NCBI GenBank assembly: GCA_963575745.1
Contig: CAUYUJ010003414.1
Span: 286,559-350,558 of the forward strand
Direction of reading: 5' to 3'
DNA: 64,000 nt
DNA from: Prorocentrum cordatum
Taxonomy: Eukaryota > Sar > Dinophyceae > Prorocentrales > Prorocentraceae
Shown here: one piece after another, positions 1-64,000 of the stretch
How the letters are laid out: the number at the start of each line of letters is the position of its first letter
Numbering within the stretch: the stretch's first letter is position 1
The notes under the pieces: model-generated
What the model saw: the letters and a program-made list of their open reading frames with translations, nothing else
What the model was told of the DNA's origin: nothing
Database searches by the model: none
Program-made: the position numbers and the translations under genes

Positions 1-184
1 GCCGGCAGCGGCATCAGGCTTCGGCAAACATGCTGAAGACCAGACGCCATCATCTATACACTTCGGCCAGCCTGTGCGAGGAGAGGCCACAATGGCTGTG
101 CGAAAGGGGACAGCAAAGGCGGCTCAGGCGGGCAGTAGCAGCCATGGCACACAGGTAAGGGCGGCTACCAACCGCAAGCCTGGC

Positions 185-590
185 GTCAGCAGCTACCAAG
201 GGTGGCAGCACGAAGCAAGGGCCCGACGTCATCAGCTACGAGGGCGATGACGCGCAGCACGAGCCCGACGCCGTCAGCTACAAAGGTAGCGCTGAGAAGC
301 ACGCGCCCGGTACCATCAGCTTCGAGAGTGTAACAACTAAGCACGAGCCCAACGCCATCAGCCAAGAGGGTTGCGTCGCGAAGCACGAGCCCCACGCCGC
401 CACCCACGAGGGAGGTGATGCGAAGCTCGAGCCCGACGTCGTGAGCTGCGAGTGGTGTCGCGAAGCACGAGCCCGACGTCATGAGCTTCAATGGTGCCGC
501 AGAGAAGCAAGAGCCCGATGCCGTCAACTACGAGGGAGTTGTCGTAACGCACGAGCCCGCCGCCATCAGCTACGTAGAGGAGAAGGAGGC
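185..590. repeat. 42-bp minisatellite, about 9-10 units
   Basis: Tandem degenerate units of about 39-54 bp, mostly 42, carry the core GAGCCCGACGYCATCAGCTAC. Core starts fall near 206, 260, 305, 347, 386, 429, 469, 511 and 553. Because 42 is a multiple of three, long frames stay open on both strands. The minus strand reads a 14-residue repeat of the form VADGVGLVLRDATL. I see no reason to prefer a coding reading, so it is called a repeat. Confidence 0.75.
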
Positions 591-1190
591 AGTGGAGAAG
601 GAGGAGGAGGAAACCAGACACAACCGCTTCGACAGCTGGAACCACATAACAACATAACAATATTAGAGTGGGACTATCCACACAACACTACCCAGGAGTT
701 CGGCCCTGTATCCGTGGATACCATGCGCGCATGGCTGCGACGCGGGCTTGTGGCAAAAGCACGCTGTACTTCAAGAGATCGATCCAGATATGAGCAAGTC
801 ATTGGACGGGCAGCCAGTCAGACTGGATAGCGCACAGGTACCTTTCACACGCAAACTGGTGGCCGACTACGGATACGGCAAGTATACGCTGAATAAGCGA
901 AATGGCACCGCGACACCATCAATTGCAGGACGGCGACAGCGTATGCGACAAGGGCCGAGAGTGACAGCGAACAGCGGTGAGGCAGATGAATGCCAGACGC
1001 CATCAGCTACAGAATCACGTGGACAAGCGTCTGCTACAGGTTCGGACTGATGCGTGCGAGAGGGGGGCGACGCCGAGCCAGGCAATCCCACGACCCCCGC
1101 CCCCAAGCGGGGACCAGAGGGACCAGGGTGGAACCGCGGGGGCAGTCCAGGCAGCGGCCGCCCTCAGGCAGTGACGGCGGGAGCTGGCTA
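591..1190. other. Unassigned sequence with short open frames
   Basis: No recognisable gene. About 620-930 is less repetitive than its surroundings. The plus strand can be read as two short frames (ending at 830, and from 748), with stretches such as LVADYGYGKYTLNKRNG, but no family is recognised and no single frame spans the segment. It could be a decayed exon or retroelement fragment. Confidence 0.3.
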
Positions 1191-1195
1191 CAAGT

Positions 1196-1243
1196 GAGGA
1201 GGAGGAGGAGGAGAAGGAGGAGGAGATGGAGGAGGAGGAGGAA
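1196..1243 (+). repeat. (GGA)n microsatellite
   Basis: Near-pure GGA/GAG trinucleotide run with a few substitutions. Confidence 0.9.
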
Positions 1244-1526
1244 CGAGCAGGAACGCTACGTGTCGAAGGATGGCTACGTCAAAGGCGGTGGCTGACAGGG
1301 CGGCGTGGACAAGGAGGCCAGGGGCATCCAGGTGCTCGGAGATAAATTCTGGGTCTGCGTCGGGAACCTATCCTGCAGCGTGGACTGGCGAGACCTGAAG
1401 GGCCTTCTGAGAAGAGGCCTGGAAGGCGATTGTCACCCTAGCCGAGACGGAGCTCATGGGCCGGTGGGTCCTTATCAACGTTTGGTCCGCCGCCAATGAA
1501 AGACGCCCATCGAGTGTTGCTAGAAG

Positions 1527-1669
1527 TGCCCCTGGCCCAAGGTGCCCCCAGGACTTCCAAGGAGACCCCCACGGCCTCCAAAGCAGAGCACCCCTCACGA
1601 GGCCCACAGGGCCCCTGAGGCTCCAAAGTGGAGCGAAAAGCTGGGGGCACCACCTTGGGCCGGGGGCAC
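1527..1669 (+). mobile_element. Foldback element family FB-1, copy 1
   Basis: The left end GTGCCCCTGGCCCAAGGTGC is inversely repeated at the right end, as GGGGGCACCACCTTGGGCC followed by more GC-rich bases. The ends can therefore pair over about 24 bp. A second, diverged copy lies in opposite orientation at 22725-22862; both contain the stretch CCTCACGAGGCCC. The size and lack of coding sequence fit a non-autonomous terminal-inverted-repeat element. No target-site duplication was identified. Confidence 0.5.
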
Positions 1670-2130
1670 TGACAACAACCCTCGAACCTACGCCAAGCAG
1701 GCGTAGGCCACAAGTGCAGGCATCACAGTCGAATTCTATTGTAAGGACGGGCAGTAAGGGCTTTGGGCGCCGAAGTTAGCACTCTTTGAGCGGCGGACCG
1801 CCAACACCCTGCAAGGCTGGCAGAGTGAGAACCACGAAGGATGGGCCACAGAGGCAAGGACGCAAGGGTACCCCAGATTTCGTAATACAAGGGAGGGGGT
1901 CTGGACCCTCCAAGACAAGCCATTTCAGACCTCCCCCGTGGGAGAACCCTCTAAAACATCGTCCCCAGACCCCCCAGGCCCTCCAAGATAGCTTGGAAAA
2001 GACCCCCCCCCTGAAATGAGACCCCCTCCCTTTGTTACGAAATCTGGAGTACCCTAAGGACATCTGTGCGTCCATACAATGGGCTTTGACTGCAGCACAA
2101 CCTGGAACCTCCGCCAAGCGAGCGTGCTGG
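1670..2130. other. Gene-free spacer
   Basis: No gene recognised. The text is rich in CCAAG/GGCC strings that loosely resemble the higher-order repeat found later in the window, but none of its conserved modules is present. Confidence 0.4.
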
Positions 2131-2290
2131 CGGCGCGCACGGCGGGGTAATTAGGAGGGGGGAGGAGGCTGCGCCTCGGAAGGCGTCGGCCCTACATCCA
2201 TGGAGGCGGACCGCCCCTTCTAAGAAGCAGGCTTCAGGGGTGCTTCTGAGAAGCCTTCACCCTCCCCCCATCCCCCCCCTGCGCGTGGCC
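2131..2290 (+). mobile_element. Foldback element family FB-2, copy 1
   Basis: About 160 bp starting GGCGCGCACGGCGGGG and ending CTGCGCGTGGCC, with G-rich left and C-rich right arms. The internal short palindrome CTTCTAAGAAG recurs as imperfect copies. Two other full copies are at 22506-22668 and 56712-56878, of nearly equal length (163 and 167 bp). No open frame. Interpreted as a miniature inverted-repeat element. Confidence 0.55.
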
Positions 2291-2447
2291 GAGCGTGGGC
2301 GACAAGAGCCGGCATCAGCACAGCCTGCATGACCCGAGGCTGCGGGAGGGCGAGGGGGGAAACGGGGAGGGGGGGAGGCCGAGGAGGGAGACGAGGATCA
2401 GGAGGGGGAGCAGGAGGGGGAGATCTTGGAAGGATAAAGAAGAAAAA

Positions 2448-2473
2448 GATGATGATGAGACTGATGATGAGAC

Positions 2474-2529
<56 letters not shown>

Positions 2530-2536
2530 CTGATGC

Positions 2537-2575
<39 letters not shown>

Positions 2576-2712
2576 GGATGATGAGGATGATGAGGATGAT
2601 GAGGATGATGAGGATGATGCTGATGCTGATGCTGATGCTGATGCTGACGCTGACGCTGATGCTGATGCTGATGCTGATGCTGATGAGGAGGAGGAGGAGG
2701 AGGAGGAGGGGG
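2448..2712 (+). repeat. (GAT)n / (GCTGAT)n / (GAG)n compound microsatellite
   Basis: Long run of GAT triplets grading into GATGAG, GATGCT and finally GAG units. The plus-strand frame reads poly-Asp, Asp-Ala and poly-Glu; the minus strand reads poly-Ser. Long frames across it are a by-product of the triplet period and are not called as genes. Confidence 0.9.
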
Positions 2713-2972
2713 AGGGAGGAGGGACGAGACCGACCTGGAACCAGGTGTGCATCATCAGCCGCCGAGAGACCCCAGCGGCGCGCGGGGAGAGGCCGGCAGC
2801 GCGCACACGGGAAGACGGAGCGGCGGGGAAGGGGGGCGGGGCAGGGCCCCTCGGGTTTCCGCGCCTCTCGCGGGTCGTGGGGCCGCGGGGCTGCCGTCGT
2901 GGCCTCGCCGGCGCTCGGACGGCCCGTGCATGCCTCGACAACGTGCGCTTACGGTTCCGCAGGGTGGCCGAA

Positions 2973-3029
2973 GATGCTCATCGGTGGGCCTCGCGGAAGG
3001 AGAGGAGATGCGCACGTCCGAGCGATGCC
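2973..3029 (+). mobile_element. Right-half fragment of foldback family FB-3
   Basis: Matches the right half of the roughly 120-bp FB-3 element: GATGCTC, then a TCGGTGGGCCTCGC stretch, ending GCACGTCCGAGCGATGCC. The left terminal repeat is absent. Full copies are at 29964, 41459, 57092, 59515 and 59622. Confidence 0.6.
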
Positions 3030-3982
3030 CAGTCGCCGCGAGGAAGAGGGGTGAGGAGGGAAGGCAAGAGAGGCAGGAGACAACGCCATACGCCCTAGGG
3101 CGCGTCGGCGCTACGGAGAGCTGCGCTCAGGCGTGCAAGAAAGCCTTGTGCATGTGATGATTATTGTACTCCTCCCTCTCCACAGACACGAACGACATGC
3201 GGGTGTAACTGCTTTGCCCATTCCAATCGTGGTGCACCTACTTTCCGGACGGATCTGTCAGTCGCTGGCGCCAGCGTCCCAGGGTGGAATACCACATCCC
3301 TCAGGGAAGGGGGGGGGAAGAACGACGAGGATGCGAGCTTCGGACTGAGGGCGGGCAGCCGCTTCCTACAGCCGAGGGTGAGGAGGGGGGCAAGAAGGGT
3401 GAGGGGGGATGGGGGAGGAGAACGACGAGGATGCGAACAGGAAGGAGGGGGAGGGAAGGATGGAGTGATGAAGAGGAGGGGATGCTGCTAATGATGAGCC
3501 GCCACTCATCATCGCCATCAATACTATCACCATCAGCATCAACAACTCGTCATGTTCATCACCCTCGCCCCCAGCACCTGCATCGTCAGCATCGTCAGTA
3601 TCATCGTCAGCATGTGCATGTGCATCGGCATCAGTATCAGTATCAAGTATCAGCATACTCCGAAATTCTCAATGTAATAAGCGTTGCGGGGTGCCATCTC
3701 CGCCGACAGCCCCACATCGACCCCCGTCGCGGGCAGCCACCGCGCGCCGAAGACGATCCGACCCCCGACGACGAGGCGAGGTTGACCCCCGTCGGGGGGG
3801 TACCCCCCAAAGCTTTTTAAGAAACCCAGAGTAAGCATCATCACCCTCATCATCAATCACCGCCATCACCACTACCACCGTCGCAGTCCCCATCACCGCC
3901 GTCGTCTGCGAGGCGAGGCGGGGATTTTGATCCATCCAAAACCGTCTGGGGGATCGATCCTCGGAGAACTCGGCGAGAGGAG
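3030..3982. other. Gene-free region with CATCA-rich tracts
   Basis: No gene recognised. About 3500-3660 and 3835-3900 are imperfect ATC/CATCA/CACCAT repeats. The intervening sequence has GA-rich segments and short G runs. Frames crossing it are low complexity. Confidence 0.45.
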
Positions 3983-4217
3983 GATTTAGGAGAAGAAGGA
4001 GGAGAGCAGGAGGAGGAGGAGGAGGAGGAGGAGGAGGAGGAGGAGATGGAGGAGAGGAGGAGGAGGAGGAGGAGGAGGAGGGGGGGGGGGAGGAGGGAGA
4101 AGGAGGAGGGAGAGGAGGAGAAGGAGGAGGGAGGAGAAGGATGAGAGAGGAGGAGGAGGAGAGGGGGGAGGAGAGGAGCGGAGGAGGAGGAGGGAGGAGG
4201 AGGAGGAGGAGGAATCC
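3983..4217 (+). repeat. (GGA)n purine tract
   Basis: Imperfect GGA/GAG repeat of about 235 bp. It is complementary to the CTC tract at 4386-4631, so the two could pair across a loop of about 170 bp. Confidence 0.9.
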
Positions 4218-4385
4218 GACGGGATATGGATGCATTCCCACCCGCCCCCAGGGCCCGACTCAATATCCATACCCTTTTCCGAGGTTCTCGCAGGTCGATG
4301 CCCAGGGCGGTGGTGATGGCTGAACCCCCGCCTGGGATCGTCGTGCTCAGCGCCAGCGTCAGCGTCACCACCGCCCGCTGCCACA

Positions 4386-4631
4386 CTGACCTCCTCCTCC
4401 TCTTCCGCTCCTCCTCCTCCTCCTCCTCCTCTCCTCCGCCTCCTCTTTCTTCCTTTTCTTCTTATTAATATTATTCTACATCTCTTCTTTCTTCTTCCTC
4501 TTCCCTCCTCCTCCCTCCTCCCTCCTCCTCCTCCTCCTCCTCCTCCTCCTCCGTCCTCCTCCTCCTCCTCCTCCTCTTCCTCCTCCTCCTCCTCCTCCTC
4601 CTCCTCCTCCTCCTCCTCCTTCTCCTCCTCC
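4386..4631 (+). repeat. (CTC)n pyrimidine tract upstream of the spliced-leader doublet
   Basis: About 245 bp of CTC/TCC repeats ends directly at the spliced-leader copy. Inference: for a transcript of the downstream ORF this would be a polypyrimidine tract in front of the AG at 4636-4637 inside the leader copy, which is where a further round of trans-splicing could occur. Confidence 0.85.
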
Positions 4632-4667
4632 CCGTAGCCATTTTGGCTCAAGCCATTTTGGCTCAAG
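4632..4667 (+). other. Dinoflagellate spliced-leader copy plus 15-nt relict leader
   Basis: Positions 4632-4652 match the 21 invariant bases of the 22-nt dinoflagellate spliced leader, running CCGTAGCC to GGCTCAAG. They are followed immediately by CCATTTTGGCTCAAG at 4653-4667, the last 15 bases of the same leader. In known relict leaders the second copy starts just after the internal AG of the leader, because a later trans-splicing event uses that AG as acceptor; this is the pattern here. It is not a spliced-leader RNA gene, because no GT donor or snRNA-like body follows the leader. The base at 4631 is C, which does not fit the usual first leader base (A, G or T), so that base was lost or belongs to the flank. 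The doublet shows that RNA from this locus went through at least two trans-splicing events and was reinserted as DNA. Confidence 0.93.
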
Positions 4668-4787
4668 CAGGCTCGGACTGCGCATCAAGGGCCTGCTGGG
4701 CAAGGCAGGCGCCCTCACATTTTGTATACGCTCCAGGAGCTCCTGTATCGTACTGGTTGGGCAGGAGGTCAGTTCTTCACGGCGCGC

Positions 4788-5855
4788 ATGGGGCGCAATG
4801 AGAGGGATGATCAGCGGACTGGAAGCCAGTACGAGAAGTGCAGGGGATGCGGGTGTAAGTGGAACTGGGGCACCAGGTCTGAGTGCTACAAGTGCCAGAG
4901 GGGAATGCAGCCAGCCACCTCTCAAGAGCGAGCTTCGCAGGGCATCTGGGGCCCCAGCGCCTCTTCGCGGAGCCGCAGCCGCCCATCGGCCAAGCAGAAC
5001 CGCGAGGAGCTCCTCAAGCAGCTGCGGGCCACTATCCCCGACGGCGACGCAGAGGCAGCCCAGCACCTCGAGGCGCTCGCCCGAGTGCGCACTCCAGAGG
5101 TGCACCCAGACGTTGTCCTCAACCAGGCCCAGGCGCGGCTCCGCAGGGCCGAGACAGGGCTCAAGAGGACCATCGACAACATCTCAGAGGGCGAGCGGTT
5201 CCTGCAGGACCAGAAGGAGCTGCGGGATAACTGGATCCACGAGATCGCCGACGCGGAGGCGGTGGTCCAGGAGGCCTACGCCAGAGCGGCGCCCAAGGCC
5301 GTCGCGCCAGCCGAGGCGCCCACGCCAGCCCTGGACCTCTCGCAGCTGCTCGAGGGCGACCTGGACATCCTCAGCGTGCGGCCGGGCAAGGCCTTCGACC
5401 TCCAGGGGCTCGACATCCCGCCTGAGGAGCACCGCCAGTTCGAGGAGCAGATGGGCCAATTCGTCAAGCAGGTCCAGACGGAGGTCAAGAGGCACTTCGG
5501 CCCAACGGCGGAGGGGCTCGCCGCAATGCGAGCGGACCTCCAGGCCTTCAGCGACAGGCTCAGGAGCAAGAGGGCTCGGTCGGAGCCCCCCCCGCCAGAG
5601 GCCGCCGCAGCTCCCGCCGCAGCGACGCCACCAAGCAAGGCAGCAGGCAAAGGTGGCGCCGACTACAAGCAGCCAGGGGCGGCCGCGCCCAAGGCAGCCC
5701 CCACAGCGGGGCCAAGCACCCCTCCCCCTGCTGGCGCTGACGGTGCTCGTGGCGCTGCTGCAGCCAGCGGAGGCGGCGCGGCAGGCGCCACTGCTCCTGC
5801 GCCGTCCGAGCCGCGCGTCATCGGGCGCCCCCACAACAGGCCTCGACGACACTGA
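4788..5855 (+). CDS. ORF1-like protein with a RanBP2-type zinc finger (LINE-associated), 355 aa
   Basis: Starts at the first in-frame ATG after the spliced-leader copy. The frame is open upstream to the leader but contains no earlier ATG. Near the N-terminus is a zinc-finger-like motif KCRGCGCKWNWGTRSECYKC: Cys at about residues 18, 21, 23, 33 and 36, with Asn 26 six residues before the third zinc Cys, as in RanBP2-type fingers. Residues of about 75-180 are charged and helical (for example QARLRRAETGLKRTIDNI) and probably form a coiled coil. A second helical segment follows (PEEHRQFEEQMGQFVKQVQ). The last third is Pro/Ala/Gly-rich low complexity. Known LINE ORF1 proteins are RNA-binding chaperones that often combine a coiled coil with a zinc finger. 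The assignment here is inferred from that layout and from the reverse transcriptase/RNase H remnant downstream. It could instead be a retroposed cellular zinc-finger gene. It is the only intact, non-repetitive frame in the window with convincing coding character. Confidence 0.7.
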   Translation: MGRNERDDQRTGSQYEKCRGCGCKWNWGTRSECYKCQRGMQPATSQERASQGIWGPSASSRSRSRPSAKQNREELLKQLRATIPDGDAEAAQHLEALARVRTPEVHPDVVLNQAQARLRRAETGLKRTIDNISEGERFLQDQKELRDNWIHEIADAEAVVQEAYARAAPKAVAPAEAPTPALDLSQLLEGDLDILSVRPGKAFDLQGLDIPPEEHRQFEEQMGQFVKQVQTEVKRHFGPTAEGLAAMRADLQAFSDRLRSKRARSEPPPPEAAAAPAAATPPSKAAGKGGADYKQPGAAAPKAAPTAGPSTPPPAGADGARGAAAASGGGAAGATAPAPSEPRVIGRPHNRPRRH

Positions 5856-6085
5856 GCGGACCACACCTGTGCGAAGATCCGGAGAGCCAAGAAATCCTGG
5901 AGCGGGCTCGCGCAGGCGAAAAACTCTCCCCCCAAGGATTCTGGCCACACAGACGTCCATCGCCTAGTGGGACCAGCCACCGCAGTCTGGCTGACGGTGG
6001 CGCGAGCGAGCGCCCACTGCCGCGCGGTCTGGAATGCAGCAGGGGCAAGGCGGCACGAGCCGCGAGGACGACAAAATAACCACTT

Positions 6086-6172
6086 AGAAAAAAACAAAAA
6101 AAAAAAATAAGTAAAAAACAAAGAAAGAAGAGAAAAAAAAGAAACAAATTAAAAATTAGACGAAACACAAGG
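6086..6172 (+). other. A-rich tract downstream of ORF1
   Basis: About 87 bases dominated by A with scattered C, G and T, 230 bases after the ORF1 stop, in otherwise GC-rich DNA. With the leader doublet at 4632 it would bound a retroposed mRNA of about 1.5 kb. Alternatively it is a spacer between ORF1 and ORF2 of one LINE. No target-site duplication was found by eye. Confidence 0.6.
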
Positions 6173-6520
6173 GGGCCACGCAAAGACAGCCGTCCTCTAC
6201 GACAATCGGCAACGGGGTCGAGCAGGCCCCCGCCAGCCTCTACGAAGCCCAAATACTTACAAACAAACTTACAAGGGGGGCGCCTCCTGCGCCCGACCAG
6301 AAGGAGCTGTCCCGAAGGGCGGGCAGGCGCTGGCAGCCTGGGCCAAAGCGGGTCGCCTTCATCGTGGGGGCGTGCGTCCACGTCCCAGCCATAGAGGAGG
6401 GCCTCGACATCCTGGACGGGGACGGCGACAGCTCCTCCTCGAGTACCTGGGCACGGAGGGCGCTCAGGGGAGCGGACGCGCCCCGCCGCCAGCAGCTCGC
6501 GCCGTGGCTCCGACGGCTGG

Positions 6521-7510
6521 GCGGCAGCTCAGCCTCGAGCACAGCCACGGACGCCGCGGAAGAGGCCCCAGAGGCGCAGGGGGGGAGAGCCGCAGATGTG
6601 CGGGTGGCCGAAGCCTCTCCCCATGCGCCCCTCTCGCTGATGCCGCCGACAGGCGGGTGGTCGAAGCCATCAGCGATGAGCTCGTGGAACAGAGAGCCGC
6701 AGACGTGCGGGTGGTCGACGCCTCTCTGCACGAGCGCCCCCAGCTCGGCCCCCCTGACGAGGGGGTGGCCGATGCAGCCCAGCTGGGGAGAGGGCTACTG
6801 GAGGCCTCGGGCACGGGGCAGAGGGTGGCGCTCCAAGCCTGGCATGGGCGTCAGCTCAGCCACGACTGCGGCCACTGAGGCCTCGGAGGAGGACCCAATG
6901 ACGCATGGTAGGAGAGCCGCGGATGCGCGGGTGGTCGATGCCTCTCCGCATGCGTCCCTCTCGCTGATGCGCCGACAGGCGGGTGGTCGAAGCCTTCGGC
7001 GATGAGCTCGGGGAACGGAGAGCCGCATACGTGCGGGTGGTCGAAGCCTCTCAACCCGAGCGCCCCCAGCTCGGCTCCCCCGACGGGGGGGTGGCCGACG
7101 CAGCCCAGCTGGAGAGAGGAATACTGGGGCTCCCGACCGCGAGGCAAGGGGCGCAAGGCAAAGCCCGACATGGGCCTCAGCTCAGCCTCGAGCATGGTCA
7201 CAACCGCCTCGGAAGAGGCCCCAGTGGCGCATGAGTGGAGAGCCGCGGATGCGCGGGTGGCCGAAGCCTCACCCCATGCGCCCCTCTCGCTGGTGCCGCC
7301 GACAGGCGGGTGGTCGATGCCACCAGCGATGTGCTCGTGGAACCGAGAGCCGCAGACGTGCGGGTGGTCGACGCCTCTCGATGCGAGCGCCCCCAGCTCG
7401 GCCCCCCCGACGGGGGGGTGGCCGAAGCAGCCCAGCTGGGGAGAGGAACGCTGGAGGCCCAGATCTCGAGGCAAGGGGCGCCACGCCAAGCCTGGCATGG
7501 TGCTCAGAGG
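6521..7510 (+). repeat. 327-bp tandem repeat, three units
   Basis: Three head-to-tail units, each beginning near CAGCTCAGCC and containing GAGAGCCGC at 6585, 6912 and 7238 (spacings 327 and 326). Shared internal strings include CGACAGGCGGGTGGTCGA and CCCCCAGCTCGGC. The last unit runs into the start of the ORF2 remnant. The slight length differences break any common reading frame, so it is not a repeat protein. Confidence 0.85.
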
Positions 7511-9419
7511 CCTCAGCGGCAGCGCCTGGGGCATCCTCGTCGACCGCCTGGACGAGATGCCGTTGGGCAAAAACACCATCATGTTGGTGCAGGAGCACTG
7601 CCTCACCAGTGACTACGTCGGCGAGATTAGTGCCAGCGGTGCTGCGGCGGTCCTAGACCTAGAGAAGGCGCTCGAGCAGGCCGCAGTGCACTTGCTTTGG
7701 GCCGATGAGCCCAAGCGCCAGTTTCGGTTGCAACTTTTGAAGCCTTTAATCTCGATTTACACGGCCAGGCGCTTTGTTTCCTTCCGCGGCGTGGTGTCGG
7801 TGCATTCGACCATCGCATTCTCAGCAGTCATTGCGGGTAGCAGCGGGGGCACGAGATGCCTCAAGCTAGCCATCTTGTCAGTCGTAGACGGGCTGGCGCA
7901 GGAGCACCCCGCCAGGCCGATGAAGTTTTTTGTCGAGGATTTAAGCATTCAGGCCCGAGGTGCGGAGGCGGATGTCTCGGCCTTGAGACTGGAGGTCCAG
8001 ACCAGTAGCACGCAGCTCGGAGTCGACTCGGCGGGAGGAGGAGTTGTGTCGCTGCGCACCAGAGGCGATGCCAGGATGGGGAGCGCTAGGCGGCGTAGAA
8101 GTAAGTTGTCAAGCATCGGCAAGCAGGGCGCGCGCACATTTCAAGTTGCGCGCATGGGATTTCTCCCCTCTGTGCTGCATGGGGCGGTTTGCCTCGGAAT
8201 GGACCCGACGCGGCTCACTCGAGCAAGGGCGCTCATGGCCTCGGCGCTGGGCGGGAACGCAATCGGTAAGGACCGACTGCTCCGCCTGTGGACGCTGAGA
8301 TGCGACCCCCTGGTCGAGGCCTGCACGAAGCCGCTGCTCAAATGGGCGGAGGCTATCTTTGCTGGCAGCCATGAGGAGATCATGGTTGCTGGGTGGCGCA
8401 GAGCTGTCGCGGCGGCCGCTGCCGCCAAGCCTGGAAGCAACCCCTGGAGGCAGATAAAAGGACCCGCTTCAGCCGTCTGGGCCACACTCAGACTCCTCTC
8501 GTGGACGTGGCCTGCCTATCATGTTTTCTTCGATCACCTCGGGCAGCAGTGGGAGTTGCGCAGGGCAGCACCGCAGTGTCTCAAGAAGCTGAGAGGAGCA
8601 GCGAGAGCCGCTGTAGCCGAGGATGAGGGCCTCCAAGGGATTGCGCATCGTGCTGTATCCTCCACCTCGGACTCCCTCCTTTTCACCACTGGGCTTCACG
8701 AGCACCCCCTGGAGGACCCGCAGTCGGATTGTATTTCGGCCCTGGAGGAGGACCCCGATTTTGTTCATCCCCCGCTGGTCTCAGGGTGGGCCTACTCCGA
8801 CGGATCGGCCAGAGGCCCACCAGGGCTTAAGAGTTCCTGTTGGGGCTACGCTTCCCTGGGCCAGGACGGGGGGGCTGTTAAGGCCATGCGGGGGACCCTC
8901 CCAGGGCTGCGTAGCCTAGCCTCCGTCCTGCGTGCCGAGCTGTATGCACTGCTCAAGTTGCTGAATAGCGCCCACCCGCCTCTGAGGGTAGGGGTAGACT
9001 ACAGTTCAGTCATTCGAGGCATCCGTAAAGGCCCCAGCTGGTGCTGCAGCCCTAGGAGCTCGACGTGCGGGCGAAAGGCTTTCTCTTGCAAGACCAGGCG
9101 CGCGTTGGGGCGCAGGCCCTGCCAGGGCAAGATGAGCGTGGATCGTCGGTGGGGCGTTGAGTTGGGGCGGGGGGTTGGGGAAGGCGTCATCTCTCCAGCC
9201 CTCCGCGGTGCGGCCATGGGGCACAAAGCGCACCGCGCGGGCCAGTTTTCTTTCTGCGATCGGTGCGGTGTGTTCTCGAGCGAGAGAGGGTGCAAGCTCG
9301 TGGCTGCCTGCGGGTACCGTCTCTCGCTCCTGCGCCGAGGCAAAAATCCTTGTGCAGTGAAGGTCTCCTTGGAGGCAGAGCCGCGCTCCCTGGTACAGGT
9401 GGAGTGCGCGGCGTTCTAG
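7497..9419 (+). pseudogene. Degenerate LINE ORF2: endonuclease stub, reverse transcriptase, RNase H
   Basis: One open frame of about 640 codons from ATG 7497. Residues 7-40 resemble the start of an apurinic-type endonuclease (SGSAWG to IMLVQEHCLTSD, with the catalytic Glu in QEH). The rest of the endonuclease and the reverse transcriptase fingers are missing. At residue about 50 it jumps to a motif A-like AVLDLEKALEQ (Asp 54). Then come a motif B-like region (VIAGSSGG, about 111-118) and motif C as FFVEDLSIQ, with Glu-Asp in place of Asp-Asp. RNase H follows with YSDGSA (Asp 435), RAELYAL (Glu 481) and GVDYSS (Asp 501). After 501 the expected RNase H tail is not clear. A C-terminal zinc-ribbon-like CDRCG lies near the end. 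The deletion and the changed motif C indicate an inactive copy despite the open frame. Same superfamily as the minus-strand copy at 14385-16940. Confidence 0.8.
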
Positions 9420-9540
9420 GAGCGCCTGATGGATTGATCGGGAAGGGGCGGGAAGCACCCCGAGGTGGAGTGCCCGCCCATCCGTCTTCCATATGGCGAG
9501 CTGAGGCGGGGACCGCCAGGCATCGTTCTTGCAGCAAAAA

Positions 9541-9607
9541 CCTCCTCCTCCTCCTCCTCCTCCTCCTCCTCCTCCTCCTCCTCCTCCTCCTCCTCCTCCT
9601 CCTCCTC
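9541..9607 (+). repeat. (CTC)n microsatellite
   Basis: Pure CTC run of about 67 bp, starting about 120 bp after the ORF2 remnant. Confidence 0.95.
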
Positions 9608-10385
9608 CCCCCGGGCGCGCCCCCAGCCCCCGAGAGGAGCGAGCGGCCGCGAGCGGCCCAGCCCCGGAGGCGGGGCGAGCCGCCTTCGCCGCCGAGGCCT
9701 CGGCGGGCTGTCGCGGCCCGCAGGCCCCGCAGGCCGCCGCGGCGGCGGCTCAGCCTCCGAGGTCCCCGCCGCTCGCGTCGCCGCGCCGGCGCCCCCCGGC
9801 CCTGGGGCTGCCGGGCTCCCGCGGCGGGCCGCCCCTCTCGGGCGCCTCGCGGGCCTCCGCGGCGGGCCGCGGGCCGCCGAGGGCCAACGCCGCCGCCGTC
9901 GGCAGTGTCGCCGTCGCCGTCGCCGCCGCTGCTGGCGCCGCTGTCGCCGCCGAAGCTGGAGTCGGCGCAGTGGTCGTCGTCGGTCCGTCGCAGTCGCCGC
10001 GGCTGTGGCCGTGGCCGTGGCCGTGGCCGTGGTCGTCGCCGTGGCCGTCGTCGCCATCGTCTTGGCCTGGGGGCGGGGAGGAAGGGATTTTAGGGGGATG
10101 AGGTCATGCGCGCCAGCCTCAGAGCAAGGAAAGACCCCTGCGGGTTGCGCAATAGCAGCGCGCCTCAGTGCCTACAGCGTATGTGCTGCGCCCACGCGAT
10201 GACATCAACCATCACTCGGGCGCTGGTGCAGCGTGGGAGGATACCCCCGAATGCTGACCAAAGGTGCCGATCGTCGGGCCACGTGCTGACACGGGGCGCG
10301 CCCCTCTGATCCTTCCCCTGCCTGGTCTGACGGTCGATCGGCCGCGGCGTCGGCCGCGGCGCGGCCCAGCGCGCCTCGCACTCTT
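9608..10385. other. GC-extreme gene-free region with (GGCCGT)n
   Basis: Very GC-rich CCG/CGG sequence without a recognisable gene. 10005-10055 is a GGCCGT hexanucleotide run. Long frames on both strands encode only Arg/Pro/Ala-rich low complexity. Confidence 0.6.
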
Positions 10386-10437
10386 GCGCGGGCGCGACTT
10401 GCGCGGGCGCGACTTGCGCGGGCGCGACGTGCGCGGG
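10386..10437 (+). repeat. 15-bp tandem repeat GCGCGGGCGCGACTT, about 3.5 units
   Basis: Three full units and a partial fourth (GCGCGGGACG). The last full unit differs by GT for TT. Confidence 0.9.
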
Positions 10438-10439
10438 AC

Positions 10440-11738
10440 GACGCCATGAGGGATGGGGAACGGGAAATAGGATCCACGCGCACACTCCGCGCGCACAACC
10501 ACGCGCCCGCACGCACAGGGCCCCTTGACGCCCCACGCTGCACTTGGCGGCGGCGCTCCCTGGAGGGGTCAGGCTGGGCAGGGCGCAGTTTAAGAAAATC
10601 GCCACTTGCAGCGGGCTGGCTGTAGAAAAATCGTCGCCTGCGGCAGGCTTCCTTGCTTTGGTTTTCCATCACCAGCTCCTCCTCCTCCGCCCTTCTCCCT
10701 CCCTCCCTCCCTCCCTCCCTCCCCCCTTGTCCAACCATCTGCCCTCGAATCCTCCTTCCTCATTCTCTCGCTCCTTCTTCCAACCCCCACACCCCTCCCC
10801 CCCCTCCCCCTCACTCATTTGCTTGTCCCCCAGATCATGTCCCCCTGGTCGGCAATAGCGACTCTATGTGGGCCTTCTTCGGCATCGCCATGTCGTCCCG
10901 CATGAAGATAAGGACCTGAGGGAAACAGCTGCACTGAGACCCTGGTTCTGCGGCGAGAAAAATGCTGGACCATTGTTGTGCTAATGCGTTCACCAGGAGG
11001 AGCAGGGGAACGGAGCAGGATGCAGGGTCACCAAAATTAAGGCCTCATCATACATAGGACGTTTGGTTGCAGCGGGGGCGTGAGGCAGCGCGCTGACAGC
11101 ATGGTCTTCAGTTCAAGGGTACGTAGTTCAATGGCAGAGGAAAGTGAACCACATGAGAATGGGTGGGCTGAAAAGTCACACAGAAACTGTTGCCCACCGT
11201 TAAACACATTCCTCTCTGATTCTCCCTTTCCCTCTCTCTCTCCCTCCCTCTCTTTCCCCCCCCTCTCTCTCTTTTCCACTCTCTCTCTCTCTCTCTTTTT
11301 CCATCCGCCGATCCGGCGTGTGAGTTGCTGGGGGGGGGCAGAGGGGGCTTTGCCGGGGAAAGGGAGGATGGGGGGGGTGTCTACCCTTTCCGGGGGGATT
11401 TCTTTTGAGCCCGGGAGTCCAAACACGGGCCAAGAGGTGCACCCAATTTGCTCGCAAGACGGCCCCCAAGGGCCCCGAGTCTTCAAACTAGCGTTCCAAG
11501 ACGCCAGAGCTGGCCCCCATACCACCCGCGGAGCTTCCAAGACACCCGAAGAAGCGTCCAGGAAGGCTCCCAATATCTCTCTCTCTTTCTCTCTGTCGTT
11601 ACTTTGTTTCTTATCTCGGTTTCTCTCTCTCATAGCCGTCCAAGATGACATGTGCACGAAGCAAGTCGGATCATCTCTTGGGCGCCGCGTCAACCATGGC
11701 CCTGCAGATGACCATGGCGATGCTGATGCCCCTCACTC
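10440..11738. other. Gene-free region with pyrimidine-rich tracts
   Basis: No gene recognised. About 10675-10815 is C/T-rich (CCTC repeats). 11219-11302 is a CT/CCCTCT tract. 11440-11570 has CCAAGAC strings reminiscent of the higher-order repeat, without its conserved modules. Confidence 0.5.
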
Positions 11739-11747
11739 TCCCTCTCC

Positions 11748-11785
<38 letters not shown>
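11739..11785 (+). repeat. (TC)n microsatellite
   Basis: Almost pure CT dinucleotide run. Confidence 0.92.
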
Positions 11786-11786
<1 letters not shown>

Positions 11787-11909
11787 CGCCAGAAGGAGGC
11801 GGCGGCGGCGGGGGCAGGCGGCGACGAACGGGAGCGGCAACGAGGTGGGGGGCGGGGGGCGGCCAGCGGGCCGAGGCACCGCAGCACGACCGCGAGGCCC
11901 TGCGCGGCG

Positions 11910-12359
<450 letters not shown>

Positions 12360-14110
12360 CAAGATCGCCCACAGACGGCCCAAGAGGCCTTCAAGAGGGC
12401 CAAAAACGGCAAGGAGGGCCCCAAGACGGCCCAAGGTGAAAGGGCCCCCAGACGGCCCCCAAAGGGCCCAAGAGAGGGAACACGAACCAAAAATCCAACC
12501 CTTCCGTCCAAAGAGGCCCCCAGAGGCGCCCAGGAGGCCCAAGAGGCGACCAAGAGGCCCCATTGAAGCCCCAAGAAGCACCCAAGAGGCCCAACATAGG
12601 CCCCCCAACGGCCCTCAAGAGGCCTCAGCGAACATCCAATAGGCCTCACACCCGCAACCCATGCACGGTGGCGGGATGGGCCGCAGGTTTTTTTTGTTGC
12701 CCAGGGTGCGAAGGGCTCCCAAATGGGCCGCAGGCCCTGTGCTTGCCACAAGGGAGCCCGGCGTGCTGGATCCTTTCGGTTTGGGTTTTGGTTCTTTTTC
12801 CCAAAGAACTCTCCCCTGAGGGTTCGGCCCGTCCCGCCGGCCACCCGGAAAGGACCGCGAAGACCCGATTGCAAAGGTTTGTCCTGCTCTAGACGGCTCC
12901 AAGATGGCCCAAGCTGGCCTCCAAGATGGCCAAGATGGCCTCCAAGACGGCCCAAGAGGGTCCAAGATACTTCCAAGTCCGCCCAAGAAGCCTCCAAGAC
13001 GGCCCAAAAGGTGTCCGCGAGGCCTCCAAGCTTGCCAAAATGGCCCCCGAGAGGTAGGAGACAGATTTTCGTACTTGCTCTTTTTCGGCCAATATCGCCC
13101 CCAGAGCGCCCAAGACGCCTCCAAGATGGCGTCAGGAGCGCCCAAGAGGCCCCCAAGACGCCCCAGGAAGCCTCCAAGACGGCCCTGGAGCACCCCAAGA
13201 GGGTCCCAACTCGGCCAAGAGAGGCCCCCAAGACGGCTTCCGACGGCGTCGGGCCAGGGGCCCACCAAGACGGCCCAAGATGGCTCTAAGATGGCCCAGG
13301 AGGCCTCCAAGAGGGCCTCCAGGAAGACGCGACGAGGCCAGAACTATGATTTTCGGTAGGTTGTGGAAGGATTTCGGCATTTGCTTGTTTTCGGCCTTCC
13401 GACGGCCCGTGACGGCCCAAGAGCCCCAAAAGATCGTCCCAAGATCGCCCAAGGGGCCTCCAAGATGGCACCAGAATGGCCCAAGAGGCCCCCAAGACGG
13501 CTCCAAGAGGGCCCCAAAACGGCCCCAAGAGGCACCAACAACGCTCATGAAGGCCTCCAAGACCGCCCTGGGGCATTCCAAGAAGGCGCCAAGTCGGCCC
13601 AAACAGGCACCCAAAACGGCTTCCGACGGGCCGGGGGCCCACCAAAACGGCCGAAGGGGGCCCTGCGATGGCCCAAGACGGCGCAAGAAGCCTCCTAGAA
13701 GGCCCCCAGGAAGGCCCGAAGAGGCCAAAACTATGATTTTCCATACGTTTCGGAAGGATTTTGGCATTTGTTCGGTTTCGGCCTCCCGACGGCCCACGAC
13801 GGCCCCAAAGATCGCCCAAGAGACCTTCCAAATTGCCCCAAAACTGCCAAAGGGCCCCCCAGGGCGGCCCCAAGACGGCCCAAGAGGCATCCACGACGCC
13901 CACGACGGCCTCCAAGACGGCCCTGGAGTACCCCCAAGAGGGCCCCAAGTCGGCCCCAAAAGGCCACCCCAGACTGCTTCCGACGGCGTCGGGCGGGCCA
14001 ATGGCCCACCAAGGCGGCCAAAGAGGCCCCCGAGAAGCCCCAGAAGCCACCCGAGAGGCCTCCAAGAGGACCCCCCAAATGCGGAAGGGTCTTTTTGGCT
14101 CCACGCCTGG
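12360..14110 (+). repeat. GGCC/CCAAG higher-order repeat, cluster 1
   Basis: Built of irregular 10-12 bp words of the type CCAAGACGGCC and CCAAGAGGCCT. Conserved modules are embedded. Module D is near 12465 (GGGAACACGAACC). Module A is at 12663-12852 (GCACGGTGGCGGGATGGGCC to CCGCCGGCCACCCGGAAA). B units have cores near 13377 and 13762 (GGATTTNGGCATTTG then TTCCGACGGCCC), with a weaker one near 13090. Module order D-A-B-B matches the large cluster at 46960-55070. The minus strand gives long Trp/Leu/Gly-rich frames (such as SWAVLGASWG) that only reflect the short word period. Confidence 0.85.
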
Positions 14111-14384
14111 CCCTCCGCACTTGACATATAGTCAAACAAGGCTTCGCTGACAGCGGAGGGAAATGTCAGTGAGCGCAAATGACTCAGTCAGAATCATCTG
14201 CAGGATGTCTCTGACAGATCGGCTGCGAGCCCTCCTGCTCGAGAAGATTGGTGGCGACAGAGGACTGCTGCGCCTCGGAACTGACTGTCGTGCCAGCCTG
14301 GGCGACGGGCGCGGGGTCATCGCCGACAAAAAAGTATTGAAACAGGGTATCAAGGTGCCGGCAGCGGCAGTCACTCCGAGCTTC

Positions 14385-16940
14385 TGTCTGCTGTAGTGAA
14401 GGTGGCGGCCCTGACTGAGCGCATTCCAACCCACGCGGTGGGCGCGAGAGGCTGGCGGGCGGCAAGTCGAACGCAAACCTCTGATCTGCTCTCCGTTGGA
14501 ATGGCACTTGCAGCGAGTGCAGATGAACAGTGCAGGCCCATCGCTGCAGACGAAGGCGACGGTGCGGTTATTCAAGGCATCTTGCGAGGCAGCATGCAAA
14601 AAAGGAATGCCCAGAACAAACGGAAGGCAGGATGCTCCGCGAGAGATCCTCTCAAGCAAACGGCGCGCCCCCAGATGCCGCACCAAGGCTGCCGCGTGTG
14701 CGGGGTCCGATTGGAGGCGGAGGAAAGGAACTCTTGCCTGCCGACCTCGGACACAGCAAGGGCTGGCCAAAGATGCATCACGTGAACCGCGAGCCGAATC
14801 GTGGCTCGACCATACTTCGCCAGCCCGTCGGCCCTAGCCGGGGCGTCGGGGCCAGACGGGTGCAAGAGCAATGCGTGCTTGGCCGCTGCATCAGCGTGCT
14901 GATTACCTTTACGAAGCCAGCGCTCCTGGGAAGAAATGCCAGGCTCGTCGACATTTCGATGCGCGGCTACCTTCACGCACTCCGCGGGGGGCGATCTGCC
15001 CTGAAGGTGCAACTGGGCGAGGGCCCCAGAGTGAGCCTTGTAGCCTGAGAGCTGCTCTGCCTTCGGTCTGCACGCCTGTCGGGCGACATTCAGACAATCA
15101 GAATGGGCGCTAAACCCTGCAGAAGCCAGAACAGCAGCCCACGTGAAACACCCGAACTCGGCGGACAGAGCCGTCTGGGGGTAGGGGGCCCCAACGGGGG
15201 CTTTGAGCTCGCGCGCTGAGTCTCCGAAGCTGTCGACTTGGACAACGCTGCGCGCAGCCCTGGAAAGCTCCCTAACAGGATGACGCGAGCAGCTGCCGTC
15301 CATGAACAGCGAGCCCCAAAGCTCGATGCCAGGAGCGTGACCATCTGGGCGGCGGGAGCCCTGGTGGTGGCGCGCAAAGAGGGGGCCATCAGCGAACTCC
15401 GTGCGGGGCCTGGGGTAGCCGTCGGCGGGGTGGCGGAAAGCCCCAGACGAGAACGCGAATGCCTCCGATGGGGTCCGTGCCGATCTTCGCAGACAACGCA
15501 GCATGCACCACTTCAGGATCGACCAACTCCGCTCGAAGAGACGCCGCAAACTCGCGAGAGGACTCCCACATGCGGTGGAAGACGGTGTCGGGGGCTCCGC
15601 AAAAAAGGGCGCTTCCCGTCAACCGAGTACCCCTTGCTCCTGTTTCTCTGGCCCGTGATGAAAGAAAGCCTCGGTGGCGAAGGCTCGAATGCGTGCCTTC
15701 TGCAACGCCGCGTATTTTTTGCCGCGCAAGGACTCGCGCGCAATGTCGTGGCAAAGCCTGGGCAGCATGCCCCGCTTCTCCCCGGACTCGCGCTCGAGCG
15801 TGCGCAAATGTCCACCTCTCACTGACACCTCAGTGGGGGCAGGAGACAGCAGGCCAAGGGGCAGCGCGTGGCCTCTGGCGTCTCGAGGAGCGCCACGAAC
15901 TTGCCCATGTGCCAACCGAGCCCAGATGGGCTCCCCCCGAGGGCGGGAACGGGGCCCGAGACCGGCCTCCAGGGACGAGAAGGTTTCGAAAGGACAGCTT
16001 CCCAGGACCCGCGGAGGGCAGTGGGGGGCAAGTCCAAGGGAAAGCGCCTGTCCGGCAGGGCCAGATCTCCTTAGTCCACCTCGCAGTAGGAGCCGTGGCC
16101 GTGCGCCAACGGGGATCAGAAGCGAGCAGCGCAGCCGTCGTCGGGCTTCGGCGCTGCGAAGTCGGCCTGGTCACAAAAAAGACCTCCCGGGGCGATGGGG
16201 CCCTGAATCGCTGGTGCCCGTGATTTCGGGGCCGTGCGTGGCCCCGGCCAAGGGGCCCGCCGAGAACGCGCGAACCACCTGGGCCCGCGGCAGCGTCTTG
16301 TTCTGACGCTTAAGTCTCTTGGAAGCTCGACCGGACTCAGACAAACGCGCTCTTAACTTGGAGAAAGCGTCGCCAACTCTGAGGGCGCGACCAGCAGTGT
16401 AGTCCGCGCCCAAATTGACAGAACTAAAATTGGAATCGCCCCCCACAGTGTGATAATTGATTCGCCGCCCCCTTCCCGATCGCCTTAGTGGAGGCCACGG
16501 CGGCCGTCTTGTCCAGAGCAAACGAGCAGCCAAAATACCACTCCACAGCCTTCTGGAGCGCTTTGGCCCCACGGACCAAAGTCTTTAGAACGCGAGAGGG
16601 AGCATCCGTGACCGAAAGACCCTGGTCGTCGATGTACACGTCCAGATCGAGGTGGGGAAGAGGTGTAATCGAATCGTAAGCGCCCTGACAAAAAAATCAA
16701 ATGAACGTCGTGGCCATGGAACAACCCGCAATCACCCCATTGGCGCAATGGTAAGGGCCGTCGAGCCAGCCCCGAAGACTCAGGAATCGACCGCACCTGT
16801 ACGCACGCATGCACACTCTCGCAATCGCGACAGGGAAGCCATGCTTCCTGCAGCGCTCATCTAGCGCGCGCAAAGAGATGCGCTCGTAGAATTTGCATAC
16901 GTCAACGAACAACACTGCAGGAAGCCTGGCCCGCCAAGAT
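14385..16940 (-). pseudogene. Degenerate LINE ORF2 with reverse transcriptase, RNase H and zinc ribbon
   Basis: Minus-strand retroelement readable only by changing frame several times. Reverse transcriptase: motif A LFVDVCKFYERISL (Asp codon 16901-16903), a motif B-like VIAGCSMAT, and motif C YIDDQ (16625-16636) intact. A conserved downstream segment LGADYTAGRALR lies near 16400. A zinc-knuckle-like CGAPDTVFHRMWE follows near 15600. RNase H is in one frame from 15549 to 14572: Asp 84 (FMDGS), Glu 131 (SAEFG), Asp 151 (HSDCL), His 197 (KVAAH) and Asp 220 (GNQHADAAAK), a full catalytic set. A C-terminal zinc ribbon CTRCKCHSNGEQIR is read in another frame near 14500. The first-to-third Asp and Glu spacings (47 and 20) match those of the plus-strand copy (46 and 20). 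The endonuclease and reverse transcriptase fingers are missing: the copy stops at about 16940 against CCAAGAG-type repeat, as expected of a 5'-truncated LINE insertion. Frameshifts make it non-functional. Confidence 0.85.
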
Positions 16941-16999
16941 GCCTCCCTCTGACCGAGCGGCTCCCAGGAGGCCCCAAGAGTGTCCCCATAGGCTCCCTA

Positions 17000-17042
17000 G
17001 ATGCCCCCTCCTCCTCCTCCTCCTCCTCCTCCTCCTCCTCCT
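17000..17042 (+). repeat. (TCC)n microsatellite
   Basis: Pure TCC/CTC run of about 43 bp. Confidence 0.95.
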
Positions 17043-17073
17043 GCGGCCAGGGGCAGAGCTGGCAGCAGCCCGG

Positions 17074-17195
17074 CGGCGATCCAGGCCAAAATTCCCATGG
17101 CGACCCACGCCGAGATCCAGGCCAAAATTCCCACGGCGACCCGCGCCGAGATCCAGGCCATAATTCCCGCGGCGACCCACGCCGAGATCCACGCA
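17074..17195 (+). repeat. 36-bp tandem repeat, four units
   Basis: GATCC starts at 17078, 17114, 17150 and 17186, exactly 36 bp apart. In one plus frame each unit reads a 12-residue repeat of the type AEIQAKIPTATR. The frame continues through low-complexity sequence on both sides, so a real protein is not supported. Confidence 0.9.
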
Positions 17196-17199
17196 GAGC

Positions 17200-17874
17200 G
17201 GGCCGCGGTCCAGGGCGCGCTCAGCCGCAGCAGCAGCAGCAGGCTCGCGTGCAGGGTGGCGGCGTGGACGAGGCAGGAGCAGCCGCGGAGACCTGGGGCG
17301 CGGCTGCGACCGCGGCGTCGGCCACCAGCCTGGACCTGGACGCGCTGGTGCACGGCGCTGGCGGCGCCACCAAGCGCTCCCGCTCCCCGCGCGGCGGCCT
17401 CGCCGCCAAGGTGGCATACCTCCTTGCCGCCTGCCGCGGCGCTGGGGAGCGCGAGGGCGACGCGCGGCAGCGCGCGGCGGCGCCTGGCGCTGGAGGGGCC
17501 TGGCCGTGAGCAGGCCGAGACCGCGGGCGACGGCGCGCGCGCGGAGCGTGGGAGAGCGCAGGTGGAGAGGGCCCAGGTCGGGCCTGATCGATCCGCCCGC
17601 GCCGTTGGGTCCCCCTCGAAATCTGGTGTGGGCGGCCCTGGGCGGCCTGCCCCGCGGTCCTGGGGTGCCGTGCCGCCTGGCCCGCGGGCCTGAGCGGGGT
17701 GGGCGCGCCCTCTTTGGATCCCTGCGTGGCTCCAAGGAGGTCGTGCGGGCGTCGGGTCCTGGGCCTCGTCGCCACGGCCGCGCGCGGGGCGCGCGGGCGT
17801 CTGGGAGCGGGTGGGCGGACGTCCGCTCCCTATGCCGCGCTGAACCTCCTCCGCGCCCCTGCCACCCGCTTTCC
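17200..17874. other. GC-extreme gene-free region
   Basis: Very GC-rich sequence with long overlapping frames on both strands, all Arg/Ala/Gly/Pro-rich. No conserved domain recognised. Confidence 0.5.
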
Positions 17875-17903
17875 TCCTCCTCCTCCTCCTCCTCCTCCTC
17901 CTC

Positions 17904-17938
<35 letters not shown>
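17875..17938 (+). repeat. (TCC)n microsatellite
   Basis: TCC run of about 55 bp followed by a C run. Confidence 0.95.
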
Positions 17939-18498
17939 CTCCTCCGCCAGCCGCCACTCTGGCACGGAAGAGCGACGGGCAGCCAGGAGTAAAGGGCACA
18001 CGGCCACCCACTGGGCACCGGACGGGCGCCTGCGCGCGCGCGATGGTGCGGCCCGTGAGCCAATGGGCGCTGCGTGCGCTGCGTGCGCTCGGGTTCAATC
18101 CGATGTTCGCGACGGGCACCAGGATGCACGAGATAGTTCAGGGCTGTGCGAATATGGGTCTGGTGATGTTGGCGGACACTCAGCAAAGCCACCGTCGAGT
18201 TGAGGAAAAGATTGCCCGCCGAGTGCAGCAGCGTCTTGTTCTGGAGGCAGAGGCGACTACGTCGCAATTCTCGAATGGGCCACAGGGTGCGCGATCGTTC
18301 TTGGTTCGAAAATCGTGCGACATTTTCAGACACAGCAACCAAAAACACCACATGGTCGCGATGAAGACCATGAACACAGAATTAGAGCACACTTGATACG
18401 TAAACAAAGGCGTTCAACCCACCGGGGCTGCTGCTGTGTAGGCGGGCTCTGGTGCTGCACAAAGCCGCCCGGATGATATCGATTATTTATTTCTCCCA

Positions 18499-19234
18499 AT
18501 GGGAATGACGGATATGGTTTCGAGATGTTCTCCGTTGTTCGGATTGGGTGCAGATTTGCAGGCATTCAAAAAGCCACCGCCTCTGGATCACGCTCCTTTG
18601 TATATCGAGCTGCAAGGCATGCCATCGCTGGAGCGGGAGGCAAGCTCGATAGAAAACAAACTGCGCTGGACTCTTGAGATGATGAGGTGCCTACGGCAAG
18701 GACGTCGACGGGCTGAGCTCCGTACGGCAGTGGAGGCTGCCTTGAACGAGAGTGAGGACAAGTGGAGGGCGATGTTGTCTTTTGGACGCCCAGACGAGAT
18801 ATTCCAGCACATGGAAGGAGACGCTCGTGCGGGTAAGACAACCATTTTTCAGTCACCGCGCGTCCAGCGACCCCTTGTACAGACAGGAAACATCTGAACG
18901 TGCCGAATTGCTCCGAGGAAGAGCCCGACTTCGACCATCACGGATAGGTATGAGAGAGGGCAGCGAGGAGTTATCCCATTGCGAACACAGACTGGCGCAT
19001 CTGAGTCAGAAGTTACGACGTCGACGGCAGCATTTTGCTCGCATCCGACAGCAAGGCCTCCTAGTGGAGATCGAAGAGGCATGGGAAAGCCGCCGCAAAG
19101 CGGAGGCGATGAGGCTCTCTCGTTCAGCAGCGAAGTGTCGTTACTGCCCAAAGAGGCGGGATGGCAGGCTACTTCGAAGAGGCAACTTCATGTCGGAGGT
19201 GCTGATTAACCAACTGGTCTACGCATGGATGTGA
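18499..19234 (+). pseudogene. Possible retroelement linker fragment (frameshifted)
   Basis: Two overlapping plus frames look like real protein, not repeat translation. The first (18499-18897) includes EREASSIENKLRWTLEMMR and SEDKWRAMLSFGRPDEIF. The second (best from about 18900 to 19234) includes LSQKLRRRRQHFARIRQQG, EIEEAWESRRKAEAMRLS and CPKRRDGRLLRR. Charged helices with Arg-rich runs and an AWxxRR...A...RLSR pattern are seen in the stretch between endonuclease and reverse transcriptase of LINE polyproteins. That is the best guess, by character only. No catalytic motif is present. A frame change is needed between about 18770 and 18900. It could instead be the remnant of an unrelated gene. 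Confidence 0.35.
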
Positions 19235-19767
19235 AGGTGGAATGTCAGCAGCAGTTATTTCGAACTACGAGGAGTGGCTGGAGGTTTGAGGCTACCATTT
19301 TTTTGTTTCATGACATGCACGATAGTGCGAGGTTAACCGAACTGACCGCCCGTGGGATTATAAGTCCAGGTGTTTGGGACCCCAGCCCTCACCCCATCAC
19401 GACTGCCTACAGCCCTAAAGGTGCGAACACCCCCACCATCCAGAGGGAAGAGTTGTGCAAGGGGAGAGGCGAGAGAGCAAAGGGCAAAGGAAAGGGCAAT
19501 GGTCGGTAGCAGTGTGTGTTGGTCCCCAACGTGGGCCCCTCGTTAGGCTGCGTGTCGAATTCGGGGGTGCCTACAGGGGCGGTGCGACGTCCGTCGATCA
19601 AGTTTCGCGGCATCAAGTTTCGCCCCCCCAGAGTTCACTCAGCCCCGCCACTCTTGGCAGTTAGCTGGCAGGCGGTAAGAAGCAGCAGACGAACTCCAAT
19701 GGGCCTGATCCTGATCCAGATCCTCCTCCGCCTCCTCCTCCTGATCTTCCCCGCCATCCTCCCCCAA
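19235..19767. other. Gene-free spacer
   Basis: No recognised gene or strong repeat. Contains an AAGGGCAAAGG-type purine run near 19470-19500. Confidence 0.4.
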
Positions 19768-19915
19768 GTGTTCCCCGAAGGGTTTCCACAACGGCTGGGG
19801 GAACACATGGTCCGATAGCTTGGCAGAGCTCTTGCCACACCGCTCGGCCACATGGGCGATTCTAGAAGGCAAGGAGCGGCGGTGATTCGCCGTAGGCGTC
19901 TTCGATACCCCGCTA
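19768..19915 (+). repeat. Isolated module C (with start of module A) of the higher-order repeat
   Basis: Begins GTGTTCCCCGAAGGGTTTCC and continues through TGGTCCGATAGCTTGGCAG to GGCGGTGATTCGCCGTAGGC and GTCTTCGAT. This is the same order as at 48557, 50036 and 51518. It has no GGCC/CCAAG flanks, which shows that this cassette can exist alone. Confidence 0.8.
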
Positions 19916-20119
19916 TCTAAGTGACTCAGTGACTGACTAACGGGGCAACCGCGCGGGGAACCGTGGGACAATGTCAATCGCCCTACCCTGAGCCATCTGT
20001 CAACCTGTCTACATCGCCTTCTGGGATCTGTCCTGGATCACGTTCTGACCATTCCGTTCTGAACAAGATTTCGGGCTAAGCCCCAAAAAGGTACAAACCA
20101 ATCAAATCCTGGACTCTTC

Positions 20120-20170
20120 CCTCTCCCTCTCCTCCTCCTCCTCCTCCTCCTCCTCCTCCTCCTCCTCCTT
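20120..20170 (+). repeat. (TCC)n microsatellite
   Basis: TCC/CTC run of about 50 bp. Confidence 0.95.
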
Positions 20171-20744
20171 ATCCCTCTGTCGCGAGCGCGGGAACACGCG
20201 GCGCACGATGGTCATGTGGTTGAGGAAACCGTTCCTATGCAGGACGTACTGTGGCAGCCGGCACGCCACCTGGCGCGTCCACCACTCATTAGAGGAGGAG
20301 GGGAGGAAGAAGGACATTTTTTTTGTTCGGTCCCAAACCGTGCGGTAACAGACCGTGCGGTGACCTCGAGATCCCAAGAGACCTCACCACGCGGTCTGTC
20401 GCAGCACGGTGTTGGGGCCCCGGACGCCCCACAATCGCCAAGAACGTCCTCGCAGAATTACCCTAGCCCCCCTGAGATTGTTTTGATGATTCACGGCAGC
20501 GGACGTTACCCCGGGGGCGGGGTATGTGGCCCCTGGTAAGGGTGACGCTTGTCGGGCGTTGGCAGAACTGGGTTTAAGTGGAACCTGGTTTAATGATCTG
20601 TACCGGGGGCGCCCCCCCGTCCCATCTCCACTCCCCGGAACTGCCGTCACCCGAAAAAACACCAGCTACGGCAAACCTGGTTTAGTGATTTTGGCCAATT
20701 CAAAGGCTCCGGGGCCCTACCACTAACCGGGTCCCCTTACCTGG

Positions 20745-20965
20745 GGTCCCGGCCATACCCGAGCTCGGGCGGGGTGAGGCACTTCGGGACGGGGGTGCGC
20801 TGCGGTCGCCACGATCTGCGCGCGAGCACCAGCATGTAAAGGGGGGTCCGAGACCCCTCCCCATGTACGATCGTCAACTACCGTTACCTTGGAAGGGGAG
20901 CGGGGTGTGGATTTGGCTGGGGCATCGGCCATCACGCGCCAGAAAATGAAGCAGACAATGTCATG
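20745..20965 (+). repeat. Dispersed repeat DR-2, copy 1
   Basis: Shares with 23478-23690 the order GACGGGGGTGCGCTGCGGTC (GGGGCGGGGGTGCGCTGCGA in the other copy), then GCGAGCACCAGCATGT, then TACGATCGNC...TACCGTTACC, then ACGCGCCAGA(A)AAT. Both lie downstream of a GTTACCCCGGGGG-like string (20507 and 23468). No coding sequence seen. Confidence 0.7.
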
Positions 20966-21059
20966 CTGTCGGATGGGTCGGGTACGCCTCGGGAAGGGCA
21001 TCTGCCCTAGACTCGGACACAAAGCAAGAGCAACATCGGACCGCTAGATCGCACCAGGT

Positions 21060-21250
21060 CGGAGCGTAAATCGAATCGCGCTACACCAACACGGGATCGG
21101 AATCGAATCGAGTCGGCTGCGCCGAGACATACAACCGAGACATAATACAACTAAGCCGCGCAAAAGACGGGCCGCATCGGATCGACCCAACATCGAAATC
21201 CAATCGGGTCGGGTCGGGCGAAGTCGGCATCGGGTCGGATCGATCGCGTC
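21060..21250. repeat. ATCGGGTCGG-type low-complexity region
   Basis: Short imperfect words (AATCGAATCG, GGGTCGGGTCGGG, ATCGGATCGATCG) recur without a fixed period. No gene. Confidence 0.5.
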
Positions 21251-21750
21251 GAAATGGACCTCGAAATTCGGACCATCCGCAATGCACGGCCAGGTGCCAA
21301 GGGCCCGGCAGGACCCAGGAAGCCGCGGCGGAATGCTGCTGACCGCAGAGGGAGGCTGGAGATCAATGCCCCTCTAACGGGGACTCCGCCAACGGGTACT
21401 CTGGCCAGTGACCCGGCGAACCCAGCCCTCCCCGATGTGGGCAGCGCTGCAATGCCAGAACGAGGCCCAGGAGTGGCAGCTTTCGGCACATCTCCACACA
21501 GCAGCTGCCAGTGAGTGCCCGTTTTGCGGTGCCGCTGCGAAGACAGGGGGAGACGGCCTGCCGGCACAGAGCTGGCGTCACGCCTGCCACCGAGCCCACG
21601 GCTGGCAGCAGGCACGAGTCGCGGGCAGGAGCGCCGCCCTCCCCGCCGGCACCCCTGCAAGCGCCATCCCTTCACTGCCTGCTAAATGAGCGCCCAGGCC
21701 TGTTCGGCAAGCGACTGTAATGGGGATCGGGGTGTGTTTCTTCTCTTGGG

Positions 21751-21908
21751 TTAAGTCGGGCCTGTGCCCCTACAGGGGGATTCTGGACGAAAAATAAGAA
21801 ATAGTCAAGCAATACTTCAAATGTCAGCAAAATGGTCAAAATATCTCCGGACTATGTTTTTTGACTATTTTCGAATATCCCTCCTGTACAGGGACAGGCC
21901 CGACTTAA
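21751..21908. mobile_element. Foldback element FB-6 bounded by TTAA
   Basis: 158 bp. Starts TTAAGTCGGGCCTGT and ends ACAGGCCCGACTTAA, a perfect 15-bp inverted repeat that extends inward imperfectly through CCCTACAGGGGGATTC. The inner part also pairs (AAATAGTCAA near 21799 with TTGACTATTT near 21860). The interior is AT-rich, unlike its surroundings. TTAA at both ends could be a TTAA target duplication, as made by piggyBac-type transposases; since TTAA is itself palindromic, it could equally be part of the inverted repeat. Confidence 0.75.
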
Positions 21909-22505
21909 CCCTTGGGTGAGGTGTGCGCGCGGGCAGTGTCCCCAGCCACAGCAAGCGGCAGGGGCGAGCAAGCATCAACAGGCAGCCCGCCCATCCAGAG
22001 CTCCCCGCCGCACGAAACGCGCCTGCACGCGCGCCTGCGCATGAAGAAGGAGCCCCTTAAATGCACTGCGAAGTCCAGGGGGGGAGGAGAAGACGGGGAA
22101 GGGCGTGAGGAAGGGAGTCATCTCTGGAGGCTTGAACTAGAAACAAAGTCATTTCCACTCCTGGTTCTTTCTTAATCCGCGCCTCCCGCCCTCGGCGTGG
22201 GCAAGACTGGGCAACGCTCCGACGGCGCGCGGGCCATTGCCCCGCGCCTGCAGGCTGATCACCGGACATCCACAGGACATCTTCCACTTGTTTCAGTGAG
22301 GCCTCGGAGACGAGGGAGAGGAGAGGGCGAGGACGAAGAGGAGGAAGGCATCAGCAGGCAGATCGAGCAACGAGGCTCTGAGATGCTGCCACGCCCGAGC
22401 CCCGGCCGGCCTCCAGAGACCACCCCGGCAGACGCCTCTGGGATGGCGGAGGCGCTTCGCCTCGGATGGCCATGCAATCTTTTTTTTTGCTCGGAGGGGG
22501 GATTG

Positions 22506-22668
22506 GCGGCGCGCGGAGGGAGGTAGGGGGAGGGGGAACGCTCCTCAGGAGAAGGCTGCCTCTTAGAAGGCAGCGGCCCTTCCATCTGTAGACAAGGCCC
22601 GCATCCTCTGAGAAGCAGGGCGCTTCTGAGGAACTTCCCCCCTCCGCCCACCTCCTCTGCGCGTGACC
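22506..22668 (+). mobile_element. Foldback element family FB-2, copy 2
   Basis: Starts GGCGGCGCGCGGAGGGAGG and ends CTCTGCGCGTGACC. Contains CTCTTAGAAGG and CTCTGAGAAGC palindromes like the other copies at 2131 and 56712. Confidence 0.55.
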
Positions 22669-22724
22669 GGGAGGGGAGCGGAGGACTACCGCGAGGTTCC
22701 AACGGTCGGGTGGTGCTGGCTCCT

Positions 22725-22862
22725 GGCTCAAGGTGCCCCTGGCTTCTCGCTCCAGTCTGGGGCCCCAGGGGCCCTCTGGGCCTCGTGAGGGATGCGCCAG
22801 AGGCCGTGGGGCCTCCGTGGGAGATCCTGGGAGCTTCCTGGGCCGGGGGCGCTGCTTGCACC
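22725..22862 (-). mobile_element. Foldback element family FB-1, copy 2
   Basis: The reverse complement aligns along its length with 1527-1669 (shared CCTCACGAGGCCC, GGGCCCCTG, and TGGAGCGA followed by GGGGGCAC or GGGGCAC). Terminal inverted repeats are more diverged than in copy 1. Confidence 0.5.
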
Positions 22863-23477
22863 CCCCGCAACGGTGCTGCCGCGGATCCGTTGCGCTGGCC
22901 TGGGCGGACACGTGCTGCCCCCGAAGACTGACAGGCGCTAACGGAACGAGCCACCCGTGACGGTTGTTGCCCTGGCGAGCGGTCGGTAGGGAGGAGGAAG
23001 GATGGCTAACTATGCAAAGTAGAAACGTCACGCGCGCTTAAGTTCCATCTGGCTTGGAGTCCAGCGTGAATGGTCACGCAAATGAGCTCCGAGAGATTCC
23101 AAGCGGCTCCCATGAGCTTCCGGGTCGCATCGTGCGTCCGAGCCATACCTTTGAGCACGCATCGATTCCGAGGCCTGCATGCTAGGCTCCCTTTTGGGGG
23201 CCCGCCGTGATTCCCGCTCCACGGGCTCAGATAAAATCGCACCAAGGCAGACATGTCCCAGAATACAAACGGGGTTGATTGGAGAGGACACGCGAGAAGA
23301 GACGAGACCCTTCCGAGGGCCACGGTGCCTCAGGAGTGTGGGAAGGCATGGGTCGCGAAACGCAGGACACAAAAGCAACCGTGATTTGGCAGGGTCGACC
23401 TACGAATCAGCCTCGGCTGTACATGAATCGCACGAGATGGCATTTGTCACTATTTCCGGTAACGGTCGTTACCCGGG
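22863..23477. other. Gene-free spacer
   Basis: No recognised gene, RNA or strong repeat. Confidence 0.4.
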
Positions 23478-23690
23478 GGTCGGTGGCTTCCTGGGTACTG
23501 GCAACGCTTGGGCAAGGCGGGGCACGTCGGGGCGGGGGTGCGCTGCGACCGCCATAGTGTGCTCGCGAGCACCAGCATGTGGGCGGAGGCGGGCCTCTCC
23601 TCCCTTCCCCTGCGTACGATCGCTACCGTTACCCGGGGGGGAGGGTTGGCCCGGTTAGCGACCGTCGCGCACCAGAGAATAAAACAAACA
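23478..23690 (+). repeat. Dispersed repeat DR-2, copy 2
   Basis: Second copy of the repeat at 20745-20965. It is preceded by the palindromic GGTAACGGTCGTTACC (23459-23474). Confidence 0.7.
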
Positions 23691-23970
23691 GATCTGCTGA
23701 GGTCAGGGGCATCAGTCTCCCGAGCACGCCACCTCCCGCCTTGTCGATGAGGAAGCGCCGCGCGACCAGGACGAATGCCGGCCAACCTTTCTCCTGCACA
23801 ACTGTGCGCGCTCGCGAGAAGAGCACTACGTCCAATCGCAGAAGCGCGAGCCAGGAACAAATGGGCGAAAAGGGCCAAGGATGATTTGCAAGTGTACGGC
23901 AAGTCCATGTGGTACCGACGTCGACGCTGGTTTCGGAAACCGCGTGGATCGTTCGCCTTTCAGTGATCGC

Positions 23971-24150
23971 GGCTTCCCTATGGGATCGGAATCGATGGGG
24001 TCGGAGGATCGCGCCGCATCGCCGGTACATCGCCGATACATCAGCGACGCCGTCGTGGGGAAAATCGGTATTTACATCGAGCCGCATCGCCGATGCATCG
24101 ACGACATGGCGCGATCCTCCGAGCCCATCTACTCTAGATTTCCCACAGCT
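23971..24150. mobile_element. Foldback element family FB-4, copy 1
   Basis: The left arm GATGGGGTCGGAGGATCGCG is matched inversely by CGCGATCCTCCGAGCCCATC on the right. The interior repeats CATCGCCGATRCATC words. Outer flanks (GGCTTCCC / TTTCCCAC) are only weakly inverted, so the exact ends are uncertain. Confidence 0.65.
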
Positions 24151-24670
24151 CAGATCGCTTGATGTTGGCTGACTCTCATGGCCAATGGCGGCACTCAACC
24201 TGGAGCGCCTGCGCTCGGGGGTTGCCGCCGTGCCGACGCGGCGCAAACTGCCGTGTAAAAGAGGATGAACACTTAGTGGGCCCTGGAACAACAGGGCCGT
24301 GTTTGTTCGTTCTCGTTTTTTTCCCGTTTCTTTGTGTCTGTGTGTTTTGGGTGTTTGGTTGGTTTTGTTTGGTTCTTCCCTTCCACAAGACTGCCGCTTG
24401 ATGATGAAAACAACAAACAACAAATCACCGACACGGTACAACGACTGTGCACCGAAACGGCCTGGGCATGGGCAATCCTGGGATCCGAAAGACATTCGAA
24501 ACCGGTTCGGAAACTGTTCGGATCCGGTCAAAAGTGTGATCCGGACCAAGCTCCCACTAAATGGCACCACGAATGTAAAACAACGGTGCCGGAAACGGTT
24601 ACAACAAATTGCCGGAAACGGTAAAAAACGGAACGAAAACGGTTGAACAACTGCCCAGTCGTTTTAGGGT

Positions 24671-24865
24671 GGCCTCCCAGCTGGGGTCCGAGTCGATGGG
24701 GTCGGAAAATCGCGCCGCATCGGCGATGCATCGGCGAAAAATCGACGATGCATCGGCGGCACCGGCATGGATACAATCGAGCTCCACAACGAGCCGCATC
24801 GCCAAAGCATCGCCGATGCGGCGCGATCATCCGACCCCATCTACTGCGTCCCCATCTGGGAGGCC
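24671..24865. mobile_element. Foldback element family FB-4, copy 2
   Basis: 195 bp. Outer ends GGCCTCCCAGCTGGGG and CCCCATCTGGGAGGCC pair, then GATGGGGTCGGAAAATCGCG pairs with CGCGATCATCCGACCCCATC. The interior has GATGCATCGGC repeats. Almost the whole element can fold into one hairpin. No coding capacity. Confidence 0.75.
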
Positions 24866-24926
24866 TACAGTGGAGGCCACTCCACACGAAATCTCCCACA
24901 AGAAACCAAACCCTGAGACCCCAGGA

Positions 24927-25045
24927 CGCCAATCGATTCTTGGTGTGGGAACGTCACGCTTTCCATCGCAAAGCCATCGACATCCAAGAAACCCGGGGCT
25001 GCCTGGAGGCAAGCAGGGTGTTTCCTGGCATGGGCCTCCACTGTG
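24927..25045 (+). repeat. Dispersed repeat DR-1, copy 1
   Basis: About 118 bp that aligns with 41325-41445. Shared strings include CATCGACA, CCAGAAACCC or CAAGAAACCC, CCTGGAGGCAAGCAGG and GGCATGGG, then TCTCCACTGCAC or CCTCCACTGTGCAC. No coding content identified. Confidence 0.75.
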
Positions 25046-25496
25046 CACTGCAGGACCCACTGAGGAGGAGGATATGGAGGCATATGGCAGATGGAGGCGC
25101 CGCCGCGCGGCGCCCGCGCGGCGGCGCGGGCGGCCGTCGGGGACCGGCTGGCCCGGGTCGATCCAAACCTGGACCACTCGGGCTCCGCAGGATCCCTGGA
25201 GGATCCTGCACTCGAGCCCGGGTCAGCGCACCCCGGGAGGGGGGGCTGGGGCTGGGGAGCGGCGGAGGAGGAAGGAGGAGGAGGAAGAAAAAGAGGAGGA
25301 GGACGAGGAGGAGGAGTGGCAGGAGTCTGAAGGATCAGTGTAAGCCCAAGACCCATCAATCAACGATGTTGGAAGAAACCCTCCCTCCAAGCGCCCTCTT
25401 TATAGGCCCTTTACAAAGATTCATTTCCACTGAAGGAAATGCCCCGTTGGTAGACAACGCTTTGAAGACCCTGAAGCGTGCCAAAACACCATTATC
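25046..25496. other. Gene-free spacer with GGA tract
   Basis: GC-rich sequence, then a GGAGGAG-rich stretch at about 25260-25320, then an ordinary unique stretch. No gene recognised. Confidence 0.45.
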
Positions 25497-25640
25497 GGGA
25501 CTCCAACGCCGCGAATCAACGTGACTGTTGCGTCCTTGCAGTCCTGAATCGTGCCAGATCGTAATTCCTGGGACTCCGACGCCGCGAATCAACAAAACTG
25601 TTGCGCCCTGACAATCCTGAATCGTTTTAAGGCGCAATTT
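25497..25640 (+). repeat. 73-bp direct repeat, two units
   Basis: GGGACTCC at 25497 and 25570 begins two similar units, sharing ACGCCGCGAATCAAC, ACTGTTGCG and CAATCCTGAATCGT or CAGTCCTGAATCGT. Confidence 0.85.
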
Positions 25641-25689
25641 CTGGTACGTTGACCATTGGAATCTGTGAAACTTATTCAGAGGGTTAACA

Positions 25690-25830
25690 CGAACGTGGGC
25701 GTCGCTAAGGCGAGAACTACATTAAAAAAGCGAGCCGCCCTCAATCCGTGAAAATGATGCAAAAGTTCAATGGGAGGAAAGATTAAAACAACTTTCTGGG
25801 GCGGACGATTAAAACAATTGTTTCGCGGGC
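25690..25830 (+). repeat. Dispersed repeat DR-3, copy 1
   Basis: First part (25690-25765): ACGAACGTGGGCGTCGCTAA then CATTAAAAAAGCGAGCCGCC and CAATCCGTGAAA. Second part (25777-25830): GGCGGACGATTAAAACAATT. Similar first parts are at 26519 and 28530; similar second parts are at 26395 and 46610. Unknown type, relatively AT-rich. Confidence 0.6.
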
Positions 25831-25974
25831 GTCCTCGCCCCCGCAATAGCGTGTGTGCAGGGCAGGCAGACGGGGGGCTGACAATTCCTTGTTGCCTGGA
25901 AGGCCGGGGGGGGGGGGGCACGGGGGGCGATCCAGGGCGTGGGGACCAGGGGGGTGGACGGGGTGATTTTTCAG

Positions 25975-26180
25975 GGCGAGCTCGTCCTCCTTCTCCTCTC
26001 TCCTCTCCTCTCTCCTCCTCCTCCTCCTCTTCCTCCTCCTCCTTTTCGTTTTCCTCCTCCTCCTCGTCCTCCTCCTTCTCCTCCTCCTTCTTCTCTTCCT
26101 CCTCCTCCCCACTCCTCCTCTTCCTCCTCCTCCTCCTCCTTTTCCTCCTCCTCCTCCTCCTCCCCCTCCTCCTCCTTCTA
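25975..26180 (+). repeat. CT-rich (TCC)n tract
   Basis: About 200 bp of imperfect TCC/TTCC repeats. Confidence 0.92.
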
Positions 26181-26394
26181 CCCTTGCCCCCACCTCCCAA
26201 CCGCGACCGTCCGCAAGGACGACCGGCGGCCGTCCGCAAGGACGAGGGTGATCAAGCGCCTCTTCGAAAACCCCTTCCCTCAACTACTCCCTAATTGCCC
26301 CGTCCCCCCTCCGCAATCCTCCCCCCGCGGCCGCGGGTGATCAAGCGAGCAAGGAGGACGAATAGAAAATCAGTTCCCCCAAAGGGGCAAAAGC

Positions 26395-26600
26395 AAACGC
26401 CGGGGGGCGGACGATTAAAAAAACAATTTCCGGCGGCTGAATTCTATTAGTCAGCCCCAGTCAATCATTTTGGGGGGTCCGAAGGGGGGGGGATTTTTTA
26501 ATCACATCCCCCCATTAAGACGAATGTGCGCGGCGCTAAAGCGACAACCGCATTTAGAAAACGAGCCACACTCAATCTGTGAAACTCTTGCATCTTGTGT
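26395..26600 (+). repeat. Dispersed repeat DR-3, copy 2
   Basis: The GGCGGACGATTAAAA part comes first here, then a CATTTTGGGGGGTCCG segment, then the ACGAATGTGCGCGGCGCTAA part ending CAATCTGTGAAACTCTTGCA. The order differs from copy 1. Confidence 0.6.
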
Positions 26601-26619
26601 ATATTGTTTAAACGTTGGA

Positions 26620-28505
26620 GAGAGCGTGATCCACCGCCGCTTTACTATGGAAAATTCCCCCCCCTCTTCCTCCAGAGCCCGGGGTTCCCCCGCCCCCCTC
26701 CGAAAATCCCCTCCCTGCTGGAGCCCCTCTCTCCCCTCCCCTCCTTCCAGGCAAAACCCCTCCCCTCCCCTCACCCCCCCCCTCTCCGGAAAACCGGGGG
26801 GGGTCACTCCCGGTTCGAACCTCCCCCCTCCGGAAAACCGGGGGGGGTCACTACTGGTTCGAGCCCCTCCCCCCTCCTCGAAGACCAGGGGGGGGTCACC
26901 ACTGGTTCGAAACCTCCCCCTCTCGCCCCTTCTCTCGAAAAGCGGGGGGGGGTCACTACCAGTTCGAACCCCCTCTCGAAAACCGGGGGGGGTCACTACG
27001 GGTTCGACCCCCCCCCTCGAAAACCGGGGGGGGGGGGGGGCCACTACCTGTTCGAAGCCCCCCCCCCCCCCCAGAGAGGGGGGGGGGACCACTACCGGTT
27101 CGAACCCCTCCCCCCCCTCCACGCTCACCGCCAGCAAACGACTCCCGGGTCCCTACCACCGTCCGCGTCACATCCATCACTGCTGTCCCCAGCACCATTG
27201 TCCCCACCACCACTGTCCCCACTGTTCCAACCACCGTCACCACTGTCCCCACCAGTGCCCCCACCACTGTCGCACTGTCCCCACTGTCCCCACCACTGTT
27301 CCCCACCACGGTTCCACTCCCCGCTTTCTCCACGGCCCCAACCACTGTCCCACTGTCCCCACTGATCCCCTGTCCCCGCCGCTGTCCCACTGAGCAGTCC
27401 CACTGTTCCCATCACTGTCCCCACTGTCCCCACCACTGTCCCTACTGTACCTCTGTCCCATGATCCCACCGCCGTCCTCGCCACCGCCCTCACCACTGTC
27501 GCCACCACCACTGTACCCTCCACTGTCCCACTGTGTCCACCACATTCCCACTGTCCCCACACCACTGTCCCCACCACCACCGTCCCCACCACTGTCCCAC
27601 TGTCCCCACTGTTCCCACCATTGTTCCCGCTGTCCCCACCAATGCCCCCACCAGCGTCTCACTGTCCACAGTCTCCCCGCCATTGTCCCACCAATCCCAC
27701 TCTCCCCACTTTCCCCACGGTCCCCACCACTGTCCCGCTGTCCCCACTGTTCCCACCACTGTCCCACTGTCTCCGCCGCTGTCCCACTGTGCTGTCCCAC
27801 CGTCCCCACTGTCCCCATCACTGTCCCACTGTCCCCATTGTCCCCACCACTTTCCCCACTGGTCTACTGTCCCACCACTGTCCTCACCACCGGCTTCACC
27901 GCTGTCCCCACCACTACCGTCCCCACCACTGTCCCACTGTCCCCACCACTGTCCCGCTGTCCCCTCACCACTGTCCCCACCACCACCGTCACCCCCACTG
28001 TCCGCACCACTGTCCCACTGTCCCCGCATCACTGTCCCCACCACCACCGTTCCCACCACTGTCCCAACATCCCCACTATTCTCCAACTGTCCCGAGGAGC
28101 GGGCATCGTTTGCCGGCGGCAGAGGGGGGGGGAGGGGGGAGGGGTTCGAACCGGTAGTGACCCCCCAGGTTTTCGCGGGGGAGGGGTTCGAACTGGTAGT
28201 GACCCCCCCCTTTCCATGATGGACTGGGGGGGGGGTTCGAACCGGTAGTGACCCACCCCTGGTTTTCGAGGGGGGGGGGGGTTCGAACTGGTAGTGACCC
28301 TCCCCGGTTTTCGACAGGGCGGGGGGGGGGGGTCGAACCGGTAGTGACCCCCCCCTCCCCCTTTTCATGATGGACTGGGGGGAGGGGTTCGAACTGGTAG
28401 TGACCCCCCCCTCGGTTTTCGAGGGAGGGGGGGGGACGGGTTAGGAACCCCTAGTGACCCCTCCCAATTTTCCACCAGCAGCGGTAGAACACGCTCTTTC
28501 CTCCA
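26620..28505. repeat. Inverted pair of 7-unit arrays around a CCCCACCACTGT minisatellite
   Basis: Left arm (26640-27120) holds seven units of about 40-60 bp of the form TCGAAAACCGGGGGGGTCAC then TACCGGTTCGAACCCC. Centre (27165-28095) is a long C-rich minisatellite of CCCCACCACTGTCCCACTGT words. Right arm (28125-28450) holds seven units in reverse orientation (GGGGTTCGAACCGGTAGTGA then CCCCCCGGTTTTCGAGG). Outer ends also pair: GAGCGTGATCCACCGCCGC with GGAAAATT on the left matches the reverse complement of AATTTTCCACC and GCGGTAGAACACGCTC on the right. No gene is supported: every long frame is a repeat translation. Confidence 0.85.
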
Positions 28506-28529
28506 TCCGTGAAGCTCTTGCAAGTTCGA

Positions 28530-28605
28530 ACAAACGGATGTGCGTGGCGGTATGGCGAGAGCCACATTTTGAAAACCACCCGCCGTCCATCAATGAACCT
28601 GTTGC
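28530..28605 (+). repeat. Dispersed repeat DR-3, copy 3 (first part only)
   Basis: ACGGATGTGCGTGGCG, then GAGAGCCACATTTTGAAAAC and CATCAATGAACC. Diverged relative of 25690 and 26519. It flanks the right side of the inverted array as copy 2 flanks the left, in the same orientation. Confidence 0.5.
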
Positions 28606-28724
28606 CAATGCTCAAATTTCAGTGCCATAAATGGCGAAGAAGTCTCAGACGAAACGCAGGGCACGCCCTTTCGAACGGACTCGTGGCGCCATAGGGAGGA
28701 GTCATATAAAAGGCATGAGGAAGG

Positions 28725-29222
28725 ATGAGAAGAAGGGGGAGGGGGAGGAAAAGGAGGAGGGAGGATAATGATCGAGGAAGAGTAGGAGGAGCAAGAGGAG
28801 GAGGACGAGGAGGAGGAGGAGGAGGAGGAGGACGAGGAGGAGGAGGAGGAGGATGGAGGAGGAGAAGGAGGAGGGAGGAGGAGGAGGAGGAGGAGGAGGA
28901 GGAGGAGGAGGAGGAGGAGGAGGAGAGGAGGAGGAGGAGGGAGGAGGAGTAGGACAGAGGAGAGAGGAGGAGGAGGAGGAGGAGGAGGAGGAGGAGGAGA
29001 AGGGAGGAGAAGGATCGAGGAGGAGGAGGAGGAGGAGAGGAGGAGGAGGAGGAGGGAGGAGGGGGAGGGAGGAGGGAGGAGGAGGAGGAGGAGGAGGGAG
29101 GAGGAGAAGGAAGAGGAGGAAGAGGAGAAGGATCGAGGAGGATCGAGGATGAGGAGGAGGAGGAGAACGAGGATCGAACAGGAGGAGGAGGAGGAGGAGG
29201 AGGAGGAGGAGGAGGAGGAGGA
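28725..29222 (+). repeat. (GGA)n purine tract
   Basis: About 500 bp of GGA/GAG repeat with occasional GGATCGAGG. Complementary to the shorter tract at 29495-29592. Confidence 0.95.
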
Positions 29223-29494
29223 CTGCCAGTACACTTCAGCAGAAGGAGGAGGAGGAGGAGGAGGAGGATCCTGCAAGACCTGGCGCCCTGGCGGACCCCT
29301 GCTCGCAGTGTCCCCCCGCCCCGGGACCCCCGACGGCCGGGCTGCGCTTCAGCAGCCGACGGCGGGGTGCGCGGCCCACACCGCGGCGGCGGCCTGCCCG
29401 GGGGCGATCGGAGGCGCGCTGCTGGGCGCGGCCCTCTGCACGTAGATTTTTGTCCAGCCTCGGCGCTCCTGTCCGATCCTCTTCGATCCTCCTC

Positions 29495-29592
29495 GATCCT
29501 TCTCCTCTATCCTCCTCCTCCTCCTCCTCCTCCTCGATCCTCCTCCTCCTCGATGCTCCTCCTCCTCCTCCTCCTCCTCCTCCTCCGCCTGC
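29495..29592 (+). repeat. (TCC)n pyrimidine tract
   Basis: TCC repeat with TCCTCGATCCTCC words, the reverse complement of words in the purine tract at 29130-29180. Confidence 0.95.
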
Positions 29593-29963
29593 TCTTCTTC
29601 CGCCTCCTCCCCTGGCATCCGCGCGATGCGATCAAACAATCACAGAAACAAATGTTATGGCAATTTGGCTGTGGGGGCCCTAACGGGGCCCTGGGGCCGT
29701 CAGAAAACGACACGGCATGAACCGCCACTCCCTGGCAAGGGGTCGAGACCTCCGGGAAACCCGACGTCGGATGTCTGGGTCTTCTATCTTCCTCGACCTT
29801 CTCGCTCGCTCGCTCGCTAACCTAGGGGCCAATAGGGTCGAAGCCCATGTTCCTAGGAAAAGAAAAAGCTGGAGACAGTACGATTAAATGGCCTACCCCC
29901 CCCCCCACCATGAACCTGCAGAGGAAGAAGGGAGGAAGGTGATACACATATCCTCCTCTCGTC
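29593..29963. other. Gene-free spacer
   Basis: No recognised gene. Contains (CTCG)n near 29803-29818 and a C run near 29897. Confidence 0.4.
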
Positions 29964-30082
29964 ATCGTTGGGACGCCCATTCCCTGTGCATGTTTCGGTT
30001 TCGTGCGTTTGTCTGATTTTCACATGATGACCCAAGATGCTCCCAGATAATCCTCGCCGAAAAATGCACACGTCCGAGCGGT
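29964..30082 (+). mobile_element. Foldback element family FB-3, diverged copy
   Basis: ATCGTTGGGACGCCCATTCC at the left and GCACACGTCCGAGCGGT at the right. The interior CGGTTTCGTGCGT and AGATGCTCC match the other copies. Terminal repeats carry several mismatches, so it is probably an older insertion. Confidence 0.7.
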
Positions 30083-30539
30083 GCTTCAAGTTGGACAAAT
30101 GTTGCCTTGCTTGAGCCGTCGCGTCTTCGTCCGAGCTATGCCAAGTCCCCCCCCCTCCACCTCATCCCCTGGCATCTCCGCGCTGCGGACAAGACCAGGA
30201 CGAGACGGGCTTCTGGCAACAATCGGCCGACGGTCTCCGCCCCCCCCCTGGTGGAATACCCAACGCTCTACCGCACTTCCCCCGCCGGAGTGCACATTTC
30301 GCGTGCACGGCGTGGTGCGTGGTGCTCTGCCTCTTTGTCATCACTCCTCTTTCTCAATCTGTATGTATACATATAGATAATGTACATCTCAGAGTGAGGG
30401 GGCCAAACGGTCATTCACTGTCCCTTGGCGCGTGGCTGGAGTGAGGTTCCGCGCAGCGGATTGTTGAACTCTCAGTATGGAAAAAACCTATTGTTGATCC
30501 CCCCTTCTGGTGTGTTTTCAACTGAAGTGCCCTTCCTGG
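30083..30539. other. Gene-free spacer
   Basis: No recognised gene or repeat apart from a C run near 30240. Confidence 0.4.
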
Positions 30540-32900
30540 GGCTTGCACCCTGTTTATTACAAGGGAACGTCTTCCTCCTCAAACTGCAAAATTGGCCCCC
30601 GAACTACAACAACAACGGCTCCCGCCTGATATTTCCTCACCGCGTATTCCCAAATCGCGCTCTCGCGCTGGACTTCCTCACGATTTATTCAAGAATCGTG
30701 CTCTCATGTGGGACTTCCGCGCCCACGACATTCAGGAGTCACGCTCTCGCTGTGGGTTTCCTCACGATTGATTTGAGAATCGAGCTGTCGCTTAAGACCT
30801 TCTCGCGATTCATGCATGACGCACGCTTCAGCAACCCGCCTGCTCGACCTGACTGCCTGGGCCCTCCTTCCCGACCAGCCTGGTAGGGTCTACCCGCCCG
30901 ATCTGCCCGTCTGGCTCTGCCACGTTCTCTCTGTCCTGGCCCTCCTCCTCCTAGTCTCTCCAGTGCTCCATCCTCATCCCTTCCCATTGTCCCTTGCTTC
31001 CATCCGTCCTCTATTCCCCTGCCTCAGGGGCTGCACGAAATACACGTTGCAGGTAAGAAGGATATCCCCCAAAGGTGGTACGGTCGAAGATAAAGAGAGC
31101 GGGCACCGAGGGCTTGGGATTTACGTGTTGCATGGCACGCGAGCAAACAACAACGAACAAACTTAAAATGATTGCTGTTGTTGCTGCTGTTGAGCTCATT
31201 TATAAAAATAATTGTTGTTCATGCCCCCCCCCTCCGAGGCACATTGTGCTTTTCATATTTAAAGCCCTTCCCGGGGCTCGCACCCTGGTGTTTATCTTGG
31301 GTCTCAGAATTGTTTCTTTCGCCCCCGTTTACAACAACAACGGTTCCCGCCGGATACTTCCTTACAGCTTACTATTTAAACGCGCTCTCGAGCGGGAGGT
31401 CCTTACAATGTATACAGACATCGCGCTCTCGCGTGGGACTTCCTCGCAATTTATTCAGGCGCCGCGCCCACGACATTCAGGAGTCGCGCTCTCGCTGTGG
31501 ATTTCCTCACGATTGATTTGGGAATCGAGCTGTCGCTTAAGACCTTCTCGCGATTCATGCAGGGCGCACGCTTCAGCAACCCGCCTGCTCGACCTGGCCG
31601 CCGGAACCCTCCTTCCCGAACCGCCCGCTAAGGTCTACCTGCCCGATCTGCCCGTCTGGCTCTGCCACGTATTTTCTGCTTCTAGCCCCCACCCCCCTGT
31701 TACTCTCTCTCGTGCTCCATCTTCCTCCCTCCCCCTTGTCCCCTCCTTTCTTTCTCGAGGCCTAGGTCATATGTTGGACGGCCGGCTGCCTATTTCAAGC
31801 GTAAGTTTCCTCACAGCCTCGACTGCTTCATCTAGAGCAATCGATTCCGCCGTGAAGGAAGAGATCGGATCGCTGATAAAAGTTCCTGCTATGACTACCG
31901 GGGTCGTCACTGCATATGCCCCCTTGCACACAACCGCCTCGATGCACCAAGCAACTGCTGAGCACGTCCCGACACGCGTGCCGCCCTCCTTCCATCCGTC
32001 CTCTCTTCCCATACCTTAGGGACCGCACTTTACAAGTAAGAAAGATATCCCCCCCCAAGGGGGTACGGTCGAAGACGAAGATGACGGGACGGGCATCGAG
32101 GGTTTAGGATATACAAATTAAATGGCGCGCGAGCAGATAAGAGCGACCATTATTACAATGATTGTTGCCGTTGTTGATGTTGTTATTGTTATTGTTGGTG
32201 TTGGTGTTGTTGTTGTTGCTGCTGCTGTTGCGGCTGCTGTTGCTGTTGTTGTTGTTGTTGCATTCTCACTTCTCTGGACAAATCTGCCGATCCGGCGTGT
32301 GAGTTTCTGACCGCGTGGGCTTGAGCTCGCTCAAGCTTCGCTCTGGAGGGGGGGGGTCGCTCATTTCAAAATGCGTCTCCCGGGGCTCGCATACATATAT
32401 ATATATACATATATATATATAGATGTATCATATCTCAAAGGAAAGAACATGTCACCAAACTGTGCCCCTGGCCCTCGGTTCACAACAACAGCGGCTCCTG
32501 CATGATACTAACTGACAGTGTATTCCCAAATCGAACTCTCGAGCGGGACTTCCTCACAATTTATACCAGAATCGCGCTCTCGCGTGGGATTCCCACGCAA
32601 TTTATTCAGACGCCGCGCCCTCGACTTTAGGGGATCATGCTCTGTCTGTGGGTTTCCCCAAGATTTGTTTGGGAATCGCGCTATCCCTCGAGATTTCCGC
32701 GCGATTCATGCAGGGCGCGCGTATCAACGACCCACTTGGCCCTTGTCCCTTCGTTTCATCCGACCTTTCTTCCACTGCCAAGGGGCTGCACGAAATAATG
32801 CTGCAAGTAAGAAAAATATACCCGTAATGGGGGTACGATCGAAGACGAAGAGTGCAAATATCGATGGTTTTGGACATACGCGCTCAATAATGATTGATGT
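30540..32900 (+). repeat. Three tandem segmental copies of about 0.5-0.9 kb
   Basis: Copies near 30540-31170, 31255-32110 and 32380-32890 share, in order: CCCGGGGCTCGCA or CCTGGGGCTTGCA, ACAACAACGGCTCC, CGCGCTCTCG and CCTCACGATTGATT blocks, TCGCGATTCATGCAG, and a terminal segment with NAGGTAAGAA or CAAGTAAGAA followed by GGTACGGTCGAAGA. Copy 2 has an extra block, and copy 3 is shortest. No frame is shared by all copies, so no gene is called. (GTT)n fills 32160-32262 and (TA)n 32392-32421 between copies 2 and 3. Confidence 0.75.
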
Positions 32901-33059
32901 TGTTGGTGTTGTTGTTGTTCGCGTTGTTATTGATGTTGTCAGTGGTAATGTGAGTGTTACTGTTCTGATGATTATTCGCATGATTAATATGACTATGATT
33001 ATGATGCTGATTGTTGTTATCGTAGTATTGCACAATGACTTAAGAGTAAACTCATTATA

Positions 33060-34250
33060 TGGTATATAACTTATTAAATATTATTTTAATGCTATTATTT
33101 TTGATTTATTATTTCGTATGATTGAATGGTTGAACATTGAACAATCATTATTGCTGGAACCCCTAAAAGCGCCTTGGCGCTCTCGCCTAAGCGCTGGCTG
33201 TATTTCCTCTGAAATCGAAGCTCGCGCTCAGGCGTTTCGGGGGTGCGCCGAAGCCGGCCCCCAAACAACAACAACAACGCTCCCGCTCGATACTTTTTCC
33301 TTTTGTACATGGGACTGGGGCTCTTGCTCGCTGCCGAAAGCTTAATTTCCTGCAAGACCAGCGCTGCCGCTTGATACTTGTTTGCTTCTATTCAAGACCG
33401 ACGCTCCCGCGTCGGCGCCGCAAGCGACCCCCTGCAAACAACGAGGCTCCCGCTCGTTGCTCCCTCTGGTTTTACCCAAGACTCCCAGAGGCCCTGGACC
33501 AGAGCTTCCCTAGTCCATGTTGAACATCAGACATCGGAGAATTATTCAGTGTGCGGTGCCCTACATCCGCACTGGCGCGCTCGCCTCGGCGCCGGCTGCC
33601 TTTCCCTTGAAGATCAGCCTCGCGCTCAGGCGCTTCGGGGTTTGCGCCGAAACTGGACCCCCAGCAACCACAACACCCCCACTCGATTCGTCCTCCTCTT
33701 CCGCTCGGGGACGCGGCTCTTTGCTCGCCGCCGGAAGCCGGCCTTCCCACACAACACCGGCGCCACCGCGCGATACCTCCTGGTTTCTTACTCAGGACCG
33801 GCCCTCCCACCTCGGCGCCGTAGGCACCCTGTCTTGGTCGGCGGGGCGAGAGCGAACCTCTTCCGCTAAAAGCTACAGTCATCGGCCTGACCTAAGGAAC
33901 GATGAATAAGGAACGAAGTTCCCCCTTATTTTTCCAAGGAGTAACGCAGAAGGAACGATACATAACAAACAACGCATTAAGGAATGATGAATAACGCATG
34001 CAAGCCTAAGGAACGACCGAGCCCCTTTAGAAAAGGAAGTGTTCCTTATTCAAGCCGCTCACTGTAGGCGGGCTGCGCACAGCTTTGATTGGCGAGACAG
34101 GGCACAGGCAGGCGGGGCCTCAGGCGGCCGGAGTGGGCGGGGCCCGGGGTGCAGGCGGTGCCTCGGCGCCGTAGACCCCCCCCCGTGCAAATAACGACGC
34201 TCCCGCTCGATCCTTCCTCCGCTTCTGCCCAACGCTCTCAGGAGGCCCTC
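33060..34250 (+). repeat. Tandem segmental repeat of about 395 bp, 2-3 copies
   Basis: TTGAACATTGAACAATCATT (33131) and TTGAACATCAGACATCGG (33522) start two copies that both continue with CTCGCGCTCAGGCG, GCGCCGAA, a CAACAAC or CAACCACAAC block, and CTCCCGCTCGAT or CCCACTCGATTC. A third partial copy is near 34160-34250 (AATAACGACGCTCCCGCTCG). 33060-33130 is AT-rich. No gene. Confidence 0.7.
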
Positions 34251-34359
34251 AGTCTTCATTGGCGTCTGATGCCGATCTTCAAGGTTGCTGCGTGCAGTGT
34301 CGGAAGTCTGAACCGGCGCCTTCTGAGAGCGCGCGGCCCGAGAGTGCGCGTCGGCGACC

Positions 34360-34368
34360 CCGTCGTCC

Positions 34369-34409
<41 letters not shown>

Positions 34410-34590
34410 GTCATCGTTCTCATCCTATTCCTCCTCCTTCTCCTCCTCCTCCTCCTCATCCTCCTCGTCCTCCTTCTCCTCCTACCCGTTGTCCTCCTCC
34501 TCCTCCTCCTCCTCCTTCTCCTCCTCCTCCTCTTCCTCCCCCTTTGTGTTCCCTCTTCTTTCCTCCTCCTCCTTCCTCTATTTCCTTCCC
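34360..34590 (+). repeat. (GTC)n and (CTC)n compound tract
   Basis: GTC triplets to about 34410, then CTC/TCC triplets. The frame reads poly-Val and poly-Leu. Confidence 0.92.
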
Positions 34591-35344
34591 CGGAACTCAG
34601 GAACTCCTCCGATTCAAGCCTGTTCCCGAAAACGCCTTGAGACCTCTTTCATGATGCTCCGAAATCCTCAAGTTCAGTTTTTTGAAGCGTCTCCCGGGGG
34701 CCCTCATGCCCCCATCCGCAGCGGCAGCTACCAATGTGTCCCAATTCCAGGAACCAGCTTTGAGGACAGGGACGCGCGGGAGTTCCAACAAGTACCGGAC
34801 TACGATCTGAAGTGGCCAGTGGTCCCAGCGACGGCGCGTTGGCACCATCTGAAGTGCCCGGCCCTCGCGCGGCAGAATCCTGGGGATCTGAAGCGCAGAG
34901 TGCTGCGAGCGAGGGCCACTGAGGTAATCGATGCGGGTGCTGGCGTTGTTGCCGTAGCACGTGTTCTGCCCACCCAGGAGATGTATTCGGAAGGCACGGG
35001 CTCTGCTGATCCAGGAAATCCCTGATCAGTGTCATGGCATGGTGCTCCCGGGCGGGGTAGAGGGGGCCTGCGGGGCTCGGATCCTGAACTATGGCGTTGG
35101 CCATCGGGATGCACGCGCAATCATTGATGTCCCTTCCGGACACGATGGAGGCCCGAGCCGGTAGCTCAGAGCGCGTTTTGTCCAACCAGGCCAGGATCTC
35201 CTTACTCGTGCGTTGGTAGGCATAGAACTTGCGAGCTACTGATGGCCTGGGGGGAGCTATTCATGGCCTGGGGAGGAGAAAGAAGAGGCGGAGGAGGAGG
35301 AGGAGGGAGGACGAGCAAGTGGTCGGTCCGTCATCTGCCGTTTC
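34591..35344. other. Gene-free region
   Basis: No recognised gene. Short frames exist on both strands, without a family match. Confidence 0.4.
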
Positions 35345-36160
35345 CTGCAGGAGGCGCAAGGGAGGCCGCTACAGGAACGAAGAACGAAACATCAAAAACA
35401 ACAAAAAGGAACATACTCCTGTTTTCGCAGGAAAAAAACAAAAGCTTCAATCCCAAGCGCGGAGGAGGAAAACAGAGGAACATCCTTTTCCGTCTTCGCC
35501 TCTGGAGGCGTGGAACGCAATGTTCCTCTTTTTTAATTCTCCGCGCTTGACGGTTTTCCTCTTCTTCGATGTGAAAAGGGCTTTTGATGTATTGTTATGT
35601 TTATTTCTCTTTTGCGCTCTTCGTTCCTGCGGCGACCTCCCGTTCCACCTCCCCGCCCTCCGCCTCCGCGTCCTCCTCGTCCACCGCCTCCCGTCCTTCC
35701 TTCCCGTCCCCCTCCTGCTCCGCCTCCTCCTCCACGGCCGCCTCCTCCTCCTCCTCCTCGTGCTCCTGTTGCCCACTGGGAACAAAGGAGAGGAGATGTG
35801 CTCCTGTTGTTCCTCCTCCCAACCCTCGGAGGCGGAAGCTGTTTCGTTTTCTCCCCCCCCCCCCCCCCGGAGAAAAAATACATGCTTTTTCCATATGCTT
35901 CGTTTTGTTTCCTCTTTTTCGTTCTTCGTTCCTGCGGCGGGCTCCCTTCCTCCTCCTCCTCCTCCTCCTCCTCCTCCGCCTCCTTCTCCACATCCGCCTC
36001 CTCCTCCTCCTGCCCCCCCCCCCCCCATGGGAAAAAGGAGAAGAGTTGTTTTTCCTTTTTTGTTCCTCCCCACCCTCGGAGAGGAAAACATTGTTTGTTC
36101 CTTTTTTGCCTCTTTTTCGGGCATCCCCTTGGGACGGCGAGCGGAGATCTCCGCCCAGTA
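35345..36160. repeat. Degenerate inverted/tandem repeat region (TTCTTCGTTCCTGCGGCG)
   Basis: The string CTTCGTTCCTGCGGCG occurs at about 35626 and 35928, and inverted as CTACAGGAACGAAGAACGAA at 35369. CAAGCGCGGAGGAGGAAAAC (35454) has an inverted partner CTCCGCGCTTGACGG then TTTTCC near 35542. A GAACC/CCCTCGGAGG block repeats at 35820 and 36070. TCC runs and a long C run are embedded. No gene is called. Confidence 0.6.
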
Positions 36161-36289
36161 GAAATGAGAGGAGAGACAGCGGTGAAGGGAGCAGACAGAC
36201 GATGAGACCAAACGAGATGGGGGCACAAACACCCACGGCGAAACAACCACAGACGACGGAGCAACAAACATAACAGCGAAAGGTTTTTG

Positions 36290-36610
36290 TTTGGGTGGGG
36301 GGTGGGGGGTGGGGGGTGGGGGGGCGACCACACATACAAATATGTAAGCATACATGTATCTGTATAAATCTGCGTGTCTATGTATATTTATGTGTGCATT
36401 TGTATGTATGTACGTCTATATATATATATATATGTATACAACTGTATATATATATATGTATGTATGTATGTATAGCCCTCCAACCCGTCCCTCTAACAAC
36501 CTCCAACACTCCCTCCCTGTCTCTCTCCCTCCAACCCTCCCTCTTCTCTCTCCTTCCAGCCCTCTCTCTCTACATGTTTCTCTCTCTCTCTCTCTCTCTC
36601 TCTTTTTCCC
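36290..36610 (+). repeat. Simple-sequence block: GGTGGGG, TATG/TA and CT runs
   Basis: GGGGGTGG repeats to 36325, then TATGTA/TATATA repeats to about 36473, then CCCTCC/CT runs to 36610. AT-rich middle. Confidence 0.85.
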
Positions 36611-37275
36611 TCCAAGCATCCGTCTTGCGCATGCTGCGGCTGGCTCCTGTCGTGCCGACAAGGACGTTGATTCCTTGGGCACGCCTTGACCGACTTCGTT
36701 GGCTCAAAAATGGGGTCCTCAGGGAGGGGGTCCTAAGGATAGGAAGGGGATCCAAGGGTGGATTTACGTTGTTTGAGGCACCTCGTCCTCAAGACTTCAT
36801 CCCTCAAGACCCATCTTTTAACCATCGACGGCTGTGTCTCTCCAGTAGGGCAGACCATTCGATGCCGGCCAACTCTGGGCCACTGGCGTTTTTCAATCTT
36901 GAACGCCCGTGCGAAGGTCATTGCCACCAGAACGAAAAACATCAGCATAAACAACTCTCGGAGGTGCCGAGAAGCGGGTCCAGCGCAGATCTTAGACATC
37001 CGTGAGGATCTCTGAATCTTCACGCAGCAGCCCGCACCTGCGGATAACAATGAGGATGCGGCGGCGCAGGAAACTGTCGCCCAGGACCACCCGTGACGCA
37101 AAAACGGGCCCACAACGGCCACGCACGCCCAGGGACCGAAGTAAGACCGTGCTGGCACCCTCGCTCTGATGCTTCGTAAGACGAAGCCTTGTCGAAGATG
37201 AAGTCGGGTGAGGATTAATCGAGAATCTCTGAGATCTGGCGGATCTGGAGGACATATCGGGCGCCGCGGCCTCCT
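36611..37275. other. Gene-free spacer
   Basis: No recognised gene or repeat. Confidence 0.4.
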
Positions 37276-37322
37276 CAGAACGTTCCGGAACGCTCTGAGA
37301 GCGTTCCGGAACGCTCTGAAGA
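37276..37322. repeat. Duplicated palindrome AGAGCGTTCCGGAACGCTCT
   Basis: A perfect 20-bp palindrome at 37298-37317, preceded by a near-identical AGAACGTTCCGGAACGCTCT at 37278-37297. The two lie head to tail at a 20-bp interval. Confidence 0.9.
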
Positions 37323-37389
37323 GGATTTATCCTCGTCCCAGTCCCGTCCGACTTGTGCTGCTGTGCCTTCGTCGGGCCGCGTGAACGCG

Positions 37390-37475
37390 GCGCATCCTCC
37401 TCTTCCTCCTCCCCTCTCCACCTCCCTCCTCTCCCTCCTCCTCCTCCTCCTCCTCCTCCTCCTCCTCCTCTTCCT
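37390..37475 (+). repeat. (CTC)n microsatellite
   Basis: CTC/TCC run with a few interruptions. Confidence 0.92.
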
Positions 37476-37890
37476 CCCCCTCCTCACATTCCCCAGTGAG
37501 CAGTCGGCACACCCGTCGTCGCACGTCGCGGCGGCTTGCGGAAGGGAAGAGCGAGGGGGGGCAGGCCTTCGAGGGGGGGCAGGCCTTCTCAGAAGAAGGG
37601 GGCCCAGGGAGACACACAGAACTAGACACAAATTCCAGGATCCCGCCTATGTTGGCATTGCTTTATGGACTTTCCTCTTTCTCTCCATTTTCAATATGTT
37701 TCCATCTTTTCATGGATACCGACGTTGATCTGTGTTTGTGCCTATCTGTCCCCCCTGATAGACGGCGACGGGTCTCCCCAGAAGCCATCCGGCCTTGTGA
37801 GAAGAGCCTTGTGGCTCCAGCGGCGGCGCCTCCTAGAAGGCTGCGGAGGCCTTCTGAGCCGCCTGAGAAAGCATGTCCCCTCTAGATAGA
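37476..37890. other. Gene-free spacer with FB-2-like palindromes
   Basis: No gene. GGCCTTCTCAGAAGAAGG (about 37580), CTTGTGAGAAG (37795) and CTAGAAGGC resemble the CTTCTNAGAAG palindromes inside FB-2 elements, but no complete element can be bounded. Confidence 0.4.
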
Positions 37891-38112
37891 GGCCTCCTAA
37901 ATGGGGTTGGACGCTCACGACGCATCGCCGACACATCGGCGATGCATCGGCGATGCATCGGCGATGCACCGACGATGCACTGGCGATGCATCGTCGACGT
38001 GGGCGATGCATCGGCGACGTCGACGTGAGGCAAATCGGGCTCCGCATCGAGCCGCATCGGCGATGCGGCGCGCTCCTGTGACCCCATCTACTCGGACCCC
38101 ATCTTGGAGGCC
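37891..38112. mobile_element. Foldback element family FB-4, copy 3
   Basis: Ends GGCCTCCTAAATGGGG and CCCCATCTTGGAGGCC pair. The interior is a run of GATGCATCGGC words with variants (GATGCACCGAC). The right part GCATCGGCGATGCGGCGCGC matches copy 2. 222 bp, no coding capacity. Confidence 0.75.
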
Positions 38113-38129
38113 TAACTAGAAGAGCCAAC

Positions 38130-38258
38130 GGCATAAGCATCAATTTCTTGAGGCCCGCGCGGATGCCTTGGAAGCGCGCCCGCGGCGGAGAGGCGGCGCC
38201 GCCGGGGGAGTTGAGCGCCGATCCGAGAAATCTGCGCGGACCTGCGAGTTTTATGCTT
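38130..38258. mobile_element. Foldback element family FB-5, copy 1
   Basis: Right arm GCGCCGATCCGAGAAATCTG then CGCGGACCTGCGAGTTTTATGC. Left arm GCATAAGCATC then GGCCCGCGCGGAT is its diverged inverse. The core GGCGGCGCCGCC resembles the core of the better copy at 42898-43069. It lies only 17 bp after an FB-4 element. Confidence 0.6.
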
Positions 38259-38265
38259 CTCCTCC

Positions 38266-38440
38266 TCCCTCCTCCTCCTCCTCCTCCTCCTCCTCCTGGT
38301 CCTCCTGGTCCTCCTGGTCCTCCTGGTGCTCCTGGTCCTCCTGGTCCTCCTGGTCCTCCTCGCCCTCCTCGCCCTCCTCGTCCTCGTCCTCCTCCTTGTC
38401 CTCCTCATCTTCCTTCTCCTCATCCTCCTCCCTCCTATGT
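38266..38440 (+). repeat. (TCC)n and 9-bp (TCCTCCTGG)n repeat
   Basis: TCC run, then seven or more 9-bp units whose translation reads collagen-like GPPGPPGPP, then CTCGTCC repeats. Interpreted as a microsatellite derivative. Confidence 0.9.
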
Positions 38441-38774
38441 CGCTGCTTGTTTCCGGCCTCTGTCCGCCCTCAGCACGCCTGGGCGTGGTGGGGCTAGCGG
38501 CCCCCCTCGGCGATGAGTGGGCGACCGGGGGTCGATGCGTACCCTCCTGAGCCGATTCTCCCCTGGCACTGCCCATGCCTTCCCCCCCCCCGACCCACCG
38601 CCAAAGTTCGCCGACCCGGGTGGCCTTCTGTCTCTGCGTCCTGCACATGAACTGCCGTCGGCTCGCGTCGCGGACCTCGCGCAGGAAGGCCTCCAGGGAT
38701 ACCTAGGTGCGCCACGGGTCCTTTCCGTTCCTCCTCTTCTTCTCCTCCTCCATTTGCCTGGTAGAAATGCATTC
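38441..38774. other. Gene-free spacer
   Basis: No recognised gene or repeat. Confidence 0.4.
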
Positions 38775-38930
38775 ACAATACACGTTATATATGTATAATT
38801 CCATGTATAGATGTATATGTACATGTATACACATATATGTATATATGTACATGTTTATATATACATAGGTCTAAATGACAAATTGTGTGTATATATATGT
38901 ATATTATACATACTCCGGTGACTTATACAC
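38775..38930 (+). repeat. AT-rich (TATG/TACATG)n region
   Basis: Imperfect TATATG/TACATG/TATA words, strongly AT-rich against the local background. Confidence 0.85.
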
Positions 38931-38993
38931 TCATCAAACAATGACCTGCACCTAAGGGGTTTTACTTCTCTTCTACGGAAGTGGGCATGCGGT

Positions 38994-39165
38994 CGGTCTG
39001 GCAGCTATGTTGCCGCCGTCGCCGCCTCGTCGCCGCCCGTCGCCTGTGACTGTCAGTCGGTCTGGCGGCTACGTTGCCGCCGTCGCCGCCCATTGCCCGG
39101 GCTTGTCAGTCGGTTTGACGGCTACTTTGCCGCCGTCGCCGCCCCGTCACCGCCTTGTCGCGGCC
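38994..39165 (+). repeat. Tandem repeat of 53-64 bp, three units
   Basis: Units start CGGTCTGGCAGCTATGTTGC (38994), CGGTCTGGCGGCTACGTTGC (39058) and CGGTTTGACGGCTACTTTGC (39111). Each continues CGCCGTCGCCGCC. Confidence 0.9.
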
Positions 39166-39194
39166 TCGCATACCTTTTTTTTCCACAGGCGAAT

Positions 39195-39305
39195 GTGGAT
39201 CGAACCCCCTGGATTATCGATGCACCTGGGGGATGTACAATATACATACGATTCTGCCCCAACGCTCAATCCAAATATGAGCTCATACCATCCCAGCTAG
39301 GCCGG
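39195..39305 (+). repeat. Dispersed repeat DR-4, copy 1
   Basis: Shares with 40185-40285: ATCGAACCCCCTGG or ATCGACCCCCCTGG, GGGGATGTRCA, TACGATTCTGCCC or TACGTATGGTTCGGCCC, and a terminal ACCATCCCAGCTAGGC. Confidence 0.75.
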
Positions 39306-40184
39306 TAATCCCCTCCTCATCATCCCTCAAAAAAAAATGCGCGCACAACCGTTTACGACAACTCATCCGTCAGCTGGAACCTCGCGAAAATATATGACGA
39401 AATGCGCACGCGCGCGTCGTTGCGCGCGCATCCCGCAATCCTTCAAAAATTGCAGGTCCCGAAGATTTTTGAAATCCGGTCGTCCCGAAAACATGTCAGT
39501 ATGTACGGATAGATGTATGGATGAATGTATATTACATGGCTTTTAACCGGATGTTTCAAACGAATTGCGCGCGCAGTTACGAATACTTCGAAGAACCATT
39601 TTTCCAATATGTCCATCAATTGTAGCCAAACGGGCGGACGCCCTTGCGCGCGTGCGTGGGGGTGGGGGGGCACCACCCCTGTTACATCATACCATGCCGG
39701 CCATTTGCGCGCGTCGGCCGCGCGCACATGTCAACATCTTTCGCCAAGCTTCATCACCGACGGGTGGACACATCATCGCCATGAGCGTGATCAACATCGG
39801 CGCCGTCATTGATCTTGCCGTCATCATCGTCACCATCATCACGAATGTCGCTATCATCATCATCATCGTGCCTGCCGTTGTCGACGTCGCCATGATAACG
39901 CGCTGGCCGGACTCACCGACTCCTGCGCGTCGGTCGCGCCAGACTAAGTGGCCTCTCTGCAGGCCAGCCTACGTGGGCTCGCGCGGCCGCGGCGATGCGC
40001 CAACCAGCGCCGAGCAGTCATCGCAATCGCAGCCGCATGGGTTTTGCAAACTAACTTGCGAGTGGGCGGGTGGGGCGATTGCGCGAGCAGTGGAGTTGAC
40101 AACTCAGAGCAAAAACATTAGTTGCGCCTCATAGATTGTACCACATGGTTTCTCTCTTCTTAAATGGAATTTGCCCGCCTCCCC
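39306..40184. other. Gene-free region with GCGCGC-rich words
   Basis: TTGCGCGCGC-type words recur at about 39335-39730. A CATCATC-rich stretch lies at 39790-39870. A plus frame there would encode a hydrophobic segment (IIVTIITNVAIIIIIVPAVV), but it reads through a trinucleotide repeat and is not called. Confidence 0.45.
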
Positions 40185-40285
40185 CCGAGGCTGGACTTAT
40201 CGACCCCCCTGGGGATGTGCACTTCACGTATGGTTCGGCCCAATCGTTCATCATTAATATGAACTCAGACCATCCCAGCTAGGCG
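40185..40285 (+). repeat. Dispersed repeat DR-4, copy 2
   Basis: Second copy of the repeat at 39195-39305, ending at the same ACCATCCCAGCTAGGC string. Confidence 0.75.
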
Positions 40286-41324
40286 CTCTCGAATCTCCTG
40301 GGGTTTCTCGCAACTTGTCGCATGTTTTTTTCGGAGCCAACAGGGCCCCAAGACGGACCAAGAGGGCCCCGAGAGGCCCGCGAGACGGTCCACGAGGGCA
40401 CCGTGTCGCAGAAAGATAGGACGTCGAGACCCCCATCGCCGATCAATGGACGATTGGGGGTCGGTGCGCTAGGCCCTGAGCCCGTCCCCCCCCCCCCTGG
40501 CGTTGCCCCTCGGTTTTCGAGCCATACCTCGGCTCTCCAGCGGCCGATGGGGACGATCTGGGCACCCCCGGAACGCTCTCGGCGAGGCGGAGCTGCTGAA
40601 GAGCGTCCCGAGGCCTGGAAGCCGCCGAGAACCGACGAAACCGCCTGAAAACCCCCAGCCTCGATCCTCGAGAGTCCGTCCCCCCCGTCGTTGCCCCCGA
40701 GCCCCCGCCCCCGCGCGCCAGCTTCGCGGCCAGCAGCTCGTCCAGCGCCACCAGGAACTCCTCCAACGCGTGCTCCTCGCGGCCGCGGAAGCGGGCTCCG
40801 CCGCGCCGCGCCCCCCTCGATCCCCATGTTCCTCTTCGTCCTCGAGCCAGGCCGCTGGTTGTCATGCCCAGCAGGCCAGGAAGTGGGGGCAGAGCATACT
40901 CGTGCCTCTGAGTGCCGCGCTCGAGTGCGCATGCGCCGCTTCCCTAGCAAACGTCGGAGCCACTCGGTGCGCGCTGCACCGCGACGATGGCGGATGCCCC
41001 GCTCTCCTTGTTGCGTTTCGCCGCTCGCTTTTCCGGACCTGGGTCTGTGGACCCAGGCCAAGCCATGCTCCACGCTCGAGCCCCATCCCCCTCTCCTCCT
41101 CCTCTTGGCGGCGAGCCCGGGGGGTGAGTGACAGGGGGCAAGCCCTCTCAGAAGGCGGCGGGGCTTCTCAGGGGCCCTCCGGTCTGCTGAGCAGCCGCCC
41201 CTGCCTTTGGACGGCGGGTCCGAAAGCTCCTCGGAAGGCTGGAGGCCGTCCGAACCTCCCGAGGGGGCCCACCCCCTGTGCCTTCCCCCCTGGGCTCGCC
41301 GCCGATCCTCCGGAACCACAGGCC
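40286..41324. other. Gene-free GC-rich region
   Basis: No recognised gene. 40330-40400 has CCAAGACGGACCAAGAGGGC words like the higher-order repeat. 41131-41215 has CTCTCAGAAGGCGG and GGCTTCTCAGGGG strings like part of FB-2. Confidence 0.45.
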
Positions 41325-41445
41325 GTCCATCGATTTTCGGCGCGGGGACGCCACGCTGCCCATGGCAACACCATCGACACCCCAGAAACCCAGGGCGCCC
41401 TGGAGGCAAGCAGGCTGTTTCTTGGCATGGGTCTCCACTGCACCC
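41325..41445 (+). repeat. Dispersed repeat DR-1, copy 2
   Basis: Second copy of the repeat at 24927-25045. It ends 13 bp before an FB-3 element. Confidence 0.75.
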
Positions 41446-41458
41446 TCTCGGACTGGCC

Positions 41459-41576
41459 ATCACTCGGACGTCCATCCCTGTTTTTTTTTCGGTTTCGTGC
41501 GTGGCTTTTTCGCCAAATGATCCAGGATGCTCCTCGATGGTCCCCGCCGAAGGGAAAACGCACACGTCCGAGCGAT
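41459..41576 (+). mobile_element. Foldback element family FB-3, copy
   Basis: ATCACTCGGACGT at the left (one mismatch) and ACGTCCGAGCGAT at the right. Interior: T run, CGGTTTCGTGCGTGG, AGGATGCTCCTCGATGGTCC. 118 bp. Confidence 0.85.
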
Positions 41577-41732
41577 GCCGAGCGCATGGATTGGCTGGAT
41601 CTGCGCTGGAGAGCCCCTGGCGGCGCCTCCGGCGCCGTCCCCCCTGGTGCGCGCCGCGCGGCAGGAGGGGGGGGGGGCCCAGCGCCAGGCCCGAGAAGTC
41701 CGCGCAGGCCTCTGCTTCCCTTGGCCTGCGGC

Positions 41733-42390
41733 TACCATCATCATGACCACCACCCTCACCAACATCACCATCAGGAGAATGAGGAGGAGAGGAGGTGGAG
41801 CAAGAGGAAACCACTATTTCGTCGTTTACGACTACCATCATCATGACCACCACCCTCACCAACATCACCATCAGGAGAATGAGGAGGAGAGGAGGAGGTG
41901 GAGCAGGAGGAAACCACTATGTCGTCGTTTACGACTACCATCATCATGACCACCACCCTCACCAACATCACCATCAGGAGAATGAGGAGGAGAGGAGGTG
42001 GAGCAGGAGGAAACCACTATGTCGTCGTTTACGACTACCATCATCATGACCACCATCCTCACCAACATCACCATCAGGATAATGAGGAGGAGAGGAGGAG
42101 GTGGAGCAGGAGGAAACCACTATTTCGTCGTTTACGACTACCATCATCATGACCACTATCCTCACCAACATCACCATCAGGAGAATGAGGAGGAGGAGGT
42201 GGAGCAGGAGGAAACCACTATTTCTTCGCTTACGACTACCATCATCATGACCACCATCCTCACCAACATCACCATCAGGAGAATGAGGAAGAGGAGGTGG
42301 AGCAGGAGGAAACCACTATTTCTTCGCTTACGACTACCATCATCATGACCACCATCCTCACCATCATCACCATCACCATAACCATCATCG
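41733..42390 (+). repeat. 100/103-bp alternating tandem repeat, seven units
   Basis: TACCATCATCATGACCACC starts at 41733, 41833, 41936, 42036, 42139, 42237 and 42335. Spacings are 100, 103, 100, 103, 98 and 98. The difference is one GAG triplet in a GAGGAGAGGAGG stretch. Units share ACCATCAGGAGAATGAGGAG and GAGGAAACCACTATTTCGTC or close variants. The last unit decays into CACCAT repeats. Confidence 0.95.
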
Positions 42391-42897
42391 TCATCACGGT
42401 CCGCGACCCGTGCATTCCTTGCCAGAACATGATGGCCATCTTCGCTTCCGGCATTCTCCCGCCATCAAGCTCGTCCGCCCCGCGATCAACACCCGCTGCA
42501 CCAGAGTGGACGTGGTCGCTTTCTCCTCCTCATCATGTCCCCACCTCTTTCTCCTTCCTCGCCGCCTCCTGCTCCACCCCCGTCCCCAAGCCCCTCCCCT
42601 GTCCCCCCCCACCTCCTCCTCCCTGCTCCTCGCTTCTCCTCCTCCGCTCTCCCCCCCCCTGGAAGAGAAGCAGCAGTGGCAGGAGGGGGGAGGGGATGGG
42701 GGGGGGATAGGGGGGAGGGCAAAGCCCAGCAGCAGCAGCAGCAGGCGAAGGAGGCGGGAGCAAGGGGGAGGATGGTACGAGCAGAAGGAGGAGGGAGGAG
42801 GTAAAGGGAGGGAGGGAGCGGCTTTGAGCCATGTCCACTTTAGCTTGCTTCAGTGCGTTCTGCTCTGCTGGGCTTTCTGTCGCCGGTCGCCAACCAC
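42391..42897. other. Gene-free region
   Basis: No recognised gene. Contains C-rich runs and a short (CAG)n at about 42728-42746. Confidence 0.45.
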
Positions 42898-43069
42898 AAT
42901 GACATAAACCTAGAAGATCGGAGGTCCGCGAGGATTTCTCGGATCGGCACTGGAACCCCCTGGCGGCGCCCCTGGCGCCGCTCCAGGCGCGCTCCGCGCG
43001 CCAGGGAGGGGGTTCAACGCCGATCCAAGAAATCCGCGCGGACCTCCGAGTTTTCATGTTAATGTCATT
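42898..43069. mobile_element. Foldback element family FB-5, best copy
   Basis: 172 bp with inverted arms of about 65 bp. The left arm runs AATGACATAAACC, GGAGGTCCGCGAGGATTTCT, CGGATCGGC, GGAACCCCC. The right arm is its inverse with a few mismatches, ending ATGTCATT. The core is GGCGCCCCTGGCGCC followed by GGCGCGCTCCGCGCGCC, itself palindromic. No coding capacity. Cores of the same type occur near 41610-41680 and 56240-56290. Confidence 0.8.
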
Positions 43070-43499
43070 GTTTGTTACCCGGGGGAGGGAGAGAGGGAGG
43101 AGGAGAGACAAGGATACAAGAAAAAGCTGCACGCAGTGAAATTCCAGGAGAACGAGGCCATAGACTCAAAGGACGAGGTGAAGTGTCCCCCAAGAGGCCT
43201 CACGAGAGACCCAAGGAAGACTCCACAAGGTGTTTTGACTACGACTCTGGCACGGTGGCGGTATGGGCCGAAGCCGCCAGATTCTTGGATTCAGCGCAAT
43301 GGGAATGGGGAGGAAGGATGTCAGATGTGCTGCGAGCGCTCCTGATCAGCTTGCCTCTCGCCTCTCTTTCCTCCTCTCGCCTAGTCTTCGCCGCAGGGCG
43401 GAGAGGGGAGGTTGGAGGGTGGGAAGCGCGAGGCGATAGAGACAGAGAAAGAGAGAGAGAGAGAGGAACAGAAGCAAGAAACGAGAACAGTGGAGGCGG
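43070..43499. other. Gene-free spacer
   Basis: No recognised gene. 43433-43470 is a GAGAGA run. Confidence 0.45.
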
Positions 43500-43760
43500 A
43501 CGAGGGCGACCGCGACGGCGGCGGCGACCGCGCCGGCGGCCACGACTGCGCCGGCGACGACGGCGACGACGTCGGCGACGACGGCGACGACGACGGCGGC
43601 CATGGCGACGGAGACGACGGCGGCGAGGACGGCGAGGACGGCGGGGTCGGCGACGACCACGACGACCACGGCGGCAGCGGCGACGACGACGGAAACCACG
43701 GCGACGACCACGACGACGAAGACGACGACGAGGGGCGGAGGCGTCGTCGGCGACGACGGC
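43500..43760 (+). repeat. (GACGGC/GACGAC)n repeat
   Basis: Imperfect GAC/GGC triplet array. Frames read Asp/Gly, Arg/Thr or Val/Ala low complexity. Confidence 0.9.
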
Positions 43761-44639
43761 AGCCGCGGCGGCGGCGGTGGAGGCAATCCGCCCAGGGGGC
43801 GACTCCTCGGCCAGGCAGTTCAGCACCTGGCCGCCGCCCCCCTGGGGATCCTGCAATACTTCGAAACTCCTGAAAAAGGATGGAAGAGGAGGCATCTATT
43901 TGTTATGTTGCATCTTGGGGGGACCTCGCCTGTCCGAGTGCGCCCGCTATCCGCGCCGAATCCGCGTCGGATCCATGTCAGACTTGTCGAGCGAATGTGC
44001 TTTGTGGACGCTTACTTGGGCAGAAATCCCTGGACACGTCAGAACCCAGGGGAAGGGGGGATCCTATACATTTGAAGCGCCCAGAGAAACGGCCCCCCCT
44101 CCCCTCCTGGACACCGACCTCTCTACCCCGGGGGGTTCTCCACAGGGGCGGGGCAGGCGGGGGGTTCGAACTGGGTCGATCAAACTCTAATAGAATCGCA
44201 CTGCAGATGGGTCCAACCTCAATGGGAGCAATCGATCTAAACAGAGATTCTAGCGCGGATGATTCAACAAATAATTTCGCCGGACGGGTTGCCCCCACAA
44301 TAGGCGAGGGGGGAAGCAGGCCGACGGAAGGCGAACAATCCCAGGCTGTCTGGGGGGCCTGGGGGAACCCACGAGGCCGCCAAATCCCACCAGCCCTTTG
44401 GGCGTGAGTGGTTTAGAGAGCCCGCTCTGTTCTCAACCCCCTTCTTCCCCTTCGGGGAGGGGTTTACCCCTCCCCCTATCCCCTCCCCCTGGGCCTGGAG
44501 AGGGCGCCCCGCGGGTCGTTGGAAGGGGTCTTTTCCGACTCCTGGGAGGGCTAAAATTCGACACCCCTCACAAGGATTCTGGCCCCGACGGGGGGAGGCA
44601 GAAAAGTGCTCGCCTCATCTGTGATCGATCGCCCGACAG
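43761..44639. other. Gene-free region
   Basis: No recognised gene or strong repeat. A GGGGGGTTCGAACTGGG string at 44159 resembles one unit of the inverted array at 26620-28505. Confidence 0.4.
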
Positions 44640-44895
44640 ATGGCCCCAAGATTCCTCCCAGACCCCTCCCAGAGAGCCCCACGAGGCCCCAAGAGGCCTC
44701 CAAGAGGCCCCCAAGATGCCCCCAAGAGGCCCCCAAGAGGCCCCAAGAGGCTCCCCCGAGGCACCCACGACGCTCCTGGAAGCCCCTGGAGCCGCCAAGA
44801 GGCCCCCAAGACGCCCCAAACGGCATCCAAGAGGCTCCCCAGAGGCCCGAAGAGGCTCTCCCAAGGCACCCAAGACGCTCCTAGAAGCCCCTGGG
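44640..44895 (+). repeat. Short GGCC/CCAAG repeat cluster
   Basis: About 255 bp of CCAAGAGGCC and CCCCAAGACGC words without modules A, B or C. It runs directly into the minisatellite at 44900. Confidence 0.8.
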
Positions 44896-44899
44896 ACTC

Positions 44900-45493
44900 G
44901 CACCAGGACGAGGTGCCCGAACGCCTCACACCACGAGGAGCCCGAACGACTCACACCAGGACGAGGGGCCCGAACGACTCACACCACGAAGAGCCCGAAC
45001 GACTCACACCAGGAGGAGGGGCCCGAACGACTCACACCAGGACGAGGCGCCCGAACGACTCACACCACGAGGAGCCCGAACGACTCACACCAGGACGAGG
45101 GCCCCGAACGACTCACACCACGACCAGCCCGAACGACTCACACCAGGAGGAGGGGCCAGAACGACTCACACCAGGACGAGGGGCCCGAACAACTCACACC
45201 ACGAGAAGCCCGAACGACTCACACCAGGACGAAGAGCCCGAACGACTCAAACCACGAAGAGCCCGAACGACTCACACCAGGAAGAAGGGCCCGAACGACT
45301 CACACCAGGACGAGAGGCCCGAACGACTCAAACCACGAGGAGCCCGAACGGCTCACACCAGGACGAGGGGCCCGAACGACTCACACCACGAGGAGCCCGA
45401 ACGACTCACACCAGGAAGAGGGGCCCGAAGGACTCACACAAGGACGATGGGGCCGAACGACTCACCCCACGAGGGGCCCCAACGACTCCCACC
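44900..45493 (+). repeat. 25/28-bp minisatellite, about 22 copies
   Basis: GAACGACTC recurs about 22 times. Units are of two kinds, largely interleaved: a 28-bp form containing ACCAGGACGAGGGGCCC and a 25-bp form containing ACCACGAGGAGCCC. Both lengths leave remainder 1 on division by 3, so all three frames stay open and give THT/PND/ERLTP pseudo-peptides. Confidence 0.95.
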
Positions 45494-45494
45494 A

Positions 45495-45540
<46 letters not shown>

Positions 45541-45660
45541 TCGTCGTCGTCGTCGTCGACGTCGTCGTCGTCGTCGTCGTCGCGGTTGTGTCGTCGTCGT
45601 CGTCGCGGTCGATATCGTCGTCGTCGTCGGGTGCGTCGTCGTTGTTAGGATCATCGCTGT
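45494..45660 (+). repeat. (TCG)n microsatellite
   Basis: TCG/GTC run with short interruptions, starting immediately after the minisatellite. Confidence 0.95.
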
Positions 45661-46079
45661 GGTCGTCGTCTCCGCTAAATCCCTCTTGCCTCCCACCGCT
45701 TTCTCTCCCTCCTCCTCCGCCTCGTCCTTCTCCCGCTCCCACCACAAGGAGGATGTACAAGGAGGCGGGAGGAAGGAGGAACAGGGGAGATATGCGGGGG
45801 CAGGCGGAAACACGCCTGAAAAACAAGACTGTCGGCATGCTTCGCAAGAGTTGCTGTTTTGAGATGGGCTGGTGGGGATACGCGAAGCGTGAAGAAATTT
45901 TTGACCTCCTCCTCCTCCTCCTCCCCCTTCCCCTCCCCCTACCCGTCCTCCTACTGCTCTTCCTCCTCCTCCGCTTCCTCCTCCTCCTCCTACTCCTCCT
46001 CTTCCCAGTTGCCGCGGTCGTCCGCGAGAACGACTGCGCCAACCAGAAGGGCGACGGCGAAGACGACGTCGACAACGAA
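45661..46079. other. Gene-free spacer with TCC tract
   Basis: No recognised gene. A TCC/CTC tract is at 45904-46005. Confidence 0.5.
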
Positions 46080-46606
46080 AGAGGACGAGGATGCGGACGA
46101 GGACGAGGACGAGGAGGACAACGGACGACGACGACAACGACGACAACGACGACGACGACGCACTGCGGATGCCTGCGGATGCCCTATGGCCCTATGGCCC
46201 GCTGTAGCCGACGACGGCAACGAAGATGACGAGGACGAGGACGAGGACGGAACGAGGACGACGACGACGGACGACGGCGACGACGCCAACGACGCACTGC
46301 GGATACCCTGTGAGGGGGGGCGTGCTGCGTAGGCCCGCTGTAGTCGACGAAGACGACGAGGACGAGGCTGAGGACGAGGATGAAGTCGACGACGACGACG
46401 ACGTCGACGAAGACGACGGCAACGACGACGGACGACGACGAAGACGAGGACCACGACGACGACAGGATGAGGACGACGACGAAGACGAGGAGCAGGACGA
46501 GGACGACGGACGACGACGGTGACGACGACGATGCACTGCGGATGCACTATGGCGGGGGTGGGGGTGTACTACGTGGGCCCGCTGTAATCGACGACGACGA
46601 CGACGG
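46080..46606 (+). repeat. (GAC)n array punctuated by a conserved 50-70 bp segment
   Basis: GAC/GAG triplets broken three times by a segment running from ACTGCGGAT to GCCCGCTGTANTCGACGA, starting at about 46161, 46297 and 46532. Confidence 0.85.
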
Positions 46607-46609
46607 CAG

Positions 46610-46735
46610 AACAATTGCCGGGGGGGCAGACGATTAAAACATCAATTCACTCAGCTGGATTTTACTAGTTTGCCCAACTCATTCATTTTGAAGCCCCCGG
46701 AGGGGGGGGCATATTCAAACCGTTTGCTCCCATTC
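46610..46735 (+). repeat. Dispersed repeat DR-3, second-part copy
   Basis: GCAGACGATTAAAACATCAA, then TTTTACTAGT (TTCTATTAGT at 26448) and TTCATTTTGAAGCCCCCGGA. Related to 26395-26500, with the same order of landmarks. Confidence 0.55.
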
Positions 46736-46959
46736 ATGGAATCCTACTGACGCTCGATCCAGCATTAATCCGCCACCGTGCCTGCAGCATGTAGTGGAGA
46801 GCCCCAAGGTTCCATGAGAAATTCAGATTTGTAAGGTTTAATAATTTTTGTTCAAGGGCCCGGGCCACCAGGTTCACGCACATTTCAAAGGATTTCCGCG
46901 GATTCCATGGGATTTCCGGGGATTCCCCTGGCATGTCGCGCGCGTCCTCTGGTAGCGCA

Positions 46960-48556
46960 GCCGGCCAAACATGGGCCCAAAAAGCGCCCAAGAGGGCGGA
47001 AGATGCCTCCGAGAAGGCCCAAGAGTGCCCCAATACACCCAAGATGGCCCCAACATAGCCCAAAAGGCCCCCAAGACTTCCCAAGAGTGTTCCAAGAGGC
47101 GTCCCAAGAGGGCCCTGATTTGATGGAGGTTTTCGAGCATTTTTGGCCTTCTCGCCTTTGCAGCTTTCCGACTCTCCGAAACGGCCCACGCGGCCCCCCA
47201 AACCCCCAAAACGGCACCAGAAGTCCCCAAGAGGGCCCCTAAGACGGCCCAGAAGGCACTCTTGGGCCCAAAGACAGACCCAAGAGGGGGCCCATCTGGG
47301 AACGGAGCAGACATTTCGAGCCCTCGGCCCCGAGGGCCCCCCAGGAGACAGCAAACGGCCCCTAAGAGATCCCCAAGAGGCCCCGAGAGGCTCCCAAGAG
47401 GCCCCGAAGAGGCTCCCAAGAGACCCCAAGACTGCTCACAAGAGGCCCCCGAGAGCGCCCAAAGAGCATTCCTAAGGACTCTGACCAACAACCCGAGCAC
47501 AGTGGCGGGATGGGCCGAAGGCCACTATATCCGCCGCCCCCTGTCGATTCATCACAAGGGTGCCTGGCGTGCTAAACCCTCTCGGTTTTGGCTTTGGCTC
47601 TTTTTCCAAATGAACTCCCCCTGGGGCTCTGGCGCGTCCCGCCGGCCACCCGAAGACCCGGTTACCATCGCCAAAAACGGCCGTTTCGCTCGGGACATCC
47701 TCAAAACATGGCGATGGCCCCAGATGCACCCAAGACGGCCCAAGATGGCCCCAACACGGTCTAAGACGGCCCAAAAGGCCCGCAAGAGGCCTCCAAGACG
47801 GCCCAAGAGGCCTCCAAGAGTTTCTCCAGGAAGGCCCGACGAGGCCGACATCATTGATTTTCCATAGGTTTTTCAGGGATTCTGGCAATTGCGCCTTTTC
47901 GGCTTTCCGACGGCCAGTGACGGCCCCAGAGGCCGCCAAGGTCGCCCTTGGATCGCCCAAGAGGCCTCAAGAATGGCCCCATGACGGCGCAAGAGGCCCC
48001 CAACACGACCCCAAGAGGGCGCCAAGACGGCCCAAGAGGCCTCGAAGACGCCCAAGATGATGGCCTCTAAGACGGCCCTGGAGCACCCCAAGAGGGTCCA
48101 AAGACGGGTCAGAAAGGCCCCCGAAACGGCTTCCGACGGCGTCAGACGGGCCAGGAGCCCACCAAGATGGCCGAAGGTGGCTCGCAGCTGGCCCAAGACG
48201 GCCCAAGAGGCCTCCAAGAGGGCCTCCAGGAAGGCCAGAAAAGTCGAAAAGAGTGATTATCCGAAGGTTTTTGAAGGATTTTGACATTTGCTTTGTTTCG
48301 GCCTCCCGACGGCCCGATACGGCCCAAGAGCTCCCAAAGATCGCCCAAGGATCGCCCAAGAGGCCTCCAAGATGGCCCCAGAACGGCCCAAGAAGAGGCG
48401 CCCAAGACGGCCCCAAGAGGCCCCCGAGACGGCCCAAGAGGCCTCCAAGACGCTCAAGATGGCCTCCAAGACGGCCCACGAGCCCTCCAAGACGTCCCCC
48501 AAGAAGGCCCGAAAGACCCCAAATGGTCTCCAAGCGGCCAAGATGACCTTCAGGAT
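46960..48556 (+). repeat. GGCC/CCAAG higher-order repeat, cluster 3, leading part
   Basis: Short CCAAGACGGCC words throughout. Landmarks: a B-like core near 47130-47180, module D near 47290, module A at 47499-47655, and B cores near 47883 and 48286. Order B-D-A-B-B. No gene: long minus-strand Trp/Leu/Gly frames are repeat translation. Confidence 0.85.
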
Positions 48557-50035
48557 GCCCATGTGTTCCCCGAAGGCTTTCCAAACCGATTCGGGGAACA
48601 TATGGTCCGATAGCTTGGCAGGTCTGGCCTCAACGTTCGGCCACATAGGCGCTTCCAAAAAGGCAAGGGGCGGCGGTGATTCGCCGTAGGCGTCTTCGAT
48701 CCGCCGCCCTCTTTTGATTTATGAATGGGTGCCTGGCGTGCCGAATTATTACGATTTGGGTGTTGGTTCTTTGTCCCCAACAAACTCCCCCTGGGGCTTC
48801 GTCATGTCCCGCCGGGCACCTGGAAAACCCACCTGTCGTCACCTGTCTTGCCCCAAGATGGCCTCCAAGATGGCCACGTTGGCCCAAGATGGCCTCCAAG
48901 ATGGTCCAAGACGGCCTCCAAGTCTGCCCAAGATGGTCCAAGACGGCCTCCAAGACGGCCCAAGAGAGTCCAAGACGGCCCAAGAGGCCCCCCAGAGGCG
49001 CCTCCAAGAGGTCCTCCAGGAGGGCCCGAACCAAACTCATTGATTTTCCTAAGGTTTTTGAAGGATTTTCGCATTCGCTTCTTCTCGGCTTTCCGACGAC
49101 CCAAGACGGCCCAAGAGGCCCCCAAGATCGCCCCCACAGCGCCCAAGAGGCTTCAGGGCTGCCCAAAAGGCCCCCAAGACGGCCCCAAGAGGGCACAAAG
49201 ACGACCCAAGAGGCCTCCAAGACGCCCAAGATGGCCTCTAAGACGGCCCTGGAGCACCCCAAGAGGGACCCAAGTCGGCCCAGTAAGGCCCCCCAAATGT
49301 CTTCCGACGGCGTCAGACGGGCCAGGAGCCCACCAAGATGGCCGAAGTTGGCTCGAAGCCGGCCCAAGAGGCCTCCAAGAGGGCCTCCAGGAAGGCCAGA
49401 AAAGGTCGAAAAGAGTGATTTTCCGGAGGTTCTTGAAGGATTTTGACATTTGCTTCTTTTCGGCCTTCCAACGGCCCGATACGGCCCAAGAGCCCCCAAA
49501 AGATCGCCCAAGGATCGCCCAAGAGGCCTCCAAGATGGCCCCAGAACGGCCCAAGAGGCCCCCAAGACGGCCCCAAAAGGCCTCCAAGACGGCCCAGGAG
49601 GCTTTTAAGACGCCCAAGATGGCCTCCAAGACGGCCCTGGAACATTACAAGAGGGTCCCAAGTACACGGCTTCCGACGGCGTCGGACGGGCCAGGGGCCC
49701 ACCAAGACGGTCGAAGATGGCACTAAGGTGGCCCAAGACGGCCCAAGAGGCCTCCAAGAGGACCTCCAGGAAGGCCCGAAAAGGCCAAAATCATTAATTT
49801 CCCATGAGTCTTTGAAGGATTGTGGCATTTGCTTTTTGTCGGCCTTCCGACGGAACGGCCCAAGTGCCCCCAAAGATCGCCCAAGAGGCCCAAGACGGCC
49901 CCAAGAGGCCCCCAAGACGGCCCAAGAGGCTTCCAAGACGCTCAAGTTGACCTCCAAGACGGCTCAAGAGCCCTCCAAGACGTCTTCCAAGAAGGCGTCC
50001 AAAACGCTCAAGGTGGCCTCCAGGCGGCCAGATGC
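48557..50035 (+). repeat. Higher-order repeat monomer 1, 1479 bp (C-A-B-B-B)
   Basis: Module C starts at 48557 (GTGTTCCCCGAAGGCTTTCC). It runs without a gap into module A (48668-48828, CGCCGTAGGCGTCTTCGATC to GGGCACCTGGAAA). Then come CCAAGATGGCC spacers and three B units with cores at about 49067, 49446 and 49823 (spacings about 379 and 377). The next module C follows at 50036. Confidence 0.9.
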
Positions 50036-51517
50036 CCACGTGTTCCCCGAAGGCTTTCCAAACCGATTCGGGGAAAACATGGGCCAACAGCTTGGCGGGT
50101 CTGGCCTCAACGTTCGGCCACATAGGCACTTCCAAAAAGGCAGGGGGCGGCGGTGATTCGCCGTAGGCGTCTTCGATCCGCCGCCCCCTGTCGATTCATC
50201 GCAGGGGTGCCTGGCGTGCTAGACCCTCTCGGTTTTGGATTTGGTTCTTTCCCAAAAGAGCTCCCCCTGGGGCTCCGGCCCGTCCCGCCGGCCACGTGGA
50301 AACTGCACAAGTCAATGCCTGTTCCGCCCCAAGATGGCCCAATATGGTCCCAAGACGGCCAAGATGGCCTCCAAGATGCATCGAACACAACCAAGATGGC
50401 TTCCAAGAAGGCTAAGAAGGCCCCAAGATGCATCCCAAACGGCCCAAGATGACCTCAATATGGTCTAAGACGGCCCAAAAGGCCCGCAAGAGGCCTCTAA
50501 AACGGCCCAAGAGGCCTCCAAGAGGTCCTCCAGGAAGGCCCGACGAGGCCAAAATCATTCCTTTTCCCTAGGTTTTCGAAGGATGTTGGCATTTGCGCCT
50601 TTTCGGCTTTCCGACGGCCCAAGACGGCCCAAGATGCCCCCAAGATCGCCCAAGAGGCCTCCAAGATGGCCCCGTGACGGCCCCAGAGGCCCCTGAGACG
50701 GCCCCAAGAGGGCCCCAAGACGGGCCAAGAGGCATCCAAAACGCCCAAGGGGCCTCTAGGACGGCCCCGAAGCGCCCCCAGAGGGCCCCAAGTCGGCCCA
50801 GTCAGGCCCCCAAGACGGCTTCCGACGGCGTCAGACGTGCCAGGAACCCACCAAGATGGCCGAAGTTGGCTCGAAGCTGGCCCAAGACGGCCCAAGAGGC
50901 TTCCAAGAGGCCTCCAGGAAGGCCAGAGAAGGCCAAAAACACGTATTGATTCTGAGAATTGTGTGTATATATATATATATATATATAAACAAGATTTGAC
51001 ATTTGCTTCCTTTCGACCTTCCGACGGCCCGAGACGGCCCAAGAGCCCCCAAAGATCGCCCAAATATCGCCCAAGAGGCCTCCAAGATCGCCCCAAAACG
51101 GCCCATGAGGCCCTCAAGACGGCCCAAGAGGCCTCGAAGACGCCCAAGATGGCCTCCAAAACAGCCCTGGAGCATTCCAAGAAGGCCCCAAATCGGCCCA
51201 GAGAGACCCCCCCAAACGGCTTCCGGCGGCGGCAGACGGGCCAGGACCCACCAAGACGGCCGAATATGGCCCTAAGATGGCCCAAGAGGCTTCCAAGACG
51301 GCCTCCAGGAAGGCCCGAAAAGGCCCAAACCGTTGATTTCCCATGACTTTTTGAAGGATTGTGGCATTTGTTTTTTCAGCCTTACGACGGCCCGAGACGG
51401 CCCAAATGCCCCCAAAGATCGCCCAAGACGGCCCCAAGAGGCCCCCAAGACGGCCCAAGAGTCTTCCAAAACGCTCAAGATGGCCTCCAAGACGGCCAAG
51501 ATGACCTTCAAGATGCC
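50036..51517 (+). repeat. Higher-order repeat monomer 2, 1482 bp (C-A-B-B-B)
   Basis: Same order and nearly the same length as monomer 1. Module A ends at 50302. B cores are at about 50590, 50999 and 51363. The larger first B spacing (409) is partly due to a (TA)n insertion at 50963-50988. Confidence 0.9.
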
Positions 51518-52590
51518 TATGTGTTCCCCGAAGGCTTTCCAAACCGACTCGGGGAACACATGATCCGATAGCTTGGCAGGTCTGTCCTCAACGTTCTGCC
51601 ACATAGGCGCTTCCTAAAAGGCAGGGGGCGGCGGTGACTCACCGTAGGCGTCTTCGATCCGCCGCCCCCTGTTGATTCATCACAGGGGTGCCTGGCGTGC
51701 TAGATGATCTTGGTTTTGGATTTGGTTCTTTCCCAAAAGAGCTCCCCCTGGGGCTCCGGCGCGCCCCGCCGGCCACCTGAAAAGACTGCCCAGGATGCCC
51801 GGAGCCGGTTGCCAAGAGTTCTTCCGTTCCAGAAGGCTCCAAGATGGCCTCCAAGACGGCCAAGACGGCCTCCTAGACGACTAAAGTGGCCCCAGGATGC
51901 CTCCAAAACGGCCCAAAATACACCCAGAACGGCCCAAGATAGCCTCAAGATGGTTCAAGACGGCCCAAGAGGATCCCAAGAGGCCTCCAAGAAGGCCCAA
52001 GAGGCCTCCAAGAGGTCCTTTGGGATGGCCCGTGGAAGCCAAAATCAATGATTCTCTTTTGGTTTTTGAAGGATTTTGGTATCTGCTCCTTCTCGGCCTT
52101 CCGACGGCCTCAGACGGCCGCAGAGGCTCCCAAGATCGCCCGAAGATCGCTCAAGAGGCTTCCAAGGGGCCCCATGACGACCCAAGAAGCCCCCAAAACG
52201 CCCCCGAGAGGGCTCCAAGACGGCAAAAAACGCCTCCAAGACGCCCAGGATGGTCTCCCTGACGGCCCTGAAGCGATTCAAGAGGGCCCCAAGACGGCCC
52301 AAAAAGGCCCCCAAGACGGCTTCCGACGGCATCGGACGGGTCAGGAACGCCCTAACACGGCTCTCAGCAGGCCCACGGAGGCCTCAAAGAGGCTCCCAGG
52401 GAGTTCCCAGCAAGCCCCAATAAGCTCCCATGAAGCCTCCTCCTCCGCCTCCTACTGTTCTTCTTCCTCTTCCTCTTGCTCATCATGTTCATTTTCCGTC
52501 ACGTGTTCTCGAAAAGCCGTCCGGACCGACTCGGGGAACTCATGGTCCAACAGCCTGGCCACGCTCTAGCCCCACTCTCGGACAAAACCG
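51518..52590 (+). repeat. Higher-order repeat monomer 3, truncated (C-A-B, diverged C)
   Basis: C at 51518, A to 51783, one B core near 52078, then a diverged C at about 52498 (GTGTTCTCGAAAAGCCGTCC and ACTCGGGGAACTCATGGTCC) after a short CTC tract. Confidence 0.85.
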
Positions 52591-53474
52591 CCAATATGGG
52601 CCAATAGAGCCCGAGAGTGTCTCAAGAGGTTCCCGAAAAGCCTCGTCATCCCCTCTCCTTTTCCCTGCCTCTCCTGCTCTGTCCTGCCCCCCCCCTGCGT
52701 GCCCCCCCGAAAATTTTCCAAACCGATGCGGGGGGCAATTGGGGCAGCAGGGTCAAAATGGGCCTAAAGTGCTCTCCGAAACGTCCTCCACGAAGGCCCG
52801 AAAAGGGCAGTTCATTGATTATCCCGGATTTTCCCGTCCCATCCTGGCCCAGCCGTCGACCGCAGAAGCACTTCCAATGGGGCAGGGGGGCTAAGATGGC
52901 CTGCGACACGGCAAAGAGGGCCCCGAGAGGCCTCCAAGACGGCCCAGGATGCACCCAGCGCGCAGTCTGATAGCTTGGCCAATCTGGGGTCCAACGTTTT
53001 GCTGCAGAGACGTCTCCCCAGAGGCTCCCATGAGGTCACCTCGCGTTCCTCCTCCTCTTCGGTGTTCCCCGAAGATTGTCGAAAAGAGTTCGGAGAACGT
53101 ATGGTCCGATTTCCCAGCCAAACTCAAACCCAACTCCCGACCGCATCGGCGTTTATAGGAAGCAGGAAAATCTATTTTCAGCTGTCTGCCGAGCATTGCG
53201 CTCGGCGTCAAGTCCACATGAAATCGCGGCGCGCTGACGGGGCACCTCGCGATGGCTTGCGAGCCTGGGCATGGCCCGGGCGAGCCCGGGCATGGCCCTG
53301 GCGCATCTCCTCTTGTTGTGGGAATTGGCGTACTCTGGACGGCCCCAATCCCGTCATTGGACACGGGCTTCATGGGCCTGCTCCTCGTCTCGCGCGTGCA
53401 CGCATACTCATGTGTTCCTATGTTCTCTCTTTGTTGTCTCTTTTTCTTGACACTTCTCGCGTAATTCCCAAAAA
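52591..53474. other. Degraded repeat remnants and unassigned sequence
   Basis: Scraps of module C recur (near 52700, 52965 and 53068, the last with GTATGGTCCGATTTCCCAGC). 53160-53470 has no recognised feature except GGGCATGGCCCGGGCGAGCC duplication at about 53268-53300. Confidence 0.5.
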
Positions 53475-53929
53475 GGCTTCTCCGCCCTCGAATGGGGGGG
53501 GGGGGGTCCAGGGCTCTTCCTCTGCTTCTTACCGCATTTCGTGCAACGTGGCAATCGGCACGTGGGGCACGTGTCGAATCTGTGTTCACCATCTTCCCTG
53601 TGGCCGAAAAACTGGCCTCCATTTCTTTCTTGCAGATCCTGCGCGTCTGCTTTCGGTCCTTTGCGCTCTTCCCGCAGCTCTCGCACTGCGCGCGGTAACG
53701 CCCTCGCGAGCGCTGCTCGCAATCATGCAAAGAGTAGCTGCTTGTCACACCCTGCGCAATGCATCGTCTCTGCGTTCTTCCTGTCCTCCTCCGCCTTCTC
53801 GCAGCTCTTGCACTGCGCGGTGCGGCGCCCTCGCGAGCGTTGCTCGAAATCATGCAAGGGCAACTGATTGTCACACCCTGCGCAATGCATCGTCTCTGGC
53901 TTCTTGTCCGCCGTCCCCTGTCGATCCAT
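53475..53929 (-). pseudogene. Decayed tandem zinc-finger gene fragment (Stc1-like C-x2-C modules)
   Basis: Minus strand. The first module reads ETMHCAGCDNQLPLHDFEQR and ends AQCKSCEKAEEDRK, so C-x2-C, an aromatic residue, basic residues, C-x2-C in about 38 residues. A second copy starts ETMHCAGCDKQLL and needs a one-base frame change near 53725 to continue as LHDCEQRSRGRYRAQCESC. Further on, RRICKKEMEASFSATGKM and, in another frame, FDTCPTCRLPRCTKCGKK look like third and fourth partial modules. Similar alternating Cys-pair modules with a central F occur in Stc1-like zinc-binding domains; the family name is a best guess. At least two frame breaks make it a pseudogene, unless they are sequencing errors. 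It sits inside the higher-order repeat, just before module A at 53908, and accounts for part of the longer spacing there. Confidence 0.65.
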
Positions 53930-55075
53930 CGCAGGGGTCCCTGTCGTGCCATCGCAGGGGTTTTGGTTTTGGCTCTTTTTCCAAAAGAACTCACCCTGGG
54001 GCTTCGGCCCGTCCCGCCGGCCACCTGGAAAAGGACCCCAATTGCACGATTTTTACTCCAAGACGGCTCAAGATGGCCTCCATGATGGCCACGTTGGCCC
54101 AAGATGGCCTCCAAGTCCGCTCAAGATGGTCCAAGACGGCCTCAAAGACGACCCAAGAGAGCCCAAGACAGCCCAAAACGGCCCAAGAGGCCCCCCAGAG
54201 GCATCCAAGACGGCCCAATAGGCCTCCAAGAGGTCCTCCAGGAGGGCCCGAAGATGCCCAAATCATTGATTGTCCTTAGGTTTTCGAAGGATGTTGGCAT
54301 TCGCTTCCTCTCGGCTTTCCGACGACCCAAGACGGCCCAAGAGGCCCCCAAGATCGCCCCCACAGTGCCCAAGAGGCGTCCAAGATGGCCTCAGGACTGC
54401 CCAAGAGGCCCCCAAGACTGCCCCAAGAGGGCACAAAGACGACCCAAGCGGCCTCCAAGACGCCCAAGATGGCCTCTAAGACGGCCCTGGAGCACCCCAA
54501 AAGGGTCCCAAGTCGGCCCAGTAAGGCCCCCCAAATGGCTTCCGACGGCGTCAGACGGGCCAGGAGCCCACCAAGATGGCCGAAGTTGGCTCGAAGCTGG
54601 CCCAAGAGGCCTCCAAGACGGCCTCCAGAAGGCCAGAACCAGCACACAATACTGATGTTCCCTAGGGGGTTGAAGGAATGTGGCATGTGCTTCTTTTCGG
54701 CCTTCCGAAGGCCCGATACGGCCCACGAGCCCCCAAAGATCGCCCAAAGATCGCCCAACATGCCTCCAAAATGGCCCCAGAACGGCCCAAGAGGCCCCCA
54801 AGACGGCACCAAGAGGCCCCCAAAACGGCCCAAGAGGCTTCTAAGACGCCCAAGATGGCCTCCAAGACGGCCCTGGAACATTCCAAGAGGGCCCCAAGTC
54901 GGCTCAGAGAGGCCCCCCAAACGGCTTCCGACGGCGTCGGACGGGCCAGGGGCCCACCAAGACGGCCGAAGATGGCACTAAGATGGCCCAAGACGGCCCA
55001 AGAGGCCTCCAAGAGGGCCTCTCCAGGAAGGCCCGAAAAGGCCCAACCCATTGATTTTCCATTAGTTCCCCACAT
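53908..55075 (+). repeat. Higher-order repeat, last segment of cluster 3 (A-B-B-partial B)
   Basis: Module A at 53908-54032, B cores near 54297 and 54682, and a third B cut off near 55060 (GATTTTCCATTAGTTCCC). Then unrelated sequence leads to the pentanucleotide tract. Confidence 0.85.
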
Positions 55076-55149
55076 CCTGAGTGGGGTTCTTGTTTTCCCA
55101 GAACACCCGTTCCTTCCCACCCACCTCCCGCTCCATCTTCCATACAGCA

Positions 55150-55435
55150 CAATATTATTCCTACCACACACACTGTACCATACCATAGTTCCTACCACAC
55201 ATACCATACCATACCATACCATACCATACCATACCATACCATACCACACCATACGTACCATACCGTACCATACCATACCATGGCATACCATAGCATACCA
55301 TACCATATCACACCAATGCCACACCGTACCATACCATACCATACCTCCAGTACCATACCATACCATATCATACCATACCGTACCATACCATACCTACCAT
55401 ACCATTCCATACCACTCCATACCGAAAACCATACT
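55150..55435 (+). repeat. (CCATA)n pentanucleotide tract
   Basis: Imperfect ACCAT/CCATA units with occasional CCGTA and CTACC variants. The minus strand gives Tyr/Gly/Met/Trp-rich frames of no coding meaning. Confidence 0.95.
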
Positions 55436-56246
55436 ACTTACATGGTTTCGTGCCCCTCCCACCCCTCCAGGGAGGCCCCGCCTGAGCGAGGAGGGTATCG
55501 GAATACCATACTATTTACATGGTTTCGTGCCCCTCCCACCCCTCCAGGGAGGCCCCGCCTGAGCGAGGAGGGTATCGGAAAACCATACTATTTACATGGT
55601 TTCGTGCCCCTCCCACCCCTCCAGGGAGGCCCCGCCTGAGCGAGGAGGGTATCGGAATACCATACTATTTACATGGTTTCGTGCCCCTCCCACCCCTCCA
55701 GGGAGGCCCCGCCTGAGCGAGGAGGGTATCGGAATACCATACTATTTACATGGTTTCGTGCCCCTCCCACCCCTCCAGGGAGGCCCCGCCTGAGCGAGGA
55801 GGGTATCGGAATACCATACTATTTACATGGTTTCGTGCCCCTCCCACCCCTCCAGGGAGGCCCCGCCTGAGCGAGGAGGGTATCGGAAAACCATACTATT
55901 TACATGGTTTCGTGCCCCTCCCACCCCTCCAGGGAGGCCCCGCCTGAGCGAGGAGGGTATCGGAATACCATACTATTTACATGGTTTCGTGCCCCTCCCA
56001 CCCCTCCAGGGAGGCCCCGCCTGAGCGAGGAGGGTATCGGAATACCATACTATTTACATGGTTTCGTGCCCCTCCCACCCTCCAGGGAGGCCCCGCCTGA
56101 GCGAGGAGGGTATCGGAAACCATACTATTTACATGGTTTCGTGCCCCTCCCACCCCTCCAGGGAGGCCCCGCCTGAGCGAGGAGGGTATCCGAAAACCAT
56201 ACTATTTACATGGTTCCGTGCCCCTCCCACCCCTCCAGGGAGCTGG
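55431..56246 (+). repeat. 77-bp satellite, 11 copies
   Basis: TTACATGGTTTCGTGCCCC recurs at 77-bp steps from about 55438. Ten copies are nearly identical. One step of 76 follows a single-base loss (CCCACCCTCC for CCCACCCCTCC), and the last copy breaks off after CCTCCAGGGAG. Each unit contains the small palindrome CCTCCAGGGAGG and begins with ATACCATACTATT, which matches the preceding pentanucleotide. 77 is not a multiple of three, so each 65-residue frame reads three units in three frames. Confidence 0.97.
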
Positions 56247-56711
56247 CGGGGCCTCCGGCGCCGCCTTCTGGCGCGCTCCGCGCACCAGCCGACAGCACTG
56301 GAAGGTGAAGCCATTGACCACACACGTGCTTCCCCAACCACCCCGTGGGCTTGGGTCCTCGTGTGGATGAAGGGGCCCAAGGCCACACACACACACACAC
56401 AAATGCACACAAATATACAAAAGGATTCCCGAGCTTTTCCCGTATTTCCTGGGTGTTTATGTCTTCCCCCCCACTTCCCATATTTTCCCATCTGTTCCTG
56501 GGAGTCGATGATGAATTGTGTCTGTGTGTTCTTTCCCCTCCTGAGTTGAAGAAGACACAGCGGCCGGCGTCCCACGGCACGTCCCCGATCTGGCACACAC
56601 CCCCCTCGCACGCCTCGCCGCCCCATGGGGGAGCGCCGCCGCAGGCCCCCTGTGAGAGGGTCCGCGGCTCCCCGCCCACCGCACGTCAATGTCGGCGCAC
56701 CGCCCACACTC
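56247..56711. other. Gene-free spacer
   Basis: 56230-56292 has the FB-5-type core GGCGCGCTCCGCGCACC. A short (CA)n lies at 56385-56402. No gene recognised. Confidence 0.45.
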
Positions 56712-56878
56712 GGCCACGCGCAGAGGGGGGTGGGGGGAGCGGGGAGGGCTTCTTAGAAGCGCCCCTGCTTTTTAGAAGCCGCGGGCCTTTTCTATAGATG
56801 TAAGGCCGGCGCCTTCTAAGAAGCAGCCTCCTTCTAAGAAGCCCTCCCCCCTCCCTCCATCCCCTTGTGCGCACCGCC
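56712..56878 (+). mobile_element. Foldback element family FB-2, copy 3
   Basis: 167 bp. Starts GGCCACGCGCAGAGGGG and ends CCCCTTGTGCGCACCGCC. Contains four copies of CTTCTTAGAAG/CTTCTAAGAAG-type palindromes. Confidence 0.65.
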
Positions 56879-57091
56879 AACACACGCTTCGTGGTCCCAT
56901 GGGGTGGACCAGGGCCCACCCCACCTGCGGCCCCAGGGGGCTTAGCGCATACCAGGAAACCAGGCGCGGGCTCTGCGTGGTTTGCGCGACGGCGCCCGAT
57001 GGGCCGCGGCGCAGCATGGAGGGCCGCAGGTGGGATGGTGACGTGAGCTTGGGGGGGCCGACAGGGAGCTCCACGGAGGGCCCCACTCGCC
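56879..57091. other. Gene-free spacer
   Basis: No recognised feature. Confidence 0.4.
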
Positions 57092-57208
57092 ATCGCTCGG
57101 ACGTCCATTCCCTGTGTTTTTTTCAGTTTCGTGCGTGGATTTCTCGCCAAATGATCAAGGATGCTCCTCGATGGTCCGCCGAGAAAAAAATGCACACGTC
57201 CGAGCGAT
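57092..57208 (+). mobile_element. Foldback element family FB-3, copy
   Basis: ATCGCTCGGACGT at the left and ACGTCCGAGCGAT at the right form a perfect 13-bp inverted repeat. Interior as in the family: T run, TTTCGTGCGTGG, AGGATGCTCCTCGATGGTCC, A run. 117 bp. Confidence 0.9.
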
Positions 57209-57589
57209 GCCAGGCCCAATGGCAGGGTCCCGTAGCCACCATCCTCAAGCAGCGACGCGCGCACCTCCAGTGTAGCTGCACTCCCGCGGCGGCCGCTCCC
57301 ACGGCGGGCAGGCACGCCGACCGGGCCGGCTTGAGCAATGGGGGGGGCTTCGCTCGCTTAGTGAGTGGCTTGAGCCCAAAGGGCTACGGACCCTTTTCTC
57401 ATCCTCCTCCTCCTCCTCCTCCTCCTCCTCTTTATCCTCCCCCTCCTCAGCCTCCTGCTTATCCGCCACTTCACCCTGATTGCGCATCACACGATGAGGT
57501 CATATTTTCCGTCCAGGCCCGCGAGGACAACCGTCGGCGAACGGGGGGAAACAGCAGCGCAGTGGGAAGGGATGCGTGGGAGGCCCCTA
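57209..57589. other. Gene-free spacer with CTC tract
   Basis: CTC run at about 57398-57435. No gene recognised. Confidence 0.5.
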
Positions 57590-57655
57590 TCCCCCAGGGT
57601 GCGTTCTGACCAGAACTTCGGGGCGAATCCAGCGGTGGCGACGGGAGCCTACCAG
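57590..57655 (-). pseudogene. Short fragment shared with the endonuclease remnant at 60150
   Basis: The minus strand reads APVATAGFAPKFWSERTLG, alignable to LVATAGFAWKSRSDRTPG at 60150-60205. Both contain GCGAATCCAGCGGTGGCGAC on the plus strand. Too short to show its own domain; called by similarity to the longer fragment. Confidence 0.4.
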
Positions 57656-57935
57656 GAGGCCCCTCCAGAGCGACAAATGAGGCGAGGTCAGCAGCGGTGT
57701 CATCACCTACTTCTTCTCTGACATCTTTCAGCGGCGTCGACGTCGAGGACGACGGTCGACAGACGTCGGCGGCGGGGGCGCGCCTGCTGCGTGTCGGGAT
57801 CCTGCGCCCCCCGCAGGCCCGCGGCGTCCGGCCCGGAGGGCCCGCGCCCCTCCAGGAAGGCCCGCAGGCCAGCCTCGCGGCGGGGGAGGCGAGGGTCCCG
57901 CAGGGAGACCGGCCCATGCTGTCGAGTTCTTCACT

Positions 57936-58062
57936 CTCTTGCACAGCTGCGCTCCAGAGCTCGGAGCCCTTCGTTCTCTTGCACAGCCGTGCTCTGGAGC
58001 TCGGAGCGCTCCGTTCTCTTGCACAGCTGTGCCCTAGAGCTCGGAGCCCTGTGCTCTCGTCG
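57936..58062 (+). repeat. 40-bp tandem repeat, three units
   Basis: CTTGCACAGC at 57938, 57978 and 58018, each followed by GCTCNAGAGCTCGGAGC. A fourth, diverged unit is at about 59010-59040 (CTGCGCAACTGTGCTCTAGAGC). Confidence 0.9.
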
Positions 58063-59085
58063 TGGTTGCCGTCGTTCGTCCCTGGCCCTCGCCCCAGACG
58101 CTCCTCTGGCTCCTGGCCCCGTCCCCAGCTCCGCCCTGGCCGCCCCAACCGACCTCAGTCCCTCTCCTGCCCCTGGTCTCTAGGTGCCAGCCCCCCCTGG
58201 CCCCGGACCTATACAACTGTTCTCGTCGTGCTCGTCGCCAGCCTCCCCCTGGCCCCTGGCCCCAGCCCTCCTCTGATATTCGCCTCAGACCCTCTTCTGG
58301 CCCTGGCTCAGGTCCCTGCCTCCCTGGCCCAGGACCTCCGTATTTTCGTCGTCGTTCGTTCCTGGCCCTGGCCCCAGTCCCCCCCGGCCCTGGTTCCAGC
58401 CCTCCTTCTGGCCCTGATCCCAGCCCCCGTGGCCATGGTCTCGGCCCTCCTCTGGCCCTCGGCCCAGGCCCTCCTCGGGTCCTGGTCGAGGTCCCACTCT
58501 CCTGGCCACGGACCTCTTTACTTTCGTCGTTGCTCGTCTCTGGCCTTGTCCCTGGCCTCCCCCCTGGCCCTGAACTAGGTCCCAGCACCCTGGCACCAGA
58601 GCTCTTTCTTTTCGTCGTGGTCGCCGTCGTTCGTCCCTGGCCCTGGCCCCTGGTCCCTCTCTGGCCCTGGTCCCAACTTTCCATGTGGCCATGGTCCCGG
58701 CCCCCCTCTGGCCCTCGCCCCGGACCCCCGACTGGCCCTGGTCGAGTAAGTCCCGGCCTCCTGACCAAGGACCTCCTTACTTTCGTCGTGCTCGTTGTCG
58801 TTCGTCCCTGGCCCTGGCCCTGTGTGTGCCTTGGCCCCTGGCCCTGGTCCCCATATCATTGTGTTCGTCGTCGTCGTGGTCGTCGTCGATCGTCCCTGGC
58901 TCTGGCCCTGGTCCTAGCCTTCCTGTGGCCCTCCTCTGGCCCTCGCCCCAGAGCCTCCCTCACTCTGGTCTAGGTCCCAGCTCCCCTGGCTGCGAACACC
59001 TCTATTCTCCTGCGCAACTGTGCTCTAGAGCTCAAAGCCCGCCATTTTCGTCGTCGTTCGTTCGCTCGTCGCTTCCCTGGCCCCC
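58063..59085 (+). repeat. CCCTGGCC minisatellite with TTTCGTCGT punctuation
   Basis: CCCTGGCCCTGGCCCC-type words, interrupted by TTTTCGTCGTCGTTCGTCCC-type segments near 58057, 58220, 58349, 58517, 58608, 58783, 58866 and 59045. The steps are irregular, alternating roughly 165-180 and 85-130 bp. No gene: frames are Pro/Leu/Gly-rich repeat translation. Confidence 0.85.
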
Positions 59086-59227
59086 GTGCCCCTACCCTCT
59101 CGCGATGGCCAGGATGGCCCCAAGAGAACGCCAGGATGCCCCCGAGAAAGCCCCCCCTTCCGCACCCCGCCTCGCCTGGCCCGCGCCCTCCCTCGTGCAA
59201 GAGCCAGGGTATGTGTGCCACGTGTTT

Positions 59228-59268
<41 letters not shown>

Positions 59269-59514
59269 CGCCTCGTCGACCATCCAGACCTTCCTGACCC
59301 CAGGCCCCGCATACTGGCCCCGAAAGGCCCGAAGAACCACCGAGATAGCCCCAGCATGGCTCCAAGTGCTCCCCCTCCTCGTCGCCCTCCCAGTGCAAGA
59401 GCCAGGGCATGCGTGCCACGTGTTGTCGTCGCCCTTCGTCTGTTCGCTCGTCGCCCCGCCCCGGCCCCCCCCCCCTGCCCCCGCCTCACGCGATGGTCGT
59501 GATGCCTCCCTTGC

Positions 59515-59606
59515 CATCGCTCAAACGTCCACTCCCCGTGCATTCGCTTTTTTTCTTTCTTCTTTTCCAAGTGATCCAGGATAAAAATGCACACGCCCGA
59601 GCGATG
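59515..59606 (+). mobile_element. Foldback element family FB-3, short copy
   Basis: ATCGCTCAAACGT at the left and ACGCCCGAGCGAT at the right. The interior lacks the GATGCTCCTCGATGG block, giving about 92 bp. It lies 15 bp before a full copy in the same orientation. Confidence 0.8.
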
Positions 59607-59621
59607 CCCAGCCCACTGGCT

Positions 59622-59742
59622 ATCGCTCGGACGTCCATTCCCTGTGTTTTTTTTTCGGTTTCGTGCGTGTTTTTTTCGCTGAGTAACCGAGGATGCTCCT
59701 CGATGGTCCTCGCCAAAAGAAAAATGCACACGTCCGAGCGAT
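59622..59742 (+). mobile_element. Foldback element family FB-3, full copy
   Basis: Perfect 13-bp inverted repeat ATCGCTCGGACGT / ACGTCCGAGCGAT. Interior contains a T run, CGGTTTCGTGCGTG, the small hairpin GAGGATGCTCCTC and an A run. 121 bp. Confidence 0.9.
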
Positions 59743-59921
59743 GCCCAGCGCAAGGAGAACACCAAGACGGCCCCAAGAACGGCCCCCCCTCCCCACCCCG
59801 CCTCGCCCGCTCCCCTCCCCCGTGCGGGAGCCAGGGCCCGCGCGTGCCGCCTGCCAGCGCAACCGGATCCGCCACCGTGCCGCTGGGCACGGAGGAGGCG
59901 TGCCCCTAGATGGCCCCCCCT

Positions 59922-60000
59922 CCGAGGAGGAGGAGGAGGAGGAGGAGGAGGAGGAGGAGGAGGAGGAGAGGGAGGAGGAAGAGGAGGAGGAGGAGGAGGA
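59922..60000 (+). repeat. (GGA)n microsatellite
   Basis: GAG/GGA run of about 78 bp. Confidence 0.95.
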
Positions 60001-60079
60001 CCCAAGCCCCGGGGCCGCCAAGCAGCCGCGGTCGCGGGAGGCGACTCGGAGGACGAGTCGGGCTGCGAGTGCAGCGATG

Positions 60080-60530
60080 GGGGCTGAGGGGGATCGGTCG
60101 CTGTTTTTGGGGGATCTCAAGGGGTACCGACGCCGCTACTCCCCAGACCTCTCCTGGGGTGCGGTCTGACCTGGATTTCCAGGCGAATCCAGCGGTGGCG
60201 ACGAGGGAGCCTTCCCAGTTGCCTGCAATAGCTGAAGACAGGATAGCCTTCCACCCATGGCGCGCACACCAAGAGGTCGCCTCACGAATAGCCGCATCGC
60301 TCACGATGTGATGTTCCTGAAGGCAGACCACGTGCGACTCCGTCCTGCTGAGCCATCCCTTGAGCGAATTCCAGCAGGTCGCGTTGCATGAAAACGAAGG
60401 AAGGGTAGCGGTATGGGTACCTCTTCCTCCCCCGAGTGGGATCGGCCGCTCTTTTTATGGGGATATCCAGACGTACCGATACCGCCACTCCCTAGACCTC
60501 TCATGGGGTGCGTTCTGACCTTCTAGGAGG
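60080..60530 (+). repeat. 83-bp direct duplication flanking the endonuclease fragment
   Basis: 60083-60166 and 60432-60516 share GGGATCGG, GGGGATCTCAAGGGGTACCG or GGGGATATCCAGACGTACCG, GCCGCTACTCCC or GCCACTCCC, and CTCTCCTGGGGTGCGGTCTG or CTCTCATGGGGTGCGTTCTG. A third trace of the end (GGTGCGTTCTGACC) is at 57598. Confidence 0.75.
60150..60403 (-). pseudogene. Fragment of LINE apurinic-type endonuclease (N-terminal part)
   Basis: The minus strand from about 60403 reads SFSCNATCWNSLKGWLSRTE, then SHVVCLQEHHIVSDAAIREA, then SWCARHGWKAILSSAIAGN and LVATAGFAWKSRSDRTPG. The opening Asn and the Glu of LQEHH are the expected first metal-binding and catalytic residues of exonuclease-endonuclease-phosphatase domains of LINEs. 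The QEH block matches the endonuclease stub of the plus-strand copy (IMLVQEHCLTSD at about 7580-7615). The fragment ends before the remaining catalytic motifs. No start codon in the main frame; truncated at both ends. Confidence 0.75.
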
Positions 60531-60879
60531 CCTTCCAGGAGGCCCCACAAGGGGAAAACGAGGGGGGGAGGGAAGGGAGGGAGGGAAGGAAGGGAGACGA
60601 AGAGGAGGAGGAAGGAGGCAGAGGACCTGAGGCTCGAGAGGGCCGCAGCGGCTATAAAAAACAGGGCGCCTCGAGGACAGAGCAGCGCTAAACGCTGTGG
60701 AACCGTCCCAGGGTGCCCCGCCTCGCGGTCTGCCGACCCGCCTCGAGGTGTCCTGGGTACCTCTTCCTCCCCCGAGTTCTTCCTGTCTTTTCTCTTCCGG
60801 GGCCTCGGGCCGCCGGCACCGCCGGCCACCGCCACGCCTCCCTCCCGAGGGCAGGGCTGAACCTCAACGGTGCTCTTAG
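60531..60879. other. Gene-free spacer
   Basis: GGAAGGGAGG purine run at 60558-60625. GGGTACCTCTTCCTCCCCCG occurs at both 60414 and 60756. No gene recognised. Confidence 0.45.
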
Positions 60880-61405
60880 TGTTCGTTCTGTCTTCGTTTT
60901 CCCTCGTCTTCGTGTTAGTTCTGGCTTCGACGGTGCCTTCGTGTCAATTCTGGCTTCGATCCGCCTTTACCGCAAAACGAGATCGAAACGAACACGGCCC
61001 ACGAGATCGCCACAACACACCGCTTGGGTCCAAGCCCGGCCTCCCGAGCGGTCTGTTTTCGTTCTCCCTCGTTTGGGCTTCGATCCGCCTCTGCCGCAGA
61101 ACGACATCGAAACGAACGCGGCCCACGACATCGCCACAACACACCGCTTGGGTCCAAGCCCTGCCTCCCGAGCGGCCTGGTTTCGTTCTCCCTCGTCTTG
61201 GCTTCGATCCGCTCTTATACCGCAGAACGAGATCGAAACGACCACGGCCCACGAAAGCGCCAAAGCACCGTTCTCGCTCTGTCTTCGTTTTCCCTCGTCT
61301 TGGCCTCGAGCCGCCCTTATACCGCAGAACGACATCGAAACGACCACGGCCCACGACATCGCCACAAAACACACCGCTTCAGGTCCAAGCTCCGCCTCCC
61401 GAGGA
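60880..61405 (+). repeat. 124-bp tandem repeat, four units
   Basis: CTTCGATCCGCC or variants at 60954, 61078, 61202 and 61304 (steps 124, 124, 102). Each is followed by CCGCARAACGANATCGAAAC, GGCCCACGAN and, except in the short third unit, CCGCTTGGGTCCAAGC. The third unit has lost about 22 bp. Confidence 0.92.
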
Positions 61406-61552
61406 GGGGGCCCGGGCCCCAAAGACGCTCCAGCCTCCCAGGGCCTGGGCGCGTGCCCCTCGGGGGAAGCCCACCGCGGGCCTCCCCCTGGGGCTCCCCC
61501 GGCAGCTCGTCGCGCGGCCTCCTGCGGGCCCGAAGGGGGCCCCCCACACTTT
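61406..61552. other. GC-rich spacer
   Basis: No recognised feature. Confidence 0.4.
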
Positions 61553-61763
61553 GGATGCCCGAAATGGGTACGGAAAGAATGGGTACAATGCCCAACAGCA
61601 ACTGTTGTCCCAAACCAACAGCGGCCGCTGTTGGGCGGGCGGCCTCCTGTCTCGGCTGGATGGACACAGGCCGCGGCGGCGCGGACAGCGAGTCCTGTTC
61701 AGAATGGACAAGAACTGCTGTTAGGCATTGTACCCATTCTTTCCGTACCCATTTCGGGCGTCC
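61553..61763. mobile_element. Foldback element FB-7, near-perfect 58-bp arms
   Basis: The left arm (61553-61611) and right arm (61706-61763) are inverse copies. Both contain GCCCGAAATGGGTACGGAAA and GAATGGGTACAATGCC, with only a few mismatches over about 58 bp. The loop holds the palindrome CAACAGCGGCCGCTGTTG (61618-61635). No coding capacity. The high arm identity suggests a recent insertion or ongoing arm homogenisation. Confidence 0.85.
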
Positions 61764-61764
61764 A

Positions 61765-62430
61765 GACACACGGGCCAAGAGGGCTCCGGGACCCGGGAGG
61801 CCCCTTAGACGGTCCAAGAGGGCCCCGAGCTGCCGAGAGGTCGCTCCAAGACGCCCAAGATGGCCTCCAGATGGCCCAGGACGCCTCGAAGAAGGCCCAG
61901 AGAGGCCTTCCAAAGAGGGCCCCCAAGAGGCGCAAATCGTTGATGGTCCGTAGGCTTTTGAAGGACTTTCGCGTTCTCGCCTTCTGTTTTTCCGACGCTC
62001 CAAGACGGCCGGCCCAAGAGGGCCCCAAGACCACCCCAAGACGGCCCAAGGGGTCCCCATGATGGCCCCAAGACGGCCTAAGAGCGCCCCAAGACGGCCC
62101 ACAAATCACCCAAGACGGCCCTCTCGGGCCCCAAGACGGCCCGAAAACGGGCCCAAAGAGGGAACACGAACCGAAGCTCTGAGCCTTCCGCCCCAGAACG
62201 TCCCCAGGAGACCCCAAGAGTCGCCCGAGAGGCCCCAAGAGGCCTCAATTGGCCTACAAGAGGCCCCAGGCGGCCCCCGAACGGCTTCCCAAAACTCTTC
62301 AAACAGCCTCCAAGAGGCCCCCGAGAAGCCTCCCTACGAGATCCTAGCGAAAACTCCATCGGCTTCATACCCTCAGCCCAGGCACGGTGGCGGGATGGGC
62401 CGAGGGCCATTCGATACTTGGCGACCGCGC
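61765..62430 (+). repeat. GGCC/CCAAG higher-order repeat, cluster 4 (B-D-start of A)
   Basis: B-like core near 61945-62000, module D near 62155 (GGGAACACGAACC), start of module A at 62388 (GCACGGTGGCGGGATGGGCC), broken after CCATTCGATA. The order agrees with clusters 1, 3 and 5. Confidence 0.85.
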
Positions 62431-63280
62431 CGCCTCAACATGCCCTGGACGCGAAGCATTGGAACTGGTGATGTTTGTTGTGGCGACGGTGCCTGTGGTG
62501 AACCACTGAGTGCCCTCGGTGCGCCATCGAGAGTTGGCAAGGGGCTGGCATAAGAATCACTCGCCGGCGAGAAAACCTACTCCTCGCATTGCTTCATTTG
62601 GTGGTGGCGTTGTAAACAGCTGCCCCGCAAAACAAACTAAGCGACAAACAAGAGACACGTATCACAGATCCTCGACGATCTGTTTCCCAAGCATGCTCGC
62701 GCCGTGACAAAAAGTGCACGACGGGAAGTGTTTGGTAATTTTCGGCGTCCTGGGGCCTCTCGCCAGGCCTCGGGACCGTCCAGACCACCTCGGGATGACG
62801 CAGCCGGCCCTGGTGGAGGGGTCAGGACTGCTTGGGACCGCGTGTTCCAACACAAATCGAGATCTCGCATGCCTGGCTTTCTCAACCGGACAAGTTGGGG
62901 CTGCCTGGATCTCAAGGAGAAGACCTGCCGACCCACATCGCACGCGCTGCATGCCGCAGCTGCCAGGCCCCGAGGATCCTGGTGCTCTGTGGGCATCTCG
63001 CCGCGCGTCTTCGACGAATGACGACTGCATACCGCAGCCGCCGGGCCCCAAGAGGTCCAGTGATCCCTCGGGATCCCGCCTCGCGTTCTCGGGTCGGAAT
63101 CGCTCGAAGCAGCATCTGGCACCGTGCCGGAGGCGTGAATTGGAGTGGCCCAAGGTCCCTCGGCGTTCTCCGTCCCCAGCCCTGAGCGAATGAATATCAG
63201 AGGGCCCTGACCCCAAATGCCAGGATCTGCTGGAGAATGGTACGTGACTCCTGGGGCTTCGCGCGCGTGGTCGCGCAACT
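62431..63280. other. Gene-free region
   Basis: Less repetitive than its surroundings, but no gene is recognised. Open frames of up to about 290 codons on the minus strand continue into the neighbouring repeat and lack any family resemblance. Confidence 0.4.
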
Positions 63281-64000
63281 TGTTCGGGGCCCAGAGGGCC
63301 CGAAGAGGCCCCCGAGACGTCCAAGAGCGCCCCGAGACGCCCGAAGCTCGCTCTAAGTCGCCCAATATCGCCTCCAGAAGGTCCAAGATGCTTCCAAGAA
63401 GGCTTTAAGAGGCCTTCCAGGAGGGCCCCAAGAGGCCAAAAACATTGAGCCGCAAGCATTCGTAAGGATTCGAACGTTTCCATTGTTTCTGGCTTCCGAC
63501 GCTTCAGGACCGCCCAAGAGGCCCCCAAGATCGCCCCAACAAGGCCCCCAAGACGGCACTAGAGGTCTCCCAAGAAGGTGCCGAGATGGCCCAAGAGGCC
63601 CCCAAGACGCGGCCCAAGAGGCTTCCGAGACGATCCCAAGAATGACCCATGAAGGGTCCCAGAGAGGGACCACAAACCGACATTTCGAGCTCTCCGCCCC
63701 CAGGGCCCCCCAGGAGACCCCCCCCCCCCGAGGTCCCCCAGAAGCCCCCAAGAGGCCTTCACAAGTCCTCCGACAGGCATCCCAAGAGCACCCTCTACGT
63801 TTCCAAGAGGCCTCTGAACCATAACTCAAGCACGGTGGCGGGATGGGGCGAAGGCCATTCGATCCGCCGCCCTCTTTTGATTTATCAAAGGGGTGCCTGG
63901 CGTGCTGGACTATTACGGTTTTGGTTTTGTTTCTTTTTCCAAAAGAACTCCCCCTGGGGCTTCCGCCCCGTCCCGCCGGCCACCCGGAAACTGCATAAAT
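63281..64000 (+). repeat. GGCC/CCAAG higher-order repeat, cluster 5 (B-D-A, runs off the window)
   Basis: B core near 63450-63500, module D near 63655 (GGGACCACAAACC), module A from 63832 (GCACGGTGGCGGGATGGGGC) through GGGGTGCCTGGCGTGCTGGA to CCGCCGGCCACCCGGAAA near the window end. Confidence 0.88.

Follow-up and report, generated by a model that had tools for sequence, protein, structure and literature searches.

Positions 4632-9540 of the window, the 64,000-nucleotide stretch of Prorocentrum cordatum DNA analysed here (C3414:286559-350558 in a 4.128-Gb assembly of 21,875 contigs), very probably represent a non-autonomous, internally deleted LINE copy whose 5' end is the trans-spliced leader of the host (the dinoflagellate spliced leader, DinoSL). 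The leader doublet at the start of this element is itself known, and it is common in the genome of P. cordatum. To judge from the sequence, the novelty lies in what carries it: a LINE-type family whose 5' end comes from the host leader and whose copies reside in triplet microsatellites. DinoSL relicts and the recycling of mRNAs in dinoflagellates were reportedly described by Slamovits and Keeling in 2008.

Tandem relict leaders formed through recycling are described in PMC3229502 and PMC7245778, a survey gives 6,544 retrogenes in 37 of 43 species, 95% of them with a leader plus one relict (PMC12014239), and the exact doublet sequence is printed in PMC7557087. In the available text of three of these reports (PMC3229502, PMC7245778, PMC12014239), CCATTTTGGCTCAAG follows a full leader and the same use of an AG is proposed as for the window, in line with the remark of the initial annotation that genomic relict leaders are known in dinoflagellates. 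That literature deals with transcripts and genes, whereas the tagged sequence here belongs to a LINE-type family for which copies, ends and a target can be described. Neither a LINE with a leader as its 5' end nor a CCT-targeting dinoflagellate LINE was found in the literature covered, which includes the accessible part of a 2024 review (PMC11453091) and few subscription papers.

The leader doublet and the element behind it

The 21 invariant bases of DinoSL, CCGTAGCCATTTTGGCTCAAG, occur without mismatch at 4632-4652 (+), and the last 15 bases of the leader, CCATTTTGGCTCAAG, directly adjoin them at 4653-4667 (15/15 identical, with no decay); a third unit is absent from the doublet. The relict begins after the AG inside the leader (4636-4637), so that a full leader is followed by a relict of the known DinoSL type, just as the initial annotation had stated. 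Leader position 1, where the published D allows T, A or G, is occupied by the C that closes the upstream (CCT)n array. In the window (61.4% G+C), the expected count of the 21-mer from base composition is 1.9e-8, and 400 first-order Markov simulations yielded no leader match at up to three mismatches. The 15-mer is weak singly (six matches at up to three mismatches in the window, and at least six in 3 of 100 shuffles), yet two exact adjoining copies are not weak, so a chance origin is excluded. The element and its flanks comprise the following features:

4390..4631, no strand: (CCT)n array upstream, putative 5' side of the insertion target; TRF score 220; abuts the leader
4632..4652, +: complete DinoSL; exact match; internal AG at 4636-4637
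4653..4667, +: relict DinoSL, last 15 bases; exact match
4668..4787, +: 5' UTR from the alternative join CAGGCTCGG; most other copies carry TAAACC...GCCCAG ahead of this point
4788..5855, +: ORF1, 355 aa; zinc-finger-like C-x2-C...C-x2-C, charged middle and Pro/Ala tail (by eye)
5802..6186, +: stretch differing from the other long copies in their comparison, with the A-rich tract 6086-6155 (56/70 A)
6518..7500, +: three tandem repeats of 327 bp within the element, shared with five other long copies
7501..9419, +: ORF2 remnant; piecewise match to the relative L080; no Pfam match
9519..9540, +: 3' end of the element, GGCATCGTTCTTGCAGC plus A5; same end type in 6/6 long copies
9541..9608, no strand: (CCT)22, putative 3' side of the insertion target, from repeat and 3'-end comparison

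The initial annotation had placed the ORF beside a LINE ORF2 remnant. The two are parts of one unit, 4632-9540, which is colinear with five copies elsewhere (L073-L077, read over 9 kb each). Colinearity extends from the leader region to the 3' end, or from below the leader region in the 5'-truncated L077, with main blocks 93-99% identical to the window; in L073, a diverged duplicate (84%) makes up the final 0.5 kb. All six long copies share a constant A-tailed end, GCAGC followed by 4-9 A; the terminal end of L073 carries an extra AGC, and its internal duplicate has no A-tail. Within 4600-9620, the only repeats of at least 30 bases found by a tool whose scope excludes simple CCT runs are the internal 327-bp ones. 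Neither terminal repeats of at least 30 bases nor inverted repeats were detected there, as expected of a LINE, which has no LTRs.

ORF1 was initially described as an intact zinc-finger ORF. Its frame does run for 355 aa from the ATG at 4788, and GC3 is 0.81, reaching 0.94 in windows of 150 bases. In the closest copies, however, the match stops at residue 343, an effect of the stretch 5802-6186, in which the window departs from the other long copies, and the zinc finger is a reading by eye that neither Pfam nor NCBIfam reports. The A-rich tract within this stretch has more A than any other 70-mer on the two strands of the window (runner-up, 43 A), and could mark the end of an SL-tagged retrocopy of a host zinc-finger gene, with the LINE piece as a chance neighbour. 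This explanation is very improbable: five copies continue colinear beyond the tract to the 3' end, the four that were printed (L073, L074, L075, L077) do so without it, and ORF1 belongs to a multicopy family of LINE type rather than to a host gene, as a DinoSL retrogene would. A reading of the tract as the poly(A) tail of an ORF1 mRNA was rejected, since other copies lack it and remain colinear beyond it.

Domain searches give little for the window itself: Pfam (ten ORFs) and NCBIfam report no LINE domain, ORF1 and the ORF2 remnant as protein queries return nothing at E <=0.001 among 7,997 and 7,995 candidates scored, no solved structure matches, and viral contigs hold no relatives. More comes from L080, a relative with 86% identity in ORF1 that starts at a contig end and has a 1,500-residue open frame across the 4.5 kb read. 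L080 matches the window element piecewise (main blocks 92-95%) and retains about 1.8 kb that is absent at window position 7640, together with about 150 bases absent near 7983. By eye, this extra part contains endonuclease and reverse transcriptase (RT) motifs; the sole Pfam report in the frame is RVT_1, at an E-value of 8e-4 that is weaker than the Pfam cutoff. The ORF2 remnant, also by eye, consists of an endonuclease-like start, the deletion near 7640, the C-terminal part of the RT, an RNase H-like region and a C-terminal Cys region. The junction at 7640 is common to the five long copies (the frame was read in L077, and alignment blocks continue across it).

Spliced introns were considered as a source of the deletions and rejected. 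Nine comparisons gave six different deletions, and none of the four that are well placed has GT/GC...AG ends; for three of these four, 2-4 repeated bases allow the break to be placed at 3-5 points, and the two poorly placed ones match at 31/40 and 14/40. The ORF1 family has a median dN/dS of 0.50 (412 of 435 pairs with enough differences), which indicates some constraint. Between the window and its closest copies (L014-L021), ORF1 gives 0.8-1.5, and the ORF2 remnant gives 0.8-2.3 against four copies (2-7 synonymous differences each), values that point to a window copy that is young and probably not maintained.

Other features lie elsewhere in the window. A second DinoSL relict, mutated (19/21), is found at 57389-57369 (-), 12 bases past a GGA array on its own strand, and is not necessarily of the same family. 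Its two changes, A to C and T to G, compensate each other across the inverted repeat AGCCA-TTT-TGGCT and leave the hairpin intact (by eye). Positions 14200-16900 (-) contain a second LINE-like fragment (by eye), in which Pfam reports nothing relevant for two ORFs. Fields of short CCAAGAGGCC-like repeats in both orientations occupy 12500-14060 and 44640-55060, and 55420-56242 holds a tandem repeat of roughly 77 bp in about ten copies, 95-99% alike.

Leader units and their joins across the family

The genome contains at least 118 stretches matching ORF1, from 96% down to 32% identity with the window itself set aside; the figure is a lower bound drawn from the best candidates scored, and some loci contribute two rows. 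Leaders were read by eye over script output, oriented by strand, in the best 30 of these at least 118 rows (L013-L042, window included). A leader or part of one forms the start of 29 of the 30. Singlets account for 15 copies (that of L040 is incomplete), doublets for 11, the window among them, and a triplet for one (L041, whose first part carries a single change). L034 and L042 are cut inside the leader, and L021 is 5'-truncated and has none, so that this family includes the 5'-truncated copies typical of LINEs. The script counter assigns one unit each to L022 and L042, in which it departs from the count by eye. A doublet in front of such an ORF, which the initial annotation had regarded as the unusual part, is accordingly frequent within the family, and the genome search that it had proposed yields 1,202 exact doublets (622 + 580).

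After the last leader unit, 26 of the best 30 copies continue with TAAA, two have the join CTCGAG|GTG (L026 and L027), the window has GCCCAG|CAGG, and one has no join. The window leaders are joined to CAGGCTCGG, just past an AG that is found in the 5' region of other copies. Both rarer joins, in three copies altogether, come after AGs that are present in the 5' region of other copies. No pair of upstream flanks among the best 30 exceeds a similarity of 0.75, and these copies are therefore separate insertions. Three of them, L022, L031 and L032, end their leader region in the same unit with a one-base deletion, CCTTTTGGCTCAAG, and in L031 and L032 an intact leader stands above it. In these two copies, the deletion-bearing unit would be an old unit inherited beneath a newer leader.

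These joins bear on how the doublet arose. A tandem-SL gene could supply it in a single splicing step, its SL RNA donating leader and relict together, so that one cycle rather than several would be recorded. Such genes, with the one-step reading, have been described for Fugacium kawagutii (PMC6616646, in the part available), and the undecayed relict of the window is compatible with this. The older units of L031 and L032, which share their own deletion across separate insertions beneath intact new leaders, are what stepwise growth predicts, and leave the one-step origin unlikely for the window, though a variant SL RNA gene could still account for part of the doublets. The reuse of an earlier genomic leader as acceptor followed by reinsertion, as first proposed in the initial annotation, is the best reading of the doublet and of the window join after an AG.

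Under this stepwise reading, the RNA of the element would be made, perhaps through read-through, and the spliced leader would be added by trans-splicing at an AG close to the start of that RNA. The footprints of this splicing in the DNA would be the several joins described above, which involve TAAA, two AGs downstream of it and the AG inside the leader. The machinery of a partner LINE would then reverse-transcribe the capped RNA at a nick in a (CCT)n array, in keeping with the arrays seen at both ends, and the flanking (CCT)n may double as the polypyrimidine tract for the next splicing. The outcome of the following round would depend on the acceptor. Splicing at the end of the leader (CTCAAG|) would replace the leader without a trace and keep the count at one, splicing at the internal AG (CCGTAG|) would keep a 15-base relict and form a doublet, and splicing at a later AG would remove the old leader with some UTR. 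The window copy may reflect two successive events, the first at a later AG and the second at the internal AG, with an insertion after each. Relict units would in this way provide a DNA record of the splice-site choice of a mobile element over successive cycles.

Triplet arrays as the probable insertion target

Sequences flanking the family resemble each other in composition on both sides. Among the 29 leader-bearing copies of the best 30, 25 have at least 20 pyrimidines in the 24 nt above the leader, and CCT repeats follow the 3' end in five of the six long copies, with one intervening G in L074; the exception, L075, lacks a clean CCT array there and has CATTATCCTCC. Copies truncated in or below the leader (L021, L034, L042) likewise begin at CCT arrays. 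With CCT both at the starts of these truncated copies and after the 3' end, insertion into the array is a better reading than an array produced by the leader. The family thereby shows the flanks of a microsatellite-specific element.

Alternatively, the arrays might have no role as a target, having grown by slippage from the UCC of the leader or having been enriched through the loss of insertions without a polypyrimidine tract, which could not be spliced again. Some arrays do run in phase into the leader (by eye), and CCT outnumbers AGG by 19 to 5 among the 26 array sites sampled across the genome. Slippage from UCC, however, cannot make the AGG and ATC arrays that also occur, and CCT stands at the starts of truncated copies and beyond the 3' end as well. 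We consider this alternative improbable as an explanation of the arrays, and selection may still add to the CCT bias of what we take to be insertion sites.

SLACS, CZAR, CRE and NeSL are LINEs specific for spliced-leader exons. They share with the P. cordatum family the physical linkage of a LINE to the spliced leader, with the difference that the SL gene is their target, whereas here the leader would be part of the element. Were the window copy an element of the SLACS/NeSL kind, the leader would be target sequence outside the cDNA, and non-LTR elements that target spliced leader exons do exist (PMC4640811, in the part available). The chances of this are minute: the leader unit number varies between copies, which argues against an SL exon as target, and pyrimidine-rich or CCT-type flanks, rather than SL RNA genes, surround the copies on both sides (25 of 29 on the 5' side, and five clean of six on the 3' side of the long copies). 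Togen, which inserts at (TG)n, offers a parallel in its use of a microsatellite as insertion target (PMC4640811); here the repeat is the trinucleotide (CCT)n and a spliced leader stands at the 5' end. The trypanosomatid L1Tc/ingi elements are also LINEs of organisms that trans-splice their mRNAs, but their common 5' Pr77 activates transcription and their unspliced transcripts are abundant, according to the accessible text of PMC8190864, whereas the 5' end here is the leader.

Leaders across the genome and their carriers

The exact 21-mer occurs 14,218 times in the genome (7,201 + 7,017), and reversed-sequence controls for leader and doublet give no match genome-wide. A perfect (CCT)4 lies 0-9 bases from 1,823 of the 7,017 reverse-strand leaders (26.0%), compared with 263 of 7,017 (3.7%) at a control spacing of 200-209 bases, a control itself raised by long arrays. 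These pattern counts refer to the reverse strand, where every listed site appears once, as forward counts are inflated by overlapping matches that list a site up to four times.

For a closer view, 37 sites were sampled in contig order: exact leaders supplied the first 8 and doublets the first 30 (L008 and L043 being the same site), and 29 of the total owe their selection to the doublet. At 26 of the 37 sites, the sequence immediately above the leader is triplet-periodic, compared with 153/1,090 upstream and 10/1,110 downstream shifted controls. A stricter count of perfect arrays (at least 4 units, within 12 nt) gives 5/8 and 15/30 versus 19/704 and 71/2,760. The repeat unit at the 26 sites is CCT in 19, AGG in 5 and ATC in 2 (CCT versus AGG, binomial P 0.007). 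A scatter of the 21-mer at random positions with no link to ORFs, the outcome that the initial annotation had named as contrary to its proposal, is not what this sample presents.

Comparison by tblastx of 1.48 kb downstream places 23 of the 37 sites in two related groups, of 17 and 6 members, through links that reach down to E 1e-4 and are in some cases short. The three best-scoring pairs match in array type (L059/L065 AGG, L044/L048 CCT, L066/L071 ATC), and each of the two groups mixes array types. A second, simpler typing finds an array at 27 sites and none at 10 of the 37; group members make up 21 of the 27 typed sites versus 2 of the 10 untyped ones (Fisher P 0.002). This hints that sites without relatives in the sample seldom stand at triplet arrays, which argues against the same machinery for all tagged sequences, and the ten untyped sites may include true retrogenes. 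One target preference common to tagged genes and LINEs was considered, and the small sample gave it no support. The window element is not related to any of the 37 sites at a tblastx threshold of 1e-4, and the properties of the sample therefore need not apply to it.

Evidence for LINE identity differs among the sampled sites. Pfam reports no LINE domain in five ORFs below the leaders of L009, L006, L045, L066 and L072. L006 and L045 were chosen for their LINE-like ORF1 and read further, at least 1.4 kb below the leader. Below L045, a member of the smaller group, L079 gives Exo_endo_phos at 1.3e-4 and RVT_1 at 9e-6, both slightly short of the Pfam cutoffs. Below L006, which is in neither group, L078 gives RNase_H at 0.05 as its only report; motifs of an endonuclease and an RT can be made out by eye. 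For the larger group, the LINE-like character is a reading by eye, as in L009 and L047, which have endonuclease-like starts.

That 23 of the 37 sampled sites are related suggests that many genomic leaders may sit on LINE-type elements. If so, retrogene counts need a repeat filter, among them the 9,339 and 8,564 retrogenes counted from leader relicts near genes in two Symbiodinium genomes (quoted in PMC6050394), and LINEs become a testable source of reverse transcriptase. The available text of that paper calls the mediator of retroposition unknown and favours LTR elements of the Ty1/copia type, which ESTs of Oxyrrhis show (PMC3942190); virus-derived elements with leader relicts and LINEs nearby have also been reported (PMC10235124). 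A broader reading is that in P. cordatum LINEs as a class gave up their own 5' end for the host leader, that families target particular triplet arrays (CCT, AGG, ATC), and that, with CCT serving also as polypyrimidine tract, target and leader together form a portable trans-splice acceptor. We hold the case for this to be evenly poised, the LINE nature of the larger group having been read by eye. In that case, read-through RNA over any copy would be capped with a leader at the AGs of the copy; most of the 14,218 genomic leaders would point to the starts of LINEs and not to retrogenes, and the relict units would give a partial count of past rounds of retrotransposition.

Leader matches were also noted outside this genome. 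One further leader-like match, L004 (18 bases), looks like chance and was set aside. Two sequences filed under Dehalococcoidia carry a leader. L003 (4334-4354, -) is a eukaryotic rDNA repeat in which the leader, followed by GT, lies in the spacer, probably an rDNA-linked SL RNA gene and a MAG contaminant. L002 (1-60) starts with (TCA)n and an exact leader and is probably dinoflagellate DNA joined to bacterial DNA. A protein search with the 254-aa ORF of a viral contig, L001 (1936-2913, -; IMGVR_UViG_3300045993_001077), found only the same protein. This contig is AT-rich and giant-virus-like (by eye) and contains two exact DinoSLs, one of them directly 5' of that ORF, which looks richer in GC, as if an SL-tagged cDNA of the host had entered the viral genome.
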